From positions 1-64,000 of the forward strand of contig JAFXDD010000006.1 in assembly GCA_017516285.1 (NCBI GenBank): a DNA stretch of 64,000 nucleotides. Direction: 5' to 3'. Every line of letters begins with the position of its first letter. The first letter of the stretch is position 1. Shown here piece by piece: positions 1-64,000 of the stretch. The position numbers and the translations under genes were made by a program. The notes beneath the pieces were generated by a model. That model saw only the letters and a program-made list of their open reading frames with translations, made no database searches and was not told where the DNA came from. This stretch comes from Lachnospiraceae bacterium (lineage in GTDB: Bacteria > Bacillota_A > Clostridia > Lachnospirales > Lachnospiraceae).

Positions 1-528
1 GCACACTATATCCGCTATGACTACCTCTACACCTACGTTCTATCCAGAATACAGGATTTGTCGAGACAGGCACAGGTGGACGAAAAAGAACTTCTGCGTC
101 GGATACTGAAAGCCAGCGAACAGGAGCTTGCCGCAAATGCCAAAAGGCAGAGCGCAGAGCTTACCAGAGCCGAGAAGCGCAGAACAGAGGTTGACCGTAA
201 GTTTGCGAAGCTGTATGAGGACTGGTCGGACGGTCGTATCACGGAATACAACTTCAACATGATGTCTCAGAAATATCAGACCGAGCAGCAGGAGCTTGTA
301 GAGAAGATCGAAAGACTGTCTGCCGAGCTTGAATCTGAAAAACAAACAACTGTCGATGCGGAGACCTGGATTTCACTTATCAAGCAGTACGCCAACCCCA
401 CCGAACTGACAGCGGAGCTTCTGAATACGCTGATTGAGAAGATCGTCATTCATGAAGCTACCACCGTGGACGGTATGCGTGAGCAAAACATTGACATCTA
501 CTACCGCTTTATCGGCAAAATTGAGTAA
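1..528 (+). CDS. Large serine recombinase, C-terminal fragment
   Basis: The frame is open from the first base and ends at TAA 526-528, so only the last 175 residues are visible and the start lies left of the window. The segment is a long charged coiled coil followed by a compact tail (about residues 120-175, with LIEKIVIHEA and DIYYRFIGKIE). This is typical of the DUF4368/C-terminal region of TnpX/Tn5397-type large serine recombinases, which excise and insert conjugative transposons. The catalytic serine domain is not in the window. Such genes usually sit at the very end of their element, so the element would lie to the left with its right end just beyond this stop codon (inference). Confidence 0.85.
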   Translation, partial: AHYIRYDYLYTYVLSRIQDLSRQAQVDEKELLRRILKASEQELAANAKRQSAELTRAEKRRTEVDRKFAKLYEDWSDGRITEYNFNMMSQKYQTEQQELVEKIERLSAELESEKQTTVDAETWISLIKQYANPTELTAELLNTLIEKIVIHEATTVDGMREQNIDIYYRFIGKIE

Positions 529-540
529 AAACAAAGATAT

Positions 541-570
541 GAGTGCCTATGCAAGTAGGCGTAGGCACTC
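541..570. repeat. Perfect 9-bp inverted repeat after the recombinase gene
   Basis: GAGTGCCTA (541-549) and TAGGCACTC (562-570) are perfect inverted repeats separated by 12 bases that contain another copy of the motif (AGTAGGCG). There is no T-run after it, so a simple intrinsic terminator is unlikely. Its place between a recombinase gene and a truncated host gene makes it a candidate part of the mobile-element end. Confidence 0.55.
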
Positions 571-591
571 ATACATAACCAATATCTTTAA

Positions 592-855
592 GTGCGGGAA
601 ACGGGGAATGGACGTTTTGATATTCAGATGTTGCCACTGAACAAAAAACTGCCTGGCATTTTGATTGAACTGAAGGCGGAAAAGAACTGCACAGAAGAAC
701 AGTTGGATGAACTTGCGGAAAATGCGTTGAAACAGATAAATGATAGACAGTATCATGTTGAAATGAGTGCACAGGATGTGAAGGAGATTTTACAATATGG
801 CATTGCGTTCTCTGGAAAGAGTGCTAGTATCAAGGCTGAGGTTAGAAGATTATGA
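592..855 (+). pseudogene. C-terminal remnant of an AAA-ATPase/PD-(D/E)XK (DUF1703-type) protein
   Basis: The 87-residue reading frame matches the C-terminal nuclease-like end of the large AAA-ATPase plus DUF1703 family common in gut Clostridia: GNGRFDI, GILIELKAEK (the PD-(D/E)XK strand with E-x-K), ALKQINDRQY and GIAFSGKSA. An in-frame stop at 589-591 lies immediately upstream, so the large N-terminal ATPase part is missing. The remnant begins right where the serine-recombinase element appears to end, which suggests the host gene was cut by insertion or deletion. GTG 592 is only the first possible start; there is no ribosome site. Confidence 0.7.
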
Positions 856-926
856 TATTGTAAAAGTCTATTTTTGAATGCTATTTGCTTTTATAGAAGT
901 ATGTTACAAGGAAAGGAAGGTGCTTT

Positions 927-1154
927 ATGTTCCCTTTAATCAACAAACGAGAAACCGGAGTTAACCTGCGCAGAATTATGGATATGCGTGGAATTACGCC
1001 GAAGGAGTTTACACCGGATGTACTGACAAATTATCTGGAACAGATACGGCAGACTACAAAATTTAAAAAGTGGTTTTTCGGACATTATCATGATAATAAA
1101 AATGTGAATGCAGAAGAGATATTGCTGTATGAGCAGGTGATTAGAATTTCATAA
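927..1154 (+). pseudogene. Chimeric ORF: HTH N-terminus fused to metallophosphoesterase C-terminus
   Basis: A good ribosome site (AAGGAAGG) precedes ATG 927. The first 24-27 residues (MFPLINKRETGVNLRR...) are nearly the same, in DNA and protein, as the start of the HTH regulator at 32236. The rest (YLEQIRQ..., WFFGHYHDN, LLYEQVIRIS) is the C-terminal end of a calcineurin-like metallophosphoesterase, with its conserved G-H-x-H metal site. Neither domain is complete, so this is best read as a deletion junction between two genes. A second copy of the phosphoesterase tail lies at 5214-5309. It could still be translated as a 75-residue peptide. Confidence 0.7.
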
Positions 1155-1206
1155 AGTACTTTTTTATTTTTCTATGAAAGAATGGGGAAGAAATTTAAAA
1201 ATTCTA

Positions 1207-1237
1207 TTGACTCTAACACTACGTCATAGTTTATGGT
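1207..1237 (+). promoter_or_regulatory. MerR-type promoter with 19-bp spacer
   Basis: TTGACT (1207-1212) and TATGGT (1232-1237) are separated by 19 bases, the long spacing typical of promoters that MerR proteins untwist. The spacer carries an imperfect dyad (TAACACTA / TAGTTTA). It lies 35 bases upstream of the MerR-family gene, so autoregulation is likely. Confidence 0.65.
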
Positions 1238-1271
1238 AGAATTACCACAGAGAAAGAGGTGATTTACTGAA

Positions 1272-2003
1272 ATGATGACAGTACATGAAGTGAGTAAAAT
1301 ATCGAGAGTAAGTATACGTGCTCTCCACCATTATGATCATATCGGGCTTCTGCCGGCCACAGAAGTAACCGAAGCAGGTTATCGCCTGTATGATGAAGCG
1401 GCGTTGGAACGTCTGCAACATATTTTGCTTTTTAAGGCATTGGAATTTCCGTTGAAAGATATCAAGGTAATTTTGGATAGTCCAGATTTTGACAGAAGCA
1501 AAGCTTTGGAACAGCAGATTCACTTGCTGGAGCTTCGAAAGGAACATTTGCAGAATCTAATTGATCTTGCTCGTGGAATTAAAGCGATAGGAGTGAAGTA
1601 CATGAGTTTTGAAGCATTTGATACAAGAAAAATTGATGAGTACGCGGCACAGGCAAAAGCATCCTGGGGAACTACGGATGCGTATAAGGAATATGAGAGA
1701 AAGTCAGCAGGGCGAACAGAGGAAACGCAGCAGAAATTGAATGTAGAAATGATGAGTATTTTTGCGGAGTTCGGAAAAGTTAAAGATTTGTCACCGGAGA
1801 GCGAGGAAGCGGTGTCGCTGGCAAGAAAGCTGCAGAATCATATTACAGAATATTATTATACCTGTACAGATAAGATTTTGTTAGGGCTTGGAGCTATGTA
1901 TGCAGGCGGAGGGGATCTTACCACGAATATTGACAAGGTTGGTGGAGAAGGCACAGCTGTGTTTGCATGTGAAGCAATCAAAGCGATGATTGCAAGAAAA
2001 TAG
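1272..2003 (+). CDS. MerR family transcriptional regulator with TipAS domain
   Basis: The N-terminal winged helix (residues 1-70; ALHHYDHIGLL, EAGYRLYDEAALERL) is a typical MerR DNA-binding domain. A dimerisation helix follows, and residues about 125-243 match the TipAS fold that binds thiopeptides or other hydrophobic ligands in TipA/Mta-type regulators. The total length of 243 fits Mta/TipAL-like proteins. AAAGAGGTGA is spaced 10 bases before ATG 1272; the adjacent ATG 1275 is an alternative. The 19-bp-spacer promoter immediately upstream supports autoactivation. No transporter or target gene is adjacent, so the ligand and regulon are unknown. Confidence 0.9.
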   Translation: MMTVHEVSKISRVSIRALHHYDHIGLLPATEVTEAGYRLYDEAALERLQHILLFKALEFPLKDIKVILDSPDFDRSKALEQQIHLLELRKEHLQNLIDLARGIKAIGVKYMSFEAFDTRKIDEYAAQAKASWGTTDAYKEYERKSAGRTEETQQKLNVEMMSIFAEFGKVKDLSPESEEAVSLARKLQNHITEYYYTCTDKILLGLGAMYAGGGDLTTNIDKVGGEGTAVFACEAIKAMIARK

Positions 2004-2166
2004 TGTTGCGGCCATGCGCCAGACGCGCTATAGCATCCGGTTTTGGCATGGAAAAGGGGCCGGAGAACGGGCGAAAACAAAAAATATAAGCGATTTTTAA
2101 ATAGCGTTTTGGCATCGGGAAGAGCTGCTGGAATGCTATTTTTATATGAGCATAACATGCTGTATG

Positions 2167-2229
2167 ACTTGACGTACGACAAGTAAGAAAAAATAAATAC
2201 TTGACATATGACAAGTGAGAGTATAAAAT
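2167..2229 (+). promoter_or_regulatory. Tandem palindromic operators and promoter for the HipA-like operon
   Basis: Two near-identical 18-bp sites, at 2167-2184 (ACTTGACGTACGACAAGT) and 2199-2216 (ACTTGACATATGACAAGT), have ACTTG/CAAGT arms and start 32 bases apart, close to three helical turns. The second site contains the -35 hexamer TTGACA (2201-2206), paired at 17 bp with TAAAAT (2224-2229). A repressor bound there would block the promoter directly. The predicted transcript starts only about 14 bases before ATG 2250. The rest of 2004-2166 is non-coding, with no other motif recognised. Confidence 0.75.
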
Positions 2230-2249
2230 CAAGGTGGAGGTGTAAGACT

Positions 2250-3074
2250 ATGAGTATACAGTTGGTAAAAGAAAAACAGGATCTTACTTATTTGTCTTGG
2301 TCTGTTTATCGCAATTCCTCAGGAACGGCTGGTTCCTTTTTGAAATCATACTCAGAATTGGGAGGGAAGAAAGTTTACTATAAGCTCTCGAATTTTGATA
2401 AAGTACAAGGTGTAATCGGTCATGAGTGTGTAAATGAATTGATTGTTGACCGACTGCTAACCATATTGGGGATTCCTCATTTGCCTTATCAGCTTATCCA
2501 TGCAGATATCATGCTGGAGGGAGAAATCCATGATGTGTATCTGTGTGCCTCTGAAGACTTCAAGGAAAAAGGCGAGTCAAAAATTGCCCTGGATGCATAC
2601 AAGGAAAGAGAAGCATATTCCAAGGAATCTGCACTTGATTTCTGTGTACGTATGGGATGGGAAACCTATATTTATCAGATGCTGGTCGTGGACTATTTGA
2701 TTCTCAATCGTGATCGTCACGGCGCAAATATTGAAGTGTTGCGCAATAGTCGAAAGAAGACTCTGCATCTGGCACCGTTGTTTGATCATGGACTTTCGCT
2801 ACTTTGCCGCTGTATGAATGACAGTCAGGTAGAAGCGATTGATGTAATGGAAGATAAGCTTTGTAACAATTTTATTGGTTCCAGATCTACATGGGAGAAT
2901 TTAAAGCTTATACCTGCAGATAAAATGCCGAAGTTAAACCCGCTGTGCGAGAGTGATAGAGCGACTATTATGGAAGGCTTGGATGGTATTATTTCCGGGA
3001 CGCTTCAAGATAAGATTTGGGAAATGATTTGGAAAAGGTGGTGTGCATATGAAGATTTTTGCAATTCGAGATGA
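2250..3074 (+). CDS. HipA-like (PI3/4-kinase fold) protein kinase
   Basis: The protein of 274 residues has the kinase signatures of the HipA/PI4K-like fold: an ATP-binding lysine in VYYKLSNFD, the catalytic loop LNRDRHGANIEV (D-R-H-x-x-N) near residue 155, and PLFDHGLSLL as the DFG-like metal-binding segment. It is much shorter than E. coli HipA (about 440), so it resembles compact stand-alone HipA-like kinases. ATG 2250 is chosen because GGTGGAGGT lies 8 bases before it; an earlier ATG at 2208 overlaps the promoter. The downstream partner gene overlaps by 26 bases, suggesting translational coupling and a toxin-antitoxin-like pair (inference). The substrate is unknown. Confidence 0.8.
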   Translation: MSIQLVKEKQDLTYLSWSVYRNSSGTAGSFLKSYSELGGKKVYYKLSNFDKVQGVIGHECVNELIVDRLLTILGIPHLPYQLIHADIMLEGEIHDVYLCASEDFKEKGESKIALDAYKEREAYSKESALDFCVRMGWETYIYQMLVVDYLILNRDRHGANIEVLRNSRKKTLHLAPLFDHGLSLLCRCMNDSQVEAIDVMEDKLCNNFIGSRSTWENLKLIPADKMPKLNPLCESDRATIMEGLDGIISGTLQDKIWEMIWKRWCAYEDFCNSR

Positions 3075-3864
3075 ATCTGCTGAGGTTCAAAAGGATTTGG
3101 CATATCTTCTTTATTATGAACTTGAAAAGAGATTCTATATTGAATTACCGGAGGGGGCAGATCCTTGGGAACTTCCTTTGCTGCTGGATTCCTTTGTGAG
3201 ACTGAATGAAACCACTGTAAACTCCTATTGGAGTAAGGTATGGGTTCAGCAACGCATCATTCCGACAGATCGGCAGAATATCGGAGAGATTTTGCGTGAT
3301 AATCAGTTAGAGGAATATGATGAGTATGAGCTGTTGATTTTGGCGATGGGAAGATGTGCGCAAGATGATTATTATCTCGTTCCAATTGATGAAAACGATC
3401 TTCCGGAAGAAATTATCAAGCGATTTGCCACAAGAATAGAAGATGTACTTCCTTTGGAAGATTACGGTTTGTTGGTGTTCTTTAGGGATGGAATGATAAA
3501 AAAATGTGAGTTGAAAAAGCATTTTGAAAAGACTTTAGGATTTCAGATCCTGCTTAAGAAGCCGGAGTATTTTGAACATGTGCAAATGCAAACAGGAGGA
3601 TATGGAGTGTCCTGGGATGTGAATATGGCCGTTTCGGATTCCATGCTGTATCGGATTGGCAAAAAGGTTCCTCTTACAGCGGCAGACTTTCGAAATTTTG
3701 TCGCACATAGAGTAATCAATGCAGCGGAGGCGGCGGAGATTCTTGGATGTTCCAGACAAAATATCATTGATTTGACAAAACGTGGGAAATTGCATCCGCT
3801 TAAGACATCTGACAAGAATACGTTGTATTTGAAAAGTGAGATATTAAAGAGAAATTGGCAATAG
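3049..3864 (+). CDS. DUF2442/helix-turn-helix partner of the HipA-like kinase
   Basis: The 271-residue protein has an uncharacterised N-terminal part (about residues 1-130), a DUF2442-like part (about 130-200; LVFFRDGMIKKCEL, PEYFEHVQM, GGYGVSWD) and a C-terminal MerR/excisionase-type HTH (about 215-270; AAEAAEILGCSRQNIIDL, GKLHPLK). ATG 3049 follows AAAGGTGG at 7 bases; GTG 3043 is less likely. The gene starts inside the kinase gene, so the two are co-translated. By analogy with HipB the HTH may bind the two operators at 2167-2216 and neutralise or regulate the kinase; this is inference from position only. Confidence 0.75.
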   Translation: MKIFAIRDESAEVQKDLAYLLYYELEKRFYIELPEGADPWELPLLLDSFVRLNETTVNSYWSKVWVQQRIIPTDRQNIGEILRDNQLEEYDEYELLILAMGRCAQDDYYLVPIDENDLPEEIIKRFATRIEDVLPLEDYGLLVFFRDGMIKKCELKKHFEKTLGFQILLKKPEYFEHVQMQTGGYGVSWDVNMAVSDSMLYRIGKKVPLTAADFRNFVAHRVINAAEAAEILGCSRQNIIDLTKRGKLHPLKTSDKNTLYLKSEILKRNWQ

Positions 3865-3985
3865 AAAAAGAACAATGAAAAGCATTAAGGATTGTGTAGA
3901 AATATATAGATTATAAAAAGATTGCTACAGAGTTAAAGTATTAGTAGTGGAAAACGGGGTATACAAATTACAGTAGGATAAGCAT
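3865..3985. other. Short spacer with a possible broken N-terminus
   Basis: ATG 3876 could start a 13-codon frame (MKSIKDCVEIYR...) that stops at once. It may be the remnant of another accessory gene start, but it is too short to support. Confidence 0.2.
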
Positions 3986-4292
3986 ATGAACAAAATTTAT
4001 CAGGACATATTCAAGGCCATTCATGAAGGAAAATGGATCAAAATTGAATATCGCAACAAACAGGAAGAAATTATGAAGTTTTGGATTGGTATAAAGGATT
4101 TGAATATTGCCAACAGAACTATGAATGTAGATGCACTTCATCTGGGAATGTACGGCCTTAGAGAGTATCGATTATATATTGATTCCATTTTATCCTCACA
4201 AGTATAAAAATCTGTTTGAAAATGCTGCAAACCTGAAGATTTTGAATTACCTTGAGATGTGTAATCGCATGGATACTACCAGTTTCGTATAA
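3986..4292 (+). pseudogene. Truncated N-terminal fragment, apparently of a large helicase-type protein
   Basis: The first 73 residues (DIFKAIHEGKWIKIEYRNK, LHLGMYGLREYRLYIDSIL) resemble from memory the N-terminal domain of large AAA/DNA2-type helicases in Lachnospiraceae. Translation then stops at 4205, but a second frame downstream continues with plausible family sequence (PHKYKNLFENAANLKILN, MCNRMDT) to the stop at 4290-4292. An internal deletion with frameshift and loss of the whole motor domain explains this best. The remaining protein is unlikely to work as a helicase; whether the 73-residue piece is expressed is unknown. Confidence 0.5.
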
Positions 4293-4557
4293 AAGTAATG
4301 ATGCTATTTTATTGGATAAATGAAAACATATTGAAATAATTATATTTTTCTAGTGGTTTGATAGGATTTAGAACATTGCTTGATGTAGAGTGTTTTTCTT
4401 TTTAGGAGATGGATAGAGACGTCACCTAATAGATGCTAAACAAAAAGCAAGTTGAAAACTCGCGATTTGGTACTATAATATACTTGTAAAGTCCGTTTTA
4501 TAGGACGTGTAGAATGATGTTAGAAAGAAGAAAAAGCATTTTATGGAGGATAAGATT
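4293..4557 (+). promoter_or_regulatory. Leader and promoter of the repeat/CFI-box gene
   Basis: TTGAAA (4452-4457) and TATAAT (4474-4479) with a 16-bp spacer form a good sigma-A promoter. A small GTCC/GGAC stem (about 4491-4506) lies in the leader, and GGAGGA (4545-4550) is 7 bases before ATG 4558. Nothing else was recognised between 4293 and 4450. Confidence 0.7.
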
Positions 4558-5139
4558 ATGGCAAACAAAGGTAGAAGTGAACGCGGTATGTTCGGTACCG
4601 TTCATCATTACAATGAGCATGGTAAGAAAGTCGGTCGTAGTGAACCTGGTATGTTCGGTGGTTACACCAATTATGATGCTAACGGCAAGAAGGTAGGACA
4701 TTCTGATCCGGGGCTCTTTGGTGGCTATAATCATTATAACAACCATGGCCGCAAGGTAGGGCATTCTGATCCGGGGCTATTCGGTAGTTACACTCACAGA
4801 GATTCCAGTGGAAAAAAGACTGGATCCAGTAACCCCGGTATGTTTGGCTCTTATCACCATACCGACAACCAAGGCTGTTATGTAGCAACCTGCGTTTACG
4901 GCTCCTACGATTGTCCACAGGTCTGGACTCTGCGCCGTTTTAGAGATAATACTCTCGCAGAGACAATGCTTGGCAGAGCGTTCATTCGTACATACTACGC
5001 AATCAGCCCGACGATTGTGAAGTGGTTTGGTAAAAATGTGTGGTTTAAGAAAATGTGGCAAGGTGTACTGGACAGCATGGTGCAGCTACTCAATGATAAA
5101 GGCGTAGAAGACACACCGTACAACGATAGTGAATGGTAA
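4558..5139 (+). CDS. 21-residue-repeat protein with C-terminal CFI-box domain
   Basis: The first 106 residues are five tandem copies of a 21-residue unit (x-S-x-P-G-M/L-F-G-x-Y ... G-K-K-x-G; for example GMFGGYTNYDANGKKVG), the last one shortened. The C-terminal half has CYVATCVYGSYDCPQVW, LRRFRDNTLAETMLGRAF and YYAISPTIVKWFG, the signature of CFI-box-CTERM proteins, with paired cysteines near residues 108, 112 and 119. No signal peptide or membrane segment is evident. ATG 4558 has the only well-spaced ribosome site; ATG 4543 lies upstream of it. It has its own promoter and no operon partner. CFI-box domains have no established biochemical function that I know of. Confidence 0.8.
   Translation: MANKGRSERGMFGTVHHYNEHGKKVGRSEPGMFGGYTNYDANGKKVGHSDPGLFGGYNHYNNHGRKVGHSDPGLFGSYTHRDSSGKKTGSSNPGMFGSYHHTDNQGCYVATCVYGSYDCPQVWTLRRFRDNTLAETMLGRAFIRTYYAISPTIVKWFGKNVWFKKMWQGVLDSMVQLLNDKGVEDTPYNDSEW
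4573..4875 (+). repeat. Five tandem 63-bp coding repeats
   Basis: Units start at 4573, 4636, 4699, 4762 and 4825 (the last is 51 bases). Units three and four are closest at DNA level, both beginning CATTCTGATCCGGGGCT, which points to recent duplication. Repeat number could vary by slippage or recombination. Confidence 0.85.
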
Positions 5140-5213
5140 GGTGAGATAGTGCCGCAGCAAATGGCAGTATAGCGCAAGTCCGTGGGTAGGTTTATTCTGG
5201 AGGCATAGTTGCT

Positions 5214-5309
5214 TATGAGGAATGGTTTTTCGGACACTATCACGATAATAAAAATGTAAATGCAGACGAGATACTGTTATATGAGCAGGTGAATCATTAC
5301 AAAGATTAG
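5214..5309 (+). pseudogene. Second metallophosphoesterase C-terminal remnant
   Basis: In one frame the DNA reads EEWFFGHYHDNKNVNADEIL followed by LYEQV to TAG 5307-5309. It is nearly identical in DNA to 1066-1130 (TGGTTTTTCGGACA...). The N-terminal catalytic part is absent, and no family sequence was recognised in 5140-5213. Two tails of the same gene 4 kb apart, each abutting an accessory gene, look like scars of repeated insertion or recombination at one locus. Confidence 0.7.
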
Positions 5310-5336
5310 GATGGTTGCCTGATTGGAGGAGCAGCA

Positions 5337-6356
5337 ATGAGTGGTGAGATAATTTTTTCAGATGCATTGGAAAAATTGAATGAGGAACTCCGGATTTTAA
5401 AGGCAAAGCTTGCTGAATTATTACAGGAGAAGGATGATCTGATTTATCATGTTTGTCCGGAACTTCGTGCCAAGTATGCTGCTGAAATTGGCGATTATCA
5501 AAATAGAGCAAATTATCAGGAATTGATGATTTTGGAATTAAAGCGTCGAATTGAAATTGCACGGGCGGCGCTAAATCGCGAGCAGAGTATTTCTGAAGAG
5601 GAAGTGGATAAACAAATCGAGAAGGAGTATCAGGAATTTCACCAAAAGGTGGATGAAGAGTACCAAAAATCCAAGAAATCCCAGGAAGAACAAGCGCAGA
5701 AGGAAGAAAAGCGTAAGTTTTATGAGGAACAGTGGAAAAATCAATACGGAAAGCGCAAGGAAGATGAAAACACAGAGAAGAACTCCGATACGAAGGATTC
5801 TGACGGGGAGAATTCTGATACGGAGAATACTTCGAGAAAGAGTAGTGGGGATGATCCGGAAGATATTGATACGAAACCGAAAGAAAAGCCTCTTCCGAAC
5901 GCAAAGGATCTGTATCGAAAGATAGTAAAAAAGTTGCATCCGGACATGAACCCTGATGTCACCGAGCATGAGTTGGAGCTTTTTCACAGAGCTGCAAAGG
6001 CCTATGAAGAGGGAGATATCATGACTCTTCAAGCAATATATGATGAAGTATATGGATTGGATACAAAGATGCTGTCTCAGGAAGAAAGTATGGAAACGTT
6101 AATTAGCCTCAGAGAGCAGTTGTTGGAACGAATCGCAAAAACAATTGAGGAGATTGAGGCCATAAAAGAAGAATTTCCGTACACAGAAAAAGCATTTTTG
6201 GATAATCCTGAGGCTGTGAAGGAAATGCAGGATGCGATTATTCGACTAATCCAAGAATATGAAAAAGAAATTATCCGATTAAACCAGATTTTGCAAGAAG
6301 TAAATCACGAAATGGAAGAATTACAGAAAAAGAAGAGGGATAGAATTTATGAATGA
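5337..6356 (+). CDS. Coiled-coil protein with internal J-domain
   Basis: The 339-residue protein starts with a coiled coil (1-150, very rich in E, K and Q), then a Ser/Asp/Thr-rich hinge (about 145-185), then a J-domain core near 190-240: LYRKIVKKLHPDMNPDVTEH carries the HPD tripeptide that stimulates Hsp70. A second coiled coil fills 250-339. There is no Gly/Phe region or zinc domain, so it is not DnaJ itself but a specialised co-chaperone that would recruit DnaK. GGAGGAG precedes ATG 5337. The stop overlaps the next start by 8 bases, so it is coupled to the HIRAN protein. Confidence 0.8.
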   Translation: MSGEIIFSDALEKLNEELRILKAKLAELLQEKDDLIYHVCPELRAKYAAEIGDYQNRANYQELMILELKRRIEIARAALNREQSISEEEVDKQIEKEYQEFHQKVDEEYQKSKKSQEEQAQKEEKRKFYEEQWKNQYGKRKEDENTEKNSDTKDSDGENSDTENTSRKSSGDDPEDIDTKPKEKPLPNAKDLYRKIVKKLHPDMNPDVTEHELELFHRAAKAYEEGDIMTLQAIYDEVYGLDTKMLSQEESMETLISLREQLLERIAKTIEEIEAIKEEFPYTEKAFLDNPEAVKEMQDAIIRLIQEYEKEIIRLNQILQEVNHEMEELQKKKRDRIYE

Positions 6357-6774
6357 GAAAAAGAAAGAATTATCTACAATAGCAAATGATGTCTTAGCGG
6401 TGAGCTTTCTCAAACAAAATGGGAATAGTATACAGAGTCCTTTTTCGAGAGATATATTTCTGATGAATACTATGATTAACGGGGCGATGCATGTGGACGA
6501 AATACATAAGAGAGCTGCAGAGTTGCACGAAGGGGATCGGGTGCAGTTGATTTTGGAACCCAAAAACAAATATGATGAAAAAGCAATTCTTGTGAAGAAT
6601 GAGAAGGGACATAAGCTGGGATATATACCCAGAATAAAAAATGAAGTGCTGTATCATTTGATGGATGCAGGTAAGTATCTGTTTGGCATCGTAAAGGAAG
6701 GGGATATCGGAGAAAATCTGGACCCGGAGGATCGGTGGATAGAGATTTATATTGATGTTTATATGGCGGATTGA
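6349..6774 (+). CDS. HIRAN-domain protein
   Basis: The protein is 141 residues. The core (about residues 40-125) contains LILEPKNKYDEKAILVKN, HKLGYIPR and LYHLMDAGKY, the strands typical of HIRAN domains, which in HLTF/Rad5 bind 3' ends of single-stranded DNA at stalled forks. Here the domain is alone, as is usual for bacterial stand-alone HIRAN proteins. The start overlaps the J-domain gene by 8 bases, so the two are co-translated. The pairing suggests a DNA-end or repair complex remodelled by Hsp70, which is inference. Confidence 0.8.
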   Translation: MNEKKKELSTIANDVLAVSFLKQNGNSIQSPFSRDIFLMNTMINGAMHVDEIHKRAAELHEGDRVQLILEPKNKYDEKAILVKNEKGHKLGYIPRIKNEVLYHLMDAGKYLFGIVKEGDIGENLDPEDRWIEIYIDVYMAD

Positions 6775-7056
6775 AAAGACAAGCAGGAAAGATAAAGAAT
6801 CGACAGAGAGTTCAGTGGTGGATTTGATGCCGATTTTTGGGGCTATTAGAGAACTATTAGCACGAGATTGCGAGAATTTGGCGGAGATGGGCGGAAAAGG
6901 TTGATTTTAACAAAAAAGTGTGATAAAAGTCAATGCGTTGTTTAAGGTGCACATAAATTATGCCAATTGAACATGCTATGTATTGATTATGTTCCGACTT
7001 GGGACTATAATGTATTTTGTAGAATTTTATCGATTTTTTAAAATGAGGAAATTATA
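6775..7056 (+). promoter_or_regulatory. Spacer with promoter for the DrmA/DrmB-type locus
   Basis: TTGATT (6983-6988) and TATAAT (7006-7011) are 17 bp apart and point at the HTH gene at 7057. Bases 6775-6980 hold no supported gene. This is the only clear promoter before the chain of genes ending at 17487. Confidence 0.65.
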
Positions 7057-7248
7057 ATGGGATATTTATCGATTAGTCAAATTACAGAAAAATGGGGGAT
7101 TTCACAAAGACGAATACGAACATTATGTGCTGAAGGAAGGATTCCAGGTGCCTTCAAGATGGGGGTGTATTGGTCTATTCCGGAAGATGCAGAAAAGCCA
7201 GAAGATAAGCGAATCAGAAGTGGACGCTATATTAAAACAAATGACTAA
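7057..7248 (+). CDS. Small MerR/excisionase-type HTH protein
   Basis: The protein has 63 residues: YLSISQITEKWGISQRRIRT is a winged-helix recognition region, followed by the basic wing CAEGRIPGAFKMG and YWSIPEDAEKP. This is the common small HTH protein that accompanies accessory operons and prophages in Clostridia. GAGGAAA precedes ATG 7057 and the gap to the helicase gene is 35 bases. It is likely the local regulator of the following operon (inference from position). It is too small to have an effector domain. Confidence 0.75.
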   Translation: MGYLSISQITEKWGISQRRIRTLCAEGRIPGAFKMGVYWSIPEDAEKPEDKRIRSGRYIKTND

Positions 7249-7283
7249 TTACACTTACGATAAATAATATTGGGGGAAAGATA

Positions 7284-9242
7284 ATGAAAATATTTCCAGA
7301 TAAATATGAAGAACTTGATATAGACAAATTTGATAAGCAATTAATGGCTATTGTTAAAAAGATATATAGAGATGATGAAGTTGCTACGTTTATGTTGAGT
7401 TGTAATCCTACAAAAACAAAAGAGGGCATAGTTAATATATTGATTTCAGCATCAGGTGTACTTTGCATAAAAGTATTGAGTGAGGTAACACAAGGTGAAC
7501 TTATGCAAAAACTTTTTGAGCGGCAATTGCAACAGAAGCAAGAATTACAAATGATTATTGATCGAATGAAATTACATAAAGTTCTTGTTGAAAGGGGAGA
7601 TGTGAAATACTCAATTAAGGTAATCTCTCTATTTCCACAATGCTCAAAACCCGAGTTGATTGATAATCCGGCCATGAAGAAATTTAATGACTTTGTAAAT
7701 GAAGAATGCTTCTTTATAGATTTCTTCAATACATCTATGAGAGATACAGCATTTATAGACCGGATGATGACTTATGCTGGGAAAAGCCAAATTACAGGGG
7801 AGGTTTTGCCTGATATTGTAAATAGACTTACTCCAGAGTATACGATTCCTCAGAAAAAAGCAGCGATGGATCCAAAGGTTGAATTTAAGCAGACAGGGAA
7901 TCTTATTGACCAAGATGTGTCCGAAGCGGATCGAGCAGCATTAGCATATTTGCTCGATGATAGTCAAATAAATTATATTAATAAGATTAAGAAGGGTGAT
8001 CAGCTGATTATTGCTTGTGCAGGAAGTGGCAAAAGTGTTATTTTGCTTTCAAAATGTTTTAAAGTAGCTAGTTTAAATCCGGATAAAAGGTTTTTAGTTA
8101 CAGGGTATAATCGAAATTTGGTTAGTTATTTTAAGTGGTTGATTGATTCAGCAGGTTTCTCGTCAGAAAATGTAGAATGTCTTACTTTTCATAAATTAGC
8201 AGTCACTCTTTTGAAACGCAATGGATTGCAAGTACCTACTGTTGCAGACAACGATTACACAGATGTTGTCAATAAATTAGCAATATGCATAGAAGAAGGG
8301 AAGATAAAGGACCGTTATTACGGGATATTCATTGATGAGGTGCAAATGTTTGAAACGGAATGGTATAAAATTTGCTATCGCCTATTAGAAAACAAAGAAT
8401 CAGATGAACACTTTTTTGTTATTTGTGGAGACAAATCGCAGAGTGTTAAAAAGTCTATAAAAAGTGGAAAGGCACCATGGCAGGGACACGGCGAACAATA
8501 TCCGAATTTTAGAGGCAAAAGTTTTCCGATAGAAGTAAATTATAGGAATTCAATTCAGATCAATAACTACATAAGAAATTTTACAGATTATGCGTTGAGA
8601 TATGCTGAATTATTTAATATTCAGATGAATCAGGATTCGGATATTTTTTTAAGAGGGAAGGCCATTAGAGAAGGTATAGACCTAAGAATTGTTAATGTAC
8701 AACATCCCACGTCAGAGGCTGAAGCAATCGCAATTCTTAATCAAGTAATAGACATACATGATAATTACAAGATTCCTTATGATTCTATAGCAGTAATATA
8801 TTTTAATAAACAATACAAATGGATGAAAAATTGGGGAGAAAAGCATTATGAACCAATTGAACGATTACGCGAATTATTTAGAGAAGCAAATATTCCATCT
8901 TGTATGTTGGTAAACACACAAGACGATTATGCGGTTTCATATTCAAATATATCAGGCGTACCCATTGTTTCAATGGAATCATCATTAGGATTAGATTTTA
9001 AAGCAGTTGTTTTGTGTGGTTTAAGACCATTGGGATATTATGATGGTACAAAAGACATAACACTGTTAATGGATAATAAGAAAATCCCTAATCAAGATTT
9101 GGCAGATGCTTTTTGTAAAAATATTAATATTGTATATATGTCATGTGCAAGAGCTAAAGATGTATTGAGGGTAGTATTGACAGAAAATGAGAATGAGTCG
9201 TTTTATGCTAAACTACTAATTAAAGCATATGAGGAGGAATAG
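7284..9242 (+). CDS. UvrD-like superfamily I helicase with extended N-terminus
   Basis: The 652-residue protein has SF1A helicase motifs: Walker A CAGSGKSV near residue 248, Walker B IFIDEVQMF near 346, motif III GDKSQSV near 383, motif IV-like NYRNS near 419, SMESSLGLDFKAVVL near 560 and the terminal YMSCARAKDVLRVV near 617. The first 200 residues are not motor and look like a divergent nuclease/NERD-type or sensor region, without a clear catalytic motif. Asp-Glu-Val-Gln replaces the usual DEAQ/DEXQ context only slightly, so ATPase activity is expected. It is followed after 2 bases by the solenoid gene, and so is part of one operon. Confidence 0.85.
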   Translation: MKIFPDKYEELDIDKFDKQLMAIVKKIYRDDEVATFMLSCNPTKTKEGIVNILISASGVLCIKVLSEVTQGELMQKLFERQLQQKQELQMIIDRMKLHKVLVERGDVKYSIKVISLFPQCSKPELIDNPAMKKFNDFVNEECFFIDFFNTSMRDTAFIDRMMTYAGKSQITGEVLPDIVNRLTPEYTIPQKKAAMDPKVEFKQTGNLIDQDVSEADRAALAYLLDDSQINYINKIKKGDQLIIACAGSGKSVILLSKCFKVASLNPDKRFLVTGYNRNLVSYFKWLIDSAGFSSENVECLTFHKLAVTLLKRNGLQVPTVADNDYTDVVNKLAICIEEGKIKDRYYGIFIDEVQMFETEWYKICYRLLENKESDEHFFVICGDKSQSVKKSIKSGKAPWQGHGEQYPNFRGKSFPIEVNYRNSIQINNYIRNFTDYALRYAELFNIQMNQDSDIFLRGKAIREGIDLRIVNVQHPTSEAEAIAILNQVIDIHDNYKIPYDSIAVIYFNKQYKWMKNWGEKHYEPIERLRELFREANIPSCMLVNTQDDYAVSYSNISGVPIVSMESSLGLDFKAVVLCGLRPLGYYDGTKDITLLMDNKKIPNQDLADAFCKNINIVYMSCARAKDVLRVVLTENENESFYAKLLIKAYEEE

Positions 9243-9244
9243 GC

Positions 9245-10228
9245 GTGAGATACAACGAAAATGACGGAGAAGAGATAAATGGTAAAATTGTTATTTCAAC
9301 GGAAATAGATTTAAATCCTGTATTTGAAATTAGTTGTGTTGTTGTTGGTAATATTAAGTCTCATATAATCAAAGCTAATTATGACTTAATTATACTTGGA
9401 GATGTTGAGGCGAACAGATTAGATGTGGCGGGAAATTTCACATGTATCGGTAATTGCAGTTGTGAGAGTGTTTCCGTTCAGGGAACTTGTTCTATTATAG
9501 GAAATCTTTCTAGTGAGGAAGGTTTTATCGGGGATGCACTGACTGTTAAAGAGTTGTGTATTGATACAATGGAGATTAAAGGGTCGTTATCATGTGTAAA
9601 CATGGAATGCAATGATGATGTAACTTGTACGGGAAATGTGCTGATTGCTGAAGGATTAACAGGGACGGGGGCTTTGTCAAGTAAGATGACGGTGTGTGGA
9701 GAATATTCATTGTTGGATAATACATCCGGAGTATTTATCGCGGATACTCTAGAAATGGAAAAGCCTACGATATTAAGCCCACAAGTAAAAAGGGATTCGA
9801 TAGACATAGAAGAGTGGAAAGTAAAAGCTAAGCGACAGTCTCCAGCGGTGTTTTATAGTGAATTGGCAAGGCTAGCAGAGCAACATGCGGAATATAAAAA
9901 AGAGTGCAATGCATTCCAAAAATTAAGGGTTGTTGAGGATGTTGTAAAGCTTCCGAGTATAAAAACATATGTAGAAATTATTGATATTTTGAATCGAAAT
10001 TATAAAATTATTAGTAGTTCAAAATTATTCCAAAAAGTAAAGACTTGTTTTGAAAGTTTTACATATGAAGATATTAATCATTCAAAAATGACAAAAATAT
10101 CCCAGAAAGATTTTGCTCAAATGTTACATATTATCACTTTTAGACCAAAACTGTTTGACGATAGTATACGAGAGTTAATTCTTGAAACGTTGTGTATGTA
10201 TGTAGGAATGGATTTGGAAGTTTTTTAA
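9245..10228 (+). CDS. Bactofilin-like beta-solenoid protein
   Basis: The 327-residue protein starts at GTG 9245 behind GGAGGAA and only 2 bases after the helicase stop. Residues about 25-170 are short repeating strands with glycine turns (VVVGNI, IILGDV, VAGNF, IIGNL, IKGSL, CTGNV), the pattern of right-handed beta-helices such as bactofilins (polymer-forming domain). The C-terminal 140 residues are helical with no family recognised. Bactofilins polymerise; an equivalent in a helicase operon could form a scaffold or filament, but that is speculation. The region is rich in cysteine, with no zinc-finger spacing. Confidence 0.6.
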   Translation: MRYNENDGEEINGKIVISTEIDLNPVFEISCVVVGNIKSHIIKANYDLIILGDVEANRLDVAGNFTCIGNCSCESVSVQGTCSIIGNLSSEEGFIGDALTVKELCIDTMEIKGSLSCVNMECNDDVTCTGNVLIAEGLTGTGALSSKMTVCGEYSLLDNTSGVFIADTLEMEKPTILSPQVKRDSIDIEEWKVKAKRQSPAVFYSELARLAEQHAEYKKECNAFQKLRVVEDVVKLPSIKTYVEIIDILNRNYKIISSSKLFQKVKTCFESFTYEDINHSKMTKISQKDFAQMLHIITFRPKLFDDSIRELILETLCMYVGMDLEVF

Positions 10229-10462
10229 GATGGACATCAGGAGATAGTAGCTGTAGAGAAGATAGAACAAGCTAAAAAGGACCAACCTACTTTGGAGATT
10301 AAAGTAGGAGACACGGTACTTGTTGTTCGAGGAGTATGGACGGATACGGTAGGCGAGATTATCAGCATTAACGAGCTCAAGAAGACGATAACAATGAATG
10401 TTATGTTATTTGGTCGGAATACGTCAGTGGAGATTTCGTTTTCAGAAATTAAGAAATTATAG
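10229..10462 (+). pseudogene. Orphan NusG-type KOW domain fragment
   Basis: Directly after the TAA at 10226-10228, and in the same frame, the DNA codes for a NusG C-terminal domain: VGDTVLVVRGVWTDTVGEI, then INELKKTI, MLFGRNTSVEISFSEIKKL, stop at 10460-10462. The pattern G-D-x-V ... FGR-x-(T/S)-x-V-E is diagnostic of NusG/LoaP KOW domains. There is no ATG, GTG or TTG near its beginning, although CAGGAGAT at 10238-10245 resembles a ribosome site, and no NGN domain precedes it. It is either a remnant of a specialised NusG or could be made by readthrough of the solenoid stop codon. Confidence 0.6.
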
Positions 10463-10496
10463 ATAACAAGTATTATAGTAGACGAAAGGAAAAAGA

Positions 10497-13400
10497 ATGA
10501 ATACTCAACAAGCACATAGTATATTTGCAGAACAAATCGCTCAGGAACTAATAGGAGAGTTAACTGGTGAAAATGTTGATTATCTTGTGGGGAAGGTACC
10601 AGAGGAAAAATTTATTGTAGGTCAGCTTTCACCAAAAGCGGATAGTTCTGAGTTTTTAACATCTAGAACTATAATTAATGCTGTCGGAATTAATTTTAAT
10701 ATTGACAAAAGTGCGGTTAATGGCTGTGAATTAGTGGTACATTTATGCGGGAATCTTTTTTATAGGACGTTTCCTACATATGATGAGCAGTGCCAAGCTA
10801 TAGTTTTGGAATACAATAAAAAGCTTGGTAAGGAATATTCTTCATTGAAACAATTTTTTGAAGATGAAGAGATTTATAAGCAGTTTTGGGACGAGAAGAA
10901 AGGTGTTCCTAATCCTAACTATAGGGTTTCAATATTGAATACTTATAGGAAAATATCTTTAGAGGATTATGGTATTACGGTTTCATTAAAAGTATCAGAT
11001 GTTTATGATGATAGTCTAGCAATAGGTGTTGTGGATGAGACGAGTAAAATTAATGAGCAACTGCGGTCTACAATAAATAACATAATAAAGAATTTTGTGA
11101 TTAATCAAGATGATTATTATGCTTATGAGATAAAAGAAAAAATGTCTATATATGATATGAAATCGCGAGAAACATGGGAGAGCTTTTTGGCTAATTCAAA
11201 AAAAGAGACAAAACTTCTTCCGAATTGGGCGCTGGCAGTTAATTGCGAAATAAGAGAAATTGATGGACTTATTAATATTGATATTAAATTTGTAAATAAA
11301 GCAGAACAACTTGAATCTGAACTGAAGCAGAAACGACAGAAGGAGCATACAAGAATTTCTACAATCTTTAATGCCAGACTAAAAGTGGAACTGTTGAATG
11401 CGACATATATACCGATAAAACTAGAGCATTTTAAGGACGATTATAAGTACGATAAGACGCAGCCGGCGATTGGATTTAATTGCAATATTGATTTTGAAGA
11501 TTTGCATTCAACACAAGATTATCTTGCAACCACAAATGTGCCTATATTTAGACAATACAGATTAAAGACAAATGATAATATTCCTGCACGTTTTTCTGAT
11601 TTAGTAGATGCTCCAGTTAAGACACTGAATAAAATTTTGGAAGGAATGAAATCGGTACTGGCAGAGTGGAATGAATACTATCAATCCAAGCAGGATGAGT
11701 ATACAGAAAATGCACTTGAAAATATGGAAAGAGAGATAAGTGACTTTGAACTAGAAATAGACCGATTTGCCATAGGTATCAACTTAATTAATGATTATTC
11801 GATAGTTCGAGATGCATTTGTGAAAATGAATCAGGCTTTTATGAATTCACCCAAAAGTTATGGTGGGTGGAGACTGTTTCAGATTGTATATATTGTGTCT
11901 GTAATATTAGATATTGTTACAACCGAGAATAAAATAGTCCTTCCTGAAAGCATTAGAGGAAAGTCTACATTTAATTATGTAGATATTATTTATTTTCCTA
12001 CTGGGGGCGGTAAAACAGAGGCATTTTTAGGAACAGTTGTATTTACGCTCTTTTTTGACCGTCTTAGAGGAAAAGATAAAGGTGTTTCAGCAATTGTGAG
12101 ATATCCATTGCGTCTATTAGCGGCACAACAAGCTTCGCGTGTGGCCAACATACTTGCTCAAGCGGAATTGATAAGGAGAAGTTCGCCGGAAATGATGCAA
12201 ACTACAGAGTTTGCATTAGGATATTTATGTGGAGAGGGAAATACACCAAATAAAATAGATGCGTTTGAAATGAAAGAAATCGAAGAGATTTCTCAGGAAG
12301 AACGAGATAGACGTTTCTTGGTTGTAGAAAAATGTCCGTTTTGTGGAAGTGATTTGCATGTATATAGAGATAGTGAAAAACTGCGCTTAATGCATGCATG
12401 TGGAAACGAGGAATGTGGAGAGAGTATCCTGCCTATTTATATTGTTGACGCAGAAATTTATCGTTATTTACCATCGGTAATAATTAGTACGGTAGATAAA
12501 ATGGCGGCTATTGGTTTGAACCGTAATTTTCCTGCTATCTATAGAGGGGCAACATGTAAATGCAAAAAACATGGATTCTGCGGAGTGAATGAATGCATAG
12601 TAGGAAATAAGAAAAATAAGCAGTGTGATGAGGAGACTTTTGAACCCGTGTCGTTCTATGACCCGGTACCGACATTATTAGTTCAGGATGAATTGCATTT
12701 GATTAGAGAATCATTAGGAACATATGATGCACATTACGAGACATTTACAGATTATTATTGTAGGTATCATACATCATCGCATAGAGGAATGAAAATAATT
12801 GGTGCTACTGCAACAATTTCTAATTATGAAGACCAAGTTGAAGAATTGTTTATGAAGAATCCAAGAAGATTTCCTTGTGAATCAATAAACTTGAAAAAAC
12901 ATTTTTATTATTATATAGACGAGACAGAATTGAATCGTATTATATTTGGATATGCACCGTTTGGTAGGTCTGTAGCGTATGGCGTCGTTTATTCGATGAA
13001 GGATATTAGAACTGTAATATGGAAGTATGTTTCTGATCCAGAATTGGTGAAAAAAATAGCGGGACTAGAAACATTGTCGTTTGAAGAAGCAAAAAAATTG
13101 GCTCAGGATTATTGGATGCTTATTGAATACAATAATGTGAAATTAGATAGCCAGAACATCATCGGTGCTTTGAACAACCCTGTGAATATTGAATTGGCAG
13201 ATGAGAAGGTACGTACATATGTATCGGCAAAGATGACTGGTGACGATACATTTCAGGAAGTTAGAAAGACATTAGCACAGATTGAAAATGCAGAGGATAT
13301 TGTTGATGATTTGGAATTTAATATGATTGCTGCAACAAGTATGATCTCCCATGGTGTTGATGCTGACCGATTCAATGAAATTTTATTTTTTGGTATGCCT

Positions 13401-13952
13401 GGTAGTACGGCCGAGTATATTCAGGCATATTCTAGAGCTGGGCGCAAGTATCCGGGAATAGTTGTAGACATTATTAGACCGTCAAGACCTACTGACCAAA
13501 GTTATTTGAGATATTTTTATAAGTTTCATGAGTACAAGGATATCTTGATTGATCCAGTACCAGTAAATAGATGGGCGAATAAATCTATAGATGTTACGTT
13601 ACCAGGTATCTTTTCGGGAATGATGCTGGCAATATATTTACCAAAAAGTTCGAGACGTATATATATGGCAAGCGAATTAAAAAAGGATATATTGGAGGGG
13701 CTAATCGACCCTGAAGAGGTAAAGAGAGAACTTTATCTAATCTATGGCTGTGTTCGTCCAGATGGGTCAGAGTACAATAAAGGCAAAATTTTTAAACGTA
13801 AGGTCGATGAGGCTGTTGATACGATTTTTGAAAGGATGAATGAAAAAACTATTACAGACGAATATATAACAGCCGGATTAAATGCAATAGGCTTTCATGT
13901 AATGAATAGTTTGCGTGACACAGAAAAACAACTATTGGTTGAAGTGAACTAA
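10497..13952 (+). CDS. DrmA-like superfamily II helicase
   Basis: The 1151-residue protein has a long N-terminal part (about 1-480), Walker A FPTGGGKTEAFLG near residue 500, RYPLRLLAAQQA (motif Ia), zinc-type cysteines CPFCGSD...CGNEECG (612-640) and a second Cys cluster (686-705), Walker B-like LLVQDELHLI near 729, IGATATISN near 768 and motif VI QAYSRAGRKYPG near 974. This layout, and the neighbour with DUF1998, match DrmA of DISARM phage-defence systems, an ATPase that with DrmB senses and translocates on foreign DNA. AAAGGA lies 8 bases before ATG 10497; DrmB follows after 13 bases. DEXH is replaced by DELH. Confidence 0.8.
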   Translation: MNTQQAHSIFAEQIAQELIGELTGENVDYLVGKVPEEKFIVGQLSPKADSSEFLTSRTIINAVGINFNIDKSAVNGCELVVHLCGNLFYRTFPTYDEQCQAIVLEYNKKLGKEYSSLKQFFEDEEIYKQFWDEKKGVPNPNYRVSILNTYRKISLEDYGITVSLKVSDVYDDSLAIGVVDETSKINEQLRSTINNIIKNFVINQDDYYAYEIKEKMSIYDMKSRETWESFLANSKKETKLLPNWALAVNCEIREIDGLINIDIKFVNKAEQLESELKQKRQKEHTRISTIFNARLKVELLNATYIPIKLEHFKDDYKYDKTQPAIGFNCNIDFEDLHSTQDYLATTNVPIFRQYRLKTNDNIPARFSDLVDAPVKTLNKILEGMKSVLAEWNEYYQSKQDEYTENALENMEREISDFELEIDRFAIGINLINDYSIVRDAFVKMNQAFMNSPKSYGGWRLFQIVYIVSVILDIVTTENKIVLPESIRGKSTFNYVDIIYFPTGGGKTEAFLGTVVFTLFFDRLRGKDKGVSAIVRYPLRLLAAQQASRVANILAQAELIRRSSPEMMQTTEFALGYLCGEGNTPNKIDAFEMKEIEEISQEERDRRFLVVEKCPFCGSDLHVYRDSEKLRLMHACGNEECGESILPIYIVDAEIYRYLPSVIISTVDKMAAIGLNRNFPAIYRGATCKCKKHGFCGVNECIVGNKKNKQCDEETFEPVSFYDPVPTLLVQDELHLIRESLGTYDAHYETFTDYYCRYHTSSHRGMKIIGATATISNYEDQVEELFMKNPRRFPCESINLKKHFYYYIDETELNRIIFGYAPFGRSVAYGVVYSMKDIRTVIWKYVSDPELVKKIAGLETLSFEEAKKLAQDYWMLIEYNNVKLDSQNIIGALNNPVNIELADEKVRTYVSAKMTGDDTFQEVRKTLAQIENAEDIVDDLEFNMIAATSMISHGVDADRFNEILFFGMPGSTAEYIQAYSRAGRKYPGIVVDIIRPSRPTDQSYLRYFYKFHEYKDILIDPVPVNRWANKSIDVTLPGIFSGMMLAIYLPKSSRRIYMASELKKDILEGLIDPEEVKRELYLIYGCVRPDGSEYNKGKIFKRKVDEAVDTIFERMNEKTITDEYITAGLNAIGFHVMNSLRDTEKQLLVEVN

Positions 13953-13965
13953 AGAGGGTACTAGA

Positions 13966-15879
13966 ATGGCAAGTAAAAAAGAAAATCAAATGTTTAGAAG
14001 TACATCACAGGCATTATACAAATATGTACCATTGCGATGGATTGATTTCTATTTCTCACAGTCAAGGAGGGGAATTACTGCTTTTGTTGACAGATGGAGT
14101 AGCCTACCATTAGAAGATATTAATAAAAAGAGGTTACTGAGAAGGGTTAGCGAGGCAGTAGAAAGTTATCGTAGTCAAAATGGAGCCTTATTTGGCGGTG
14201 GTGAAAATGCATGTCTAAAAAATATTGGAAGCACCATAAATGAAGAAACATATACTGTATTAACACCAAGAGTTAGCGAGTTTGACCGAGCAATTGCAGC
14301 AAGTGTAAGCCCGAAGGTGTTTTTTTGTGAAAAGTGCAGAAGGGTTCAAAGATTTAAAAGGGATTCGCACTATTCGTATATCATTAAACAGAACTGTAAA
14401 CATTGTGGCGGAAATTTAGTCCAACTAAGAGATATATATTATTGCAAATGTGGTTGGGCTGGTGATGTTGCAATTGGCAGTTGTGATATACACAAAGATG
14501 CACCGGTCCGAATTGATATTAGAAAGCACACGTACGAGTGTACTGTGTGTCATAGGTCAACTGCAATTTTTAGACTTTGTCCAGAATGTAATACAAAAAT
14601 TAGACCAAATAACGTTTTGGATTCGGCGCAATCGTTTGTGAAAAGTTTGAGTGTTATTGATTTGCTTGATCCAAAGATGGATGATTTTCTTACTCAAGAG
14701 GAAGAAGGAGCAGTAAGCATAGTTGCAAACTATCTTGAATTAATCAGTGAGTCAGAATTCAAAAAACTTGTTAAGTATGGGCGAAGCAGTCAAAAAGAAA
14801 TAAAAAATGAGTCATACGAGTCCCTTTTAAAAACATTTTTAGATCAAGGGATGCCACAAGAATATGCTGAAATGGCTGCAAAGGCTGCTTGTAAAGTCGG
14901 CGAGAGTGACCCTATTGAACAGGCGATCAATATGGCTAATGCATATATAGATGACATTTCAAAAATGAACGCATATGCAGAACTTTTATTGGAATACAAT
15001 GCTGTAAAGTATGGGGAAGACATTGTTGATTTAGATACAGCCATTGAGAGAGCAAAGGAACTTAACGCCTTTGTAAATGTCGAGAAGTTAAAAGCAAAAA
15101 TTGAACGTAGAGGTTTTACTTCCATGCAGGCATGCGATAGAATTCCTTTTTTGCAATGCTCATATGGATTTACAAGGGAGTATGTAGATAGTGCTTCAGC
15201 ACCAACAAATAATATGCAACCAGTTGTATTACATGGATTCCCAGATGAAAATGCAGAAAAGAAAAATGTATATGCCACGAAACTTCAAACGGAAGGAGTA
15301 CTATTCGAAATAGATAGAGTTAAGATTTTGAAATGGTTGCTCAAGAATGGTGTTATTAAGGAAACAGATTTACCTGTTAATATGGATGATGAAATTGCAG
15401 TGAAGGCATGGTTTATCAATCACATTAATCTTGGAGCGATACAACCATTTTCTTTGCTGAGTGCTGAAGAAGATGCAATTACATATTATGTTTACAGATT
15501 AGTTCATACAATTTCTCATACATTGATCATAGCAGCGGCAGAAGTGTGCGGGTTAGATAAAAATTCTTTGTCAGAATATATCTTTCCGAACGTGCCAGCA
15601 ATATTTATTTATTGTCAGAACTCACAAGGGTTTAATATGGGAGCATTGTTTAGTGTATTTGAAATGTATTTGGATAAGTGGCTAGATAACTCATATCAAG
15701 CAGCAAAGGAATGTGTTTTTGATCCTGTGTGTCGAGAGGTAGATGCTGCTTGCACAGGCTGTATCTTTACAAATGAAATATCATGTCAGCATTTTAATCA
15801 TGATCTTGATAGAAATTTGTTGATAGGAAAAATGGATAAAAAGACGGAAATACGATTTTATGGTTTCTGGGAGGACTAG
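13966..15879 (+). CDS. DrmB-like zinc protein (DUF1998)
   Basis: The 637-residue protein has an N-terminal domain with WIDFYFSQSRRGITAF, then several zinc knuckles (CEKCRR..., CKHCGG, CKCGW, CTVCHRST, CPECN; about residues 120-215), and a C-terminal DUF1998-type domain with LVHTISHTLIIAAAEVCGL (about 505-530), and a terminal cysteine cluster CTGCIF...SCQHFNHDLDRNLL (about 598-620). This is the build of DrmB, the partner of the DrmA helicase in DISARM. It starts 13 bases after the DrmA stop and ends 2 bases before the NERD gene, so translational coupling is likely. No catalytic motif is expected; DrmB stabilises DNA binding by DrmA. Confidence 0.8.
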   Translation: MASKKENQMFRSTSQALYKYVPLRWIDFYFSQSRRGITAFVDRWSSLPLEDINKKRLLRRVSEAVESYRSQNGALFGGGENACLKNIGSTINEETYTVLTPRVSEFDRAIAASVSPKVFFCEKCRRVQRFKRDSHYSYIIKQNCKHCGGNLVQLRDIYYCKCGWAGDVAIGSCDIHKDAPVRIDIRKHTYECTVCHRSTAIFRLCPECNTKIRPNNVLDSAQSFVKSLSVIDLLDPKMDDFLTQEEEGAVSIVANYLELISESEFKKLVKYGRSSQKEIKNESYESLLKTFLDQGMPQEYAEMAAKAACKVGESDPIEQAINMANAYIDDISKMNAYAELLLEYNAVKYGEDIVDLDTAIERAKELNAFVNVEKLKAKIERRGFTSMQACDRIPFLQCSYGFTREYVDSASAPTNNMQPVVLHGFPDENAEKKNVYATKLQTEGVLFEIDRVKILKWLLKNGVIKETDLPVNMDDEIAVKAWFINHINLGAIQPFSLLSAEEDAITYYVYRLVHTISHTLIIAAAEVCGLDKNSLSEYIFPNVPAIFIYCQNSQGFNMGALFSVFEMYLDKWLDNSYQAAKECVFDPVCREVDAACTGCIFTNEISCQHFNHDLDRNLLIGKMDKKTEIRFYGFWED

Positions 15880-15881
15880 TT

Positions 15882-16382
15882 ATGGCTATTATGCACCCAA
15901 AAAATCTAAATAATTTTGATGCTACTAAATCGGAACGTGCAATGTTTGAAGCACTTGAGCAACAATTAGATAATTCTTATCATGTCTTTTATTCAGTAAC
16001 GTGGTATACGGAAGAAAAAGGAGTACGTGTAAATAGTGAATGCGATTTCCTTGTTTTTAATTCGAATTATGGTTTTTTAACTATAGAAGTAAAAGGTGGA
16101 ACAAAAATAGAAGTTGAAGAAGGAGAATGGACACTTTATGCGTATAATAAGCATGGAGAGATTGAAAGCAGAAAATTAACCAAAAGTCCATATAAGCAGG
16201 CAGAAAGTAGCATGCATTATTTTAGGAAATACTATAAGAAAGAGACTTTAACGAATTTTAGAGGAACTTTTGGTATGGCAGTTGCATTTCCATTTTTCTA
16301 TGTTGACGTAGATATGGAAAATGACGCTCCAAAAGAACTTACAATTCAGCTTAAGGATATGAAAAATCTGGAAAGTAATTAG
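15882..16382 (+). CDS. NERD nuclease-related domain, upstream half of a split NERD-helicase
   Basis: The 166 residues contain a NERD domain: ATKSERAMFEALEQQL, NSECDFLVFNSNYGFLTIEVKGG (the D ... E-V-K catalytic strand of PD-(D/E)XK-like nucleases), and SPYKQAESSMHYFRK. The frame ends KDMKNLESN-stop, just where family members continue into a helicase. The helicase half follows in the +1 frame from 16363 (see next entry). GGGAGG precedes ATG 15882. As it stands it would yield a free NERD protein; an intact gene of about 535 residues is the likely ancestral form. Confidence 0.75.
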   Translation: MAIMHPKNLNNFDATKSERAMFEALEQQLDNSYHVFYSVTWYTEEKGVRVNSECDFLVFNSNYGFLTIEVKGGTKIEVEEGEWTLYAYNKHGEIESRKLTKSPYKQAESSMHYFRKYYKKETLTNFRGTFGMAVAFPFFYVDVDMENDAPKELTIQLKDMKNLESN

Positions 16383-16386
16383 AGAG

Positions 16387-17487
16387 TTGTTTCATTATTG
16401 GAGCGGAAAAAATGGCGGAAGCTTTTTGTCGAGTGAGCAGGCGCAAAAATTTATTAATTTAGTCAATAGAAGAATCGCGTTATCGATTGCTGCAGGAGCA
16501 CTAATACCAATTACGAGCAAAAAATTGGAGAATATAAATATAGTTCAGGATTCAATAATAACTTTGTTGGAAAACTATAAAAGAGTGAAAATTGTCGGTG
16601 GTGCAGGAACTGGAAAAACATGGATTGCCATGAAAAAAATAATTCAACAGAATTACTCCGGAAAAAAATGTCTGTATACATGTTACAGCAAATCGTTAGT
16701 AACTTTTGTTGCAGGGATATTACCTCCTGAAATAGAATGTATAGATATAGAAACCTTGTTTAGGAATAGTCTGAAAGAGAAAGATGCCAAAGGCGCGAAT
16801 GAAAATCAAGGAGATAGATTATATTTTGATTTGTTGCAAGATGCTAGCCTTGAAAAATATGATTGCATTATGATAGATGAAGCACAAGATTTTTGCTTGG
16901 ATTGGGCACTGAGTATAAACCAATTTTTAGTTGATGATGGAATTTTTTATGTGTTTTATGATGAAAATCAGAATATCTATTCTAGGGATTTCGAGGATGG
17001 ATTTATGATAAATACAGAGCCATATTTGTTGACTAATAACATTCGGAATACAAGAAACATCCATACTTGGGTAAAAGAAAAAACGTCGGTTGGAGAGCAG
17101 GTTATATCTAATGATATTGTAGGATGTGATCCTGAGGTTCATACAGTAAAGGATCTTAGTGGTGCAAAAATCAGATTGAATGAAATCTTAAATAAACTGG
17201 TTATAGAGGAATGTGTAGCACCAGATTCGATAGCGGTATTGGGACCAAGTGGGTTGGATGAAGATGTAGAAATTGGAAGTTTTATTCTTTCTTCTCGCAA
17301 CAGAGCGGCAAATAATGTGATTCAGTATCAAAGTGTGGCTGACTTTAAGGGGCTGGAATCAGATGTAATTATATATTTGAATAAGTGGCCTAGTGGCGTT
17401 CCTAAGAATAAGGCATACTATGACATGCTATATATTGCGGGGACCAGAGCGAAGTATTATTTGTACATAATAGAATGGAGTTGTTAG
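16387..17487 (+). CDS. UvrD-like helicase half of the split NERD-helicase
   Basis: The frame opens after a stop at 16360-16362 and reads KIWKVIRELFHYWSG..., so family-like sequence starts before TTG 16387. Motifs: Walker A GGAGTGKTWIA near residue 70, Walker B IMIDEAQDF near 162, motif III YDENQNIYSR near 190, NNIRNTRNIH near 217, QSVADFKGLESDVIIY near 317 and YIAGTRAKYYLYI at the end. Skipping one A in CTGGAAAGTAATTAGAG joins it to the NERD half (LEVIRELFHYW). So a one-base insertion, a programmed +1 shift or a sequencing error separates nuclease and motor. There is no ribosome site before TTG 16387, so independent translation is doubtful. Confidence 0.7.
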   Translation: MFHYWSGKNGGSFLSSEQAQKFINLVNRRIALSIAAGALIPITSKKLENINIVQDSIITLLENYKRVKIVGGAGTGKTWIAMKKIIQQNYSGKKCLYTCYSKSLVTFVAGILPPEIECIDIETLFRNSLKEKDAKGANENQGDRLYFDLLQDASLEKYDCIMIDEAQDFCLDWALSINQFLVDDGIFYVFYDENQNIYSRDFEDGFMINTEPYLLTNNIRNTRNIHTWVKEKTSVGEQVISNDIVGCDPEVHTVKDLSGAKIRLNEILNKLVIEECVAPDSIAVLGPSGLDEDVEIGSFILSSRNRAANNVIQYQSVADFKGLESDVIIYLNKWPSGVPKNKAYYDMLYIAGTRAKYYLYIIEWSC

Positions 17488-17505
17488 GCACAATATAGTT
17501 ACGAA

Positions 17506-17542
17506 GAAATGCGCCCGAGAATTAAAATCTTGGGCGCATCTT
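17506..17542. terminator. Bidirectional terminator between convergent genes
   Basis: ATGCGCCC(g)AGA ... TCT(t)GGGCGCAT forms a stem of 11 pairs with one mismatch around an A/T loop (17509-17539), flanked by A-rich and T-rich sides. It ends the operon on the left and the radical SAM gene on the right. Confidence 0.85.
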
Positions 17543-17558
17543 AAATAACAGAAATTGA

Positions 17559-19319
17559 TTATAGATTTAAGGATTTTAGCTTTTGCAATATTTCAGAATT
17601 GTCATCAGCTTTATCATATAGTTTGTTAATAAAGTCGATTCCTACATATTTTACAAAAGCAAAAGAGAAGCGGGATGTAGATTTTATCTGTAAAAGATAA
17701 TTGAGCAATCGGTCTAATACAGCAGGAAATTGATTGTTGCAATAGTCAATAATAACTTCCTTGTGGAATCTACATTCATGATTGTCAAAATAATCAAATA
17801 ACTTAAATAATTCGCTTACGGACATATAAAACAGTAACAATTTTACAATGGTAGGATTACTTGCGTTTAATATTAAGTCTTTCGTAAACTTGTTTTTGTG
17901 AATAATAGATTGAAATTCATATAATTCAGAAGCCGATAAACTTTTATATAATGAAATCCATTCGTTAACAATTTTTTGATTGTATTGATATTGTAAAAAT
18001 CTGTTTGTATTCGCTTCTTCTGATAGAGAGGCGATTATTTTATATTCACCGCGTAAACTGATTATATTTTCTGGCATGTCTAAAATCATCATGTATTCTT
18101 CAACATTTTTGCCAAAAGCGGTGTAAAAGAAACTAGCACTTGTTCCTACTTTGCCTTGGGTAGGAATTAAGATAACTTGTATTGCGCGCAAGTATTTTGC
18201 GTTCCATTCTTTACTAATATACCCTCTTTCTTTACTATCAAGTGGAATATATCTCATTGGAAAGGAGAAAATGCTTATCTTTTCTTCTGTATCGGCTTTT
18301 TGTGAGTTGATTTCCTGTGCAAGAGCCACATTTAATTGTAATCTTTCATACAAGTCTTGTGGCGTATCTGCTGCATAAGAATGACCTTTTCCTGAAAATG
18401 CATCTGCATTATATAATACATAGTTTGATAAGGTATTAATATTGTGATGAGCACATGTGCGTATTGCTTTAACATATACTTCTTTGTCTTCAATATGATC
18501 AAATGCAATTCGAGCGGGTTTAATAGCTACTTGAGATAATAATGCAGCTTTTGCATCAGTTAGTAAGTAAGCGTCTAATCCTTGGTTGAAATCAATATAT
18601 CGTTTATGTGGTTTTTTCGTTTTGGGATTAATGTAAACTGCATTTTTACCGAAACCGAGTTCGATTAACTCGTTTATAATCTCTTCAAAATTGCAAGATT
18701 TTAGTACGTTATTATCCATCAATAACAAATCCTTTTTAGGAGATGTAGAAGCTGCATCAATTTTTCGGATTTGTTCTTTTATGGAGATAAATGGAATATA
18801 GGTTGGCTCAAGTGTTTTAACGGCACAAAAGCCACAATTCATGCCACATCCGCGTGTACTATACATGAAATAAGCATTTTCGTAGGGATAGTGGTAATAA
18901 CTTGCTATATCATCTAGGATTGTATAGTCGGGTGTAGTAGAGTCAATTGTATCGTCACCCGGATAACCAAGTTTGCTAGGCTCATTTAGTAATCCGGTCA
19001 CTGGTCGTATGCCAGTTGCTTTTTCATATTCATCGGGCATTAATGTAGATGCGATTCCGCCAACAACGATTTTATTGATTGGAACAAGTGTTTTTGCATA
19101 TTCAATCATCTCAATAGAACGTTTCCATTCGAAAGTGAATAAAGTTGTTACATATACCTTGTCCCATGTGGTTATATCTGTAAGACCCTCGCGTATAGGT
19201 CCTTTGGAAAAAAAGACTTTATCATGCAATACGTGTTTGTGAAAAGTAGCAATTTTCATCAGTCCTAAAGGTGGATATTTGTTTTTATATGCTGGCTCAA
19301 GTAGTAATATGTTTGCCAT
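17559..19319 (-). CDS. Radical SAM protein with B12-binding-like N-terminus
   Basis: The 586-residue protein starts MANILLLEPAYKNKYPPLGL, the entry strand of a B12-binding-type Rossmann domain, then the iron-sulfur motif STRGCGMNCGFCAVK (C-x3-C-x2-C) near residue 165, and MDNNVLK as a following radical SAM strand. Residues about 330-586 are an extra domain I do not recognise. A DxHxxG cobalamin motif is not evident, so cobalamin binding is doubtful. ATG at 19319 is preceded by AAGGAG at 7 bases; a longer start at 19346 has none. It runs towards the helicase operon and shares its terminator. The substrate is unknown. Confidence 0.75.
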   Translation of the reverse strand: MANILLLEPAYKNKYPPLGLMKIATFHKHVLHDKVFFSKGPIREGLTDITTWDKVYVTTLFTFEWKRSIEMIEYAKTLVPINKIVVGGIASTLMPDEYEKATGIRPVTGLLNEPSKLGYPGDDTIDSTTPDYTILDDIASYYHYPYENAYFMYSTRGCGMNCGFCAVKTLEPTYIPFISIKEQIRKIDAASTSPKKDLLLMDNNVLKSCNFEEIINELIELGFGKNAVYINPKTKKPHKRYIDFNQGLDAYLLTDAKAALLSQVAIKPARIAFDHIEDKEVYVKAIRTCAHHNINTLSNYVLYNADAFSGKGHSYAADTPQDLYERLQLNVALAQEINSQKADTEEKISIFSFPMRYIPLDSKERGYISKEWNAKYLRAIQVILIPTQGKVGTSASFFYTAFGKNVEEYMMILDMPENIISLRGEYKIIASLSEEANTNRFLQYQYNQKIVNEWISLYKSLSASELYEFQSIIHKNKFTKDLILNASNPTIVKLLLFYMSVSELFKLFDYFDNHECRFHKEVIIDYCNNQFPAVLDRLLNYLLQIKSTSRFSFAFVKYVGIDFINKLYDKADDNSEILQKLKSLNL

Positions 19320-19555
19320 AAAGTCACTCCTTTCAGTGTTCTTCAAAGATTATATCACTTATAGGTTTAAAAGTCGATCTTTTTTTGATAAATATTTTGG
19401 ATGCAATATTAAAGACAGTAGAATTATATAGTGAAAATCTTTGGTAAAGGTGTTATAATCAATTATATATTCTGAGTAATTGATATAGTGAATTTAGGAA
19501 AAAATAGGTAGAGTGTAAAGGGGCTCAAAAATTATATTTTATGTAGGGGACAGAG
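19320..19555. promoter_or_regulatory. Divergent intergenic region
   Basis: It must hold the promoters for the radical SAM gene (leftward) and the methyltransferase gene (rightward). TATAAT at 19454-19459 is a possible -10 for the rightward unit but no good -35 is seen. AGGGGA precedes ATG 19556. Nothing else was recognised. Confidence 0.35.
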
Positions 19556-20149
19556 ATGAATACAGACAAAACATTAATTTACTATGAGAAGAATGCACAA
19601 GCATTTGTAGCAGGAACTGTAGCAGTTGATTTTTCGAAAAATCAAAATAAGTTTTTAGAAAAAATGCATAAGAATGCCATCATCCTTGACTTCGGCTGCG
19701 GTTCCGGTCGTGACACCAAATATTTCCTCGATCATGGCTATATTGTAGAAGCCATCGACGGCTCCGAGGAACTCTGCGAGTTTGCTAGTAACCATACCGG
19801 TATAGAAGTAAAGCACATGCTTTTCCAAGACCTAAAGGAAGTCAATAAATACGATGCCATCTGGGCCTGTTCATCCATCCTGCATCTTCCATACGCAGAA
19901 CTTATAGATGTGATGAAGAAGATGGTAATTGCTTTAAAAGACAACGGTCTAATCTACACTTCCTTCAAGTACGGAGCTTTTGAAGGTATGCGTAACGGTA
20001 GATACTTCATTGATATGACAGAGGACAGTTTGAAAAAATTATTACAGGATGTAAAAGGACTTGAGGTAGAGGAAATTTGGATTACATCAGATGTACGTCC
20101 GGGACGAGGTGAGGAGAAATGGTTGAATCTTTTTCTGCGAAAGAAATAG
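19556..20149 (+). CDS. Class I SAM-dependent methyltransferase
   Basis: The 197-residue protein has SAM motif I ILDFGCGSGRDT near residue 43, acidic motif II VEAIDGS near 63, and IWACSSILHLP (motif IV region) near 102. There is no NPPY/DPPY, so it is not a typical N6-adenine or N4-cytosine DNA methylase; the profile is of small-molecule or protein methylases. Its last 31 bases overlap the helicase gene at 20119, so the two proteins are made together. It may modify the helicase, a metabolite or RNA; nothing in the sequence decides this. Confidence 0.8.
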   Translation: MNTDKTLIYYEKNAQAFVAGTVAVDFSKNQNKFLEKMHKNAIILDFGCGSGRDTKYFLDHGYIVEAIDGSEELCEFASNHTGIEVKHMLFQDLKEVNKYDAIWACSSILHLPYAELIDVMKKMVIALKDNGLIYTSFKYGAFEGMRNGRYFIDMTEDSLKKLLQDVKGLEVEEIWITSDVRPGRGEEKWLNLFLRKK

Positions 20150-22599
20150 TTGAATATCCCAATGGTGGCAAGAGTTATTTTTATGTGATGGAGCAGACTG
20201 TTATCATTGTGGATGAGGGTATCTGTAAGTGTGACGGAGAGGATGAGGTTTTTCATTATACGTTGATTACAGATAAGCAGAATTACTATATGCATCGTTA
20301 TGATAAAGTTTACCGTTTTCTTGTGGAGGATAAGGATACCATAGAAGCAGTGGTGCAAGGTGCGAAAACCCATGCAGATATGGATTTTACTATTCGCGTT
20401 GACAATCGTGAAGAGAATGCAGATGCATCGCCGCTGGAGCTTTTGTTTGAACGAAATTTTAGCAATGTGTATGGTATGAATGCACTGAAATATCTTTGGA
20501 AGGAATACGGTGTAATTGATGCTCAGGGGCACAATTATTTTCTGGATTATTATGTGCGAACAGGTGATGGTGGTATTGCGGTGGAAGAGAACGGTGTTTC
20601 CTATCATCATCCGCAGATTATCGGTTTGGAGAGGTATCGGAAACAACTTCAAAAGCAAAATACTTGTACCCAGTGGGGGATTAAGCTGTTCCGTTTTTCT
20701 ACGGAAGATTGTCAGTTTGAAAGTCGTATCGAGGACGATATTCGAACTTTCTTTGGTGAGGATGTGAGCAGATTTGAGGAAAATGGTTTGCTCATTGACA
20801 GACCGGTGGAGTTGTATGAACATCAGGTGGCGACTTTGCAGGATATAGAGCAGAAGCGAAAGGAAGGGGTTAATACCTTCCTAATTGTGTTTCCTACAGC
20901 CAGCGGCAAGTCCAAGATTGTAGAGGAAGATATGCGTGCCTTTGCTAACGGAAAGACGGATTTTAAGGCCTTGGTGCTGGCACCCAACACGAATATTGTA
21001 AAGGATTGGCACAGACGAATTGAAGAGTCCTTAAAGGAATACCGGGATAAAATTGAAGTCAATACTTTTGCATATATTGTGAGAAATTACACCAATATTT
21101 CTCCCAAGGAGTATTCCTATATTGTCATAGATGAGGCACATCATGCGGTGGCGCCTATGTTGAAAAGAGTGATTCAGTATTTTACACCGGAGTTTATGGT
21201 GGGGCTTACGGCTACGGATCAAAGGCCGGATAAGAAGAAGCTGGAAAGTGTATTTGGTAGTTATAAGACTGGTTTGTCATTGATTCAGGCAATGGAGGAG
21301 GGCATCGTTGCCCAGGCAAATGTGTATCGTATTGAAACCAATATTGATTTGAGTCATGTGCGCTTTAATGGCAAGGACTATATTAATGCGGATTTGGAGA
21401 AAAGCATTCGTGTTACTTCACGAAATGAACTGATTGTGAATGTGTTGCAGGAGTACTTCAGTGAGGGAGAGGTGTCGAACCGACAGGGTATCATTTTCTG
21501 TGTAAATACCAAGCATACGGTGGAGATGGAGAAGCTTCTGAATGAGGCGGGCATCAGCGCAAAATCTTATACCGGACAGACGAAAAATGCAGAGAAGGTC
21601 ATGGCCGATTTTAAGGAGAAAAAGATTCGTTTCTTATGTGCCTGCAATATGATTTCCGAGGGATGGGATTATCCGGAACTTGGGATTCTGGCCATGGCAC
21701 GCCCTACATTGTCCAAGGTGCTCTATCTGCAGCAGATAGGCAGAGGTCTTCGCAAGACGGATGTGAAGAAGAATGTGTTTGTCATAGATGTGGTAGATGA
21801 GTACGGTGCAATGGCACGACCTTGTTCCATGCATAGTATTTTCCAAAATGCCATGTATGTTCCATTTGGTAATATTGCCTGCAGGACTTATTCTGTGGGA
21901 GATATGATTGAGATTGACGGAATTCAGGAGCGGGTGGAGCGCATTGTGGAAATTGATGTGACCAGCTTTGAAGATAAGTATGGTGATTACCTGAGCCAAG
22001 AGCAGTTGGCGAGGGAGTTTTACGTCAGCACAGGAACCATTACCAGCTGGATTAAGAAGGGCAAGATACAGCCTACGGTTGCTTATCCTTTTGGTAGCAA
22101 GCAAATATATTTGTTCAGTCCGGAGGATGCTAAGCGAATCCGCCAGGAGTTAGAAATCCCTGAGCATACTGAGGAAACCATGAAACAGGACTTCTTTGAT
22201 TTCTTGGAAGAGAGGGATTATTCCCTATCCTATAAGATGCCGTTCTTGTTGTTTTTTTTAAAGAATCTGAATTCCATCGGAGATGCCAATATCGAAGATG
22301 TGTTGAACGATTACATAGCATTTTATGAAGATAGAATCGAGCGTGGTTTGCCTGTGGACAGGCCTTCTTGTCCTTATAATGCGGAGACCTTGAAGGACAG
22401 AAAACTGATAAAGGCTAACATGCTGACCAATCCTTTTGAGAAGTTTGAACGTAAGAGGTTCTTGTATCATTCTAAGGATTTGGGTGTAATTTCCATGAAT
22501 CATGCGCTGTTTGCCAGGATGGAGGAAGAGGATTTCCGGAGGGTGAAAGAACAGATGGAAGAAGATCTTTGTAATTATTATCGGGATATGGGTGTGTGA
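20119..22599 (+). CDS. Nuclease-SF2 helicase fusion (DEAH type)
   Basis: The 826-residue protein has an N-terminal region with a putative PD-(D/E)XK domain (about 135-215: FLDYYVRTGDGGIAVEENG, then KLFRFSTEDC), SF2 helicase motifs VFPTASGKSKIV (Walker A, about 255), IVIDEAHHA (DEAH, about 335), GLTATDQRPD (about 360), FCVNTKHTVEM (about 460), NMISEGWDYPEL (about 510) and QQIGRGLRKT (motif VI, about 540), and a C-terminal region with a possible HTH (FYVSTGTITSWIKKGKI). The combination resembles restriction-type or defence helicases. It overlaps the methyltransferase gene by 31 bases. Length and motifs look intact. Confidence 0.8.
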   Translation: MVESFSAKEIVEYPNGGKSYFYVMEQTVIIVDEGICKCDGEDEVFHYTLITDKQNYYMHRYDKVYRFLVEDKDTIEAVVQGAKTHADMDFTIRVDNREENADASPLELLFERNFSNVYGMNALKYLWKEYGVIDAQGHNYFLDYYVRTGDGGIAVEENGVSYHHPQIIGLERYRKQLQKQNTCTQWGIKLFRFSTEDCQFESRIEDDIRTFFGEDVSRFEENGLLIDRPVELYEHQVATLQDIEQKRKEGVNTFLIVFPTASGKSKIVEEDMRAFANGKTDFKALVLAPNTNIVKDWHRRIEESLKEYRDKIEVNTFAYIVRNYTNISPKEYSYIVIDEAHHAVAPMLKRVIQYFTPEFMVGLTATDQRPDKKKLESVFGSYKTGLSLIQAMEEGIVAQANVYRIETNIDLSHVRFNGKDYINADLEKSIRVTSRNELIVNVLQEYFSEGEVSNRQGIIFCVNTKHTVEMEKLLNEAGISAKSYTGQTKNAEKVMADFKEKKIRFLCACNMISEGWDYPELGILAMARPTLSKVLYLQQIGRGLRKTDVKKNVFVIDVVDEYGAMARPCSMHSIFQNAMYVPFGNIACRTYSVGDMIEIDGIQERVERIVEIDVTSFEDKYGDYLSQEQLAREFYVSTGTITSWIKKGKIQPTVAYPFGSKQIYLFSPEDAKRIRQELEIPEHTEETMKQDFFDFLEERDYSLSYKMPFLLFFLKNLNSIGDANIEDVLNDYIAFYEDRIERGLPVDRPSCPYNAETLKDRKLIKANMLTNPFEKFERKRFLYHSKDLGVISMNHALFARMEEEDFRRVKEQMEEDLCNYYRDMGV

Positions 22600-22632
22600 G
22601 AATAGGATAATTTATAGAGGGAGAAAGGTTGG

Positions 22633-22938
22633 ATGAAACCCAGAACAGAAAAGAGCATGGAGCTATATGAAATAATGCTTCGCAGAGGTTATCCGGAACC
22701 CTTTTGTGGCCAGATTACAAGGAATCTGAATACGGATTGGACAGCACAAAGAATGATAGGATATTTGTCACATTACAAAAAGCTTCCAATGGAAGAGGTA
22801 GTTGATGAGATGCTGGCAATATTAAGTGACAGGAACCGCATTATGCAGAAAAAGGAGCTGGAAAGCACAAATGCCAAATGGAACGAGTATTTGAATGAAA
22901 GGTACTATGCAAGTTCTGAATGGCTGGAGGAGATGTAA
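22633..22938 (+). CDS. Conserved small protein of unknown function
   Basis: The 101-residue soluble protein is mainly helical (ELYEIMLRRGYPEPFCGQI, NTDWTAQRMIGYL, VVDEMLAILSDRN). GGGAGAAAGG precedes ATG 22633. I recognise it only as a recurring Clostridia family; its end abuts the broken deformylase-like gene by one base, so the two were probably an operon. No catalytic motif is seen. Confidence 0.65.
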   Translation: MKPRTEKSMELYEIMLRRGYPEPFCGQITRNLNTDWTAQRMIGYLSHYKKLPMEEVVDEMLAILSDRNRIMQKKELESTNAKWNEYLNERYYASSEWLEEM

Positions 22939-22939
22939 A

Positions 22940-23425
22940 ATGGTAAGACCAATTATGAGAGATCCGCTATTCCAGGCGCAGAAGTCAGAACCTGCAACAG
23001 AAGCAGACAAACAGGTGGTTCAGGATCTTTTGGATACGTTAAATGCAAATCAAGACAGATGTGTTGGCATGGCTGCAAATATGCGCGAGTAGCGATGAAA
23101 ATGCCGTGTTTACACGTGCATTTGAGGAGCACCGCGGTCAACGAGGCGATAGCCGAGTATAGGTGTTAAGAAGAATATCATTGTTGTGGCAGCAGGCCCA
23201 TTTATGTTTGCAATGATCAATGCAAAGATTACAAAGAAAAAGGGTGCCTTTAAGACAGAAGCAAGCTGTCTGTCACTTGATGGTGAGAGACCTTGTACCA
23301 GATATAAGGAAATCGAAGTGGATTATTTAGAACAGAATTTTAAGCCGCAGCACGGGAAGTATATTGATTGGACTGCTCATATTATTCAGCATGAGCTGGA
23401 TTATGTGGCAGGAATTGTAATTTAG
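22940..23425 (+). pseudogene. def: Peptide deformylase-like gene interrupted by a 75-bp insertion
   Basis: Bases 22940-23083 code for the N-terminal deformylase region (MVRPIMRDPLF..., CVGMAANM as motif I) behind GGAGGAGAT. A stop then appears, and from 23159 the gene resumes (IGVKKNIIVVAAGPFMF..., SCLSLDGERPC as motif II, IIQHELDYVAG as motif III). Removing 23084-23158 joins the halves in frame. Even without the insert, the zinc ligand is lost: HELDY in place of HELDH, and EGCLS has become EASCLS. So this is a decayed secondary deformylase, not the housekeeping copy. Confidence 0.8.
23084..23158. repeat. 75-bp palindromic insertion inside the deformylase-like gene
   Basis: The inserted stretch is GC-rich compared with its surroundings, contains the stem AAATGC (23099-23104) / GCATTT (23118-23123) with inner GTGT/ACAC, and the perfect octamer palindrome ACCGCGGT (23131-23138) after GGAGC. 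It interrupts conserved coding sequence between Met and Ile of the motif MAANMIG. A related octamer context (GGAGACCGCGGT) occurs in the insertion at 25808-25865. Confidence 0.65.
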
Positions 23426-23432
23426 AGGCAGG

Positions 23433-24491
23433 ATGCATACGAAAGATGAAAAAGGTGGTGGGAATGTGGCAAAGGCAGGCAATTACTATTATGACCAATT
23501 GAATAAAGAGCAGCAGAGAGCCTACTATGCGATGAAGGAAGGTTTGTTAAATCTTCAGGATTCCTTTGCGGTACCAAAGCTTTCGGGGAAAGAATTGTCG
23601 GATATTTATTTTATGATTCGCATGGATTGTCCGGCGATCTTTTATTCGGTGACTTTTTCCTACAGGTATTATGCGGATTCCACGGCAGTGGAGATGGTGC
23701 CACAGTATCTTTTTTCAAAGGATAAAATCAAGGAACATCGTCAGGCCATGGAGTCAAGGGTAAAAAAGCTGGCTCGCCAGGCGGCAAATTTGGATGAAAA
23801 GGGGAAAGAGCTCTTTATCCATGATTTTATTGTGCAAAATGTGAAGTATGATAAGTTGAAGAAGGAGTACTCCCATGAAATTATCGGGGCGTTGGGAAAC
23901 GGTGTGGCTGTCTGTGAGGGAATGGCAAAGGCAGTAAAAATTCTGTGCGATGAACTGAATATCTGGTGTATCATCGCCCTGTCTGAAGCCAATCCGGAAA
24001 AAGGGATCAAGTACAGACATGCATGGAATGTGATTCGAATTGACGGTCAGTTCTATCATCTGGATGTGACTTTTGACAACACACTTTCAAGAGACGATAC
24101 GGTGAGATATGACTATGTGAATTTATCGGACAAGCAGATTTTCAGAGATCATGAGCCTGTCATCTGGAAGATACCGGTTTGCAATGATAACGACCATTTC
24201 TATTATAAAGAGAAGAAAATATCCTGGACTACAATGGACGAGGTAAGAAACCGAACAAAACAGGCGGTAAAGAAGGGAAAAGTACTTTTATTCCATTGGC
24301 GGGGCGGTTATCTGACGAGAGAAATTTTAGCGGAGCTTCTGGAGATATTTGATAAAGAAGCACAGGCAAAGGACAAGCGGGCACGCGTTTCTGTCAATTG
24401 GCCGCAGGCAGTGTTACGAGTGCGGTTTGAAGATGGAACCGGTGAGGAACAGATTGAAATGGAAGAAGCCAATGAAGGCGAGAAAGAATAG
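23433..24491 (+). CDS. Transglutaminase-like cysteine protease-fold protein
   Basis: The 352-residue protein has the triad layout of the transglutaminase fold: Cys in GVAVCEGMAKAVKILCDEL (about residue 160), His in YRHAWNVIRIDGQFYHLD (about 195) and the Asp of HLDVTFDNT (about 210). The N-terminal 120 residues are an uncharacterised helical domain, and the C-terminal tail is very acidic. No signal peptide is seen, so it is probably cytoplasmic. ATG 23433 has GAGGCAGG very close; GTG 23466 with AAAGGTGGTGGG is an equally good start. Function is not predictable beyond fold. Confidence 0.8.
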   Translation: MHTKDEKGGGNVAKAGNYYYDQLNKEQQRAYYAMKEGLLNLQDSFAVPKLSGKELSDIYFMIRMDCPAIFYSVTFSYRYYADSTAVEMVPQYLFSKDKIKEHRQAMESRVKKLARQAANLDEKGKELFIHDFIVQNVKYDKLKKEYSHEIIGALGNGVAVCEGMAKAVKILCDELNIWCIIALSEANPEKGIKYRHAWNVIRIDGQFYHLDVTFDNTLSRDDTVRYDYVNLSDKQIFRDHEPVIWKIPVCNDNDHFYYKEKKISWTTMDEVRNRTKQAVKKGKVLLFHWRGGYLTREILAELLEIFDKEAQAKDKRARVSVNWPQAVLRVRFEDGTGEEQIEMEEANEGEKE

Positions 24492-24523
24492 CAGCAAGGA
24501 GTATGAAAGGAGATTATTTTACT

Positions 24524-25081
24524 ATGAGAAAGAATTTTGGAGCAAAACCATGGGTATATCCAATGCCGGTATTCATCATTGCAACTTATGATGAGAATGG
24601 TAAGGCGAACGCGATGAATGCAGCTTGGGGCGGCATTAGCTGTGATACAGAGATTTGCATTTGTATGGGAGAAAATCATCAGACAACAGAGAATCTTAAG
24701 AAGAATCCGGAATTTACAGTAAGTATGGCAGATGTGGAACACATTGCTGCCTGTGATTATGTTGGCATTGTATCCGGTAAAAATACACCGGATAAGATGG
24801 AGAAGGCAGGATTTACAACCAGTAAAGCAGAATTTGTAAATGCACCGATCATCAATGAACTGCCGATGACCATCGAGTGCAGAATGACCAGTTATGACGA
24901 AGAAACCTGCCATTTATTTGCTGATATTATTAATGTCAGTGCAGATGAGAAAATTCTTACGGATGGTAAGATTGATATTGCTAAGCTGCGTCCGATCGCA
25001 TATGATCCGGTAAGTCATGCTTATGTGGAATGCAGTCAGAAGGTTGGGAATGCCTTTAAGGATGGACTTATCTTGAGGTAA
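24524..25081 (+). CDS. Flavin reductase family protein
   Basis: The 185-residue protein matches the flavin reductase-like (FMN-binding split barrel) family: VYPMPVFIIATYDENGKANA, NAAWGGISC, CICMGENHQTTENLKKN, FTVSMADVEH. These proteins bind FMN and reduce it with NAD(P)H or act as flavoredoxins. ATG 24524 is preceded by AAAGGAGA at 9 bases, whereas ATG 24503 is not. It stands 32 bases after the transglutaminase-like gene and 12 before the next small gene. Confidence 0.85.
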   Translation: MRKNFGAKPWVYPMPVFIIATYDENGKANAMNAAWGGISCDTEICICMGENHQTTENLKKNPEFTVSMADVEHIAACDYVGIVSGKNTPDKMEKAGFTTSKAEFVNAPIINELPMTIECRMTSYDEETCHLFADIINVSADEKILTDGKIDIAKLRPIAYDPVSHAYVECSQKVGNAFKDGLILR

Positions 25082-25093
25082 AAAAGGAGAATT

Positions 25094-25294
25094 ATGAACT
25101 ATTTGATCAAAGACACGACAAAGCAGGAACGTATAGAACTGATTCGCAGTTGGGTACCGGATGATGAGGTTATGGATGGCTGCGATATTGATTTGTGGGA
25201 AATGTACCGTGATTACATTGACGGAAAGCGAGAAATCGCAGAAATTAATGCATCTTTTGACGCAGGATTTTATGAAGAATCAGATTTGAGATAA
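25094..25294 (+). CDS. Small acidic protein of unknown function
   Basis: The 66-residue acidic protein (IELIRSWVPDDEVMDGCDID, then LWEMYRDYIDGKREIAEIN) belongs to a recurring short family in Clostridia without known function. AAAGGAG precedes ATG 25094. It lies between a flavin reductase and a YjbR-type gene in the same direction, so it is probably co-transcribed. Confidence 0.65.
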   Translation: MNYLIKDTTKQERIELIRSWVPDDEVMDGCDIDLWEMYRDYIDGKREIAEINASFDAGFYEESDLR

Positions 25295-25325
25295 ATATGG
25301 AAAATGAAGAAGGGACGTGTAAGGC

Positions 25326-25703
25326 TTGACAACCAGAGAAGAAGTCTTGAAGTATTGTTTGTTATTTCCTGACACTTATCAGGATGCACCGTTTCATGAT
25401 GAGAACTGGCAGCTAGTTCGGTATCGTAAGAATAAGAAGGTTTTTGCATGGACTTATTTTAGAGATGGTAAGCTTTGTGTCAATGTAAAGGTAAATCCTG
25501 AATGGAGAGATTTGTGGAGGCATACCTATGCGGCAGTACTTCCGGGATATCATCAGAATAAGGAACATTGGAATACAATTATTTTGGATGACACGATTCC
25601 AGAGGAAGATGTCAAAAGAATGATTGCGGAAAGTTACGACTTAGTGAGCGCAAGAATAAGCAAGCGTAGCTTGGTTGTGGCGAACGGCAAACGTCGATTA
25701 TAG
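25326..25703 (+). CDS. MmcQ/YjbR family DNA-binding-like protein
   Basis: The 125-residue protein has the CyaY-like MmcQ/YjbR pattern: LLFPDTYQDAPF, WQLVRYRKNKKVFAW, KLCVNVKVNPEW, GYHQNKEHWNTIILDD, VKRMIAESYDLV. The start is TTG 25326 with a weak site. The last 17-20 residues (ARISKRSLVVANGKRRL) are basic and unlike the family, and coincide with a short palindromic stretch (25660-25717), so the natural C-terminus may have been replaced by a small insertion. Confidence 0.8.
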   Translation: MTTREEVLKYCLLFPDTYQDAPFHDENWQLVRYRKNKKVFAWTYFRDGKLCVNVKVNPEWRDLWRHTYAAVLPGYHQNKEHWNTIILDDTIPEEDVKRMIAESYDLVSARISKRSLVVANGKRRL

Positions 25704-25717
25704 ACGAAGTCTATAAT
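25697..25717. repeat. Perfect 9-bp stem-loop at the end of the YjbR gene
   Basis: ATTATAGAC and GTCTATAAT flank the loop GAA. A smaller stem CAAGC/GCTTG lies just upstream (about 25659-25672). No T-run follows, so it could be part of a palindromic insertion rather than a terminator. Confidence 0.6.
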
Positions 25718-25741
25718 ATGATTTGCGGAAGGAAATAAGTG

Positions 25742-26135
25742 GTGAATATACAGATATTTGGTACAAAGAAGTGCAATGATACCAAGAAGGCGGAACGCTT
25801 TTTCAAGGGCGCATGACGTCCGGGGGACGTCAGCTTTGCGCCGACCGGAGCGAAGCGGAGACCGCGGTATCAAGTATCAGTTTATTGATATGAAAGAAAA
25901 AGGTATGAGCAAAGGTGAATTCACATCTGTAGCTCAGGCTAACGGCGGTATCGAGAATATGATTAATCAGGATTGTAAGGACAAGGATGTGCTGGCTCTG
26001 ATTAAATATATTGCTGCAGAAGATAAGTTAGAGAAGATTCTTGAAAATCCGCAGGTAATCAAGACTCCAGTGGTTCGGAATGGAAAGCAGTCGACGCTGG
26101 GATATATGCCTGAGGTTTGGAAGAAATGGGAGTAG
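25742..26135 (+). pseudogene. ArsC/Spx-family gene interrupted by a palindromic insertion
   Basis: GTG 25742 (behind GGAAGGAAAT) starts IQIFGTKKCNDTKKAERFFK, the N-terminal thioredoxin-like half of the ArsC/Spx family; the family C-x-D here is KKCNDTKK. A stop at 25814 follows. The rest of the gene (GIKYQFIDMKEKGMSKGEF..., TPVVRNGKQSTLGYMPEVWKKW) resumes in another frame at 25866. Taking out 25808 to about 25862 restores a normal protein of about 115 residues. So the gene is disrupted unless both halves are made separately. Confidence 0.8.
25808..25865. repeat. 58-bp palindromic insertion in the ArsC-like gene
   Basis: TGACGTCC / GGACGTCA (25813-25831, loop GGG) sits inside a second stem GGCGCA / TGCGCC (25808-25813 and 25836-25841). 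The tail GGAGCGAAGCGGAGACCGCGGT shares GGAG(c)ACCGCGGT with the insertion at 23084. Size, palindromic build and location within codons resemble Rickettsia palindromic elements in type, without implying homology. Confidence 0.65.
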
Positions 26136-26145
26136 GTGGTGAAGC

Positions 26146-28863
26146 ATGCTGGATATTACCAAGAGTCTAATCTATATAGATGGAAAAGAACGGACAAGAG
26201 AATTAGATAGATGTGACTGGATCCAGATGCTTGGTGTATACCAGGTTCAGTTCTCAAATAGTTCGAATGTGTATTCATATAAGAAATACAGAGTTAAAGA
26301 ATATAATGCTATTGGAAAAATTCCTATTGATTCTAATATAATCTTTTACAAAGGTAGGAAGCAAACGGATATCGAATTGCTTGTTAAATATGAGAATGGC
26401 AATTATTTCTTAAAACCTGTAGGGAAAGAAGGATGGGTGTGTGAAGGGAAGGATATCAGTGTTGATAAAATGTGTCTTTCCAATCCTGATGCAAAATCTG
26501 TTTTTGATTACCTAAAACAGTTAGCTACGCTTGGAACCCTTAGGAATGATAAAGGAGAATTGCTTCTGCCGAAGAAGTATGAAGCAATTTCTGATTTGAG
26601 TGAACGGTCTGTATTGAGTTGTTATTTGAATCCGGCCGGCATTAAGTTTAATGAGTACATACCACGAGATATTTATATATTTCCTTTTGGTTGTAATAGT
26701 AGCCAGTATAAGGCTGTAATTAATGCATTTACGAATAGGGTGAGTGTGATTCAAGGTCCTCCCGGAACAGGCAAAACTCAGACTATTTTGAATATTATTG
26801 CTAATGCAATTATTAGAGGTAAGTCTGTTCAGGTAGTTTCCAATAATAATTCTGCGATAGAGAATGTAATTGAAAAACTGGCGTTCCCGCAGTATGGGAT
26901 GGATTTCATAGTAGCGCTTCTTGGAAGTTCGGATAATAAAAGAAACTTTATTGAGAATCAGTCTGGGCATTATCCTGACTTTGGCCGGTGGAAGGAACTT
27001 AGCAATAAACAGGTAATATTAGCGAATGTTCAGCAGGTTACGGAGCAGATTCAAGAGTATTTTCAAAAACAAGAGCAGGCAGCTCTTTTGAGAGCAGAAC
27101 TGTCTGATTTGCAAACTGAAAAGGTTCATTTTGAAACATTTCTTGATGAATCTTCTGTTTCTATATTTGAATTTGAAAAGGGAAAGGAACTGACCGCGAA
27201 AGAGTTGATGAGGTTATGGCAGCGGGCTCAGACGGCAGCAGATGAAGGGAAAGCTCTTGGAAAACTGTATTTATTTTTATTATGGATTAAATATGGTGTA
27301 AAATGGAACGTAATGTATCAGAAGCCGCTGATTGATATTATTGTTTCTGTTCAATTGAAATATTATGCAAGAAGAGAAAAGGAATTAGAGGGCCAGATAC
27401 AGGAGTTGAATGAGTACCTTTCTCAAAAAAACAATGCTGGAATGATAGACAAGCTGAAGAACTACTCTATGGACATTTTGCAGGATGCCATCATTAAGAA
27501 ATATAAGGGTAAGCCTTCAAGGAAACTTTTCTCGGAGAGAGATCTGCGTTATAACCCGGGAGAATTTCAGCAAGAGTATCCGGTTGTGTTGAGTACAACT
27601 TTCTCATCAGTAACGAGTTTGGGTAAAGATGCGATATTTGACTATGTCATTATGGACGAAGCTTCTCAGGTTGATGTGGCAACGGGGGCATTGGCTATGT
27701 CTACCGGAAGGAATGCTATTATTGTTGGTGACTGTAAGCAGTTGCCTAATGTGGTACCACCTGCTGAAAAAGAAAAGTCAGAATTGATTTTTGCGCAGTA
27801 TAAGGTCAATGCAGCATACAAGTATGTTAATAGCTTTTTGAAATCTATTATTGAAATTATGCCAAAGGTACCACAGGTTACTTTGCGTGAGCATTATAGG
27901 TGTCATCCTAAGATTATTGATTTCTGTAACAAGAAATTCTATAACAACGAGCTGCTTATTATGACACGGGATAATGGTGAGGAAGATGTTCTGAAGGCGA
28001 TTAGAACTGTTGAAGGTAACCATGCCAGAGGCAGGGAGAATCAGAGAGAGGTCGATTCGATTCAAAAAGAAATTCTTCCAGGCCTTGATATTGATCATAA
28101 GGAGATTGGTATTATTTCACCCTATAGGGATCAGGTTCGTTTATTGAAGCGCACATTCGCAGATATTGAATGTGATACGGTTCATAAGTTCCAGGGGAGG
28201 GAGAAAGACACAATTATTATTTCTACTGTTGATAATAAGATTACGGAGTTCTCTGATGATCCGAATCTGATGAATGTTGCAATATCGAGAGCAAAGAAAC
28301 GTCTAATGCTTGTTACTACCGGTAATGAGCAAGAAGATGGCAATGTCAGGGATTTGGTTGAGTACATAAGATATCAAAATTATGATGTAGAGGAAAGTAA
28401 AATCTATTCCGTTTTTGATTATCTTTATAAACAGTATACTGAGAGCAGACAAGCATATCTGAAGGACAAGAAACAGGTATCAAAATATGAGTCTGAGAAC
28501 TTGATGTTTAACCTGATTTTAGAAGCTATCTGTGAGGTTGGAAGAGAAGATTTATTTGTATTGTGTCATTACCCTCTGAATAAGTTAATAAAAGATCCTT
28601 GTTATCTGAATGATGAGGAGTGCAAGTATGCGATGAATCCAGCTACTCATTTGGATTTCTTGATTTACAGTAAGATAAGCAAGAGACCGATTGTGGCTAT
28701 TGAGGTAGATGGTTTTCATTATCACAAGGAAGGAACAGAGCAGGCAGAAAGAGATAAAAAGAAAAATCATATTTTGGAACTCTATGGAATCCCGCTGATG
28801 AGATTTGCGACCAATGGAAGCGGGGAGAAAGAGAAGATTATGGAGTTCTTGAGAAAGATGTAA
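26146..28863 (+). CDS. DNA2/UPF1-like superfamily I helicase with C-terminal nuclease domain
   Basis: The 905-residue protein has VIQGPPGTGKTQTILN (Walker A, about 205), an inserted coiled coil (about 300-450), VIMDEASQVD (Walker B, about 502), VGDCKQLPNVVPP (motif III, about 528), LREHYRCHPKI (motif IV, about 582), VHKFQGREKDTI (motif V, about 683) and NVAISRAKKRL (motif VI, about 710). The C-terminus (about 825-905: DFLIYSKISKRPIVAIEVDG, FHYH) is a Vsr/DUF2726-like PD-(D/E)XK nuclease. The first 190 residues are unassigned. Such helicase-nucleases occur in defence islands. It starts 10 bases after the broken ArsC-like gene. Confidence 0.85.
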   Translation: MLDITKSLIYIDGKERTRELDRCDWIQMLGVYQVQFSNSSNVYSYKKYRVKEYNAIGKIPIDSNIIFYKGRKQTDIELLVKYENGNYFLKPVGKEGWVCEGKDISVDKMCLSNPDAKSVFDYLKQLATLGTLRNDKGELLLPKKYEAISDLSERSVLSCYLNPAGIKFNEYIPRDIYIFPFGCNSSQYKAVINAFTNRVSVIQGPPGTGKTQTILNIIANAIIRGKSVQVVSNNNSAIENVIEKLAFPQYGMDFIVALLGSSDNKRNFIENQSGHYPDFGRWKELSNKQVILANVQQVTEQIQEYFQKQEQAALLRAELSDLQTEKVHFETFLDESSVSIFEFEKGKELTAKELMRLWQRAQTAADEGKALGKLYLFLLWIKYGVKWNVMYQKPLIDIIVSVQLKYYARREKELEGQIQELNEYLSQKNNAGMIDKLKNYSMDILQDAIIKKYKGKPSRKLFSERDLRYNPGEFQQEYPVVLSTTFSSVTSLGKDAIFDYVIMDEASQVDVATGALAMSTGRNAIIVGDCKQLPNVVPPAEKEKSELIFAQYKVNAAYKYVNSFLKSIIEIMPKVPQVTLREHYRCHPKIIDFCNKKFYNNELLIMTRDNGEEDVLKAIRTVEGNHARGRENQREVDSIQKEILPGLDIDHKEIGIISPYRDQVRLLKRTFADIECDTVHKFQGREKDTIIISTVDNKITEFSDDPNLMNVAISRAKKRLMLVTTGNEQEDGNVRDLVEYIRYQNYDVEESKIYSVFDYLYKQYTESRQAYLKDKKQVSKYESENLMFNLILEAICEVGREDLFVLCHYPLNKLIKDPCYLNDEECKYAMNPATHLDFLIYSKISKRPIVAIEVDGFHYHKEGTEQAERDKKKNHILELYGIPLMRFATNGSGEKEKIMEFLRKM

Positions 28864-28866
28864 AAT

Positions 28867-28938
28867 GTTACCAAGAGTGAGATTATGGAACTGGTGCCAA
28901 GCATCGGTAAGGCTACATTCTATACCGGAAAAGATTAA
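28867..28938 (+). pseudogene. Fragment resembling a Fic-type C-terminal wing helix
   Basis: The short frame VTKSEIMELVPSIGKATFYT ends at TAA 28936. It resembles the C-terminal winged-helix segment of Fic-family and related proteins. It is too short for certainty and has no start. Confidence 0.25.
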
Positions 28939-28983
28939 AATTTGCATAAAGCTTGAATTTGATGCGATTGAAAGGAGGTCACC

Positions 28984-29626
28984 TATGCCTTTTGAAATAG
29001 TAAAAGCCAGCAAAAAAGCCTTTGCACTGTCGGAGGAACTGTTTAAATCCGTCAGCAGTTATATCGATGAAAATTATATAGACAGTAAAACCCTTGATGA
29101 GTGTGGTACGGAAGGCGTGAATGCTCCTCGTCTTGAAACAAGGTGGATAAGAGAAACTCTGAAACAGAGCAATCGAATCCATGAGGAGGTTTGTCCGACA
29201 CAGGCGTTTGAAGAGTGCCTGGATATGTCTGTTGGTGCAGCAGTTCCAATGGACTCCGATGATTGGGGGCAGTTGTTGAAAAATCTGGATGCCGGTTTTT
29301 CCGAAACGCTCCTGCAGCTTATTGACCGCACCGGAAAGAAGGACTCTGAAATCTATAAAAAAGCCAATGTGGATAGAAAATTGTTCTCAAAAATTCGGAA
29401 CAATATAGATTACAAGCCATCCAAAACAACGGCACTGGCTTTTGCCTTTGCTTTGGAATTGGATATCGATGAAACAAAGGATTTTATCGGTCGGGCAGGG
29501 TTTGCCCTCTCCCACAGCAGCAAATTTGATGTGATTGTGGAGTATTTTCTTGTGAACAGAAACTACAATGTTTTTGAATTGAATGAGGTTCTGTTTACTT
29601 TTGACCAGCCGCTTATCGGTACATAA
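28984..29626 (+). CDS. Protein with C-terminal domain seen in macro/VWA-linked regulators
   Basis: The 213-residue protein starts at ATG 28984 behind the perfect ribosome site AAAGGAGGT. The C-terminal 120 residues (SETLLQLIDRTGKKDSEIYK, NVDRKLFSKIRNN, YKPSKTTALAFAFALELDI, GFALSHSSKFDVIVEYFL) form an HTH-like helical domain that I know from Clostridia proteins fused to macro domains or next to VWA proteins. The N-terminal part is unassigned. It is followed by a VWA gene, so a shared function is likely but unknown. Confidence 0.65.
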
Positions 29627-29630
29627 TCCG

Positions 29631-29668
29631 CCGGAGGATCCTCTCAGAAGGGGCAATCCTCCATCGGA
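29631..29668 (+). terminator. Stem-loop after the HTH-like gene
   Basis: GGAGGAT (29633-29639) and ATCCTCC (29656-29662) form a stem, extended by CCG/CGG. There is no T-run, so termination strength is uncertain. A -10-like TATAAT lies at 29710-29715 before the next gene. Confidence 0.45.
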
Positions 29669-29748
29669 AATGTCGCATACTATGCGACCATTCATTCTCC
29701 TGTTTCCAGTATAATGAAATCACAATAAAGAAACAGGAGGATTTCAAA

Positions 29749-30393
29749 ATGACTGAACTTGTATTTATCATAGACCGCAGTGGTTCCATGTCAGGACTGG
29801 AAAAGGACACTATCGGAGGTTTCAACTCCATGTTGGAAAAGCAGCGTAAGGAACCGGGCAGAGCCGCCGTAACCACAGTGTTGTTTGACAACGAAACGGA
29901 GGTTATCCATGACCGGGTTGCCATAGCAGATGTACCAAACCTTACCGACAAGGAATACTTTGTCCGCGGCTGCACAGCACTTCTGGATGCTGTTGGTGGC
30001 GCAATCCATCATATTGGGAATGTCCACAAGTATGCCCGTAAGGAAGATGTGCCGGAAAAGACACTCTTTATCATCACTACCGATGGTATGGAAAACGCCA
30101 GTCGCCGTTACACCTACGATAAGGTTCGTCACATGATTGAACGTCAGAAAGAGCGTTATGGTTGGGAGTTTCTTTTCCTTGGAGCCAACATTGACGCAGC
30201 GGCAGAAGCCAGAAGATTTGGCATTGATGAATCTATGGCTGCTAACTATCATTGTGATAAGGTTGGAACTGCTCTCAACTATGAGGTTATCAGCGAGGCG
30301 ATTACCTGTGTAAGAGCGTGTGATGCACCGTTGTCTGCTGATTGGAAAAAGAAGATTGATGCAGATTATAAGAAGCGAGGGAGAAAGAGTTAA
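29749..30393 (+). CDS. von Willebrand factor A domain protein
   Basis: The 214-residue protein is a complete VWA fold with an intact metal site: DRSGSMSG (DxSxS, residues 8-15), Thr in GCTALLDAVG (about 77) and the Asp of ITTDGMENASRRYTYD (about 110). It ends with a basic tail. There is no signal peptide, so it is cytoplasmic. AACAGGAGG is 9 bases before ATG 29749. It is the short stand-alone VWA type, often found with metal-dependent ATPases or tellurite/ADP-ribose-linked loci; here its only neighbour is the gene at 28984. Confidence 0.85.
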   Translation: MTELVFIIDRSGSMSGLEKDTIGGFNSMLEKQRKEPGRAAVTTVLFDNETEVIHDRVAIADVPNLTDKEYFVRGCTALLDAVGGAIHHIGNVHKYARKEDVPEKTLFIITTDGMENASRRYTYDKVRHMIERQKERYGWEFLFLGANIDAAAEARRFGIDESMAANYHCDKVGTALNYEVISEAITCVRACDAPLSADWKKKIDADYKKRGRKS

Positions 30394-30726
30394 TCGGAGC
30401 TAAAATTTTGCGTTTTAAGTAGGTTTTATTACATGCTTAGAATATTATTCATCTGCCATGGCAGCAAGTCGCTTTTGGAAAAAAAGTGCGTAAAATCAAG
30501 GGTTATGGGATTTTGAAACGGAATTTTTATACCAGATTTATACCAGTAAATTATGGATTTGGGGCTGTGACATGGTTGAGAAAGAAGATAGCATTTCGGT
30601 GGTGAGGTGGTTACTGCCGGAGTGCTATCTTGCATTGTCCTGGGGCCGTAATGTTTGTTATAATAAAAAGTGTCATTACAATAGGAGAAAAGTTTTTGCC
30701 TTTGAGCGGGTAATAAGGAGCAAGTT
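30394..30726. other. Intergenic region with direct repeats, a long hairpin and a promoter
   Basis: TTTATACCAG occurs twice 11 bases apart (30526-30535, 30537-30546). A long imperfect stem follows, AAGATAGCATTTCGG (30585-30599) against CCGGAGTGCTATCTT (30617-30631), with 13 of 15 pairs. TTGTCC (30635-30640) and TATAAT (30659-30664), 18 bp apart, are the likely promoter for the gene at 30727. Short direct repeats plus a hairpin resemble a tyrosine-recombinase attachment region, but no integrase is present. Confidence 0.45.
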
Positions 30727-31392
30727 ATGAATGAGTTATTAAACCTCAATCGAATAGGAAAAGGTGTACATAAGAAGTGGATTTATCCTAATAAGGATTA
30801 TTATGAATTAGGATGTGATTACTTGCAAAAGATTAATTTTTGTATTCAGGATTTTAATACTGAATTTAATAAAACAAATGAGATTAACATAAAATCAGTA
30901 ACATATCTAATATTATTAGTCACATGGATACAAGAGGCATATGAGCAGTTTGAAAGAATATTTGATGATTCAATAAAGAGTGGTTTTGTTTATTGTAAGG
31001 AATCCAGACTGTCTGAATGTAAGAAGTATTTGCGGGCATTGAGGTCCTTTGTTGTGGCGCATCCGTTAAGTACAAATCAACATAAGAAATATTTGTTAGA
31101 GGGAAACTATATTTGTGTCGATATTAGTGTAAGATTAAGCGCTGTGCAAAAATTACAGCAAAGACCATTTTATGTGTTTAACATAGAGGGAGTAGAACAG
31201 GTTGCAGATGAAAAAATAGGAAGGGAATGTGATTACTATTTGTTAGTGTACTCAAAAAAAGATGGAGCAAGATTTTTTCAATACTTTGGGTGCCGTTTTG
31301 CAGATTTGGTGGAAATTGCGTCTTTATACATAGATAAATTATATGCTCTGGACAAGCACCTAAGTAAATTGAAAAGAACAGATTTTTGCTAA
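30727..31392 (+). CDS. Hypothetical protein
   Basis: The 221-residue protein is not recognised. It is helical with aromatic-rich patches (YLILLVTWIQEAYEQFERIF, LRALRSFVVAHPL, DYYLLVYSKKDGARFFQYFG). The hydrophobic stretches are short and look like buried helices rather than membrane spans. ATG 30727 follows AAGGAG. A pattern R-x4-H in the helix LRALRSFVVAHPL recalls HEPN-type RNase sites, but that is not enough to assign it. It stands alone between two non-coding regions. Confidence 0.5.
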   Translation: MNELLNLNRIGKGVHKKWIYPNKDYYELGCDYLQKINFCIQDFNTEFNKTNEINIKSVTYLILLVTWIQEAYEQFERIFDDSIKSGFVYCKESRLSECKKYLRALRSFVVAHPLSTNQHKKYLLEGNYICVDISVRLSAVQKLQQRPFYVFNIEGVEQVADEKIGRECDYYLLVYSKKDGARFFQYFGCRFADLVEIASLYIDKLYALDKHLSKLKRTDFC

Positions 31393-31700
31393 CATGACAT
31401 CAGGGAGGAATGATTTATTTAAGCGAGAAGTAACGTTTTGCTGTTTGACAGAGAAGAATCAAATATCAGAAGACATATTTTAAATGTTTTTAAAGAGAAG
31501 GAAGTTGACGAGAATAATAACGTGCATTTTTTACACGTTAAGGATAAGTGAAAAAGTGGAGATATGTACGGAGGGAAATTTTACCTACCTCCATACATAT
31601 TTTTATGTCCAAGATAGGTGATGTTGTGCTATAATATACCTACTTAGGTAAAATGCAAAAAAAGTTGAAAATATAAAGAAAAACGAGGTTATACCACGAT
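31393..31700 (+). promoter_or_regulatory. Terminator, promoter and palindromic operator before the phosphatase gene
   Basis: A stem TAACGTG/CACGTTA lies at 31518-31540. A strong intrinsic terminator at 31562-31605 (ATATGTACGGAGG / CCTCCATACATAT, 12 of 13 pairs, then TTTTTA) follows. The extended -10 TGCTATAAT ends at 31635 and is followed at once by the perfect palindrome TACCTA-CT-TAGGTA (31637-31650), which would overlap the transcription start and so is a likely repressor site. No gene is supported in this stretch. Confidence 0.65.
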
Positions 31701-32168
31701 ATGAAAAATTATGTCAGTGTCCTCTTCATATGTCATGGCAATATCTGTCGTAGCACCATGTGTGAGTCAGTCCTGACTCACATCATAAAACAAAAACACT
31801 TAGAATCCCGCTTTCACATCTCCTCCGCGGCCACCAGTCGTGAGGAAATTGGCAATCCGCCTCACTACGGCACGGTGAACAAGCTGCGTCAGGTAGGTAT
31901 TCCGGTCGTTCCGCACCGGGCGGTTCAGATGACGAAGCAGGATTATGAGGATTATGATTATTTGATTGGCATGGATTCTGCCAACATTCGCAACATGACG
32001 CGCATCGCAGGTGGAGACCCGGAGGGCAAAATTTACAAGTTGCTGACCTTTGCAGGCTCTGACAGGGATGTGGCAGACCCATGGTATACCGGTGATTTTG
32101 ATGCCACCTATCGTGATGTGTTAGCAGGCTGCCAGGGATTACTTGCCTATTTATCTGACCAAATTTAA
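31701..32168 (+). CDS. Low-molecular-weight protein tyrosine phosphatase
   Basis: The 155-residue protein is a full LMW-PTP: the P-loop CHGNICRSTM (C-x5-R-S) near residue 11 carries the nucleophilic Cys and Arg, and the acid DP pair is DVADPWYTGDF near residue 125. It removes phosphate from tyrosine in cytoplasmic proteins. ATG 31701 has only a weak ribosome site (ACGAGGTTATACCACGAT, 15 bases). It has its own promoter with an overlapping palindrome, and no kinase or capsule genes are adjacent. The coding DNA looks richer in GC than the genes on both sides. Confidence 0.9.
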   Translation: MKNYVSVLFICHGNICRSTMCESVLTHIIKQKHLESRFHISSAATSREEIGNPPHYGTVNKLRQVGIPVVPHRAVQMTKQDYEDYDYLIGMDSANIRNMTRIAGGDPEGKIYKLLTFAGSDRDVADPWYTGDFDATYRDVLAGCQGLLAYLSDQI

Positions 32169-32235
32169 TTGTATGCTAATGATGGCACCACCGGAGGTGC
32201 TGGATTATTTTTTCGGTAGGAAAGAGAGGTGTCCG

Positions 32236-32553
32236 ATGTTTCCATTAATCAACAAACGAGAAACTGGAATTAACTTACGTAGAATTATGGATATGCGCGG
32301 CTTGAGCGCAAAGGATGTGCAGGAATATCTTGGATTGGGGTGTGTGCAGAGCGTCTATCGTTGGATGGATGGCATTAATATGCCGACAATTGACAATTTA
32401 TATGCGCTTAGTGCATTGTTCCAATTACCAATTGATGCAATTGTGCGTGGCAATCGAGCACCGATTGCGCCGAGTGTCACGTCAGAAATGCCTGAACGTG
32501 ATAGAAGATTATATACGTACTGCCAAGAGTTAAATGAGTTAAGAGCAGCATAA
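32236..32553 (+). CDS. XRE-type HTH regulator
   Basis: The 105-residue protein has an HTH of the XRE family: GINLRRIMDMRGLSAKDVQE, YLGLGCVQSVYRWMDGIN, MPTIDNLYALSALFQL. The N-terminal 25 codons are nearly identical to the chimeric remnant at 927, so at least two copies of this regulator existed in the island. GAGAGGTG precedes ATG 32236. A GGCACC/GGTGCT stem followed by ATTTTTT (about 32183-32215) may terminate the phosphatase transcript just before it. The target is unknown. Confidence 0.85.
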   Translation: MFPLINKRETGINLRRIMDMRGLSAKDVQEYLGLGCVQSVYRWMDGINMPTIDNLYALSALFQLPIDAIVRGNRAPIAPSVTSEMPERDRRLYTYCQELNELRAA

Positions 32554-32637
32554 AAATTGAACTACAAGTTCAATGACAAATGAAAGCTCCTCCTTTAGAA
32601 TTGTTTATAGAAACAGATTTTAAGGGAGGATTTTTTA

Positions 32638-33299
32638 TGAGTGAAAAAATGTTGGTTACACAAGCATTGGATGAAAGAGACTTGTTAGTAAAGAAGATTG
32701 CAGATAAAATTGCGAAAGCAAGCTTTGTTGATACCATAAAGCCAAATGAAGAGAAGGTTTATGCGAAGCGTATCACTAAAGAAGATTATGCTAGGGAAGC
32801 AGAGTCAGCATATCAGCAAATTATGGATTTGATTGAACGTTTTCAGAAGATCGATGCTGCAATAGTGGCTTCAAATGCACGGACAGAGATTGCAACTTCT
32901 TATGGAACATTTACAGTTGCAGGTGCTATTTCTCTTAGGAGCAGATTACGCGGTTTAAGTGCATATGAGGTCGAGGCAGATTTTGAAGGTAACCTTCAGG
33001 ATAAAATGAGAGCAGAGTACAATGAAAGAGTTCGTTTCTGTGATAATAAAAACAGTCAACTTCAGGCAACTGCAGAGAATATGCGCCTTAGTATTCTTGG
33101 GAAAGACTCCAAGACGAAAGATGACAAACCATTAAGCGTTGTAGAGGCTTATGTAAAAGAGAATACCACGGAATTGGTTGACCCGCTTGATGTGAAGAAG
33201 AAATTAGAAGCATTGGAGGAAAAACGTAACACTCTTTTAACTGAGCTTGATACGCAGATAAAGGTGTCTAATGCGACTACTTTTATTGAAGTAGCATAG
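32638..33299 (+). CDS. Coiled-coil DIP1984-like protein
   Basis: The 220-residue protein starts at ATG 32638 behind GGGAGG. Features: LTQALDERDLLVKKI-like start (VTQALDERDLLVKKIADKI), NARTEIATSYG, SLRSRLRGLS, and the end LDTQIKVSNATTFIEV, where DIP1984/septicolysin-like proteins have L-D-x-x-I-Q-x-x-N-W-x-T-x-L. It is helical throughout. Function is not established. The RNA-like region that follows directly (33382-33508) makes an RNA-linked role worth considering. Confidence 0.55.
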
Positions 33300-33381
33300 C
33301 AGTGTTTTGCCTGCATTACGTAAACCTCTAATCCGGCTTCCCGTAACAGGGTTATGTTACAAGACATATAACCAATTCTGA

Positions 33382-33508
33382 TTAAATTGGGTTGCTTGAC
33401 TTAAGTGGTGCAATGGTAGCACACATGAATTGTAATCATGTAGTATAGGTTCAAATCCTATCAATAAAAGTTGGGTTTAAAGATGAAAAATATACATCTC
33501 CAATTTAA
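33382..33508 (+). ncRNA. tRNA-like RNA without an aminoacyl acceptor stem
   Basis: A near-perfect tRNA body is present: D-arm GTGC-AATGGTA-GCAC (33408-33422), anticodon arm CATGA-ATTGTAA-TCATG (33424-33440; anticodon TGT, Thr-like), 4-base variable loop, T-arm ATAGG-TTCAAAT-CCTAT (33445-33461). The flanking bases (ACTTAAG and CAATAAA) cannot form an acceptor stem. Instead a perfect 9-bp stem TTAAATTGG (33382-33390) / CCAATTTAA (33500-33508) closes the structure, with AGATG/CATCT (33481-33499) inside. This resembles the tRNA-mimicking module of bacterial Y RNAs (YrlA) more than a working tRNA-Thr. A decayed tRNA is the alternative. Confidence 0.55.
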
Positions 33509-33721
33509 CTGTTTTGTGTTTTGTTTGAACCGTCAGTAGTGAATTGTTAATGATTTTATTCTTGAATGGTTTTAGGTGAATTGGGAACTTTCCTGTAGAC
33601 ATAGAAATGTGTTGAAATCCACGAAAAAGGTTAAAGCGTTAAGTCGGTTGGCTGGAGGTAATCCTCGTGGCTGTAATGTAGGCACAAATATAGAATGAAG
33701 CCGTGGCAATTGCTGCGGCTT
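33509..33721 (+). terminator. Non-coding stretch ending in a palindromic terminator
   Basis: No gene is seen in 33509-33697. CCACGA and TCGTGG enclose about 50 bases (about 33618-33670), suggesting a structured RNA domain. AAGCCG-TG-GCAATTGC-TG-CGGCTT (33698-33721) followed by TGTTT is a likely terminator and would end a transcript covering the DIP1984-like gene and the tRNA-like RNA. Confidence 0.5.
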
Positions 33722-33781
33722 TGTTTGGTGGCAGGGGAAGATGTGGTGTGAACTAGATAAAGTTCAACGAAGTATAAAATA

Positions 33782-33862
33782 TTACCAAAAAGGTAATGAA
33801 AGTCTATAAAAGCATTTACTTCTTGCGGATTTAGTGTTATAATTTTGTTACCAAAAAGGTAA
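33782..33862 (+). promoter_or_regulatory. Promoter with two identical palindromic operators for the toxin-antitoxin pair
   Basis: TTACCAAAAAGGTAA occurs at 33782-33796 and 33848-33862, 66 bases apart. Between them TTTACT (33815-33820) and TATAAT (33838-33843), spacer 17, form the promoter; the second operator covers the start site. This is the usual arrangement for repression by the antitoxin HTH. Confidence 0.8.
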
Positions 33863-33891
33863 TAATATAGAAAGGAGCTGAATATAATAAT

Positions 33892-34245
33892 TTGAGTATG
33901 ATAATTTTGTATAAGAATGAAACTGCTAAAAAACAATTTTGTTCTGAATACAAGAAAACATGGAGATACCCAGAACAGGTCAAGAAAAAGCTTGAAGCTG
34001 CAGAAAACTTTATAAAGAATTCCAGCTCCCTCTTAGATGTAGCGAACTATCCGCCCTTTCGGTTTGAAAAATTGAAAGGGAATAGGAAACATGAATGGAG
34101 TATTAGACTTGGTAATACTGGATATCGAGTAACAATGATCCCTTGTGATGATGATGGAAAAGAAATCATTGACGGGGATATAATGGCTCAGTGTAAGTTG
34201 ATTAAAATAGTAAAGGTAACGGAGGTGTCGAACCATTATGAGTAA
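33892..34245 (+). CDS. higB: HigB/RelE-family toxin
   Basis: The 117-residue basic protein fits the HigB (RelE-like mRNA interferase) fold: YPEQVKKKLEAAENFI, FRFEKLKGNRKHEWSIRLGN, GYRVTMIPCDD, IKIVKVTEVSNHY. The last helix and the R/H/K residues match ribosome-dependent mRNA endonucleases that are neutralised by the partner. TTG 33892 is nearest to AAAGGAG; ATG 33898 is possible. The stop overlaps the antitoxin start by 8 bases, so both are co-translated, toxin first as in HigBA. Confidence 0.85.
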   Translation: MSMIILYKNETAKKQFCSEYKKTWRYPEQVKKKLEAAENFIKNSSSLLDVANYPPFRFEKLKGNRKHEWSIRLGNTGYRVTMIPCDDDGKEIIDGDIMAQCKLIKIVKVTEVSNHYE

Positions 34246-35344
34246 TATTATGGAATATAAAGATATCGTGGCTTTTCACCCTGGATACTATATTGCAGAT
34301 ATTATTGAAGATATGGGTATCAGTCAAGTTGAGTTTGCTACGAGAATGGGAACAACTACTAAAACACTCAGTTATTTGTTAAATGGCCAAGCTAATATTT
34401 CGAATGATTTGGCGAAGAAATTATCCGTGATGATGGGAACGGGTGTGGATGTATGGTTGAATTTGCAAAATACCTATGACCAAAAATTAATAGAAATTCA
34501 GAAGGCTAAAGAGTTTGATGAACAAGAAGAAGTTGTTAAGCTTATAGATTACAAGTACTTTGTTGATGTAGCTGGACTGCCACTTTCGAAAAATATTAGA
34601 GAAAAAGTTGCAAATCTTTGTGGATATTTTAGAATTTCGGATTTACGAATTATGCTAGAACCGGATTTTCTTGTAAATTATAGAACTGGAATATCTAAAA
34701 TTAGCGAAAAGAATGTGATCAATTCAAGAGCATGGATTCAAACTGCAATCAATTTTTCGCAGAGAATAGAGACAGAGCCTTATAATGCAGAAAAGCTAAA
34801 GGGATATATGCCCGAATTACGTAGTATGACAGTTCAAGATCCAAAAGTATTTCTACCAAGAATGAGAGATATATTTGCACAGTGTGGTGTAGCTTTTGTT
34901 TTGTTGCCTCATTTGAAGAACTCTGGTGTTAATGGAGCTGTAAAGTGGATAAATGACGAGCGAGTAGTTTTGGCAATGAATAATAGAGGACTTGATGCAG
35001 ATAAGTTTTGGTTTTCTCTTTTTCATGAAATAAAACATGTGTTTCAGCGAAAAATAAAAACAGTATTTGTTAGTTACAATGAAAAAGAAATGACAGATGC
35101 TAATAATCAGTTGGAGGAGGAGGCAAATAATTTTGCTACAAACTTCTTGATTTCGCCAGTTGCGATGAAAAAATTTGCACCAACTAAATATACTTCTGAT
35201 GATGAAATAATAGCTTTTGCAAGATCTATTGATATACATCCTGGTATTGTTGCAGGTAGATTACAACATGAAAGGATAATCCCACCAAATAGGTGTTCAA
35301 GACTTAAAGAAAAGTATGTTATAGAATTACATCATACATCGTAA
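34238..35344 (+). CDS. higA: HigA-type antitoxin with ImmA/IrrE metallopeptidase domain
   Basis: The 368-residue protein has a HigA/XRE HTH (about 10-80: FHPGYYIADIIEDMGISQVE, LSYLLNGQANIS) and a C-terminal ImmA/IrrE-like zinc peptidase domain (about 200-340) with the HExxH motif in FWFSLFHEIKHVFQ near residue 265 and a downstream acidic stretch EEEANNFATNFLI. These large HigA antitoxins occur with HigB. GGAGGTG precedes ATG 34238. The HTH is expected to bind TTACCAAAAAGGTAA. Confidence 0.85.
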   Translation: MSNIMEYKDIVAFHPGYYIADIIEDMGISQVEFATRMGTTTKTLSYLLNGQANISNDLAKKLSVMMGTGVDVWLNLQNTYDQKLIEIQKAKEFDEQEEVVKLIDYKYFVDVAGLPLSKNIREKVANLCGYFRISDLRIMLEPDFLVNYRTGISKISEKNVINSRAWIQTAINFSQRIETEPYNAEKLKGYMPELRSMTVQDPKVFLPRMRDIFAQCGVAFVLLPHLKNSGVNGAVKWINDERVVLAMNNRGLDADKFWFSLFHEIKHVFQRKIKTVFVSYNEKEMTDANNQLEEEANNFATNFLISPVAMKKFAPTKYTSDDEIIAFARSIDIHPGIVAGRLQHERIIPPNRCSRLKEKYVIELHHTS

Positions 35345-35359
35345 TTTTGTTAATCTCCA

Positions 35360-35380
35360 ACGATTTTTCTGAAAAATCGT
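35360..35380 (+). terminator. Terminator of the toxin-antitoxin operon
   Basis: ACGATTTTT-CTG-AAAAATCGT is a perfect 9-bp stem just after the antitoxin stop. The T-run is inside the stem, so strength is uncertain. Confidence 0.6.
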
Positions 35381-35462
35381 AATTAACAGTTGAAATTATC
35401 CGCAAAAATATATATAATATCTCTTACCAGTATTTTACATGAGTTACTTTGAGGCGGGAGTA

Positions 35463-36317
35463 ATGAAGAGAGAGTTTAGAGATTACCAGAAGAAAAAAGA
35501 TTATTTGCTTTGTGTGGATTCAGACGGCAGTGCGATGGATACGATGGAGATTAAGCATCGTAATTGTTTTGGGCCGTGTATGGTGGAAGAGTGGGGCTTG
35601 CAGGCTTATGAGGAGAAGGCGCTCTGGATATGGAATGCGATTAGTTTGTATTCTATAAAGCGAGGGGTGAATCGTTTTATTGGCTTGAAGCTTGCTTTGG
35701 AATATATTAATCAGACGTTGACTCCGATTGAGGATATTGAGAGCTTGAGTCGGTGGCTGGAGACCACCACGGAGTTGTCTAATGCAGCCTTGATACGTTT
35801 TCTGGAGGATGATGACAGTATTATTTTACCGAAGGTATTGCGTTGGTCTCAGTCTGTGAGTCAGCATATTGCCATGCTTCCGGTGGAGAGCAGGCGTCCT
35901 TATGATGGTGTGTCAGATGCACTTATGGCAGCATGCGAGGAGAGTGACGTTGTGGTAGTGTCTGCAGCCAATCCGGATGCGTTGTATGAGGAATGGGAGC
36001 TGCATGGACTGGCGTATTATGTGAATTTGATTCTTAATCAGAATGTGGGCACCAAGGATTTTTGTGTGAATGAGTTGTTGGCCATGGGCTATGATCCGGA
36101 CAAGGTGATTATGATTGGGGATAATGTGGAGGATTTGGATGTGGCCAGAGCCTGCGGTATTCATTTTTATCCTATCATTCTGCATCAGGCGGAGGAGTCC
36201 TGGAGCCGTTTTGAGATTGAGGCTCTGCAGCGTTTTTATGACGGCACTTATGGCGGCGCATATGAGCAGGAGCTGGAAAATGCATTTTTACAGGCCTTCA
36301 AAGAGATATATGAATAA
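35463..36317 (+). CDS. HAD-superfamily hydrolase
   Basis: The 284-residue protein has motif I LCVDSDGSAMDTM (D-x-D) near residue 18, motif II VVVVSAANPDALYEEW near 164 and motif IV KVIMIGDNVEDLDVARACG near 212. Between them is a helical cap. This is a phosphatase-type HAD protein of unknown substrate. ATG 35463 follows GAGGCGGGAG; ATG 35439 has none. From this gene rightwards the codon use is that of the core chromosome. A strong terminator follows. Confidence 0.85.
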   Translation: MKREFRDYQKKKDYLLCVDSDGSAMDTMEIKHRNCFGPCMVEEWGLQAYEEKALWIWNAISLYSIKRGVNRFIGLKLALEYINQTLTPIEDIESLSRWLETTTELSNAALIRFLEDDDSIILPKVLRWSQSVSQHIAMLPVESRRPYDGVSDALMAACEESDVVVVSAANPDALYEEWELHGLAYYVNLILNQNVGTKDFCVNELLAMGYDPDKVIMIGDNVEDLDVARACGIHFYPIILHQAEESWSRFEIEALQRFYDGTYGGAYEQELENAFLQAFKEIYE

Positions 36318-36321
36318 TGCT

Positions 36322-36353
36322 AACCGTGCCGCAGCTTTTGTGGCACGGTTTTT
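36322..36353 (+). terminator. Intrinsic terminator
   Basis: AACCGTGCC / GGCACGGTT with a 11-base loop and T-run, directly after the HAD gene and before metF. Confidence 0.9.
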
Positions 36354-36374
36354 CAAACGAGGAGTGTACATATT

Positions 36375-37241
36375 ATGAAAATACGAGAGATGTTAAGGCA
36401 GGATAAGGTGACTTTGTCCTTTGAGGTATTTCCGCCAAAGTCAGAGGCCAATTTTCAGTCTGTATATCAGGCAGCTATGGATGTGGCGGCTTTGCAGCCT
36501 AGTTATATGAGTGTGACCTATGGGGCAGGTGGCAGTACCAGGTCCAATACAGTGACTATTGCAAAGGATATTCAGGAAAAGGCGGGGGTAGAGGCAATTG
36601 CCCATTTGACCTGCGTAGGAGCCAGACGGGAGGACATTCGTGCTACCCTGGCAGAGTTGGAAGCGGCAGGCATTCAGAATATTCTGGCTTTGCGTGGTGA
36701 CAGACCCAAGGACTTTGAGGGTGAGCCTTTTAAGGATTATCATTATGCTTCTGAGTTGGTGGAGGAGATTAAGGCTTTTGGAGATTTTTGCGTGGGCGGT
36801 GCCTGCTATCCGGAGGGGCATGTGGATGCGGTAAATAAAAAATCCGATATTTCTAATTTAAAGAAAAAGGTGGATGCGGGCTGTGAATATCTGACCACTC
36901 AGATGTTTTTTGACAACAATATTTATTATAATTTCCTGTATCGTATCAGGGAGGCAGGCATTACGGTTCCGGTCATTCCGGGTATTATGCCAATTACCAG
37001 AGCTACGCAGGTCAAGACAGCTTGTACCTTGTCCGGCACCAATATGCCGGAGCGTTTTCGTAATTTGGTGGATCATTTTGGAGAAAATCCAAAGGCTATG
37101 CAGCAGGCGGGCATTGCTTATGCCACGGACCAGATTATTGATTTGATTGCCAATGGTGTGCGTCATATTCATGTATATTCCATGAATAAACCGGAGGTGG
37201 CAGCAGGTATTCAGCGGAATTTATCGGAGATTTTGAAGTGA
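36375..37241 (+). CDS. metF: Methylenetetrahydrofolate reductase
   Basis: The 288-residue protein is a full MetF: VTLSFEVFPPKSEANF, MSVTYGAGGSTRSNT, HLTCVGARREDI, ILALRGDRPKDF, TQMFFDNNIYYNFLYR, PVIPGIMPIT. It reduces 5,10-methylene-THF to 5-methyl-THF with FAD, the methyl donor for MetH. Starts shortly after the HAD terminator (AAACGAGGAGTG before ATG 36375). Its stop overlaps the start of the next gene (GTGA), so the methionine genes are coupled. Confidence 0.95.
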   Translation: MKIREMLRQDKVTLSFEVFPPKSEANFQSVYQAAMDVAALQPSYMSVTYGAGGSTRSNTVTIAKDIQEKAGVEAIAHLTCVGARREDIRATLAELEAAGIQNILALRGDRPKDFEGEPFKDYHYASELVEEIKAFGDFCVGGACYPEGHVDAVNKKSDISNLKKKVDAGCEYLTTQMFFDNNIYYNFLYRIREAGITVPVIPGIMPITRATQVKTACTLSGTNMPERFRNLVDHFGENPKAMQQAGIAYATDQIIDLIANGVRHIHVYSMNKPEVAAGIQRNLSEILK

Positions 37242-37879
37242 TAAACAGAGCAGAGATTATCCGGTATCTGGGCTATGGGCGTCAGGTACCGGATGTAGAC
37301 ATTTTAGCGTTAATAGAGACCTGTGTGCAGGAGGTGGAGGCGGCTGCGGAGCCGAAGTCCGTCATGCGCAGGTTTCCGGTGGTGGTTTCAGAGGACCGGG
37401 TACAGGCGGCAGGTTTAACCTTTCATAGCAGGCAGTTAGCAAGGAATTTGCAGGATTGCGAAGAGGTGGTTTTTATGGCGGCTACCTTGGGACTGGGTGT
37501 GGACCGGCTGCTGCAAAAGTATCTGAAGCTGCAGGTCAGTAAGGCAGTGGTGGTGCAGGCTACGGCGGCAGCGGCCATGGAAGCTTATTGTAATCAGTGT
37601 CAGAAGGAACTGGAGGTTCGGTGTGCAGAGGAGGGGCTTTTTGTAAGGCCTCGCTATAGTCCGGGGTATGGAGATTTGGTACTTAGTGTGCAGGAGTCCT
37701 TTTTACAGGTTTTGCAGGCGCAGAAAACTGTGGGTATTGTGCTGACAGAGGGGAATGTCATGTTGCCGGAGAAGTCGGTGACTGCCATCATGGGGCTTAG
37801 TCCGGTGCAGACCGGTTGTCACAGGGAGGGCTGTGAGATTTGTGGAAATGTAGGTTGCGCTTATAGACGTGACAGATAA
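37238..37879 (+). CDS. Methionine synthase reactivation domain protein
   Basis: The 213-residue protein corresponds to the C-terminal activation domain of B12-dependent methionine synthase, here as its own gene: VVFMAATLGLGVDRLLQKYL, MEAYCNQCQKEL, FVRPRYSPGYGDLVLSVQ, TAIMGLSPVQTGCHREGCEI, CGNVGCAY. It binds SAM to re-methylate oxidised cobalamin. GTG 37238 overlaps the metF stop. MetH downstream lacks this domain, so the two proteins must act together, as in many Clostridia. Confidence 0.9.
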   Translation: MINRAEIIRYLGYGRQVPDVDILALIETCVQEVEAAAEPKSVMRRFPVVVSEDRVQAAGLTFHSRQLARNLQDCEEVVFMAATLGLGVDRLLQKYLKLQVSKAVVVQATAAAAMEAYCNQCQKELEVRCAEEGLFVRPRYSPGYGDLVLSVQESFLQVLQAQKTVGIVLTEGNVMLPEKSVTAIMGLSPVQTGCHREGCEICGNVGCAYRRDR

Positions 37880-37939
37880 ATGGAAGGCTATGCCGGTAGA
37901 AGCGACAGTGAAGTCGGCATATACGAAGAAAGGGTCGTT

Positions 37940-40390
37940 ATGAGTATACAAGAAATATTAGGAAATAGAATGTTATTTTTGGATGGCGGCATGGGTACCC
38001 TGTTGCAGGAGCGTGGACTGAAGCCGGGTGAACTTCCGGAGACCTGGAATATATCTCATGCAGAGGCTGTGATAGACATACATAAGGCGTATTTGGAGGC
38101 CGGTGCGGATATGATTCTGGCTAATACTTTTGGTGCCAACTGTCTGAAATTTGGTGAGGATTTAGAGGCCATTGTTACGGCAGGTATAGCCAATGCCAAA
38201 CGTGCCGTGGCGGAGAGCGGCAGGGAAGCATTTGTGGCCTTGGATATGGGGCCTACCGGCAAACTGTTAAAGCCTATGGGTACGCTGGCTTTTGAGGATG
38301 CCGTAGCGATTTATAAAGAGGTGGCGGCAGCCGGGGAGAAGGCCGGTGCGGACTTGATTGTCATTGAAACCATGAGTGATACTTATGAGTTAAAGGCAGC
38401 AGTGCTGGCCGCAAAAGAGGCTACCAGTCTGCCTGTGATTGCCACGGTTATCTTTGGGGAAAATGAAAAGATGTTGACGGGGGCCACTCCGGAGGCGGTA
38501 GTGGCTTTGTTAGAGGGTCTGCGTGTGGATGCCATAGGTATGAACTGTGGTCTGGGGCCAAAGCAGATGAAGCCGATTTTTGCAAGAATGGCAGCCTGTG
38601 CTTCTGTTCCGTTGGTTATCAGTCCTAATGCAGGGCTTCCGCGTACGGAGAATGGCCGCACGGTTTTTGATGTCTCCGGTGAAGAGTTTGCAGAGGATAT
38701 GGCAGAGCTAGCCGGCATGGGTGCGTGGATTCTGGGTGGATGCTGTGGAACCACGCCGGCTCATATCAAGGCAATGGTGGATAAGTGTCGCGATATTGCA
38801 CCGAAGCCTTTAATAGAAAAAGATATGACACTTGTGTCAAGTTATTCTCGCGCAGTTGTTTTGGGTGGAAAACCAATGATTATTGGGGAGCGTATTAATC
38901 CTACGGGAAAATCCAGGTTTAAACAGGCGCTTCGTGACCATAATATAGAATATATATTGGAAGAGGGTGTAAAGCAGGTAGATGCAGGCGCCCATATTCT
39001 GGATGTAAATGTGGGACTTCCGGAAATCGATGAAGTGCTTATGATGCAGGAGGCGGTATATGAGCTGCAAGGAATTCTTGATACACCTCTTCAGATTGAT
39101 ACTACCAACATGGCTGCTATGGAGCAGGCTATGCGTATTTACAATGGAAAGCCTATGGTCAATTCTGTAAATGGCAAGGCTGAGGTGATGGAGCAGGTAT
39201 TTCCTCTGGTGCAGAAATATGGTGGTGTAGTGGTGGCACTTTGTTTGGACGAATCCGGTATTCCGGGCACGGTAGAGGGCAGACTGGCTATTGCAGAGAA
39301 AATCTACGCCACAGCGGCACAGTATGGTATTTCACGCAAGGATATTGTAGTGGATGCATTGACCATGACTATGAGTACAGATGATAACTCCGCACAGGTG
39401 ACCTTGGATACGGTAAAGCGTATTCGTGAAAAGGGTGGCCGTACTGTGCTGGGTGTGTCCAATATCTCCTTTGGTCTGCCGCAGCGCGAGCTGATTAATT
39501 CCGCCTTCTTTACTATGGCTTTACAGGCGGGTCTTTCAGCAGGTATTATCAATCCCAATGCGGGGGCTATGATGCAGGCTTATGACACCTATCTGGTACT
39601 GGGCGGTTTTGACAAGCAGTGTGCAGGGTATGTGGAGAAGTATGCAGCGGTTAAGGTGCAGGGCGGAGCTAATGCAGTGAGCGGTATGCCTGCAACACAG
39701 GCATCTGCTTTGCAGACCGGTACAAGTCAGCCAAGCAACGTTGCACAGAACAGCACTCAGGCAACAAACTTACAATTCACTATCCAGGACTGTATTATCA
39801 AGGGCTTTAAAGAGCAGACTGCTAAAGCAACAACAAGCATGTTATCAGAGAAGGCACCTTTAGATATTATCAATGAAGAGCTTGTGCCGGCTCTGGATGT
39901 GGTAGGAAAGGGCTTTGAAAAAGGTACCATGTTCTTACCGCAGCTGTTAAAGAGTGCCGAGGCTGCGCAGGCAGGCTTTGCAGTCATTAAGGAATTTATG
40001 CAGCAGACAGGGCATGAGGAAAGTAAAAAGGCCACTGTGGTACTTGCTACAGTGAAGGGTGATATTCATGATATCGGCAAAAATATTGTGAAGGTGCTTT
40101 TGGAGAACTATGCGTATGATGTAATTGACTTGGGGAAGGATGTGTCGGCAGAGGCTGTGGTAGAGGCTGTGGCGGAAAAGCATGCACCGATTGTGGGCTT
40201 AAGTGCTTTGATGACCACTACCGTAGCCAGTATGGAGGACACCATCAGGCTGCTTCGTGAAAGGGCTCCATGGTGCAAGGTGATGGTAGGCGGTGCCGTA
40301 CTGACCCAAGAATACGCGGACCGCATTGGCGCAGATTTCTATGCTAAGGATGCTATGCAGGCAGTTTATTTTGCAGAACAGCTGCAGTAA
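37940..40390 (+). CDS. metH: B12-dependent methionine synthase lacking the activation domain
   Basis: The 816-residue protein has the homocysteine-binding barrel (1-300; zinc cysteines MNCGLGP and GGCCGTTP), the pterin-binding barrel (about 305-570; MIIGERINPTGKSRF, HILDVNVGLPEID), the cobalamin cap and the B12 domain (GDIHDIGKNI, DxHxxG near residue 710). The SAM activation domain is absent and encoded upstream. ATG 37940 with AAGAAAGGG is preferred over ATG 37880. A Gln/Ser/Thr/Ala-rich linker (about residues 571-612) between the pterin and B12 modules is longer than usual. Confidence 0.95.
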   Translation: MSIQEILGNRMLFLDGGMGTLLQERGLKPGELPETWNISHAEAVIDIHKAYLEAGADMILANTFGANCLKFGEDLEAIVTAGIANAKRAVAESGREAFVALDMGPTGKLLKPMGTLAFEDAVAIYKEVAAAGEKAGADLIVIETMSDTYELKAAVLAAKEATSLPVIATVIFGENEKMLTGATPEAVVALLEGLRVDAIGMNCGLGPKQMKPIFARMAACASVPLVISPNAGLPRTENGRTVFDVSGEEFAEDMAELAGMGAWILGGCCGTTPAHIKAMVDKCRDIAPKPLIEKDMTLVSSYSRAVVLGGKPMIIGERINPTGKSRFKQALRDHNIEYILEEGVKQVDAGAHILDVNVGLPEIDEVLMMQEAVYELQGILDTPLQIDTTNMAAMEQAMRIYNGKPMVNSVNGKAEVMEQVFPLVQKYGGVVVALCLDESGIPGTVEGRLAIAEKIYATAAQYGISRKDIVVDALTMTMSTDDNSAQVTLDTVKRIREKGGRTVLGVSNISFGLPQRELINSAFFTMALQAGLSAGIINPNAGAMMQAYDTYLVLGGFDKQCAGYVEKYAAVKVQGGANAVSGMPATQASALQTGTSQPSNVAQNSTQATNLQFTIQDCIIKGFKEQTAKATTSMLSEKAPLDIINEELVPALDVVGKGFEKGTMFLPQLLKSAEAAQAGFAVIKEFMQQTGHEESKKATVVLATVKGDIHDIGKNIVKVLLENYAYDVIDLGKDVSAEAVVEAVAEKHAPIVGLSALMTTTVASMEDTIRLLRERAPWCKVMVGGAVLTQEYADRIGADFYAKDAMQAVYFAEQLQ

Positions 40391-40464
40391 GGCGGAAAAC
40401 ATTGTTTTTGCGGAGAGTTTATAAATCTTTCATAATTTTCACATGATTTTTCAGAAAAGAAATA

Positions 40465-40493
40465 TTGATTTATGTGGCAACCCAATTTATAAT
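40465..40493 (+). promoter_or_regulatory. ftsH promoter
   Basis: TTGATT (40465-40470) and TATAAT (40488-40493), spacer 17 bp, are 34 bases before ATG 40528. Confidence 0.75.
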
Positions 40494-40527
40494 CTTAAAT
40501 ATAAAATAATACTATTTAAGGAAAAGA

Positions 40528-42723
40528 ATGGATAATAAAATGAACGGATATAACAATACAAATAACAGCCAGCCGGGACAAGGAGGAAATTCTGAAAACG
40601 GCGGCAATGGCGGTCCAAACAAGAACAACCGCCGCAATATCATAATGTTAGTAGTTTCTCTGGGAATCTTTTTGTTTTTCTTGTGGTCTACTTCTCGGAT
40701 GATGTCCGGCACCATGCATGAAGAGATTAGCTACTCTCAGTTTGTGCAAATGCTGGAGGACGGTCAGGTAGAAGAGGTTGTGGTAGAGGACGAGCTTATC
40801 TACATTTACCCAAAGAAAGAGGAAAAAGAGCCAGTTAACAAGATGGAGGAGCTGCTTTTGGCTTATTATGGGCAGGGGCATGAGCTGGTTTATGTGACTG
40901 CCATGGTGGAGGACTATAGTGACCTTACCGCCCGCGTGCTTGCTGCAGATGCAGAGCTTGTCCGCAACATGCCTGATTCGACCGGCAGTATTCTGTACCT
41001 GCTGTTAACCAGTGTATTACCTCTGGTATTGATGGTAGTGTTCTTTACCATGATGATGAAGAAAATGAGTGGCAAGGGCGGCATGTTTGGCATGGGTAAA
41101 AGCACAGCCAAGGTGTATGTGCAGAAGGAAACCGGTGTGACCTTTAAGGACGTTGCAGGTGAGGATGAGGCCAAGGAATCCTTGGTTGAGGTGGTAGATT
41201 TCCTGCACAATCCGGGCAAATATGCAGGTATTGGTGCCAGATTGCCAAAGGGAGCATTATTAGTAGGACCTCCGGGTACCGGTAAGACGCTGCTTGCAAA
41301 GGCTGTGGCAGGTGAGGCCGGTGTACCATTTTTCTCCTTGACCGGTTCTGATTTTGTTGAGTTATATGTAGGTATGGGTGCTTCTCGTGTAAGAAGCTTA
41401 TTTGAGGAGGCCAACAAAAACGCACCTTGTATTATATTTATTGATGAAATTGATGCTATCGGCCGCAGTCGTGATTCCAAGTATGGTGGTGGTAACGAAG
41501 AGCGTGAGCAGACCCTGAACCAGCTTCTTAGTGAAATGGATGGTTTCGATTCCAGCAAGGGTATTTTGATTCTGGGTGCTACCAACAGACCGGAGATTTT
41601 GGATAAGGCACTGCTTCGTCCGGGGCGATTTGACAGACGTATTATTGTAGACAGACCTGATTTAAAGGGGCGTGTGGAGATTTTAAAGGTACATGCCAAG
41701 AATGTCCGTCTGGATGAGACCGTGGATTTACAGGAAATTGCGCTGGCCACCAGTGGAGCAGTGGGCTCAGACTTGGCCAATATGATTAACGAGGCTGCAA
41801 TTAATGCTGTAAAGGAAGGCCGCGAATGTGTAAGCCAGAAGGATTTGTTTGGTGCAGTGGAGCAGGTGCTGGTTGGTAAGGAGAAAAAGGATCGCATCAT
41901 GAGTCAGCAGGAGCGCAGAATTGTGTCCTATCATGAGGTGGGTCATGCACTGATTAGTGCTTTACAGAAAAACAGCGAGCCTGTTCAGAAGATTACTATC
42001 GTGCCTCGTACCATGGGTGCTTTGGGCTATGTAATGCATGTGCCTGAGGAGGAGAAGTACCTGAATACCAAGGCAGAGCTGCAGGATATGTTAGTAGGTC
42101 TGTTTGGTGGCCGTGCTGCCGAGGAGATTGTTTTTGACAGTGTTACTACGGGGGCGTCTAATGATATTGAGAAGGCAACTAAGATTGCCAGATCTATGGT
42201 TACCCAGTATGGTATGAGTGACAAGTTTGGACTGATGGGGCTTGAGACGGTGGAGAGTCAGTATCTGAGCGGACATACTTCCATGAATTGCGCAGATGCC
42301 ACAGCAGCTGCTGTAGATGAAGAAGTAAGACGTATTCTGGAGGAAAGCTATAAAGAGGCATTACGCCTGCTTCGTGAGAATAGAGAGGTTATGGACCAGC
42401 TGGCAGAATTCTTAATTGAGAAGGAAACCATTACCGGTAAGGAGTTTATGAAGATTTTCCGCGAGATTAAGGGCATTCCGCAGCCGGAGGAACCACAGGA
42501 CGCTGCCAGCAAGCTGATGAAGGAAACGAAGGAAATCGAGCGTGCCATGCATCATGAGGAAGGTAACGCCGGTCAAATCAAAGAACAGTCTGAAGAGGCA
42601 GATGACTCCAAGAACGAAGAAAACTTAAAAACGGTACTGGAGCAACAGAATCTGAGGGATATCAAGGATGCGGAAAATACGCCTCCAAAGGGACGCTTTT
42701 CTAATGCAGACTTACAAGAGTAA
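40528..42723 (+). CDS. ftsH: ATP-dependent zinc metalloprotease FtsH
   Basis: The 731-residue membrane protease has an Asn/Gly-rich N-terminus, first membrane helix IIMLVVSLGIFLFFLWS (about 38-55), a periplasm-side loop, second helix ILYLLLTSVLPLVLMVVFF (about 153-172), AAA Walker A GPPGTGKT (about 247), Walker B IIFIDEID (about 301), the arginine finger region RPGRFDRR, and the zinc site HEVGHAL (about 470). It degrades misfolded membrane and regulatory proteins. The C-terminal 90 residues are acidic and variable. ftsH starts the long core gene run with uvrC 30 bases downstream. Confidence 0.97.
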   Translation: MDNKMNGYNNTNNSQPGQGGNSENGGNGGPNKNNRRNIIMLVVSLGIFLFFLWSTSRMMSGTMHEEISYSQFVQMLEDGQVEEVVVEDELIYIYPKKEEKEPVNKMEELLLAYYGQGHELVYVTAMVEDYSDLTARVLAADAELVRNMPDSTGSILYLLLTSVLPLVLMVVFFTMMMKKMSGKGGMFGMGKSTAKVYVQKETGVTFKDVAGEDEAKESLVEVVDFLHNPGKYAGIGARLPKGALLVGPPGTGKTLLAKAVAGEAGVPFFSLTGSDFVELYVGMGASRVRSLFEEANKNAPCIIFIDEIDAIGRSRDSKYGGGNEEREQTLNQLLSEMDGFDSSKGILILGATNRPEILDKALLRPGRFDRRIIVDRPDLKGRVEILKVHAKNVRLDETVDLQEIALATSGAVGSDLANMINEAAINAVKEGRECVSQKDLFGAVEQVLVGKEKKDRIMSQQERRIVSYHEVGHALISALQKNSEPVQKITIVPRTMGALGYVMHVPEEEKYLNTKAELQDMLVGLFGGRAAEEIVFDSVTTGASNDIEKATKIARSMVTQYGMSDKFGLMGLETVESQYLSGHTSMNCADATAAAVDEEVRRILEESYKEALRLLRENREVMDQLAEFLIEKETITGKEFMKIFREIKGIPQPEEPQDAASKLMKETKEIERAMHHEEGNAGQIKEQSEEADDSKNEENLKTVLEQQNLRDIKDAENTPPKGRFSNADLQE

Positions 42724-42753
42724 AGAGAATAATTTGCAGGAGGGATCCCGCAT

Positions 42754-44622
42754 ATGTTTCATTTAGAAGAAGAATTAAAAAAATTACCAAAAAAGCCTGG
42801 CGTGTACTTAATGCACGACCAGGCTGATACTATTATATATGTCGGCAAGGCGATTAATCTGCATAGTCGTGTCAGAAGTTATTTTCGTGAAAAAATCGGG
42901 CGCGGACCATGGATTGACAAAATGGTCAGCCAGATTGCCCGCTTCGAGTATATTGTAACCGACTCCGAGCTGGAGGCTCTGGTTCTGGAAAATAACTTAA
43001 TCAAAGAATATAATCCTAAGTACAATACGCTTTTGAAGGATGGCAAGACCTATCCGTACATTAAGGTAACCTTGGGGGAGGCTTATCCGCGGGTGCTTTT
43101 TTCCAGGCAGATGAAAAAGGACAAGTCCAGGTATTTCGGACCTTTTTCCAGTGCAGGAGCGGTGAAAGATACCATTGAGTTGATCAACAAGCTTTTTCTG
43201 CTACGCACCTGTAATCGTAATTTGCCGAAGGATATGGGAGTGGAGAGGCCTTGTCTCAATCACCATATCAAGCAGTGTCTGGCACCTTGTCAGGGGTATG
43301 TCAGTGAAGAGGCTTATGGGGAGCAGGTACGGAAAGCACTGGATTTTTTGAATGGGAATTATCAGCCTGTGATGAAGGAGCTGATGGCCAAGATGCAGGA
43401 GGCCAGCACCAACCTGGAGTTTGAAGAGGCTGCCAAGTACAGGGATCTGCTGGAGAGTGTGCGTAAGGTCAGCGAAAAGCAAAAGATTACGGACAGCGAC
43501 CAGGAAGACAAGGATGTGATTGCTCTTGCCAGAGATGACAGGGACTGTGTTATTCAGGTCTTTTTTGTGCGTGGCGGCAAGATGATTGGTCGCGAACATT
43601 ATTATATGACAAATGTGTCAGATTTATCCAAGGGAGAAATTATTCAGGAGTTTATCAAGCAGTTTTATGGGGGGACTCCGTTTATTCCAAGGGAGCTTTT
43701 TCTACAGTTTGATATTGAGGAACAGGAGCTTTTGGAGCAGTGGCTGACGGGTATACGGGGCAGCAGGGTTTACATCCGCGTGCCTAGAAAAGGCATGAAG
43801 GAAAAGCTGGTAGAGCTGGCGGCCAACAATGCCAGAGTGATTTTGTCTCAGGACAGAGAGAAGCTCAAGCGGGAAGAGGGGCGTACCATTGGTGCAGTAA
43901 AGGAAATTGCAGCACTGTTGGGGCTTGACCATATTGAGCGCATGGAAGCTTTTGATATTTCCAATATAAACGGTTTTGAAAATGTAGGTTCTATGGTGGT
44001 ATATGAAAAGGGACGTCCGAAGCGCAGCGATTATCGCAAATTCCGCATCAAGACAGTGACCGGACCGGATGACTATGCCTGCATGAGAGAGGTGTTAACC
44101 AGACGCTTTACCCATGGCTTGGAGGAGTCCAAGGAACTTTTGGATAAGCACATGGACAAGGAGTTTGGCAGCTTTACCAGGTTTCCGGATTTGCTGTTGA
44201 TGGACGGTGGCAGAGGTCAGGTAAATATTGCCTTGGAGGTGCTTAAGGAGCTGCAGATTGATATTCTGGTGTGCGGTATGGTCAAAGATGATTTTCATCG
44301 CACCAGGGGATTGTATTTTAATAACGAGGAGCTGCCCATCGATACCCATTCAGAAGGCTTTAAGCTGATTACACGTATTCAGGATGAGGCACATCGTTTT
44401 GCAATTGAATATCACAGAAGTCTGCATTCCAAGGGGCAGATTAAGAGCTCTCTTGATAATATTCCGGGGGTAGGGCCTGCCAGAAGAAAGGCACTGATGA
44501 GGCATTTTGATTCTATAGCAGATATCAAGGAGGCTACGATAGAGGAGCTTTGCAGGGTGCCGGAAATTCCCCGGCATATTGCGGAAGGGATTTATGATTT
44601 CTTTCATAAGGCTTTACCTTAA
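42754..44622 (+). CDS. uvrC: UvrABC excinuclease subunit C
   Basis: The 622-residue protein has the GIY-YIG nuclease ([19 protein letters not shown] at 16-34) for the 3' incision, the UvrB-interacting UVR motif (about 205-240; [17 protein letters not shown]), the RNase H-like 5' nuclease ([34 protein letters not shown]) and two C-terminal helix-hairpin-helices ([32 protein letters not shown]). It works in nucleotide excision repair. AGGAGGG precedes ATG 42754. It ends 84 bases before hprK. Confidence 0.97.
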
Positions 44623-44706
44623 TTGAGCTTTGTGTTAAAATAGATTTATATAAGAGTCTTGTAATTGTTCAGTGCTGAACAATTATATAGTCTTTTAGGA
44701 GGCATT

Positions 44707-45654
44707 ATGGGAGAATATATATATTTAAAGGATGTTGTAAAGACCTTGCATTTAACAAACTTTACACCTGAAATTGATATTTCCAAAAAGAAGGTAGTGC
44801 AGCCGGAGGTGAACAGACCGGCTTTGCAGCTTACAGGCTATTTTGAACATTTCGAAAGTGAGCGTCTGCAGTGCATCGGCAATGTGGAAAGCTCTTACAT
44901 GAACCATATGAGTGATGAGCAGAAGGAGGAACGTTATGATAGGCTCTTGACGCATCCTATTCCTGCGCTTATTTTCTGCCAGGGAATGGAGCCGGAGCCG
45001 ATTTTAAAGCGTCTTGCCATAAAGCATGGTGTACCTCTGCTTGGCACGACCAAGACTACCTCTAATTTTATTGCGGAGAGTATCCGCTGGCTGAATGTGG
45101 AGCTGGCGCCTAATATTTCGGTGCACGGGGTATTGGTGGATGTGTTTGGTGAAGGAGTACTTCTCACCGGTGAAAGCGGTATCGGTAAGTCAGAGGCAGC
45201 GTTAGAGCTTGTAAAGCGTGGGCACCGTCTGGTCAGTGACGACGTGGTAGTAATCCGCAAGGTCAGCGACAGTACTTTGGTAGGCAGTGCTCCGGATATT
45301 ACCAAGCACTTTATCGAGCTGAGAGGTATTGGCATTGTAGACATCAAGACCATGTTTGGTGTGTCCAGTGTAAAGGATACCCAGTCTATCGATTTGGTTA
45401 TCCAACTGGAGGAATGGGACCGGGACAAGGACTATGATAGAGTGGGTCTGGAGGATAAATATACCGAATATCTGGGCAACAAGGTGCTTTGCCATAATTT
45501 ACCGGTAAGGCCGGGACGAAATCTCGCTATTGTTGTAGAGAGTGCAGCAGTTAATTTCCGTCAAAAGAAAATGGGCTATAATGCAGCCCAGGAGCTGGCA
45601 AATCGTATTCAGCACAGGATGGCAATGCAAAGAGCTGAGGAAGAGGCGGAATAA
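44707..45654 (+). CDS. hprK: HPr kinase/phosphorylase
   Basis: The 315-residue protein has an N-terminal HprK domain and a C-terminal kinase domain with Walker A GESGIGKSEAAL (about 154), the HprK signature ELRGIGIVDIKTMFG (about 202) and the C-terminal VRPGRNLAIVVESAA. It phosphorylates and dephosphorylates HPr Ser46 and so drives carbon catabolite control with CcpA. ATG 44707 follows TAGGAGGC; an upstream TTG at 44665 has no site. The gene is 12 bases before glucokinase. Confidence 0.97.
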   Translation: MGEYIYLKDVVKTLHLTNFTPEIDISKKKVVQPEVNRPALQLTGYFEHFESERLQCIGNVESSYMNHMSDEQKEERYDRLLTHPIPALIFCQGMEPEPILKRLAIKHGVPLLGTTKTTSNFIAESIRWLNVELAPNISVHGVLVDVFGEGVLLTGESGIGKSEAALELVKRGHRLVSDDVVVIRKVSDSTLVGSAPDITKHFIELRGIGIVDIKTMFGVSSVKDTQSIDLVIQLEEWDRDKDYDRVGLEDKYTEYLGNKVLCHNLPVRPGRNLAIVVESAAVNFRQKKMGYNAAQELANRIQHRMAMQRAEEEAE

Positions 45655-45666
45655 AAGGAGAGGGAA

Positions 45667-46605
45667 ATGAATAAAATAGTTTTTGGTGTAGATATAGGCG
45701 GCACCGCGGTCAAACTGGGTGTTTTTACATATGAAGGTACTTTAATCGAGAAGTGGGATATTCCTACCAGAAAAGAAAATAAGGGTCAATATATTCTGAC
45801 AGATGTTGCTGACAGTATACGGAAGAAGATAAATCAGATGGGATATGGCAAAGAGGACGTTATCGGTGTGGGCGTGGGCGCTCCGGGACCGGTGGACGCA
45901 ATGGGTACCATTCGCTTTGCAGGTAATCTGGGCTGGGGAACCTTTAATATTCCGGAAGTCTTAAGTGGCTTGGTAGGACTTCCTGTAAAGGCCGGTAACG
46001 ATGCTAACGTAGCTGCTCTCGGTGAAATGTGGAAGGGCGGCGGACAGGGCTTTTCTAATATGGTAGCAGTTACCTTGGGTACCGGTGTAGGCGGTGGTAT
46101 CATTGTAGATGGCAGTCTGGTTGCAGGTCTTGCCGGTGCTGGCGGAGAAATCGGTCACATTAATGTAGAAGAGCATGAAAAGTACACCTGTGGCTGTGGC
46201 AGTAAGGGATGCCTGGAGCAGTATGCCTCTGCTACCGGCGTGGTGCGTCTGGCCAAGAGACGTCTGGCAGAGGATGAAAAGCCTAGCATGCTGCGTGCAG
46301 GTGTGCTGTCTGCCAAGCGCGTTTGGGACGCAGTAAAGGCAGGAGACGAGGTTGCCACAGAGATAGCCGAGCAGTTTGGCTATTATTTGGGCAAGGGTCT
46401 GGCGAATATCGCTGTTACAGTAAATCCGGAAGCCTTTGTAATAGGTGGTGGTGTCAGCAGAGCCGGAGAGATATTGTTTGAATATATTCGTCCGCAGTTT
46501 AACCGTTTTACTTTTTCCGGCTGCCGTGATGTACAGTTCAGACTTGCTACTTTGGGCAACGATGCCGGTATTTACGGTGCTGCCAAGCTGATTATTGGAG
46601 AATAA
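45667..46605 (+). CDS. glcK: ROK-family glucokinase
   Basis: The 312-residue protein has ATP-binding VFGVDIGGTAVKLGVF, glucose-site GNDANVAALGEMW, and the ROK zinc motif HINVEEHEKYTCGCGSKGCL (His plus three Cys). It phosphorylates glucose to glucose-6-phosphate in the cytoplasm. AAAGGAGAGGG precedes ATG 45667. Its place next to hprK connects sugar entry with catabolite control. Confidence 0.92.
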   Translation: MNKIVFGVDIGGTAVKLGVFTYEGTLIEKWDIPTRKENKGQYILTDVADSIRKKINQMGYGKEDVIGVGVGAPGPVDAMGTIRFAGNLGWGTFNIPEVLSGLVGLPVKAGNDANVAALGEMWKGGGQGFSNMVAVTLGTGVGGGIIVDGSLVAGLAGAGGEIGHINVEEHEKYTCGCGSKGCLEQYASATGVVRLAKRRLAEDEKPSMLRAGVLSAKRVWDAVKAGDEVATEIAEQFGYYLGKGLANIAVTVNPEAFVIGGGVSRAGEILFEYIRPQFNRFTFSGCRDVQFRLATLGNDAGIYGAAKLIIGE

Positions 46606-46630
46606 ATATATTATTAAGGAATGACCTTTT

Positions 46631-47542
46631 ATGAATTGGAAAGAAATATTACAAACAGAATATGCAGATAAATTGCGTCTGGAATGGAACGTTCCACTGG
46701 CAAAATACACCACCTTTCATATAGGAGGGCCGGCAGAGTGTCTGATTGCTGCCAGGTCCGGGGATGAAATACAAATGGTGCTGCAGTTTTGTAAAGAGCA
46801 TCAGGTGACATTGCATATCTTGGGCAACGGCTCTAATTTGTTGGTAGATGACAGTGGTGTAATGGGTATTGTACTTTATATAGGCCGCCGGATGCAGGAG
46901 ATTCAGGTCGAAGGAAACAAGATTATTGCGGATGCAGGAGCCCGCATGGTGTTGGTTTCCAGAGCAGCGGCTGAGGCCTCTTTAACCGGACTGGAATTTG
47001 CCTATGGGATTCCGGGCACCATTGGCGGCGGTGTGATTATGAATGCCGGTGCTTATGGTGGAGAGCTGAGTCAGGTGGTAACGAAGGTAGAGGCCTTTGA
47101 CAGGGATGGTAATCTGCATGTTTTGGAAGGGGATGATTTGTGCTTTGGTTATCGCAAGAGCACACTGAGAACCCATGGTTATATTGTAAGCAGGGTGCAT
47201 TTGCAGTGTCAGCCCGGTGACAGAGAAGCTATACAGGCTCTTATGAGTGATTTGGGCAGACAGCGCAGGGAAAAGCAGCCTTTGGAATATCCAAGTGCGG
47301 GCAGCACCTTCAAGCGCCCTGAGGGGTATTTTGCAGGTCAGCTGATTGACCAGTCCGGCTTAAAGGGCACTGCCATTGGCGGAGCACAGGTTAGTGAGAA
47401 GCATGCGGGATTTATTATCAATAAGGGTTCCGCATCCTGCAAGGATGTCCGTACTCTGATTGGATTTATCAAAAATACTGTTTCAGAAAAGTTTGGAGTG
47501 GAGCTGGAGCCGGAGTATGTATTTTGGGACAGTGAGACTTAA
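46631..47542 (+). CDS. murB: UDP-N-acetylenolpyruvoylglucosamine reductase
   Basis: The 303-residue protein is a type II MurB (Gram-positive length): FAD-binding TTFHIGGPAECLIA, LGNGSNLLVDD, YGIPGTIGGGVIMNAGAYGG, then catalytic region YPSAGSTFKRPEGYFAGQLI with the proton-donor Ser, and QVSEKHAGFIIN with the Glu. It makes UDP-MurNAc for peptidoglycan. AAGGAATGACC precedes ATG 46631. Confidence 0.96.
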   Translation: MNWKEILQTEYADKLRLEWNVPLAKYTTFHIGGPAECLIAARSGDEIQMVLQFCKEHQVTLHILGNGSNLLVDDSGVMGIVLYIGRRMQEIQVEGNKIIADAGARMVLVSRAAAEASLTGLEFAYGIPGTIGGGVIMNAGAYGGELSQVVTKVEAFDRDGNLHVLEGDDLCFGYRKSTLRTHGYIVSRVHLQCQPGDREAIQALMSDLGRQRREKQPLEYPSAGSTFKRPEGYFAGQLIDQSGLKGTAIGGAQVSEKHAGFIINKGSASCKDVRTLIGFIKNTVSEKFGVELEPEYVFWDSET

Positions 47543-47559
47543 GACTAAATGAGGTTTTT

Positions 47560-48423
47560 ATGAGGTTTGTAGTTGTTACGGGAATGAGTGGTGGCGGCAA
47601 AACCACAGCAATGAAAATGTTAGAGGATGCGGGGTATTATTGTGTAGATAATTTGCCGATTTCTCTTTTGGGCAAGTTTGTGGAGCTGATGGTCACACCT
47701 ACCAGTGAGGTGACGAAGGTCGCTCTTGGCATTGATGTCCGTGCCGGTGAGGGCATACGTGAGGTGGCAGACAGTTTTACCAAGTTGAAAAAGCAGGGCT
47801 GTCAGTATGAGATTTTGTTTATGGATGCGGCTGACCATGTACTTTTAAAGCGCTACAAGGAAACCAGGCGCGTACATCCCATGGCACCAAACGAGCGTGT
47901 AGAGGTAGGCATCGAAAGGGAGCGGGAAATGCTTTCCGATATTTATAGTCAGGCAGATTATATTATTGATACTTCTACGCTTCTTACCAGAGAGCTGAAG
48001 GAGGAACTGGACCGTATTTTTGTACAGAATGAGGATGGTCACAAGCTTATTGTGACAGTGTTGTCCTTTGGCTTCAAGAACGGCATACCTGCAGATGCGG
48101 ATTTAGTATTTGACGTGCGGTTTTTGCCAAATCCCTTTTATATTGATGAATTAAAGCATCAGACCGGTAACGATAAGGCAGTACAGGAGTATGTCATGAG
48201 CTTTGACGAGGCAGGGGAGTTCCTGCACAAGCTTACAGATATGCTGGAGTTTCTGGTGCCCAACTATATCAAAGAGGGCAAGTACAGGCTGGTGTTGGGC
48301 ATAGGGTGTACCGGTGGCAAGCACCGCAGTGTGACCTTGGCCAATGCCATCTATAATAAACTAAAGGATTTAGACATCTGCGGTGTAACCTTGCAACATC
48401 GTGATGTGATTACAGGAAAGTGA
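47560..48423 (+). CDS. rapZ: RNase adapter / nucleotide-binding protein RapZ (YvcJ)
   Basis: The 287-residue protein has Walker A VTGMSGGGKTTAMKMLEDA, then GYYCVDNLPISLL, and the C-terminal GIGCTGGKHRSVTLAN, which hold the nucleotide and metabolite sites of the RapZ/YvcJ family. In Firmicutes YvcJ hydrolyses GTP and affects competence and cell-wall metabolism; in E. coli RapZ senses glucosamine-6-phosphate. It is followed directly by whiA. The usual intervening gene yvcK (mgfK) is absent here. Confidence 0.95.
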   Translation: MRFVVVTGMSGGGKTTAMKMLEDAGYYCVDNLPISLLGKFVELMVTPTSEVTKVALGIDVRAGEGIREVADSFTKLKKQGCQYEILFMDAADHVLLKRYKETRRVHPMAPNERVEVGIEREREMLSDIYSQADYIIDTSTLLTRELKEELDRIFVQNEDGHKLIVTVLSFGFKNGIPADADLVFDVRFLPNPFYIDELKHQTGNDKAVQEYVMSFDEAGEFLHKLTDMLEFLVPNYIKEGKYRLVLGIGCTGGKHRSVTLANAIYNKLKDLDICGVTLQHRDVITGK

Positions 48424-48438
48424 CAGGTTTAGGAGTAT

Positions 48439-49326
48439 ATGAAGTCCTTTTCAGCAAAAGTAAAGGAAGAGCTGGCCGGAGTGCTCAGCAACCATAAGCA
48501 TTGTCGTAAGGCGGAATTGACTGGCATGTTTCAGTATGGGGGACAGATTGGCAGAGTAGAAAGCGACTGCTATACCATTGGTTTTCATACGGAGAATGCA
48601 GAGGTTTCAAAAAAAGGCTTTACATTATTGCGAAAAACATTTAATATAGATATTGATAAAAATTTATCAGAACAGCAATTATTTGCTTTTTTGGAAAAAG
48701 TAGATGCTATGGAACGGGAAAGTCTGGAAAATATTACTAATCGCGTATGCTGCAAGCGCGCTTTTATCAGAGGCGTGTTTTTGGCGGTGGGTTCTATTAG
48801 TGACCCTGAGAAGGGTTATCATCTGGAATTCGTATGCGAAGAAGAGGAGCAGGCAGACTTCCTGCGCAATGTGCTTGCTACCTTTGAGCTTGAGACCAGA
48901 ATAGTGGAGCGAAAGCAACATTTTGTGGTCTACTTAAAGGAAGGGGCGGCCATTGTTGACTTACTGAATGTGATGGAGGCTCATGTAGCCTTGATGGAAT
49001 TGGAGAATCTGCGCATTTTAAAAGAGGTGCGCAATACCGTCAATCGCAGAGTAAATTGCGAAACTGCCAACATTAACAAAACTGTGAATGCAGCAGCCAA
49101 GCAATTGGAGGATATACAGTATATCGAGAAGCATAAAGGGCTGGCAAGCCTGCCCGATAATCTTTATGAAATGGCTCGTATCAGACTGGAATATCCGGAA
49201 GCTGCTTTAAAAGAACTGGGAGAAATGCTGGTACCACCTGTGGGGAAGTCCGGCGTGAACCATAGACTGCGCAAGATAAGCGAATATGCAGAAAAGCTCC
49301 GGGAAGGGAGCAACACTTATTTATAG
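48439..49326 (+). CDS. whiA: WhiA-family DNA-binding regulator
   Basis: The 295-residue protein has the N-terminal homing-endonuclease-like fold (SFSAKVKEELAGVLSN, CCKRAFIRGVFLAVGSISDP, YHLEFVCEEEEQADFL) without nuclease residues, and the C-terminal HTH (RVNCETANINKTVNAAAKQ, LRLEYPEAALKELGEML-like segment, SGVNHRLRKISEYAE). WhiA controls division and sporulation genes in Actinobacteria and chromosome segregation in Bacillus. TTTAGGAG precedes ATG 48439. Confidence 0.95.
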   Translation: MKSFSAKVKEELAGVLSNHKHCRKAELTGMFQYGGQIGRVESDCYTIGFHTENAEVSKKGFTLLRKTFNIDIDKNLSEQQLFAFLEKVDAMERESLENITNRVCCKRAFIRGVFLAVGSISDPEKGYHLEFVCEEEEQADFLRNVLATFELETRIVERKQHFVVYLKEGAAIVDLLNVMEAHVALMELENLRILKEVRNTVNRRVNCETANINKTVNAAAKQLEDIQYIEKHKGLASLPDNLYEMARIRLEYPEAALKELGEMLVPPVGKSGVNHRLRKISEYAEKLREGSNTYL

Positions 49327-49340
49327 GAGGTTAAAGACAA

Positions 49341-50204
49341 ATGTTAGTTACAGCAACAGAAATGTTACAGAAAGCAAAGGCTGGTCATTATGCAGTAGGC
49401 CAGTTTAATATCAACAACCTGGAGTGGGCAAAGGCAGTACTTACCACTGCACAGGAAGCCAATTCACCTGTTATTTTGGGTGTATCCGCAGGTGCGGGTA
49501 AATATATGTGTGGTTTTCCTACCGTTGCCGCTATGGTTAAGAGCATGATTAAGGAATTAAATATTACAGTACCTGTGGCTCTTCACTTAGACCACGGCAC
49601 TTTTGAAGACTGCTTAAAGTGCATCGATGCAGGCTTTTCATCTATTATGTTTGACGGTTCTCACTATGACATCGATGAAAACATTTTAAAGACCACAGAA
49701 ATCGTGAAGCTGGCACATGATGCAGGCTTATCCATTGAGGCAGAGGTTGGCTCTATTGGTGGCGAAGAAGATGGTGTTATCGGTGCAGGCGAATGTGCAG
49801 ATCCTGCAGAGTGCAAAAAGATTGCAGACTTAGGCGTTGATTTCCTGGCAGCAGGCATTGGTAATATTCATGGCAAATATCCTGCAAATTGGGCAGGCTT
49901 AAGCTTTGAAACCTTAGATGATATTCAGCAGCTGACAGGTGACCTTCCGTTAGTACTTCACGGTGGTACAGGTATTCCTGAGGATATGATTAAGAAGGCA
50001 ATCAGCCTGGGCGTGGCAAAGATTAACGTAAATACAGAGTGCCAGCTTGCATTTGCAGCAGCTACCCGTAAGTACATAGAAGAAGGTAAGGATTTACAGG
50101 GCAAAGGCTTTGACCCACGTAAGCTGTTACTACCTGGTACCGAGGCGATTAAAGCTACTGTAAGAGAAAAGATGGAGCTTTTTGGTTCAGTAAACAAGGC
50201 TTAA
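49341..50204 (+). CDS. fba: Class II fructose-1,6-bisphosphate aldolase
   Basis: The 287-residue protein has zinc ligands in HLDHGTFEDCLKCIDAGF, SIEAEVGSIGGEEDGV, NIHGKYP and VLHGGTGIPEDM, and the phosphate loop ITINVNTECQ-like KINVNTECQLAFA. It splits fructose-1,6-bisphosphate in glycolysis. TAGGAGG precedes ATG 49341. A strong terminator follows, closing the run that starts at ftsH. Confidence 0.96.
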   Translation: MLVTATEMLQKAKAGHYAVGQFNINNLEWAKAVLTTAQEANSPVILGVSAGAGKYMCGFPTVAAMVKSMIKELNITVPVALHLDHGTFEDCLKCIDAGFSSIMFDGSHYDIDENILKTTEIVKLAHDAGLSIEAEVGSIGGEEDGVIGAGECADPAECKKIADLGVDFLAAGIGNIHGKYPANWAGLSFETLDDIQQLTGDLPLVLHGGTGIPEDMIKKAISLGVAKINVNTECQLAFAAATRKYIEEGKDLQGKGFDPRKLLLPGTEAIKATVREKMELFGSVNKA

Positions 50205-50218
50205 AAATTATATAATGC

Positions 50219-50249
50219 AAATGGCGCCGGCTTAGCCGACGCCATTTTT
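50219..50249 (+). terminator. fba terminator
   Basis: AAATGGCG / CGCCATTT with inner CCGGC/GCCGA pairing and TTTTTC tail. Confidence 0.92.
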
Positions 50250-50498
50250 CAGTCTAAAACCTGAAGAAAAGGAAAGATGAAAAATAAAAAGGAGGAAGCT
50301 GAGCAATATATTTTCTATCGCTCAGCTCATTATGAAAAAGAAAATATATATTACTTATCTACATTTATATCATAAAATAAAAATTTGAAAAAATCATGTG
50401 TTTCAATTTAACATTTTGAAAATAAATTATGAACAAAATATGAAGAACAGATTCCTTGCTATTTGAAAGAACCTGTTCTATGATAATGATATGATATT
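50250..50498. other. Intergenic region with two inverted repeats
   Basis: AGCTGAGC (50297-50304) / GCTCAGCT (50320-50327) is a perfect stem. AAGAACAGATT (50443-50453) is complementary to AATCTGTTCTT (50506-50516) at the end of the cyclophilin gene and could act as its terminator on the reverse strand. A 32-codon frame at 50277-50375 lacks a good ribosome site and is not called. Confidence 0.45.
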
Positions 50499-51038
50499 TT
50501 AGAAAAATCTGTTCTTGGTAAGCTTCTCCGGTTCCGGATACTCTACACCAAAGGCTTCAACGGTCATGGAAGCAATGCGCTGGTCCTCTAAAGGACGGTC
50601 GCTGTAGTCGGTGCGTACACAAGCGATTTTGTCTACTACGTCCAGCCCCTCGGTAACCTGTCCAAAAGCGGCGTAGGAGCCGTCTAAGTGAGGTGAGGTC
50701 TCATGCATAATAAAGAACTGGCTGCCGCCGGTATTTGGTGCCATAGCGCGCGCCATGGACAACACACCCTTAGTATGTTTTAAATCATTCTTAAAGCCGT
50801 TGGAAGCAAATTCACCGCGGATGGAGTAGCCCGGGTCGCCCATGCCGGTACCCTGAGGGCAGCCACCCTGAATCATAAAGCCTTTGATAACACGGTGGAA
50901 AATCAGGCCGTTATAGAAGCCCTTATTGATTAAAGAAATAAAATTATTTACGCTCACAGGAGCGATTTCAGGATAAAGCTCTGCTTTCATCACATCACCG
51001 TTTTCCATGGTGATGGTTACAATTGGATTCTGAGCCAT
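50499..51038 (-). CDS. Cyclophilin-type peptidyl-prolyl isomerase
   Basis: The 179-residue protein is a single cyclophilin domain: NFISLINKGFYNGLIFHRVI, GFMIQGGCPQGTGMGDPGY, NTGGSQFFIMHETSPHLDGS, YAAFGQVTEGLDVVDKI, with the catalytic Arg and the Phe/Gln/Phe ligands. No signal peptide, so it acts in the cytoplasm. ATG 51038 has AAGGAGG at 8 bases; longer starts do not. It is a single-gene unit facing fba. Confidence 0.93.
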   Translation of the reverse strand: MAQNPIVTITMENGDVMKAELYPEIAPVSVNNFISLINKGFYNGLIFHRVIKGFMIQGGCPQGTGMGDPGYSIRGEFASNGFKNDLKHTKGVLSMARAMAPNTGGSQFFIMHETSPHLDGSYAAFGQVTEGLDVVDKIACVRTDYSDRPLEDQRIASMTVEAFGVEYPEPEKLTKNRFF

Positions 51039-51119
51039 GTTAAGTCCTCCTTGTGGAAAAAAATACAAAACTATTTTATATGATAAAGACGTGATTGTAA
51101 AGATAAAAGGAAAGAATTT

Positions 51120-51941
51120 ATGCAGGAAATTACATTGGTTACACTGGAAGAATGGAGAGAAATGACGAATGTGTCAGATTTTGTTATAACAGGCCCTCCT
51201 TGTGAGGAATTAATGGCGCTGCAGCAGTCAGGCTATCCGGTACTGGCAGAGCTTACCCACCTGCAAGGCTTATCCGAGGAAGCAGTTGCAGAAGCTCTTT
51301 GTAAAGAAGAGGCTATCAGGGGATTTACAAATGTGTGTATTCATGCCCGTGAGTTGCCACAGGGATATCTTCGCAGAATTTGGTGCAAGCATCAGGGCAA
51401 GCCGGTGTTAATTGCGGAAACAGACAGGCTGATTATCAGGGAGAGCACGGTAGAGGACGCGGAAGCTTTTTATGAATTGTATCAGGATGAAGCATGCAGG
51501 AAATATTTGGAGAGACCTCCTGTAGAGGAATGTGGCAACCGGGCGCAGAATATAAAAGAGTATGAGAGATATATTGTCGATTATCAGAAGGGGCAGTATG
51601 GCTTTTATGAATATGGCATGTGGTCTGTAGTGGAAAAGGAAAGTGGCAGGTGTGTGGGCCGCGCAGGGGTGGAGCAGCAAAGCTGGGGAGAGGATGGAAA
51701 AGAGCAGCTATCCTGTATGGAAGCCTGTGGGCTCTGTTTGGGTTACGCTCTCCTGCCGGAAGTTTGTGGTAAAGGTTATGCCACGGAGGCGTGTCGGGTG
51801 ATTTTGGAGTACTGCCGGGAATGCGGCTATGGAGAGTGTTTGGTGGTGAAGATTAAGAAGGAGAATGCGTCGTCCTTGTCATTGTATAAAAGGCTGGAGA
51901 AACAAAGCCCGATGACATTGAAATTATTTGAAGTGTTATAA
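51120..51941 (+). CDS. GNAT-family N-acetyltransferase
   Basis: The 273-residue protein has an N-terminal uncharacterised part (1-95) and a C-terminal GNAT domain (about 97-270): TDRLIIRESTVEDAEAFYEL, LGYALLPEVCGKGYATEACR (the acetyl-CoA loop), VKIKKENASSLSLYKRL. This resembles RimJ/RimL-type acetylases. The substrate is unknown. It has its own promoter region opposite the cyclophilin gene. Confidence 0.85.
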   Translation: MQEITLVTLEEWREMTNVSDFVITGPPCEELMALQQSGYPVLAELTHLQGLSEEAVAEALCKEEAIRGFTNVCIHARELPQGYLRRIWCKHQGKPVLIAETDRLIIRESTVEDAEAFYELYQDEACRKYLERPPVEECGNRAQNIKEYERYIVDYQKGQYGFYEYGMWSVVEKESGRCVGRAGVEQQSWGEDGKEQLSCMEACGLCLGYALLPEVCGKGYATEACRVILEYCRECGYGECLVVKIKKENASSLSLYKRLEKQSPMTLKLFEVL

Positions 51942-51952
51942 TCCGCACGAAA

Positions 51953-51984
51953 CCCCTGTACAGCACATTACAGCTGTACAGGGG
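51953..51984. terminator. Bidirectional terminator
   Basis: CCCCTGTACAG / CTGTACAGGGG, 11 perfect pairs, between convergent genes, with CCTTTT on one side and an A-rich flank on the other. Confidence 0.92.
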
Positions 51985-51990
51985 CTCCTT

Positions 51991-53160
51991 TTAGCATACA
52001 AATTTTATCTTTCCGCCCACAATAACCTTATCCATCTGAATATCCTCATCAAAGATAACGATATCCGCGTCGCAGCCTGCTTTCAGGCGTCCTTTGGTGG
52101 TGAGTCCCATTACTCGGGCTGGGGTTTGGGTAATCATTTTGACAGCGGAGGTTAAAGGAATGCCGGCTTTTTGGACACAGGTTCTGATTAAAACGTCTGT
52201 GGTGGCAATGCTTCCTGCAAAGGCACTGCGGTCAGCCAGCTTGGCTACACCGTCTTCGATAATATACGGGATGTTTTCGTTGCCGCTGACAACAGAATCG
52301 CAGTCGGTACAGCCGCCAAAACGAATGGCATCGGTAACCAGGCACATGTGGTCTTCACCTTTGAGTTTAAAAATCAGTTGCAAAAGCTCCGGTGGCAGAT
52401 GGCAGCCGTCAGCTATGGTTTCCACGTCCATGTCATCAAAGTAATAAGCAGACTCAATAACACCCAAATGGCGGAAACCACCCTTTCTGACAATAGTGGA
52501 GGTACAGGAGTATAGATGGGTAATCAGCTTGCAGCCATGCTCATAAGCCTCTTTCATGTGGCAGAATTTTGCATCCGTGTGTCCTGCAGAGCCTACAATG
52601 TCATGCTTATTTAAAAAGTCTTGAAAAACAGTGGAATTGTTTAACTCAGGCGCATAGCTCCAACGCTTAATCAGGTCACCATATTGCGCTACCAAGTCTG
52701 TATATTCTGCTTCATCAGGCTCTTTGATACAGGAAGGATCCTGAGCACCGCACTGCTTTGGTGAAAAGTAAGGACCTTCCAGATGTACACCTGCAATATT
52801 TGGAATGACTTCTTCATCATGACCAAATTCCCTGATGGCAGAGAGACTGGCTTTGGTTGCCTCTATATCAAATGCAGAGATGGTAGGATATATGGTGGTA
52901 GTACCGTGGCTGCCGTGAATATTTGCCACTCCGTGCACAGCTTCTCTGGTTTTGTCAATAAAACGATGTCCGTCGCCGCCATGTACATGCATATCAATAA
53001 AGCCCGGGGAAACGTAGCGACCCTCTGCATCGATTTCAGCATCGAAAGGAAGCTCGTCTTCTGTAATATGTGTAATTGTTCCGTTTTCAAAGTATAAATA
53101 TTTATTTTCTGCAATTCCTTCCGGCAGGATGAACCTGCCGTTTTTTATTCTTGTAATCAT
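51991..53160 (-). CDS. nagA: N-acetylglucosamine-6-phosphate deacetylase
   Basis: The 389-residue amidohydrolase has the metal site GFIDMHVHGGDGHRF, HLEGPYFSPKQCGAQ, GHTDAKFCHMKEAY, LITHLYS and VTDAIRFGG. It removes acetate from GlcNAc-6-P to give glucosamine-6-P for NagB. GGGAGAAG precedes the ATG at 53160. It is divergent from nagB; the shared 310-base gap presumably carries the regulator site. GCACC/GGTGC and GGTGCACC repeats lie at about 53190-53215 ahead of nagA. Confidence 0.95.
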   Translation of the reverse strand: MITRIKNGRFILPEGIAENKYLYFENGTITHITEDELPFDAEIDAEGRYVSPGFIDMHVHGGDGHRFIDKTREAVHGVANIHGSHGTTTIYPTISAFDIEATKASLSAIREFGHDEEVIPNIAGVHLEGPYFSPKQCGAQDPSCIKEPDEAEYTDLVAQYGDLIKRWSYAPELNNSTVFQDFLNKHDIVGSAGHTDAKFCHMKEAYEHGCKLITHLYSCTSTIVRKGGFRHLGVIESAYYFDDMDVETIADGCHLPPELLQLIFKLKGEDHMCLVTDAIRFGGCTDCDSVVSGNENIPYIIEDGVAKLADRSAFAGSIATTDVLIRTCVQKAGIPLTSAVKMITQTPARVMGLTTKGRLKAGCDADIVIFDEDIQMDKVIVGGKIKFVC

Positions 53161-53473
53161 ATGATACTTCTCCCTGTTTATGTAAATTTATGGTGCACCA
53201 GATCCTGTTTGGTGCTTTGCTAAAAGCCTTTAATATAAAGATAGCATAGCAAAATGGGGCTTTCAAGGCATAAAAATAATATCAAATTTAACGCAAATTT
53301 TGAGAGGGAAAATTAAAAAATTTGTGCAAATCTTCGGGAGTGACAGTGGTTGGATTGACACTTGTTTTGGACTCAAATATACTTGATATGATACATATAT
53401 TTATAGGGTGTCACGACTCGGCATCAGAATTTGAGGCGAAGGAGTCGGCCACGAAGATGAAAGGAGTACCCAC
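53161..53473. promoter_or_regulatory. nagA-nagB divergent control region
   Basis: The nagB promoter is TTGACA (53355-53360), spacer 17, TATACT (53378-53383). Overlapping repeats GGTGCACC and GGTGC (53190-53215) near nagA are candidate operators or leader stems. No NagR site could be fixed by eye. Confidence 0.7.
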
Positions 53474-54241
53474 ATGATTTTAAAAGAAGGAAAAAAAGAT
53501 AACTTAAAGTATTATGTTTTTGATAATCGCGCAAATGCAGGTGTTTTGGCAGCACAGGATATTGCTGAGGCAATTTTGACATGCTTGAAGGAGAAGGACG
53601 AGATCAACATGATTTTTGCGGCAGCACCTTCTCAGAACGATACTCTGGCAGCACTTTTAGAGAGAAAGGACATTCCGTGGAACAAAATTAATGCGTTCCA
53701 TATGGATGAGTATATCGGTTTACCGGACGGTGCACCACAGAGCTTTGGTGTATTTTTAAAGAATGCCATTTTTGGTAAGGTGGATTTTAAGTCTGTAAAT
53801 TATATTAACGGCAATGCAGCAGATATTGCAGCAGAGTGTGCTCGTTACAGCAAGCTTTTAACAGACTATCCAACCGATATTGTTTGTCTTGGCATTGGTG
53901 AAAACGGTCATATCGCGTTTAACGATCCGGGCGTAGCAGATTTTGAGGATAAGGTGTTGGTTAAGACTGCTGATTTGGATGAAATCTGCCGTCAGCAGCA
54001 GGTAAATGATGGTTGCTTTGCCACTATCGATGATGTTCCAAAGCAGGCTCTGACCCTGACCATTCCGGCTTTGACCAAGGCAGCGCACATGTTCTGTACA
54101 GTTCCGGCTGCTACAAAGCGTTGGGCAGTAAAGGAAACCATTAATGGTGCCATCAGTGAGAACTGCCCTGCAACTATTATGAGAAAGCATGATCATGCTG
54201 TTTTGTATTGTGACAGCCAGAGTGGCGCAGATTTACTGTAA
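53474..54241 (+). CDS. nagB: Glucosamine-6-phosphate deaminase
   Basis: The 255-residue protein has INAFHMDEYIGLPDGAPQSF (the D-E-Y catalytic strand), IVCLGIGENGHIAFNDPGVA, and ALTLTIPALTKAAHMFCTVP. It converts glucosamine-6-P to fructose-6-P and ammonia. GAAAGGAG precedes ATG 53474. nagB and the TIM-barrel gene 12 bases downstream form an operon, so amino-sugar use ends in glycolysis. Confidence 0.93.
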   Translation: MILKEGKKDNLKYYVFDNRANAGVLAAQDIAEAILTCLKEKDEINMIFAAAPSQNDTLAALLERKDIPWNKINAFHMDEYIGLPDGAPQSFGVFLKNAIFGKVDFKSVNYINGNAADIAAECARYSKLLTDYPTDIVCLGIGENGHIAFNDPGVADFEDKVLVKTADLDEICRQQQVNDGCFATIDDVPKQALTLTIPALTKAAHMFCTVPAATKRWAVKETINGAISENCPATIMRKHDHAVLYCDSQSGADLL

Positions 54242-54252
54242 GGAGGATATTC

Positions 54253-55116
54253 ATGTTTAAATTAGGTGTTATTACGGATGAAGTTTCACAGGATTTTGAA
54301 GCAGCCCTGCAATTTGCCGCGAAGCATGAATTGGACTGTGTAGAGCTTCGCTCTGCATGGGAAAAGGATCCTTTTGAATACACTGAGGAGGATATTGCTG
54401 AAATCAAGCGTCTTTCTGATAAATATGAGATACCGGTACTTGCGATTTCTTCTCCGCTTTTTAAATGCTCCTACTTTGATGCAGAAACAAGACAAAAGCA
54501 TATGGAAGGCCTGAAAAGGGTTGTAAAATATGCAAATATTTTAGGCGCCAAAATGATAAGAAGTTTCGACTTTTTCAGAGAAGAAGGCGTTACCCTGGAG
54601 CATATTGCAGATGCTTATAAGGAACCTATCGCACTGTGTGCAGAGCATGGTATTACCTTGCTTTTAGAGTCAGAGCCTACTGCAAACTCCTACGATTGCA
54701 AGAGTATTGCAGCTACCGTAGAATACATAAATAGTCCTTATGTAAGAAGCCTCTATGAGCCGGGCAATGACATTTATTCTCCTACAGAGGAGATACCTTT
54801 CCCGGAAGGCTTTGAGCATGTGAAGGCTACCTTTGCACATGTGCATGTGAAGGACGCCGTAAAGGAAAACGGCACCGCAAAGGGCGTAGCCATCGGCAAT
54901 GGAGTGGTAGACTACGAAGGCATTGTAAAAGCTCTGCTTGATATGAATTATACCGGAGCAGTCATGCTGGAAACTCACTATAAGCCGAATATTGTCATGG
55001 ACGAAGAATTGTTGAAAAATCCAAAGGGCAGCCAGATTTCCTACATGGGTGATGTGGCCAGTGAAGAGTGCATGATTGCACTGAAGGGAATTATTAACAA
55101 GGTGCAGAAGAAGTAG
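54253..55116 (+). CDS. Sugar phosphate isomerase/epimerase (AP endonuclease 2-type TIM barrel)
   Basis: The 287-residue protein is of the xylose-isomerase-like TIM-barrel family: LGVITDEVSQDFEAALQFAA, LDCVELRSAWEKDPFEYTEED, TLLLESEPTANSYDCKSI, YEPGNDIYSPTEEIPFP, HVHVKDAVKENGTAKG, GAVMLETHYKP. The Glu, Asp, His and Glu metal ligands are in place. The sugar is unknown, but the nagB operon suggests an amino-sugar-related step. Confidence 0.85.
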   Translation: MFKLGVITDEVSQDFEAALQFAAKHELDCVELRSAWEKDPFEYTEEDIAEIKRLSDKYEIPVLAISSPLFKCSYFDAETRQKHMEGLKRVVKYANILGAKMIRSFDFFREEGVTLEHIADAYKEPIALCAEHGITLLLESEPTANSYDCKSIAATVEYINSPYVRSLYEPGNDIYSPTEEIPFPEGFEHVKATFAHVHVKDAVKENGTAKGVAIGNGVVDYEGIVKALLDMNYTGAVMLETHYKPNIVMDEELLKNPKGSQISYMGDVASEECMIALKGIINKVQKK

Positions 55117-55143
55117 TGATATATAAATGCAGTTAACAAAACG

Positions 55144-55177
55144 AAAATCCATGAGTGTCAGCTCATGGATTTTCTTG
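55144..55177 (+). terminator. nagB operon terminator
   Basis: AAAATCCATGAG / CTCATGGATTTT, 12 perfect pairs with loop TGTCAG, then CTTGACTTTT. Confidence 0.92.
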
Positions 55178-55235
55178 ACTTTTCTCAGCTGATAAAGTAT
55201 ATATAAATCAGAGCTTAGAAAGGAAGAGTGAAACC

Positions 55236-56078
55236 ATGGAGCAGCAAATTTCTTTATATCGCGAGCTGGAGGAGCCGGCGATCGTATTTCACAATAGAAA
55301 TATTTTACCGCATGTAAATATGCCCCATTTGCACAGCCAGTATGAATTTTATTATAATATTGAAGGTGGAGAAGGGCTTTTTGCAGACAAGAAGTTTTAT
55401 GAGTGTACCGGCCGTGATTTATTTCTTATTCCGAAAACCTGTGTGCATAAGGTGCTGGTGCCAAAGGATACTTACTACGAGCGTTGTATTATAAACATAG
55501 ATTCCAAGCTGGTAGATGCCATTAATGCTATGCCGAATTTACATAGGCCGCTTTTATGGTTGGAGGGAATCGGTGAGCCGGGGCCTAAAAAAGTCAATTT
55601 GAACGACAAAGAACATCAGGAATTTGTGAAGATGGTAGAGGATTATAATGCGCCGGAGCAGAGCGAGCTAAAGCGTTATGCAAGGCTTTTGGAAATCCTT
55701 TCCTTTTTGGGAGAATTGTTTCCGCTGGGCAAAGAGTGCAAAGGTCAGATTAAACAGGCTGCGTCCATTCCGGAGCAGGCCCTTATGGTCATAGAGGAAG
55801 GTTTTAAGGAAATACGCATTTCAGATATTTCAGAGCGACTTTACGTAAACAGCAGTTATTTGAGTACACTTTTTAAAGAGGAATACGGCATTACTTTGGA
55901 GCACTACCTTATAATCCGTAAAATTGCTGAAGCCAAGAAATATTTATATATGGGTGTTCCGGTAAACAAGGTTTGTGAGCTGGCTGGATTTAATGATTAT
56001 TCTAATTTTATCAGAACTTTTAAAAAGTTTGAAGGATATTCCCCGAGTAATCTGGAGAAGCTGACAGCACCGCTGTGA
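55236..56078 (+). CDS. AraC-family regulator
   Basis: The 280-residue protein has an N-terminal cupin (about 1-110; LPHVNMPHLHSQYEFYYNIE, LFLIPKTCVHKVLVP) and a C-terminal double HTH (about 185-280): IRISDISERLYVNSSYLSTL, FKEEYGITLEHYL, NKVCELAGFNDYSNFIRTFK, EGYSPSN. It is a sugar-type sensor-regulator. It lies next to the nag genes and could control them, but this is only proximity. GAAAGGAAGAG precedes ATG 55236. Confidence 0.9.
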   Translation: MEQQISLYRELEEPAIVFHNRNILPHVNMPHLHSQYEFYYNIEGGEGLFADKKFYECTGRDLFLIPKTCVHKVLVPKDTYYERCIINIDSKLVDAINAMPNLHRPLLWLEGIGEPGPKKVNLNDKEHQEFVKMVEDYNAPEQSELKRYARLLEILSFLGELFPLGKECKGQIKQAASIPEQALMVIEEGFKEIRISDISERLYVNSSYLSTLFKEEYGITLEHYLIIRKIAEAKKYLYMGVPVNKVCELAGFNDYSNFIRTFKKFEGYSPSNLEKLTAPL

Positions 56079-56095
56079 GATATAAATATAATAAT

Positions 56096-56122
56096 AAAAA
56101 GGTTGTCCGAGGGCAACCTTTT
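56096..56122. terminator. Bidirectional terminator
   Basis: AAAAGGTTG / CAACCTTTT between convergent genes. Confidence 0.85.
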
Positions 56123-56134
56123 GCAATAATATAT

Positions 56135-56995
56135 CTACTTCTTCCACCTGCCGCTGGCGCCGCATGGCAGTACCAGTCCGTTTGAGGTAACCGGAAGGCC
56201 GATTTCACCGGCTTCTACGTGACCACCGAATTTGGAAACGATGGCGGTGTTAATCATGTAGGACAGTACTGCAGGCTGCAAACCTGTAGTGTAGCTGTTT
56301 ACCAGGAAAAACAGCGGGTCGTCTGAAAGAATCTGGCTGGTAAGTTCAATAAACGGATAGATGCTGTCTTCGATTTTCCAGATTTCGCCCTTTGGTCCAC
56401 GACCATAGCTTGGAGGGTCCATGATGATGGCATCGTATTTGTTGCCACGGCGTATTTCACGTTCTACAAATTTGCCACAGTCGTCCACCAGCCATCTGAT
56501 GGGAGCGTCTGAAAGACCGCTGGATGCGGCATTTTCCTTGGCCCAGTTGACCATGCCCTTGGAGGCATCCACGTGGGTCACGTGAGCTCCTGCTTTGGCG
56601 GCAGAAAGGGTAGCACCGCCTGTATAGGCAAATAAATTTAACACCTTCACAGGTCTGCCGGCATTTTTAATCAATTCAGAGAACCAGTCCCAATTGGTAG
56701 CCTGTTCCGGGAAAAGACCGGTATGCTTGAAACTGAAAGGTTTCAAATTAAAGGTCAAATCCTTGTACTGAATGCTCCATTCATTGGGCAAATCAAAAAA
56801 CTCCCATTCGCCGCCACCCTTGTTGGAACGGTGGTAATGGCCGTTCATGTGCTTCCAGCCATATGCCTTCCTTGGCGTGTTCCAAAGCACCTGCGGGTCC
56901 GGACGCACCAAAATATAATCACCCCAGCGTTCCAGCTTTTCTCCACCGGAGGTATCAATCACTTCGTAATCTTTCCAATTATTTGCAATCCACAT
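56135..56995 (-). CDS. RlmI-like class I SAM methyltransferase
   Basis: The 286-residue protein has motif I VLNLFAYTGGATLSAAKAGA, motif II HVTHVDASKGMVNWAKENA, motif IV YDAIIMDPPSYGRGPKGE and the end GLVLPCGASGRWKK. This is the RlmI/RlmK-type 23S rRNA methylase family without the PUA domain. The ATG at 56995 has AAGG 9 bases away; a second ATG at 57004 is possible. The target base is not shown by the sequence. Confidence 0.85.
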   Translation of the reverse strand: MWIANNWKDYEVIDTSGGEKLERWGDYILVRPDPQVLWNTPRKAYGWKHMNGHYHRSNKGGGEWEFFDLPNEWSIQYKDLTFNLKPFSFKHTGLFPEQATNWDWFSELIKNAGRPVKVLNLFAYTGGATLSAAKAGAHVTHVDASKGMVNWAKENAASSGLSDAPIRWLVDDCGKFVEREIRRGNKYDAIIMDPPSYGRGPKGEIWKIEDSIYPFIELTSQILSDDPLFFLVNSYTTGLQPAVLSYMINTAIVSKFGGHVEAGEIGLPVTSNGLVLPCGASGRWKK

Positions 56996-57098
56996 AATGT
57001 TCATCCTTAATTCTTTTTCTAAATATAGTGGTATGAAATGCACTATTATTATAAGTATACTAAAAACTGGAAAAAATGCAACATTTTTGGAAACAACA

Positions 57099-57128
57099 TT
57101 GCATCATACATGATACTTACTGTATAAT
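57099..57128 (+). promoter_or_regulatory. Promoter of the ketopantoate-reductase-like gene
   Basis: TTGCAT (57099-57104) and TATAAT (57123-57128), spacer 18, before ATG 57161 and AGGAGGT. Confidence 0.7.
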
Positions 57129-57160
57129 AAACTTAATCACGAATACACAGGAGGTCACAC

Positions 57161-58075
57161 ATGAAAAAGATAAGGCATACGGCAATTATAGGCATGGGAG
57201 CCTTGGGGCTTTTATATGGTCAGCAAATACAGGAGGTATTGGGCAATGAGGCCGTTACCTTTGTAATGGATGAGGAGCGTTATGAACGTCATAGAGATGA
57301 TGTGTATGAAATTAATGATAAAGTGATGGATTTCAATGTGACATGTGCGTCAGAAATAAAGCCGGTGGATTTGGTGATTGTAGCGACTAAATCTACAGGT
57401 TTGGAAAGTGCGTTGGATGTAATGGCTCCGGCAGTAGGAGAGGATACCATTATAATTTCGGTATTGAATGGTATCAGCAGTGAAGGGATTATTGCAGAGC
57501 GTTTTGGTGCAACGAGGGTACTGGGCTGTGTGGCCATTGGCATGGATGCCATGAGAGAAGGCAGCAAGCTGCAGTATTGTAGCAAAGGGCGTTTGCAGGT
57601 AGGTACTTTAGTAAATGGGCAGGAGGAAATGCTGGACCGCGTGGTTTCCTTTTTTGAAGAAATCGGACAGGCTTATGAGGTAAAAGAAGATATTATGCAG
57701 GCTATGTGGAGTAAATTTCTGCTAAATGTTGGTGTGAACCAGACATGCATGGTGTATGAGACCACCTACGCAGGTGTGCTGCAGGAAGGAGAAGCCAGAG
57801 AGCAAATGCTTGGGGCTATGCAGGAGGTTCTTAAAGTGGGACAGGCAGAAGGCATCGATATCAGTGAGGCTGATTTGCAGAGAGCACTGACCATTACTGC
57901 CGGGCTGAAGCCGGACGGATACCCTTCTATGCGTCAGGATGCTATAGCCCACAGAGCCAGTGAGGTTGAACTGTTTGCAGGAAACATTGTAAAACTTGCA
58001 AAGAAGCATGAGATTGCGGTGCCGGTGAATTCTTATTATTATGAGAAGATAAAGGGGATGGAGGAGACGTATTAG
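57161..58075 (+). CDS. panE: 2-dehydropantoate 2-reductase-family protein
   Basis: The 304-residue protein has the NAD(P) loop IIGMGALGLLYGQQI, DLVIVATKSTG, ISVLNGISSEGIIAERFG, the catalytic Lys region MWSKFLLNVGVNQTCMVYE and the C-terminal QDAIAHRASEVELFAGNIVKL-type helices with Glu and Ser/Asn ligands. Enzymes of this family reduce ketopantoate or related oxo acids. No pan genes are adjacent, so the pantothenate role is probable only by family. A strong terminator follows. Confidence 0.85.
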   Translation: MKKIRHTAIIGMGALGLLYGQQIQEVLGNEAVTFVMDEERYERHRDDVYEINDKVMDFNVTCASEIKPVDLVIVATKSTGLESALDVMAPAVGEDTIIISVLNGISSEGIIAERFGATRVLGCVAIGMDAMREGSKLQYCSKGRLQVGTLVNGQEEMLDRVVSFFEEIGQAYEVKEDIMQAMWSKFLLNVGVNQTCMVYETTYAGVLQEGEAREQMLGAMQEVLKVGQAEGIDISEADLQRALTITAGLKPDGYPSMRQDAIAHRASEVELFAGNIVKLAKKHEIAVPVNSYYYEKIKGMEETY

Positions 58076-58080
58076 CAAGA

Positions 58081-58112
58081 AAGGCGGTAGTGAGAAAGCA
58101 CTACCGCCTTAA
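58081..58112 (+). terminator. Terminator of the panE-like gene
   Basis: AAGGCGGTAGTG / CACTACCGCCTT, 12 perfect pairs, loop AGAAAG. Confidence 0.88.
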
Positions 58113-58155
58113 GAAAAGTGAGTTGTTTCATAATACAAATCAAATCATGAGTCAG

Positions 58156-59073
58156 CTAAATCTGTTTTAAAAATTCCTCCAAGCTATCAGCTTTGGAAGC
58201 AAGCTTAATCCAGCACTTCAAGGTTTCATCATCTATACCCTGTAAACGAGCCTGAAAGTCATCCGGCACCGCTCCGAAGTCCTCTAAAATATCAAGAAGC
58301 CCCTTAATCCGCCCCTTAGCAAAGCCGGATTCTTCACCTTCAGCGAAAGCTTTCGTAGCCGCTTCTGCTACAACATCTGCTGTATATGCATCCATCCATT
58401 CACCCATTGTCATAAATTTACCCTGCACCTCCGCCGATTGCTTTAAGCTGCTCACGTAGTTGTGAAGCTGTGCAATATCATTGTTTGTTACGTTTTCTAT
58501 TTTACTACTATTTAGGTATGTAAGCAACTCTTTTTTCGCTTTTTGGATATTTAAATTTCCTTTGGCATTAAAGTAAATGAATTTTAAACCATCCCTATAC
58601 TCTAATTTAGGAAACTCTTTACAAGTATTCTCGAATGTGTACACCATACTGTCCTCGCCAAATGGATCATAATTGGTGATGGTAACCATGTACAGGTCGG
58701 GAAGCTTATTCCAGTTCTTTTCACCGGACTTTAGTCCTTTGCTGTCCTTTTTGGCCTGATAGAAACGATTACGTTTGGGCAGGTTGTCCTGATAGAGCTG
58801 TGGTTCTATACTGTAAAGGCGGCAGTCGGCTTCCGTTTCTTTGTCATCCAGATATTCTGTAATTTCTACGTCCAGCTGGATACCTCTTAAGTCCGGGGTA
58901 ACACCGGGGAGAAAGGTCTGAGCCCGGACAATAATTCTGCCAACTTCAATTTCCAAAAGTATGGAAATAATCAGCCGGAAAAACGGCTCGCAGATATCTG
59001 GGTCATTGGCAATTACATTCATCAGGAAATTACTGAGAACATCCAGAGTTTCTAATTTTTGTTTTTTAAACAT
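58156..59073 (-). CDS. Rpn-family PD-(D/E)XK nuclease (transposase-like)
   Basis: The 305-residue protein belongs to the Rpn/PDDEXK_2 family: FFRLIISILLEIEVG, TPDLRGIQLDVEITEYLDDK (the D ... E strand with I-E), YSIEPQLYQDN, RFYQAKKDSKGLKSGE, and the C-terminal coil EGEESGFAKGRIKG. Rpn proteins are DNA nucleases that promote recA-independent recombination and are spread as mobile single genes. It stands alone in a core region. ATG at 59073; the upstream side has AGGTG in CGAGGTG. Confidence 0.85.
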   Translation of the reverse strand: MFKKQKLETLDVLSNFLMNVIANDPDICEPFFRLIISILLEIEVGRIIVRAQTFLPGVTPDLRGIQLDVEITEYLDDKETEADCRLYSIEPQLYQDNLPKRNRFYQAKKDSKGLKSGEKNWNKLPDLYMVTITNYDPFGEDSMVYTFENTCKEFPKLEYRDGLKFIYFNAKGNLNIQKAKKELLTYLNSSKIENVTNNDIAQLHNYVSSLKQSAEVQGKFMTMGEWMDAYTADVVAEAATKAFAEGEESGFAKGRIKGLLDILEDFGAVPDDFQARLQGIDDETLKCWIKLASKADSLEEFLKQI

Positions 59074-59221
59074 AAAAACACCTCGCTAAGCTATATTTCA
59101 GAGGTTGTTTTAAACTCCCTCTATTACGTATAGGCATTAGCAAGGCATTTTGTCACAGAAAAGTTTTTGTGTATTTAAAAAAGTACAATTTTAGGATGTT
59201 ACAAGTTGTTGCATTACACCC

Positions 59222-59250
59222 TTGCGAAATAAAAAACTATATTGTATAAT
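59222..59250 (+). promoter_or_regulatory. Promoter of the YegP gene
   Basis: TTGCGA (59222-59227), 17-bp spacer, TATAAT (59245-59250), then AAAGGAGG before ATG 59291. Confidence 0.75.
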
Positions 59251-59290
59251 ATAAATTAACAAAAAGCGTAATACAAAGGAGGTACTACCC

Positions 59291-59662
59291 ATGGGCAAAT
59301 TTGTTATCAAGGAAGTAAAGACCGGTTTTAAGTTCGACTTAAAGGCAGGTAACGGTGAAGTTATCGCTACATCTGAGGTTTATACCACAGAAGCTGCTTG
59401 CAAGAACGGCATTGAGAGCGTAAAGAAGAATGCTGCTGTTGCAGGTGTGGAAGACCAGACTGTAGAAGGTTTCGAAAAGGTAAAACACCCTAAATTCGAA
59501 ATGTACGAAGACAATGCAGGTGAATTCCGTTTCCGCTTGAAAGCTACCAACGGTGAAGTTATCGCTACAAGCGAAGGCTACAAGGCAAAAGCAAGCTGCA
59601 AGAACGGTATCGAAAGTGTTGTAAAGAATGCAGCAGATGCAGAAGTAGTAAAGGCTGAATAA
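59291..59662 (+). CDS. YegP-type protein with two DUF1508 repeats
   Basis: The 123-residue protein has two copies of the DUF1508/YegP fold: FKFDLKAGNGEVIATSEVY, CKNGIESVKKNAA (first half) and FRFRLKATNGEVIATSEGYK, CKNGIESVVKNAAD (second half). It is small, cytoplasmic and probably highly expressed from its strong promoter and ribosome site. Function is not established; family members occur in stress settings. Confidence 0.9.
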   Translation: MGKFVIKEVKTGFKFDLKAGNGEVIATSEVYTTEAACKNGIESVKKNAAVAGVEDQTVEGFEKVKHPKFEMYEDNAGEFRFRLKATNGEVIATSEGYKAKASCKNGIESVVKNAADAEVVKAE

Positions 59663-59693
59663 GCTACATAGTTTTTTACGAACGACAAATTAC

Positions 59694-59729
59694 AAACCAC
59701 ATGGATCTTTCGGGTTCATGTGGTTTTTG
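59694..59729 (+). terminator. YegP terminator
   Basis: AAACCACATG / CATGTGGTTT stem with TTTTTG tail. Confidence 0.9.
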
Positions 59730-59753
59730 CCATACATTTCCACTTTTCTATTA

Positions 59754-59782
59754 TTGATATTTTTGTGTATATCGTTTATTAT
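59754..59782 (+). promoter_or_regulatory. Promoter of the flavodiiron gene
   Basis: TTGATA (59754-59759) and TATTAT (59777-59782), spacer 17, ahead of TAAGGAG and ATG 59816. Confidence 0.65.
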
Positions 59783-59815
59783 ATTCTTATATGACTGATT
59801 TTAAGGAGTTCTGTT

Positions 59816-60973
59816 ATGTTTATTTCCGAGGATATTAAATATATTGGTGTGAATGACCATCAAATCGATTTGTTTGAGGGACAGTATGTGGTGCCCAATG
59901 GGATGGCATATAATTCTTACGTTATTTTAGATGAAAAGATTGCTGTTATGGATACAGTTGACCGTAGCTTTACGGAGGAATGGCTGGGCAAGTTAAAGGA
60001 TGTACTGAAGGGTAGGAAGCCGGATTACCTTATTGTGCAGCATATGGAGCCGGATCATTCTGCAAATGTTGCCAATTTTCTGACTTTATATCCTGAGGCA
60101 GTGGTTGTGGCTTCTGCGCCTGCTTTTACTATGATTAAAAATTACTTTGGCAGTGATTATATAGATAGAAGAATTGTGGTAAAGGAAGGGATGATTTTAA
60201 GCCTTGGTAGGCATGAGTTACAGTTTCTGATGGCACCAATGGTACATTGGCCGGAGGTTATTATGACTTATGATGTTGCGGATAAGGTTCTTTTTTCAGC
60301 AGATGGTTTTGGCAAGTTCGGGGCTCTGGATGTAGAGGATGACTGGGCTTGTGAGGCGCGTCGCTATTATTTTGGTATTGTTGGCAGGTTTGGACAGCAG
60401 GTACAGGCGCTTCTTAAAAAGGCGGCAGCGTTGGATATTCAGAAAATCTGTCCGCTGCATGGACCGGTTCTTACGGAAAATCTGGGTTATTATCTGAACC
60501 TTTATGATACATGGTCTTCTTATAGTGTGGAAAGTGAAGGTGTGGTAATTGCCTATACCTCTGTGTATGGCAATACAAAAGCAGCCATGGAGCTTTTGGC
60601 AGAAAAGCTTCAGGCTAAGGGATGTCAAGAGGTTGTGATGCATGACCTTGCCCGCTGTGATATGTTTGAGGCAGTGGAGGATGCCTTCCGCTATGGAAAG
60701 CTGGTGCTTGCAACTACCACATATAATGCAGACGTTTTTCCTTTTATGAAGACATTTATTGAATACCTGACGGAACGCAATTTCCAGAATCGTACCATTG
60801 CACTGGTGGAAAATGGCTCCTGGGCTCCTGTGGCTGCGAGAGTGATGAGAGGCATGCTGGAAGGCGCTAAGAATATTACTTTTACGGAAACTGAGGTAAA
60901 GATGAAAGCGGCACTGAATGAGGAAAGCATGGCACAGCTGGAGGCACTTGCAGAGGAGCTTTGCAAAAAGTAG
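59816..60973 (+). CDS. fprA: Flavodiiron protein (FprA-type A flavoprotein)
   Basis: The 385-residue protein has a metallo-beta-lactamase-like diiron domain (1-245: VQHMEPDHSANVANFLTLYP gives H-x-E-x-D-H; VHWPEVIMTYD; LFSADGFGKFGALD; LHGPVL) and a C-terminal flavodoxin domain (about 240-385; IAYTSVYGNTKAAMELLAEK, LATTTYNADVFPFM). It reduces O2 or NO to protect anaerobes. TAAGGAG precedes ATG 59816. It is a single gene followed by the trp transporter promoter. Confidence 0.95.
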   Translation: MFISEDIKYIGVNDHQIDLFEGQYVVPNGMAYNSYVILDEKIAVMDTVDRSFTEEWLGKLKDVLKGRKPDYLIVQHMEPDHSANVANFLTLYPEAVVVASAPAFTMIKNYFGSDYIDRRIVVKEGMILSLGRHELQFLMAPMVHWPEVIMTYDVADKVLFSADGFGKFGALDVEDDWACEARRYYFGIVGRFGQQVQALLKKAAALDIQKICPLHGPVLTENLGYYLNLYDTWSSYSVESEGVVIAYTSVYGNTKAAMELLAEKLQAKGCQEVVMHDLARCDMFEAVEDAFRYGKLVLATTTYNADVFPFMKTFIEYLTERNFQNRTIALVENGSWAPVAARVMRGMLEGAKNITFTETEVKMKAALNEESMAQLEALAEELCKK

Positions 60974-61002
60974 TTGACAAATCCTGTCAGGATGCATATA
61001 AT
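60974..61002 (+). promoter_or_regulatory. Consensus promoter of the tryptophan transporter operon
   Basis: Perfect TTGACA (60974-60979) and perfect TATAAT (60997-61002), spacer 17 bp. The only downstream control seen is the T-box, fitting constitutive initiation with control by attenuation. Confidence 0.9.
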
Positions 61003-61029
61003 GGCAGTATCAAGCAAATACATGACAAA

Positions 61030-61305
61030 CCTGTGAAGAAGAGTAGTAGCTGGCAGATTGTGGATTTACAGAGAGTTCCCGGCGGTGTGAAGGGAGCATG
61101 AAGCAGTTAGTGAATGGACTTCGGAGGGCAGCTTTGAACGATTTATTTAGTAGGAGCTGACGGGATTCCCACCCGTTATCCATCGGGGCGCGTATGATGG
61201 TACGTGAGCGAGTGGACATTTCTCATGAGGAGGATGTCAATTTGGGTGGTATCGCAGAAGTTTCGACACTTTTGTCCCATGATTGGGATAGGAGTGTCTT
61301 TTTTT
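61030..61305 (+). ncRNA. T-box riboswitch, tryptophan specifier
   Basis: Stem I starts near AGAGTAGTAGCTGG with the AGTA bulge; the specifier loop GTGAATGGACTT (about 61109-61121) reads TGG, the Trp codon, at 61115-61117. The T-box sequence TTTGGGTGGTATCGC (61241-61255) pairs the uncharged tRNA NCCA end. The competing terminator GACACT ... AGTGTC, with TCCC/GGGA inside and seven Ts, is 61265-61305. Uncharged tRNA-Trp would favour readthrough into trpX. Confidence 0.9.
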
Positions 61306-61348
61306 GTTGGCACACATCTATCACCCGGATATAAAGGAGATTAATATT

Positions 61349-62368
61349 ATGAAAGCAAATGTAGTAAAGAAATTAGCAGCAGTTGGTTGTAGCATGAGTT
61401 TAGCGTTATCTATGGCAGCGTGTGGCAGCACCACAGCAGACGGAAAGGGCACCACAGGCAAAAATCAGTCCGAGTACAAGGTAGCTATCGTAAAGCAGAT
61501 GGACCATGCTTCATTGGACGAAATTGCAAATGCAATTGCAGCGCAGTTAGACGCTATTGAGAAGGCAGAGGGTGTTGATATTGCATATGAAATTTATTCC
61601 GGTCAGGGTGAGCAGACTACTTTGATGCAGATTGGTGAGCAGGTGGTAGCAGAAGGCGTGGATGCGATTATTCCAATTGCAACCTTGGCGGCACAGGTGA
61701 TGGCTTCTTGTGCAGAGGATAGTGAGACTCCGGTTATTTTTGCAGCGATTTCTGACCCTGAGACTGCAGAGCTCACCGGTATCGAATATGTGACAGGTAC
61801 CAGTGATGCTTTGAATACAGAGTTTGTTTTGGATATGATGCTTGCAGAAAAACCGGATGTGAAGACGGTTGGTTTATTGTATTCTTTATCTGAGCCTAAT
61901 TCTGCCACACCGATAGCGGAGGCAAAGGCGTATCTGGATGGGAAAGGGATTGCTTATAATGAGCAGACAGCAGGCACCAATGATGAAGTAATCGCAGCAG
62001 CAAGTGCTCTGGTTGCAGCAAAGGTGGATGCAATCTTTACACCAACTGACAATGTAATTATGGCAGCAGAGCTTGCTATTTATGAAGATTTGGCAGAGGC
62101 AGGTATCCGCCACTATACAGGTGCGGATTCCTTCGTTAGAAATGGTGCCTTTGCAACCAGTGGTGTAAACTATACGGATTTAGGAACAAAGACTGCGGAT
62201 TTGGCATTTACAGCAATGAGAGACGGTATGGTCGGTATGGAAGACTTTTATCTGATGGATGGCGGTATTATTACAGTGAACACAGAAACTGCCAAAGCGC
62301 TTGGAGCAGATTATAGCGTATTTGCGGATATGGGCACGGTGGTAGAGGTTACCACTTCCGCAGAATAA
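61349..62368 (+). CDS. trpX: ABC transporter substrate-binding lipoprotein, tryptophan type
   Basis: The 339-residue protein has a lipoprotein signal (MKANVVKKLAAVGCSMSLAL, lipobox MAAC) and an ABC_sub_bind/TrpX family body (KVAIVKQMDHASLDEIANAI, AIIPIATLAAQVMA, PVIFAAISDPETAELTG, TGTSDALNTEFVLDMM, AIFTPTDNVIMAAELAIYED). It would bind tryptophan outside the membrane. ATG 61349 follows AAAGGAGA at 8 bases. The T-box with TGG specifier supports the substrate; the permease starts 20 bases downstream. Confidence 0.88.
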   Translation: MKANVVKKLAAVGCSMSLALSMAACGSTTADGKGTTGKNQSEYKVAIVKQMDHASLDEIANAIAAQLDAIEKAEGVDIAYEIYSGQGEQTTLMQIGEQVVAEGVDAIIPIATLAAQVMASCAEDSETPVIFAAISDPETAELTGIEYVTGTSDALNTEFVLDMMLAEKPDVKTVGLLYSLSEPNSATPIAEAKAYLDGKGIAYNEQTAGTNDEVIAAASALVAAKVDAIFTPTDNVIMAAELAIYEDLAEAGIRHYTGADSFVRNGAFATSGVNYTDLGTKTADLAFTAMRDGMVGMEDFYLMDGGIITVNTETAKALGADYSVFADMGTVVEVTTSAE

Positions 62369-62387
62369 AAAGATTGGAGGAAACACG

Positions 62388-63311
62388 GTGCTTTACATTA
62401 TTCAAACAGCACTGGAGCTTGGATTTTTATATGCTCTGGTCGCGATGGCACTATTTTTAAGCTATAGGGTATTGGACATCGCAGATTTAACCACGGATGG
62501 CTGCTTCATTTTAGGAGCGGCTGTGTCTGTGACCTTTGCCGCAGCGGGACATCCGATTTTGGCATTTCCGGCGGCTATGCTTGCAGGTATGATGGCGGGC
62601 TTTGTAACAGCGTTTTTACAAACATGTTTGAAAATACCACCGATTTTGGCAGGTATTATTACCAATACCGGACTTTATACCATTAATTTAATGGTTATGG
62701 GCTGGAGCGCCAATGTCAGCCTCTTAAAAACAGACACCATTTTCACCTTGTTCAAGGATTTGGGCATTGGTGGTGCATGGAGCGAAATTATTTTAGCAGG
62801 TATGATTGTTATCCTGATAGGGGTAGCATTGGTGTGGTTTCTGGGCACCAGACTGGGATTGTCTATTCGTGCTACCGGTAATAACATGGATATGGTAAGG
62901 GCATCTTCCATTAATCCTACCTTTACCATTATGGTGGGTCTAAGCCTTTCCAATGCACTGACAGCAATGTCAGGTGCTATGGTAGGTCAATATCAGAAGG
63001 CTGCAGATATTAACGGCGGCAGTGGTATTGTAGTGATTGCCCTGGCTTGTCTGATTATCGGTGAAACGGTACTGGGACGCCGCAGCATTGTAAAGGGTGC
63101 TATCGCAGCCGTGGTTGGCTCTATGATTTATCGATTGATTTATGCCTTTGTGCTTTATACCAAGATTGTACCGGTACAGGGATTAAAGCTGATTACAGCC
63201 ATTGTGGTAGCCCTGGCTATTGCCTTCCCTAGTATTAAGGAATGGATTGCTTTTGAAAAGCGTAAACATGCTATGAAGAACAAAGGAGGTCATACATATG
63301 CTAAAAATTAA
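62388..63311 (+). CDS. trpY: ABC transporter permease, tryptophan type
   Basis: The 307-residue protein has eight or more membrane helices (e.g. LGFLYALVAMALFLSYRVL, ILAFPAAMLAGMMAGFVTAF, IILAGMIVILIGVALVWFLG, IVVIALACLIIGETVLG) and the branched-chain-type permease pattern DIADLTTDG and GLSIRATGNN. GGAGGAAACACG precedes GTG 62388. The end overlaps the ATPase gene by 14 bases. Confidence 0.9.
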   Translation: MLYIIQTALELGFLYALVAMALFLSYRVLDIADLTTDGCFILGAAVSVTFAAAGHPILAFPAAMLAGMMAGFVTAFLQTCLKIPPILAGIITNTGLYTINLMVMGWSANVSLLKTDTIFTLFKDLGIGGAWSEIILAGMIVILIGVALVWFLGTRLGLSIRATGNNMDMVRASSINPTFTIMVGLSLSNALTAMSGAMVGQYQKAADINGGSGIVVIALACLIIGETVLGRRSIVKGAIAAVVGSMIYRLIYAFVLYTKIVPVQGLKLITAIVVALAIAFPSIKEWIAFEKRKHAMKNKGGHTYAKN

Positions 63312-64000
63312 TCATATTTCCAAGACCTTCTATCCCGGCACTGTAAATGCCAAGACAGCGCTGAATGATTTGTCTTTGCATTTGGATAAGGGAGATTTTG
63401 TTACCATTATCGGTTCTAACGGTGCAGGTAAGTCTACTCTTTTTAATGCTATTGCAGGCGCCTTTATTGTAGATGATGGCAGTATTACCTTGGAGGAGGA
63501 AGATATCACCTTTGCTCCGGAATATAAGCGCAGTAAAATCATTGGCAGACTGTTTCAGGATCCGATTAAGGGCACGGCACCGGGCATGACCATTGAGGAG
63601 AATATGGCGCTGGCTTATCTTCGTACTACCAAGGGTACTTCTCCATTCAGTCGTATCAGCAAAAAGGATAAGGAGTTCTTTAGGGAAAAGCTGTCCTTAC
63701 TGAATATGGGACTGGAGGACCGCTTGAAGCAGCCGGTAGGCTTACTGAGCGGTGGTCAGAGACAGGCACTGACTTTATTGATGGCCACTATGGTCACACC
63801 AAAATTATTACTTTTGGATGAGCATACCGCAGCACTGGACCCGGGGACAGCCGAGAAGGTTTTAGAGCTTACCAAGACGATTGTAGAGCAAAATAACATT
63901 ACCTGTCTGATGATTACGCATAATATGCAGCAAGCACTGGATTTGGGCAATCGTACCTTAATGATGGCAGAGGGTAATATTGTGTTAGATATTAAGGGAG
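63298..64000 (+). CDS. trpZ: ABC transporter ATPase, tryptophan type (cut by window edge)
   Basis: Starts at ATG 63298 behind AAAGGAGG, inside the permease gene, and is open to the last base. The visible 234 residues have Walker A IIGSNGAGKSTLFNAIAG (about 40-57), Q-loop LFQDPIKGT, signature GLLSGGQRQALTLLMATM, Walker B LLLLDEHTAALDP and the switch His in MITHNMQQAL. The remaining 20-30 residues lie beyond the window. Confidence 0.92.
   Translation, partial: MLKINHISKTFYPGTVNAKTALNDLSLHLDKGDFVTIIGSNGAGKSTLFNAIAGAFIVDDGSITLEEEDITFAPEYKRSKIIGRLFQDPIKGTAPGMTIEENMALAYLRTTKGTSPFSRISKKDKEFFREKLSLLNMGLEDRLKQPVGLLSGGQRQALTLLMATMVTPKLLLLDEHTAALDPGTAEKVLELTKTIVEQNNITCLMITHNMQQALDLGNRTLMMAEGNIVLDIKG

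What the first reader, a model, noticed from the sequence alone, without database searches (positions are those of the whole stretch)
7057..17487. DrmA/DrmB-centred operon with atypical partners: candidate DISARM-like defence variant
Seen: seven consecutive same-strand open frames with gaps of 2-35 bases, apart from the KOW and frameshift breaks. They are an HTH protein, a UvrD-type helicase, a beta-solenoid protein, a KOW remnant, a DrmA-like helicase, a DrmB-like DUF1998 zinc protein and a NERD-helicase. Known: DrmA and DrmB form the core of DISARM, normally with DrmC (phospholipase D) and a DNA methylase (class 1 DrmMI or class 2 DrmMII). Here no methylase or PLD motif is seen. Inference: an alternative wiring where two SF1 helicases and a NERD nuclease supply the effector and self-recognition does not need methylation.
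Basis: partly seen in the sequence, partly recalled or inferred. Interest (0 to 1): 0.85.

Follow-up and report, generated by a model that had tools for sequence, protein, structure and literature searches.

The report
DISARM-like operon with nuclease-helicase, radical-SAM neighbour
A bacterial genome holds a relative of the DISARM phage-defence machine that lacks DISARM's usual nuclease and DNA methylase and uses other partners, and its sister systems suggest that an unusual radical-chemistry enzyme may stand where the methylase normally is.

Summary
Window 7057-17487 carries an HTH gene, a UvrD-like helicase, a beta-solenoid (bactofilin-like) protein, a short KOW-like frame, DrmA (PADLOC 3e-165), DrmB (3e-55) and a NERD nuclease-helicase split by a frameshift. 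The DISARM-variant guess is largely right: of 31 loci with UvrD before DrmA and the gene after DrmB visible, that gene is the NERD-helicase in 30 and the PLD nuclease DrmC in none. These DrmA form one clade (SH-aLRT 99). In the window's branch this family follows the NERD-helicase, usually with two Hsp90-like genes flanking the operon; in the sister branch a Dam-type methylase stands there or just upstream. Of the 31, rSAM is in 13, Dam nearby in 12, both in none. The rSAM-Hsp90 pair also joins HerA/NurA-like and ParB/SNF2 operons, so it is portable. I infer a DrmAB-helicase-nuclease defence system in which rSAM may replace methylation as self-mark; that role is unproven. The window copy lacks Hsp90, has an inverted rSAM of another subclade and a broken NERD-helicase frame: possibly decayed.

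The parts
7057..7248 (+). HTH_17 (excisionase-type) small DNA-binding protein, 63 aa; likely regulator
   Evidence: HTH_17 24.3 bits, below cut-off 27; a homologue (69% identical) stands in the same place before a DrmAB operon of the other branch, L019
7284..9242 (+). UvrD-like SF1 helicase, 652 aa, with an N-terminal domain that lacks nuclease motifs
   Evidence: PF00580 32.7 bits, PADLOC NERD+UvrD C3a187 1.6e-27; before DrmA in 35 loci including the window, in 13 of them with only the solenoid gene between; no D/ExK motif in the N-terminal domain of the 12 sequences printed
9245..10228 (+). Bactofilin-like beta-solenoid protein with a helical C-terminal half, 327 aa; candidate scaffold
   Evidence: Pfam bactofilin 26.5 bits, cut-off 27.9; AlphaFold2 model: beta strands at residues 9-165, pLDDT about 90 at 20-150, overall 74.8; present in 13 loci whose DrmA form one clade, support 99
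10229..10462 (+). KOW/SH3-like short frame after the solenoid stop (possible TTG start at 10292, 56 aa)
   Evidence: Open frame in sequence. By eye SH3/KOW-like segments lie at the N-terminus of the long solenoid proteins of L001, L002 and L009 and inside that of L026; DUF3553 in L001 at 20.0 bits, cut-off 20.3
10497..13952 (+). DrmA-like SF2 (YprA-family) helicase, 1151 aa, helicase motifs intact
   Evidence: PADLOC DrmA 3e-165; 7s9v_A 1.2e-49; PTGGGKT, DELH, ATAT, QAYSRAGR motifs
13966..15879 (+). DrmB-like protein with DUF1998/MZB zinc-binding domain, 637 aa
   Evidence: PADLOC DrmB 3.1e-55; MZB PF09369 25.6 bits, cut-off 24.2; 7s9v_B 1.1e-6
15882..16382 (+). NERD nuclease domain, first piece of the frameshifted NERD-helicase
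   Evidence: PF08378 42.4 bits; D...EVK motif in the piece, as in the 10 relatives printed
16387..17487 (+). SF1 helicase, second piece of the frameshifted NERD-helicase
   Evidence: PADLOC RTasNERD-Hel 8.8e-36; closest relative is one 535-aa protein; the family is next after DrmB in 30 of 31 loci
17559..19319 (-). B12-domain radical-SAM protein, convergent with the operon, 71 bases after it; family found right after the NERD-helicase in 12 relatives

Best explanation
This is a member of a distinct clade of DISARM-like systems, here called DrmAB-NERD for description. Shown: DrmA and DrmB are encoded next to a UvrD-like helicase, a beta-solenoid protein (in this branch) and a NERD nuclease-helicase, and this set is conserved. 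Inferred from the solved DISARM complex: DrmAB loads on single-stranded or 5'-overhang DNA of an invading genome and translocates. Inferred: the two SF1 proteins are recruited as a motor and a motor-nuclease that unwind and cut that DNA, in place of DrmC; the solenoid protein holds the parts together. Inferred, weaker: self-DNA is told apart by a mark that a Dam methylase makes in one branch and the B12-domain radical-SAM protein, with Hsp90-like ATPases, makes or controls in the window's branch. The window's own copy may be inactive or a partial island: it has a broken NERD-helicase frame, no Hsp90 genes and an inverted radical-SAM gene.
For: Profiles and solved-structure matches. Conserved gene set: UvrD before DrmA in 35 loci, window included (22 directly, 13 with the solenoid gene between); of 31 with the gene after DrmB visible, NERD-helicase in 30, and no DrmC-type PLD or C5 methylase label anywhere in the 35 loci; as a control, 41 of 58 other loci with DrmA and DrmB have the PLD gene within two frames after DrmB. 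Of the 31: radical SAM 13, Dam nearby 12, both 0, neither 6. DrmA tree of 98 rows: all UvrD-bearing rows in one clade, SH-aLRT 99, with one further row whose upstream side is cut off by its contig end; the window's branch 99. Full eight-gene operon on one strand in L100, DrmA 62% identical. NERD active-site motif. Patchy presence, 5 of 397 genomes of the family of G002 (the genome of L021, titled Lachnospiraceae) at E<=1e-100, and one copy on an IMG/VR contig (L080), as expected of defence genes. DISARM mechanism: passages of PMC9142583.
Against: No phage-challenge data exist for any member in what I read. NCBIfam scores fall far below the DISARM cut-offs (DrmA 361.9 against 950; DrmB 83 against 240). 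The radical-SAM substrate is unknown; its closest folds act on small molecules, proteins or tRNA (substrates partly recalled). The rSAM/Dam alternation follows two sister clades, so it is close to one evolutionary event, not many, and in 3 of the 12 Dam loci the gene is upstream, not in the same place. The window's radical SAM lies in a subclade of about 586 aa apart from that of its DrmA sister L100, and none of 13 clusters of that type shares a listed contig length with the 22 closest DrmA clusters, while 8 of the 22 share one with a NERD-helicase cluster. Six of 31 loci show neither rSAM nor a nearby Dam gene; in two of these (L011, L023) the contig ends, and in L012 a longer Dam-family frame lies about 4.5 kb further on.
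Confidence: 0.6

Rival explanations
1. The radical-SAM protein is not a marking enzyme but the effector or signal maker: it turns a nucleotide or other metabolite into an antiviral compound when Hsp90-like sensor ATPases and DrmAB detect invasion (viperin-like logic, recalled).
For: The best Foldseek match by E-value is OxsB, which acts on 2'-deoxyadenosine phosphates (recalled). The rSAM-Hsp90 pair is portable between three operon types, as effectors and sensors are. In 6 of 31 loci the core stands without rSAM or nearby Dam.
Against: The DrmAB operons already carry a NERD nuclease that could be the effector. Sister operons carry a DNA methylase, mostly at the same place. VIA-align ranks MgmA (a methylase of a protein glutamine) and AprD4 (a diol dehydratase) higher than OxsB.
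Confidence: 0.25
2. The radical-SAM gene of the window is an unrelated neighbour in a defence island; the operon proper ends at the NERD-helicase and needs no mark, relying on DNA structure (5' overhangs) alone.
For: Opposite strand; separate subclade of about 586 aa; no shared contig lengths with the closest DrmA clusters; six of 31 loci with neither rSAM nor nearby Dam. Solved DISARM selects by DNA structure (PMC9142583 passages).
Against: The same family follows the NERD-helicase on the same strand in 11 of the 12 other loci of this branch (the twelfth contig, L011, ends there) and in L006; chance placement of the same family 71 bases from this operon is unlikely.
Confidence: 0.3
3. A decayed classical DISARM locus that has lost DrmC and its methylase.
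For: DrmA and DrmB profile matches; frameshift in the NERD-helicase.
Against: The alternative partners are conserved in 30 of 31 loci and the DrmA forms its own clade; the PLD gene follows DrmB in 41 of 58 other loci but in none of the clade.
Confidence: 0.03
4. A DNA repair or recombination operon (MrfAB/RecBCD-like housekeeping), not defence.
For: YprA-family helicases include repair enzymes (PMC12458937 passages); SF1 helicases with nucleases are typical of end resection (recalled).
Against: Very patchy distribution, a copy on a viral contig (L080), several phyla in one shallow clade, and nesting among DISARM DrmA proteins.
Confidence: 0.1

Closest known systems
DISARM (class 1 and class 2; Serratia DrmAB 7s9v/7s9w)
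   Same: Homologous DrmA helicase and separate DrmB with DUF1998/MZB zinc domain, adjacent and in the same order; DrmA clade groups with archaeal DISARM DrmA whose loci carry the PLD gene
   Different: No DrmC and no C5-type methylase, no DrmMI, DrmD or DrmE hit among the ten proteins scanned; UvrD-like and NERD-helicase partners, beta-solenoid protein, radical SAM or Dam instead; below NCBIfam DISARM cut-offs
TALON (Bell et al. 2025, PMC12458937)
   Same: YprA-family helicase with a NERD-type PD-(D/E)xK nuclease
   Different: TALON has an ARMADA-like YprA, TPR-CSD and TBP genes and is largely confined to Chloroflexota (section 5); here DISARM-like DrmA plus separate DrmB, NERD fused to a helicase
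ARMADA type II
   Same: YprA-family helicase with an additional UvrD-family helicase
   Different: ARMADA has BrxHII and PglX partners and the OB-CON-DUF1998 region is typically fused to the helicase (PMC12458937 passages); here DrmB is a separate gene
GHKL/paraMORC restriction operons (Iyer et al. 2008, PMC2292703)
   Same: GHKL-family ATPases beside superfamily II helicases and endonucleases, as in the relatives of the window
   Different: There frequently with DNA methylases (passages); here with radical SAM, and the ATPase matches Hsp90 (PRK14083, 61 bits for one of the two copies); the window copy itself has no such gene
RTasNERD-Hel (PADLOC, named for reverse-transcriptase systems) and NERD+UvrD candidates
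   Same: The NERD-helicase is of this family (7.6e-20 and 8.8e-36 for the two pieces)
   Different: Here part of a DrmAB operon; no reverse transcriptase among the proteins scanned

Membership tests
DISARM | DrmA-family helicase | tested here: met
   PADLOC 3e-165, 7s9v_A 1.2e-49, nested in the DrmA tree (midpoint root); but NCBIfam DrmAS 361.9 bits against cut-off 950
DISARM | DrmB-family DUF1998 protein | tested here: met
   PADLOC 3.1e-55, MZB above its cut-off, 7s9v_B 1.1e-6; NCBIfam DrmB_fam 83 against 240
DISARM | DrmC phospholipase D nuclease | tested here: not met
   No PLD label in the window or in any of the 35 loci of the clade; tblastn of one DrmC-type PLD over the window negative. 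DrmC is reported as non-essential in DISARM (PMC9142583 passage)
DISARM | DNA methylase DrmMI or DrmMII in the operon | tested here: not met
   No methylase domain among the operon proteins 7057-17487; tblastn of one DrmMII-type C5 methylase and of a Dam methylase over the window negative; a DrmMI (PglX-like) query was not run over the rest of the window
DISARM | Anti-phage activity | not testable with these tools
   Needs phage challenge
ARMADA | YprA helicase with fused OB-CON-DUF1998 region | tested here: not met
   The MZB domain is found in the separate DrmB protein, not in DrmA
[quoted passage not shown]
   One SNF2-type query found nothing in the window; PglX not searched by itself
TALON | NERD nuclease with ARMADA-like YprA | tested here: inconclusive
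   NERD present; DrmA lies among DISARM-like DrmA, but no TALON sequence was placed in the tree
TALON | TPR-CSD and TBP genes | not tested
   None turned up among the window proteins scanned with Pfam, but not every frame was scanned
Radical SAM superfamily (17559-19319) | CxxxCxxC iron-sulphur motif | tested here: met
   Residues 157-164; the three cysteines invariant in 37 and in 17 aligned sequences; Pfam Radical_SAM 24.7 bits, below its cut-off 29.5
B12-domain radical SAM enzymes | N-terminal Rossmann-type B12-binding-like domain before the barrel | tested here: met
NERD nucleases | D...ExK catalytic residues | tested here: met
   D...IEVK in the window piece and the same motif in the 10 relatives printed from an alignment of 27
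GHKL-containing restriction operons | GHKL ATPase gene in the operon | tested here: not met
   No Hsp90-like homologue in the 64-kb window by tblastn at E<=0.01, though 11 of the 12 other loci of the branch have one or two

The most novel reading that the evidence does not exclude
A radical-SAM/Hsp90-like pair is a portable self-marking module of bacterial defence: a B12-type radical enzyme installs a mark on host DNA other than a nitrogen- or C5-methyl group, and at least three different DNA-attack machines (DrmAB-NERD, HerA/NurA-like, ParB/SNF2) have been fitted with it. Apart from a radical-SAM-like reaction claimed, and disputed, for DndC (PMC10853773 passage), I know of no restriction-like defence whose self-mark is made by radical chemistry.
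Probability: 0.22. Interest if true: 0.92.

Novelty: new variant of a known kind. Interest (0 to 1): 0.72.

Why it matters
It shows that the DrmAB core is a chassis that can stand with other nucleases and other candidate self-recognition parts, and gives a defined eight-gene operon to test. If the radical-SAM/Hsp90 pair marks DNA or makes an antiviral compound, it would add a new chemistry to bacterial immunity; mass spectrometry of host DNA and nucleotides would help decide between these. It also gives search handles (UvrD-DrmA-DrmB-NERD; rSAM next to Hsp90-like) for systems such as this one, whose DrmA and DrmB score below the current NCBIfam DISARM cut-offs.

Tried and rejected
No DrmA match in 50,697 phage records; 85 plasmid records match, all under 60% identity, the best listed ones mostly haloarchaeal. 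No tRNA and no Rfam family at gathering score in 1-26000. No solved structure resembles the radical SAM by sequence. The solenoid model has no PDB match at E<=0.001. Homology between the UvrD N-terminal domain and NERD was not shown: isolated N-terminal domains gave 4% probability; the full proteins gave 99.4%, which I put down mainly to the helicase part. The methylation-sensing valine 1296 of Serratia DrmA could not be placed: the alignment ends at 1191 of the chain. Attempts to find the window's own species failed: no genome is held, best DNA match of a flanking gene in 397 genomes is 67%, no hit in 3 genomes of the genus of G308, and no radical SAM of the 586-aa type among the two hits in 392 genomes of the order. 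Promoter and terminator scans: a promoter-like site at 6983-7011 before the HTH gene, in a region with 6 such sites against 2.6 expected; no terminator-like site between the convergent genes. Classical decayed DISARM and housekeeping repair were considered and set aside (see rivals).

Absence from print rests on the paper searches in the held library; supplementary files could not be read, and a figure legend of PMC12458937 says that its DISARM-like clade holds many uncharacterized classes, so these DrmA may sit in its tree unnamed. From papers I saw: PMC12458937 abstract, outline, passages and section 5; PMC9142583, PMC2292703, PMC8011034, PMC10853773 and PMC10952713 passages only; all others only as search listings.

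Recalled, from no call: that OxsB acts on deoxyadenosine phosphates, viperin logic, that MiaB and RimO modify tRNA and a ribosomal protein (their names are), that DUF4368 is typical of large serine recombinases. Read by eye from sequence: HerA-like, NurA-like, ParB-like and SH3/KOW-like labels. Support for these: PADLOC gives the HerA-like protein mad8 at 6e-12 and HerA at 3e-3 and the NurA-like one nothing; Pfam ParB_N 24.9 bits (cut-off 26.3) for one ParB-like protein of L129, and PADLOC PD-Lambda-5_A/PDC-M38A for both; the ParB-like genes of L147, L148 and L151 are inferred from gene length and order only.

Full report
What is in the window. Searches confirm the seven same-strand frames at the stated coordinates. 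Profile searches give HTH_17 (weak, 24.3 bits), a UvrD-like helicase, a bactofilin-like solenoid protein (26.5 bits, just below cut-off), DrmA (PADLOC 3e-165), DrmB (3.1e-55; MZB above cut-off), NERD (42.4 bits) and an SF1 helicase of PADLOC's RTasNERD-Hel family. The solved DISARM complex is matched by both core proteins. The NERD and helicase frames are one gene broken by a frameshift: the closest relative, 95% identical over the helicase part, is a single 535-aa protein. DrmA motifs are intact and the NERD active-site motif is present.

Conservation. The UvrD-like gene stands before DrmA in 35 loci, window included: directly in 22, with only the solenoid gene between in 13. In 31 of these the gene after DrmB is visible (L015, L020, L034 and L041 are cut and left out): NERD-helicase in 30 (not L008). 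No PLD or C5-methylase label occurs in any of the 35. Of the 31, radical SAM occurs in 13; a Dam methylase in the operon neighbourhood in 12 (right after the NERD-helicase in 9, upstream in L046, L102 and L103); both in 0; neither in 6 (L008, L010, L011, L012, L014, L023). The contigs of L011 and L023 end right after the NERD-helicase, and in L012 a 604-aa Dam-family frame lies about 4.5 kb further on and is not counted. As a positive control, 41 of 58 other loci with DrmA and DrmB carry the PLD gene within two frames after DrmB. Record titles include Lachnospiraceae, Gemmiger, Phascolarctobacterium, Desulfovibrio, a Bacteroidetes bin, Tenericutes bins, a Spirochaetaceae bin and an alphaproteobacterial bin; many are metagenome bins, so single assignments may be wrong.

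Tree. Of 98 DrmA rows, all UvrD-bearing rows fall in one clade (SH-aLRT 99; 36 rows, one of them, L017, cut at its contig end so that its upstream neighbour cannot be seen). It groups with archaeal DrmA whose loci carry the PLD gene. The window's branch (13 rows, those with the solenoid gene) has support 99; the Dam-bearing rows lie in a clade of 20 rows (100) together with rows without a seen Dam gene. The root is midpoint only, the tree was made with the quick method, and the tool warned of long branches among the distant rows.

The window's branch in full. L100, the closest locus read (DrmA 62% identical), has on one strand: Hsp90-like, UvrD, solenoid, DrmA, DrmB, NERD-helicase, radical SAM, Hsp90-like. 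In the 13 loci of the branch (window included) radical SAM is present in 12 (the contig of L011 ends), an Hsp90-like gene upstream in 11 (not L011, not the window) and downstream in 9. L006, outside the branch, has radical SAM without solenoid or Hsp90 genes. The Hsp90-like proteins match HATPase_c_3 and HSP90 family PRK14083 (61 bits for one copy of L100, 32.5 for the other, both below that model's cut-off 455).

A portable pair. Outside DrmAB the radical-SAM/Hsp90-like pair stands beside HerA-like and NurA-like genes (L133, L136-L138, L140, L141, L153, L157; L135 and L139 show part of the HerA-like gene near a contig end) and beside ParB-like plus SNF2 genes (L129, L144, L147, L148, L150, L151). 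Of the 14 best of 45 viral loci (L144-L157; the 31 weaker ones were not annotated) 9 have an Hsp90-like neighbour, one of the nine, L145, being the same contig as the DrmAB locus L080. Of 11 non-DrmAB loci fetched from genomes 10 have one (not L134); L137 and L138 are near copies, and three further hit genomes (G295, G366, G504) were not fetched. In the radical-SAM tree the ParB/SNF2 copy L144 is sister to the DrmAB copy L100 (100/99), and L129 nests among DrmAB-linked or unplaced sequences, so the cassette seems to have moved between operon types; the tool warned that several distant rows have long branches. In L149 a DndB-like gene overlaps a radical-SAM gene, and DndB-like genes also follow the Dam gene in 5 loci of the other branch; this is a hint, no more, that radical SAM and Dam fill one slot.

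Mechanism. The solved DISARM core is held shut by a trigger loop and opens on 5'-overhang DNA, and is held back by methylation; DrmC appears non-essential (passages of PMC9142583). I therefore think DrmAB is the sensor-translocase here and the NERD-helicase the cutter. Both are inferences from homology and motifs. That radical SAM makes the self-mark is the boldest step and rests on position, on never being found with Dam, and on portability; the alternation follows two sister clades and so counts as few events. Rivals are given in their field.

The window copy. It has no Hsp90-like gene in 64 kb, an inverted radical SAM from a subclade of about 586 aa apart from that of its DrmA sister, and a broken NERD-helicase. 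Cross-checking listed longest-contig lengths, 8 of the 22 closest DrmA clusters share a length with one of the 31 closest NERD-helicase clusters, one of them (P0012) also with a 681-aa type radical SAM, and none of 13 clusters of the 586-aa type shares one with these DrmA (only the longest contig of each cluster is listed, so this is weak). I give about 0.3 to the view that this copy's radical SAM is merely a neighbour.

Novelty. The papers I could search do not describe this operon or the pair. Bell et al. 2025 mention many uncharacterized DISARM-like classes, and GHKL ATPases in restriction operons are known (PMC2292703). Hence: new variant of a known kind, with a possibly new module.

Noticed in passing
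window 19556-22599 +: A small class I methyltransferase overlapping an SF2 (ResIII) helicase; homologues (63% and 59% identical) lie together near a Dam-type DrmAB operon in L101, so this looks like a second recurring defence pair.
   Followed up: partly
window 6349-6774 +: HIRAN-domain protein (53.8 bits) 282 bases upstream of the operon, with a weak DnaJ-like protein before it.
   Followed up: no
window 58-528 +: C-terminal piece of a protein with DUF4368 (90.5 bits), which I recall as typical of large serine recombinases; the defence region may be an integrated element.
   Followed up: no
window 2208-3864 +: Two overlapping genes: a weak HipA_C-like protein (18.2 bits, below cut-off) and a protein with HTH_17 at its end; possibly a toxin-antitoxin-like pair.
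   Followed up: no
L133, L136-L138, L140, L141, L153, L157: Four-gene operon NurA-like, HerA-like, Hsp90-like, radical SAM, with no methylase gene noticed in it; may be a defence system of its own.
   Followed up: partly
L129, L144, L147, L148, L150, L151: Operon of two ParB-like genes around an SNF2 helicase with the radical-SAM/Hsp90-like pair (inverted in L150).
   Followed up: partly
L149 7645-11170: Two-gene operon of a DndB-like protein and a short radical SAM beside a gene that looks like an integrase, in a viral contig.
   Followed up: no
   Followed up: no
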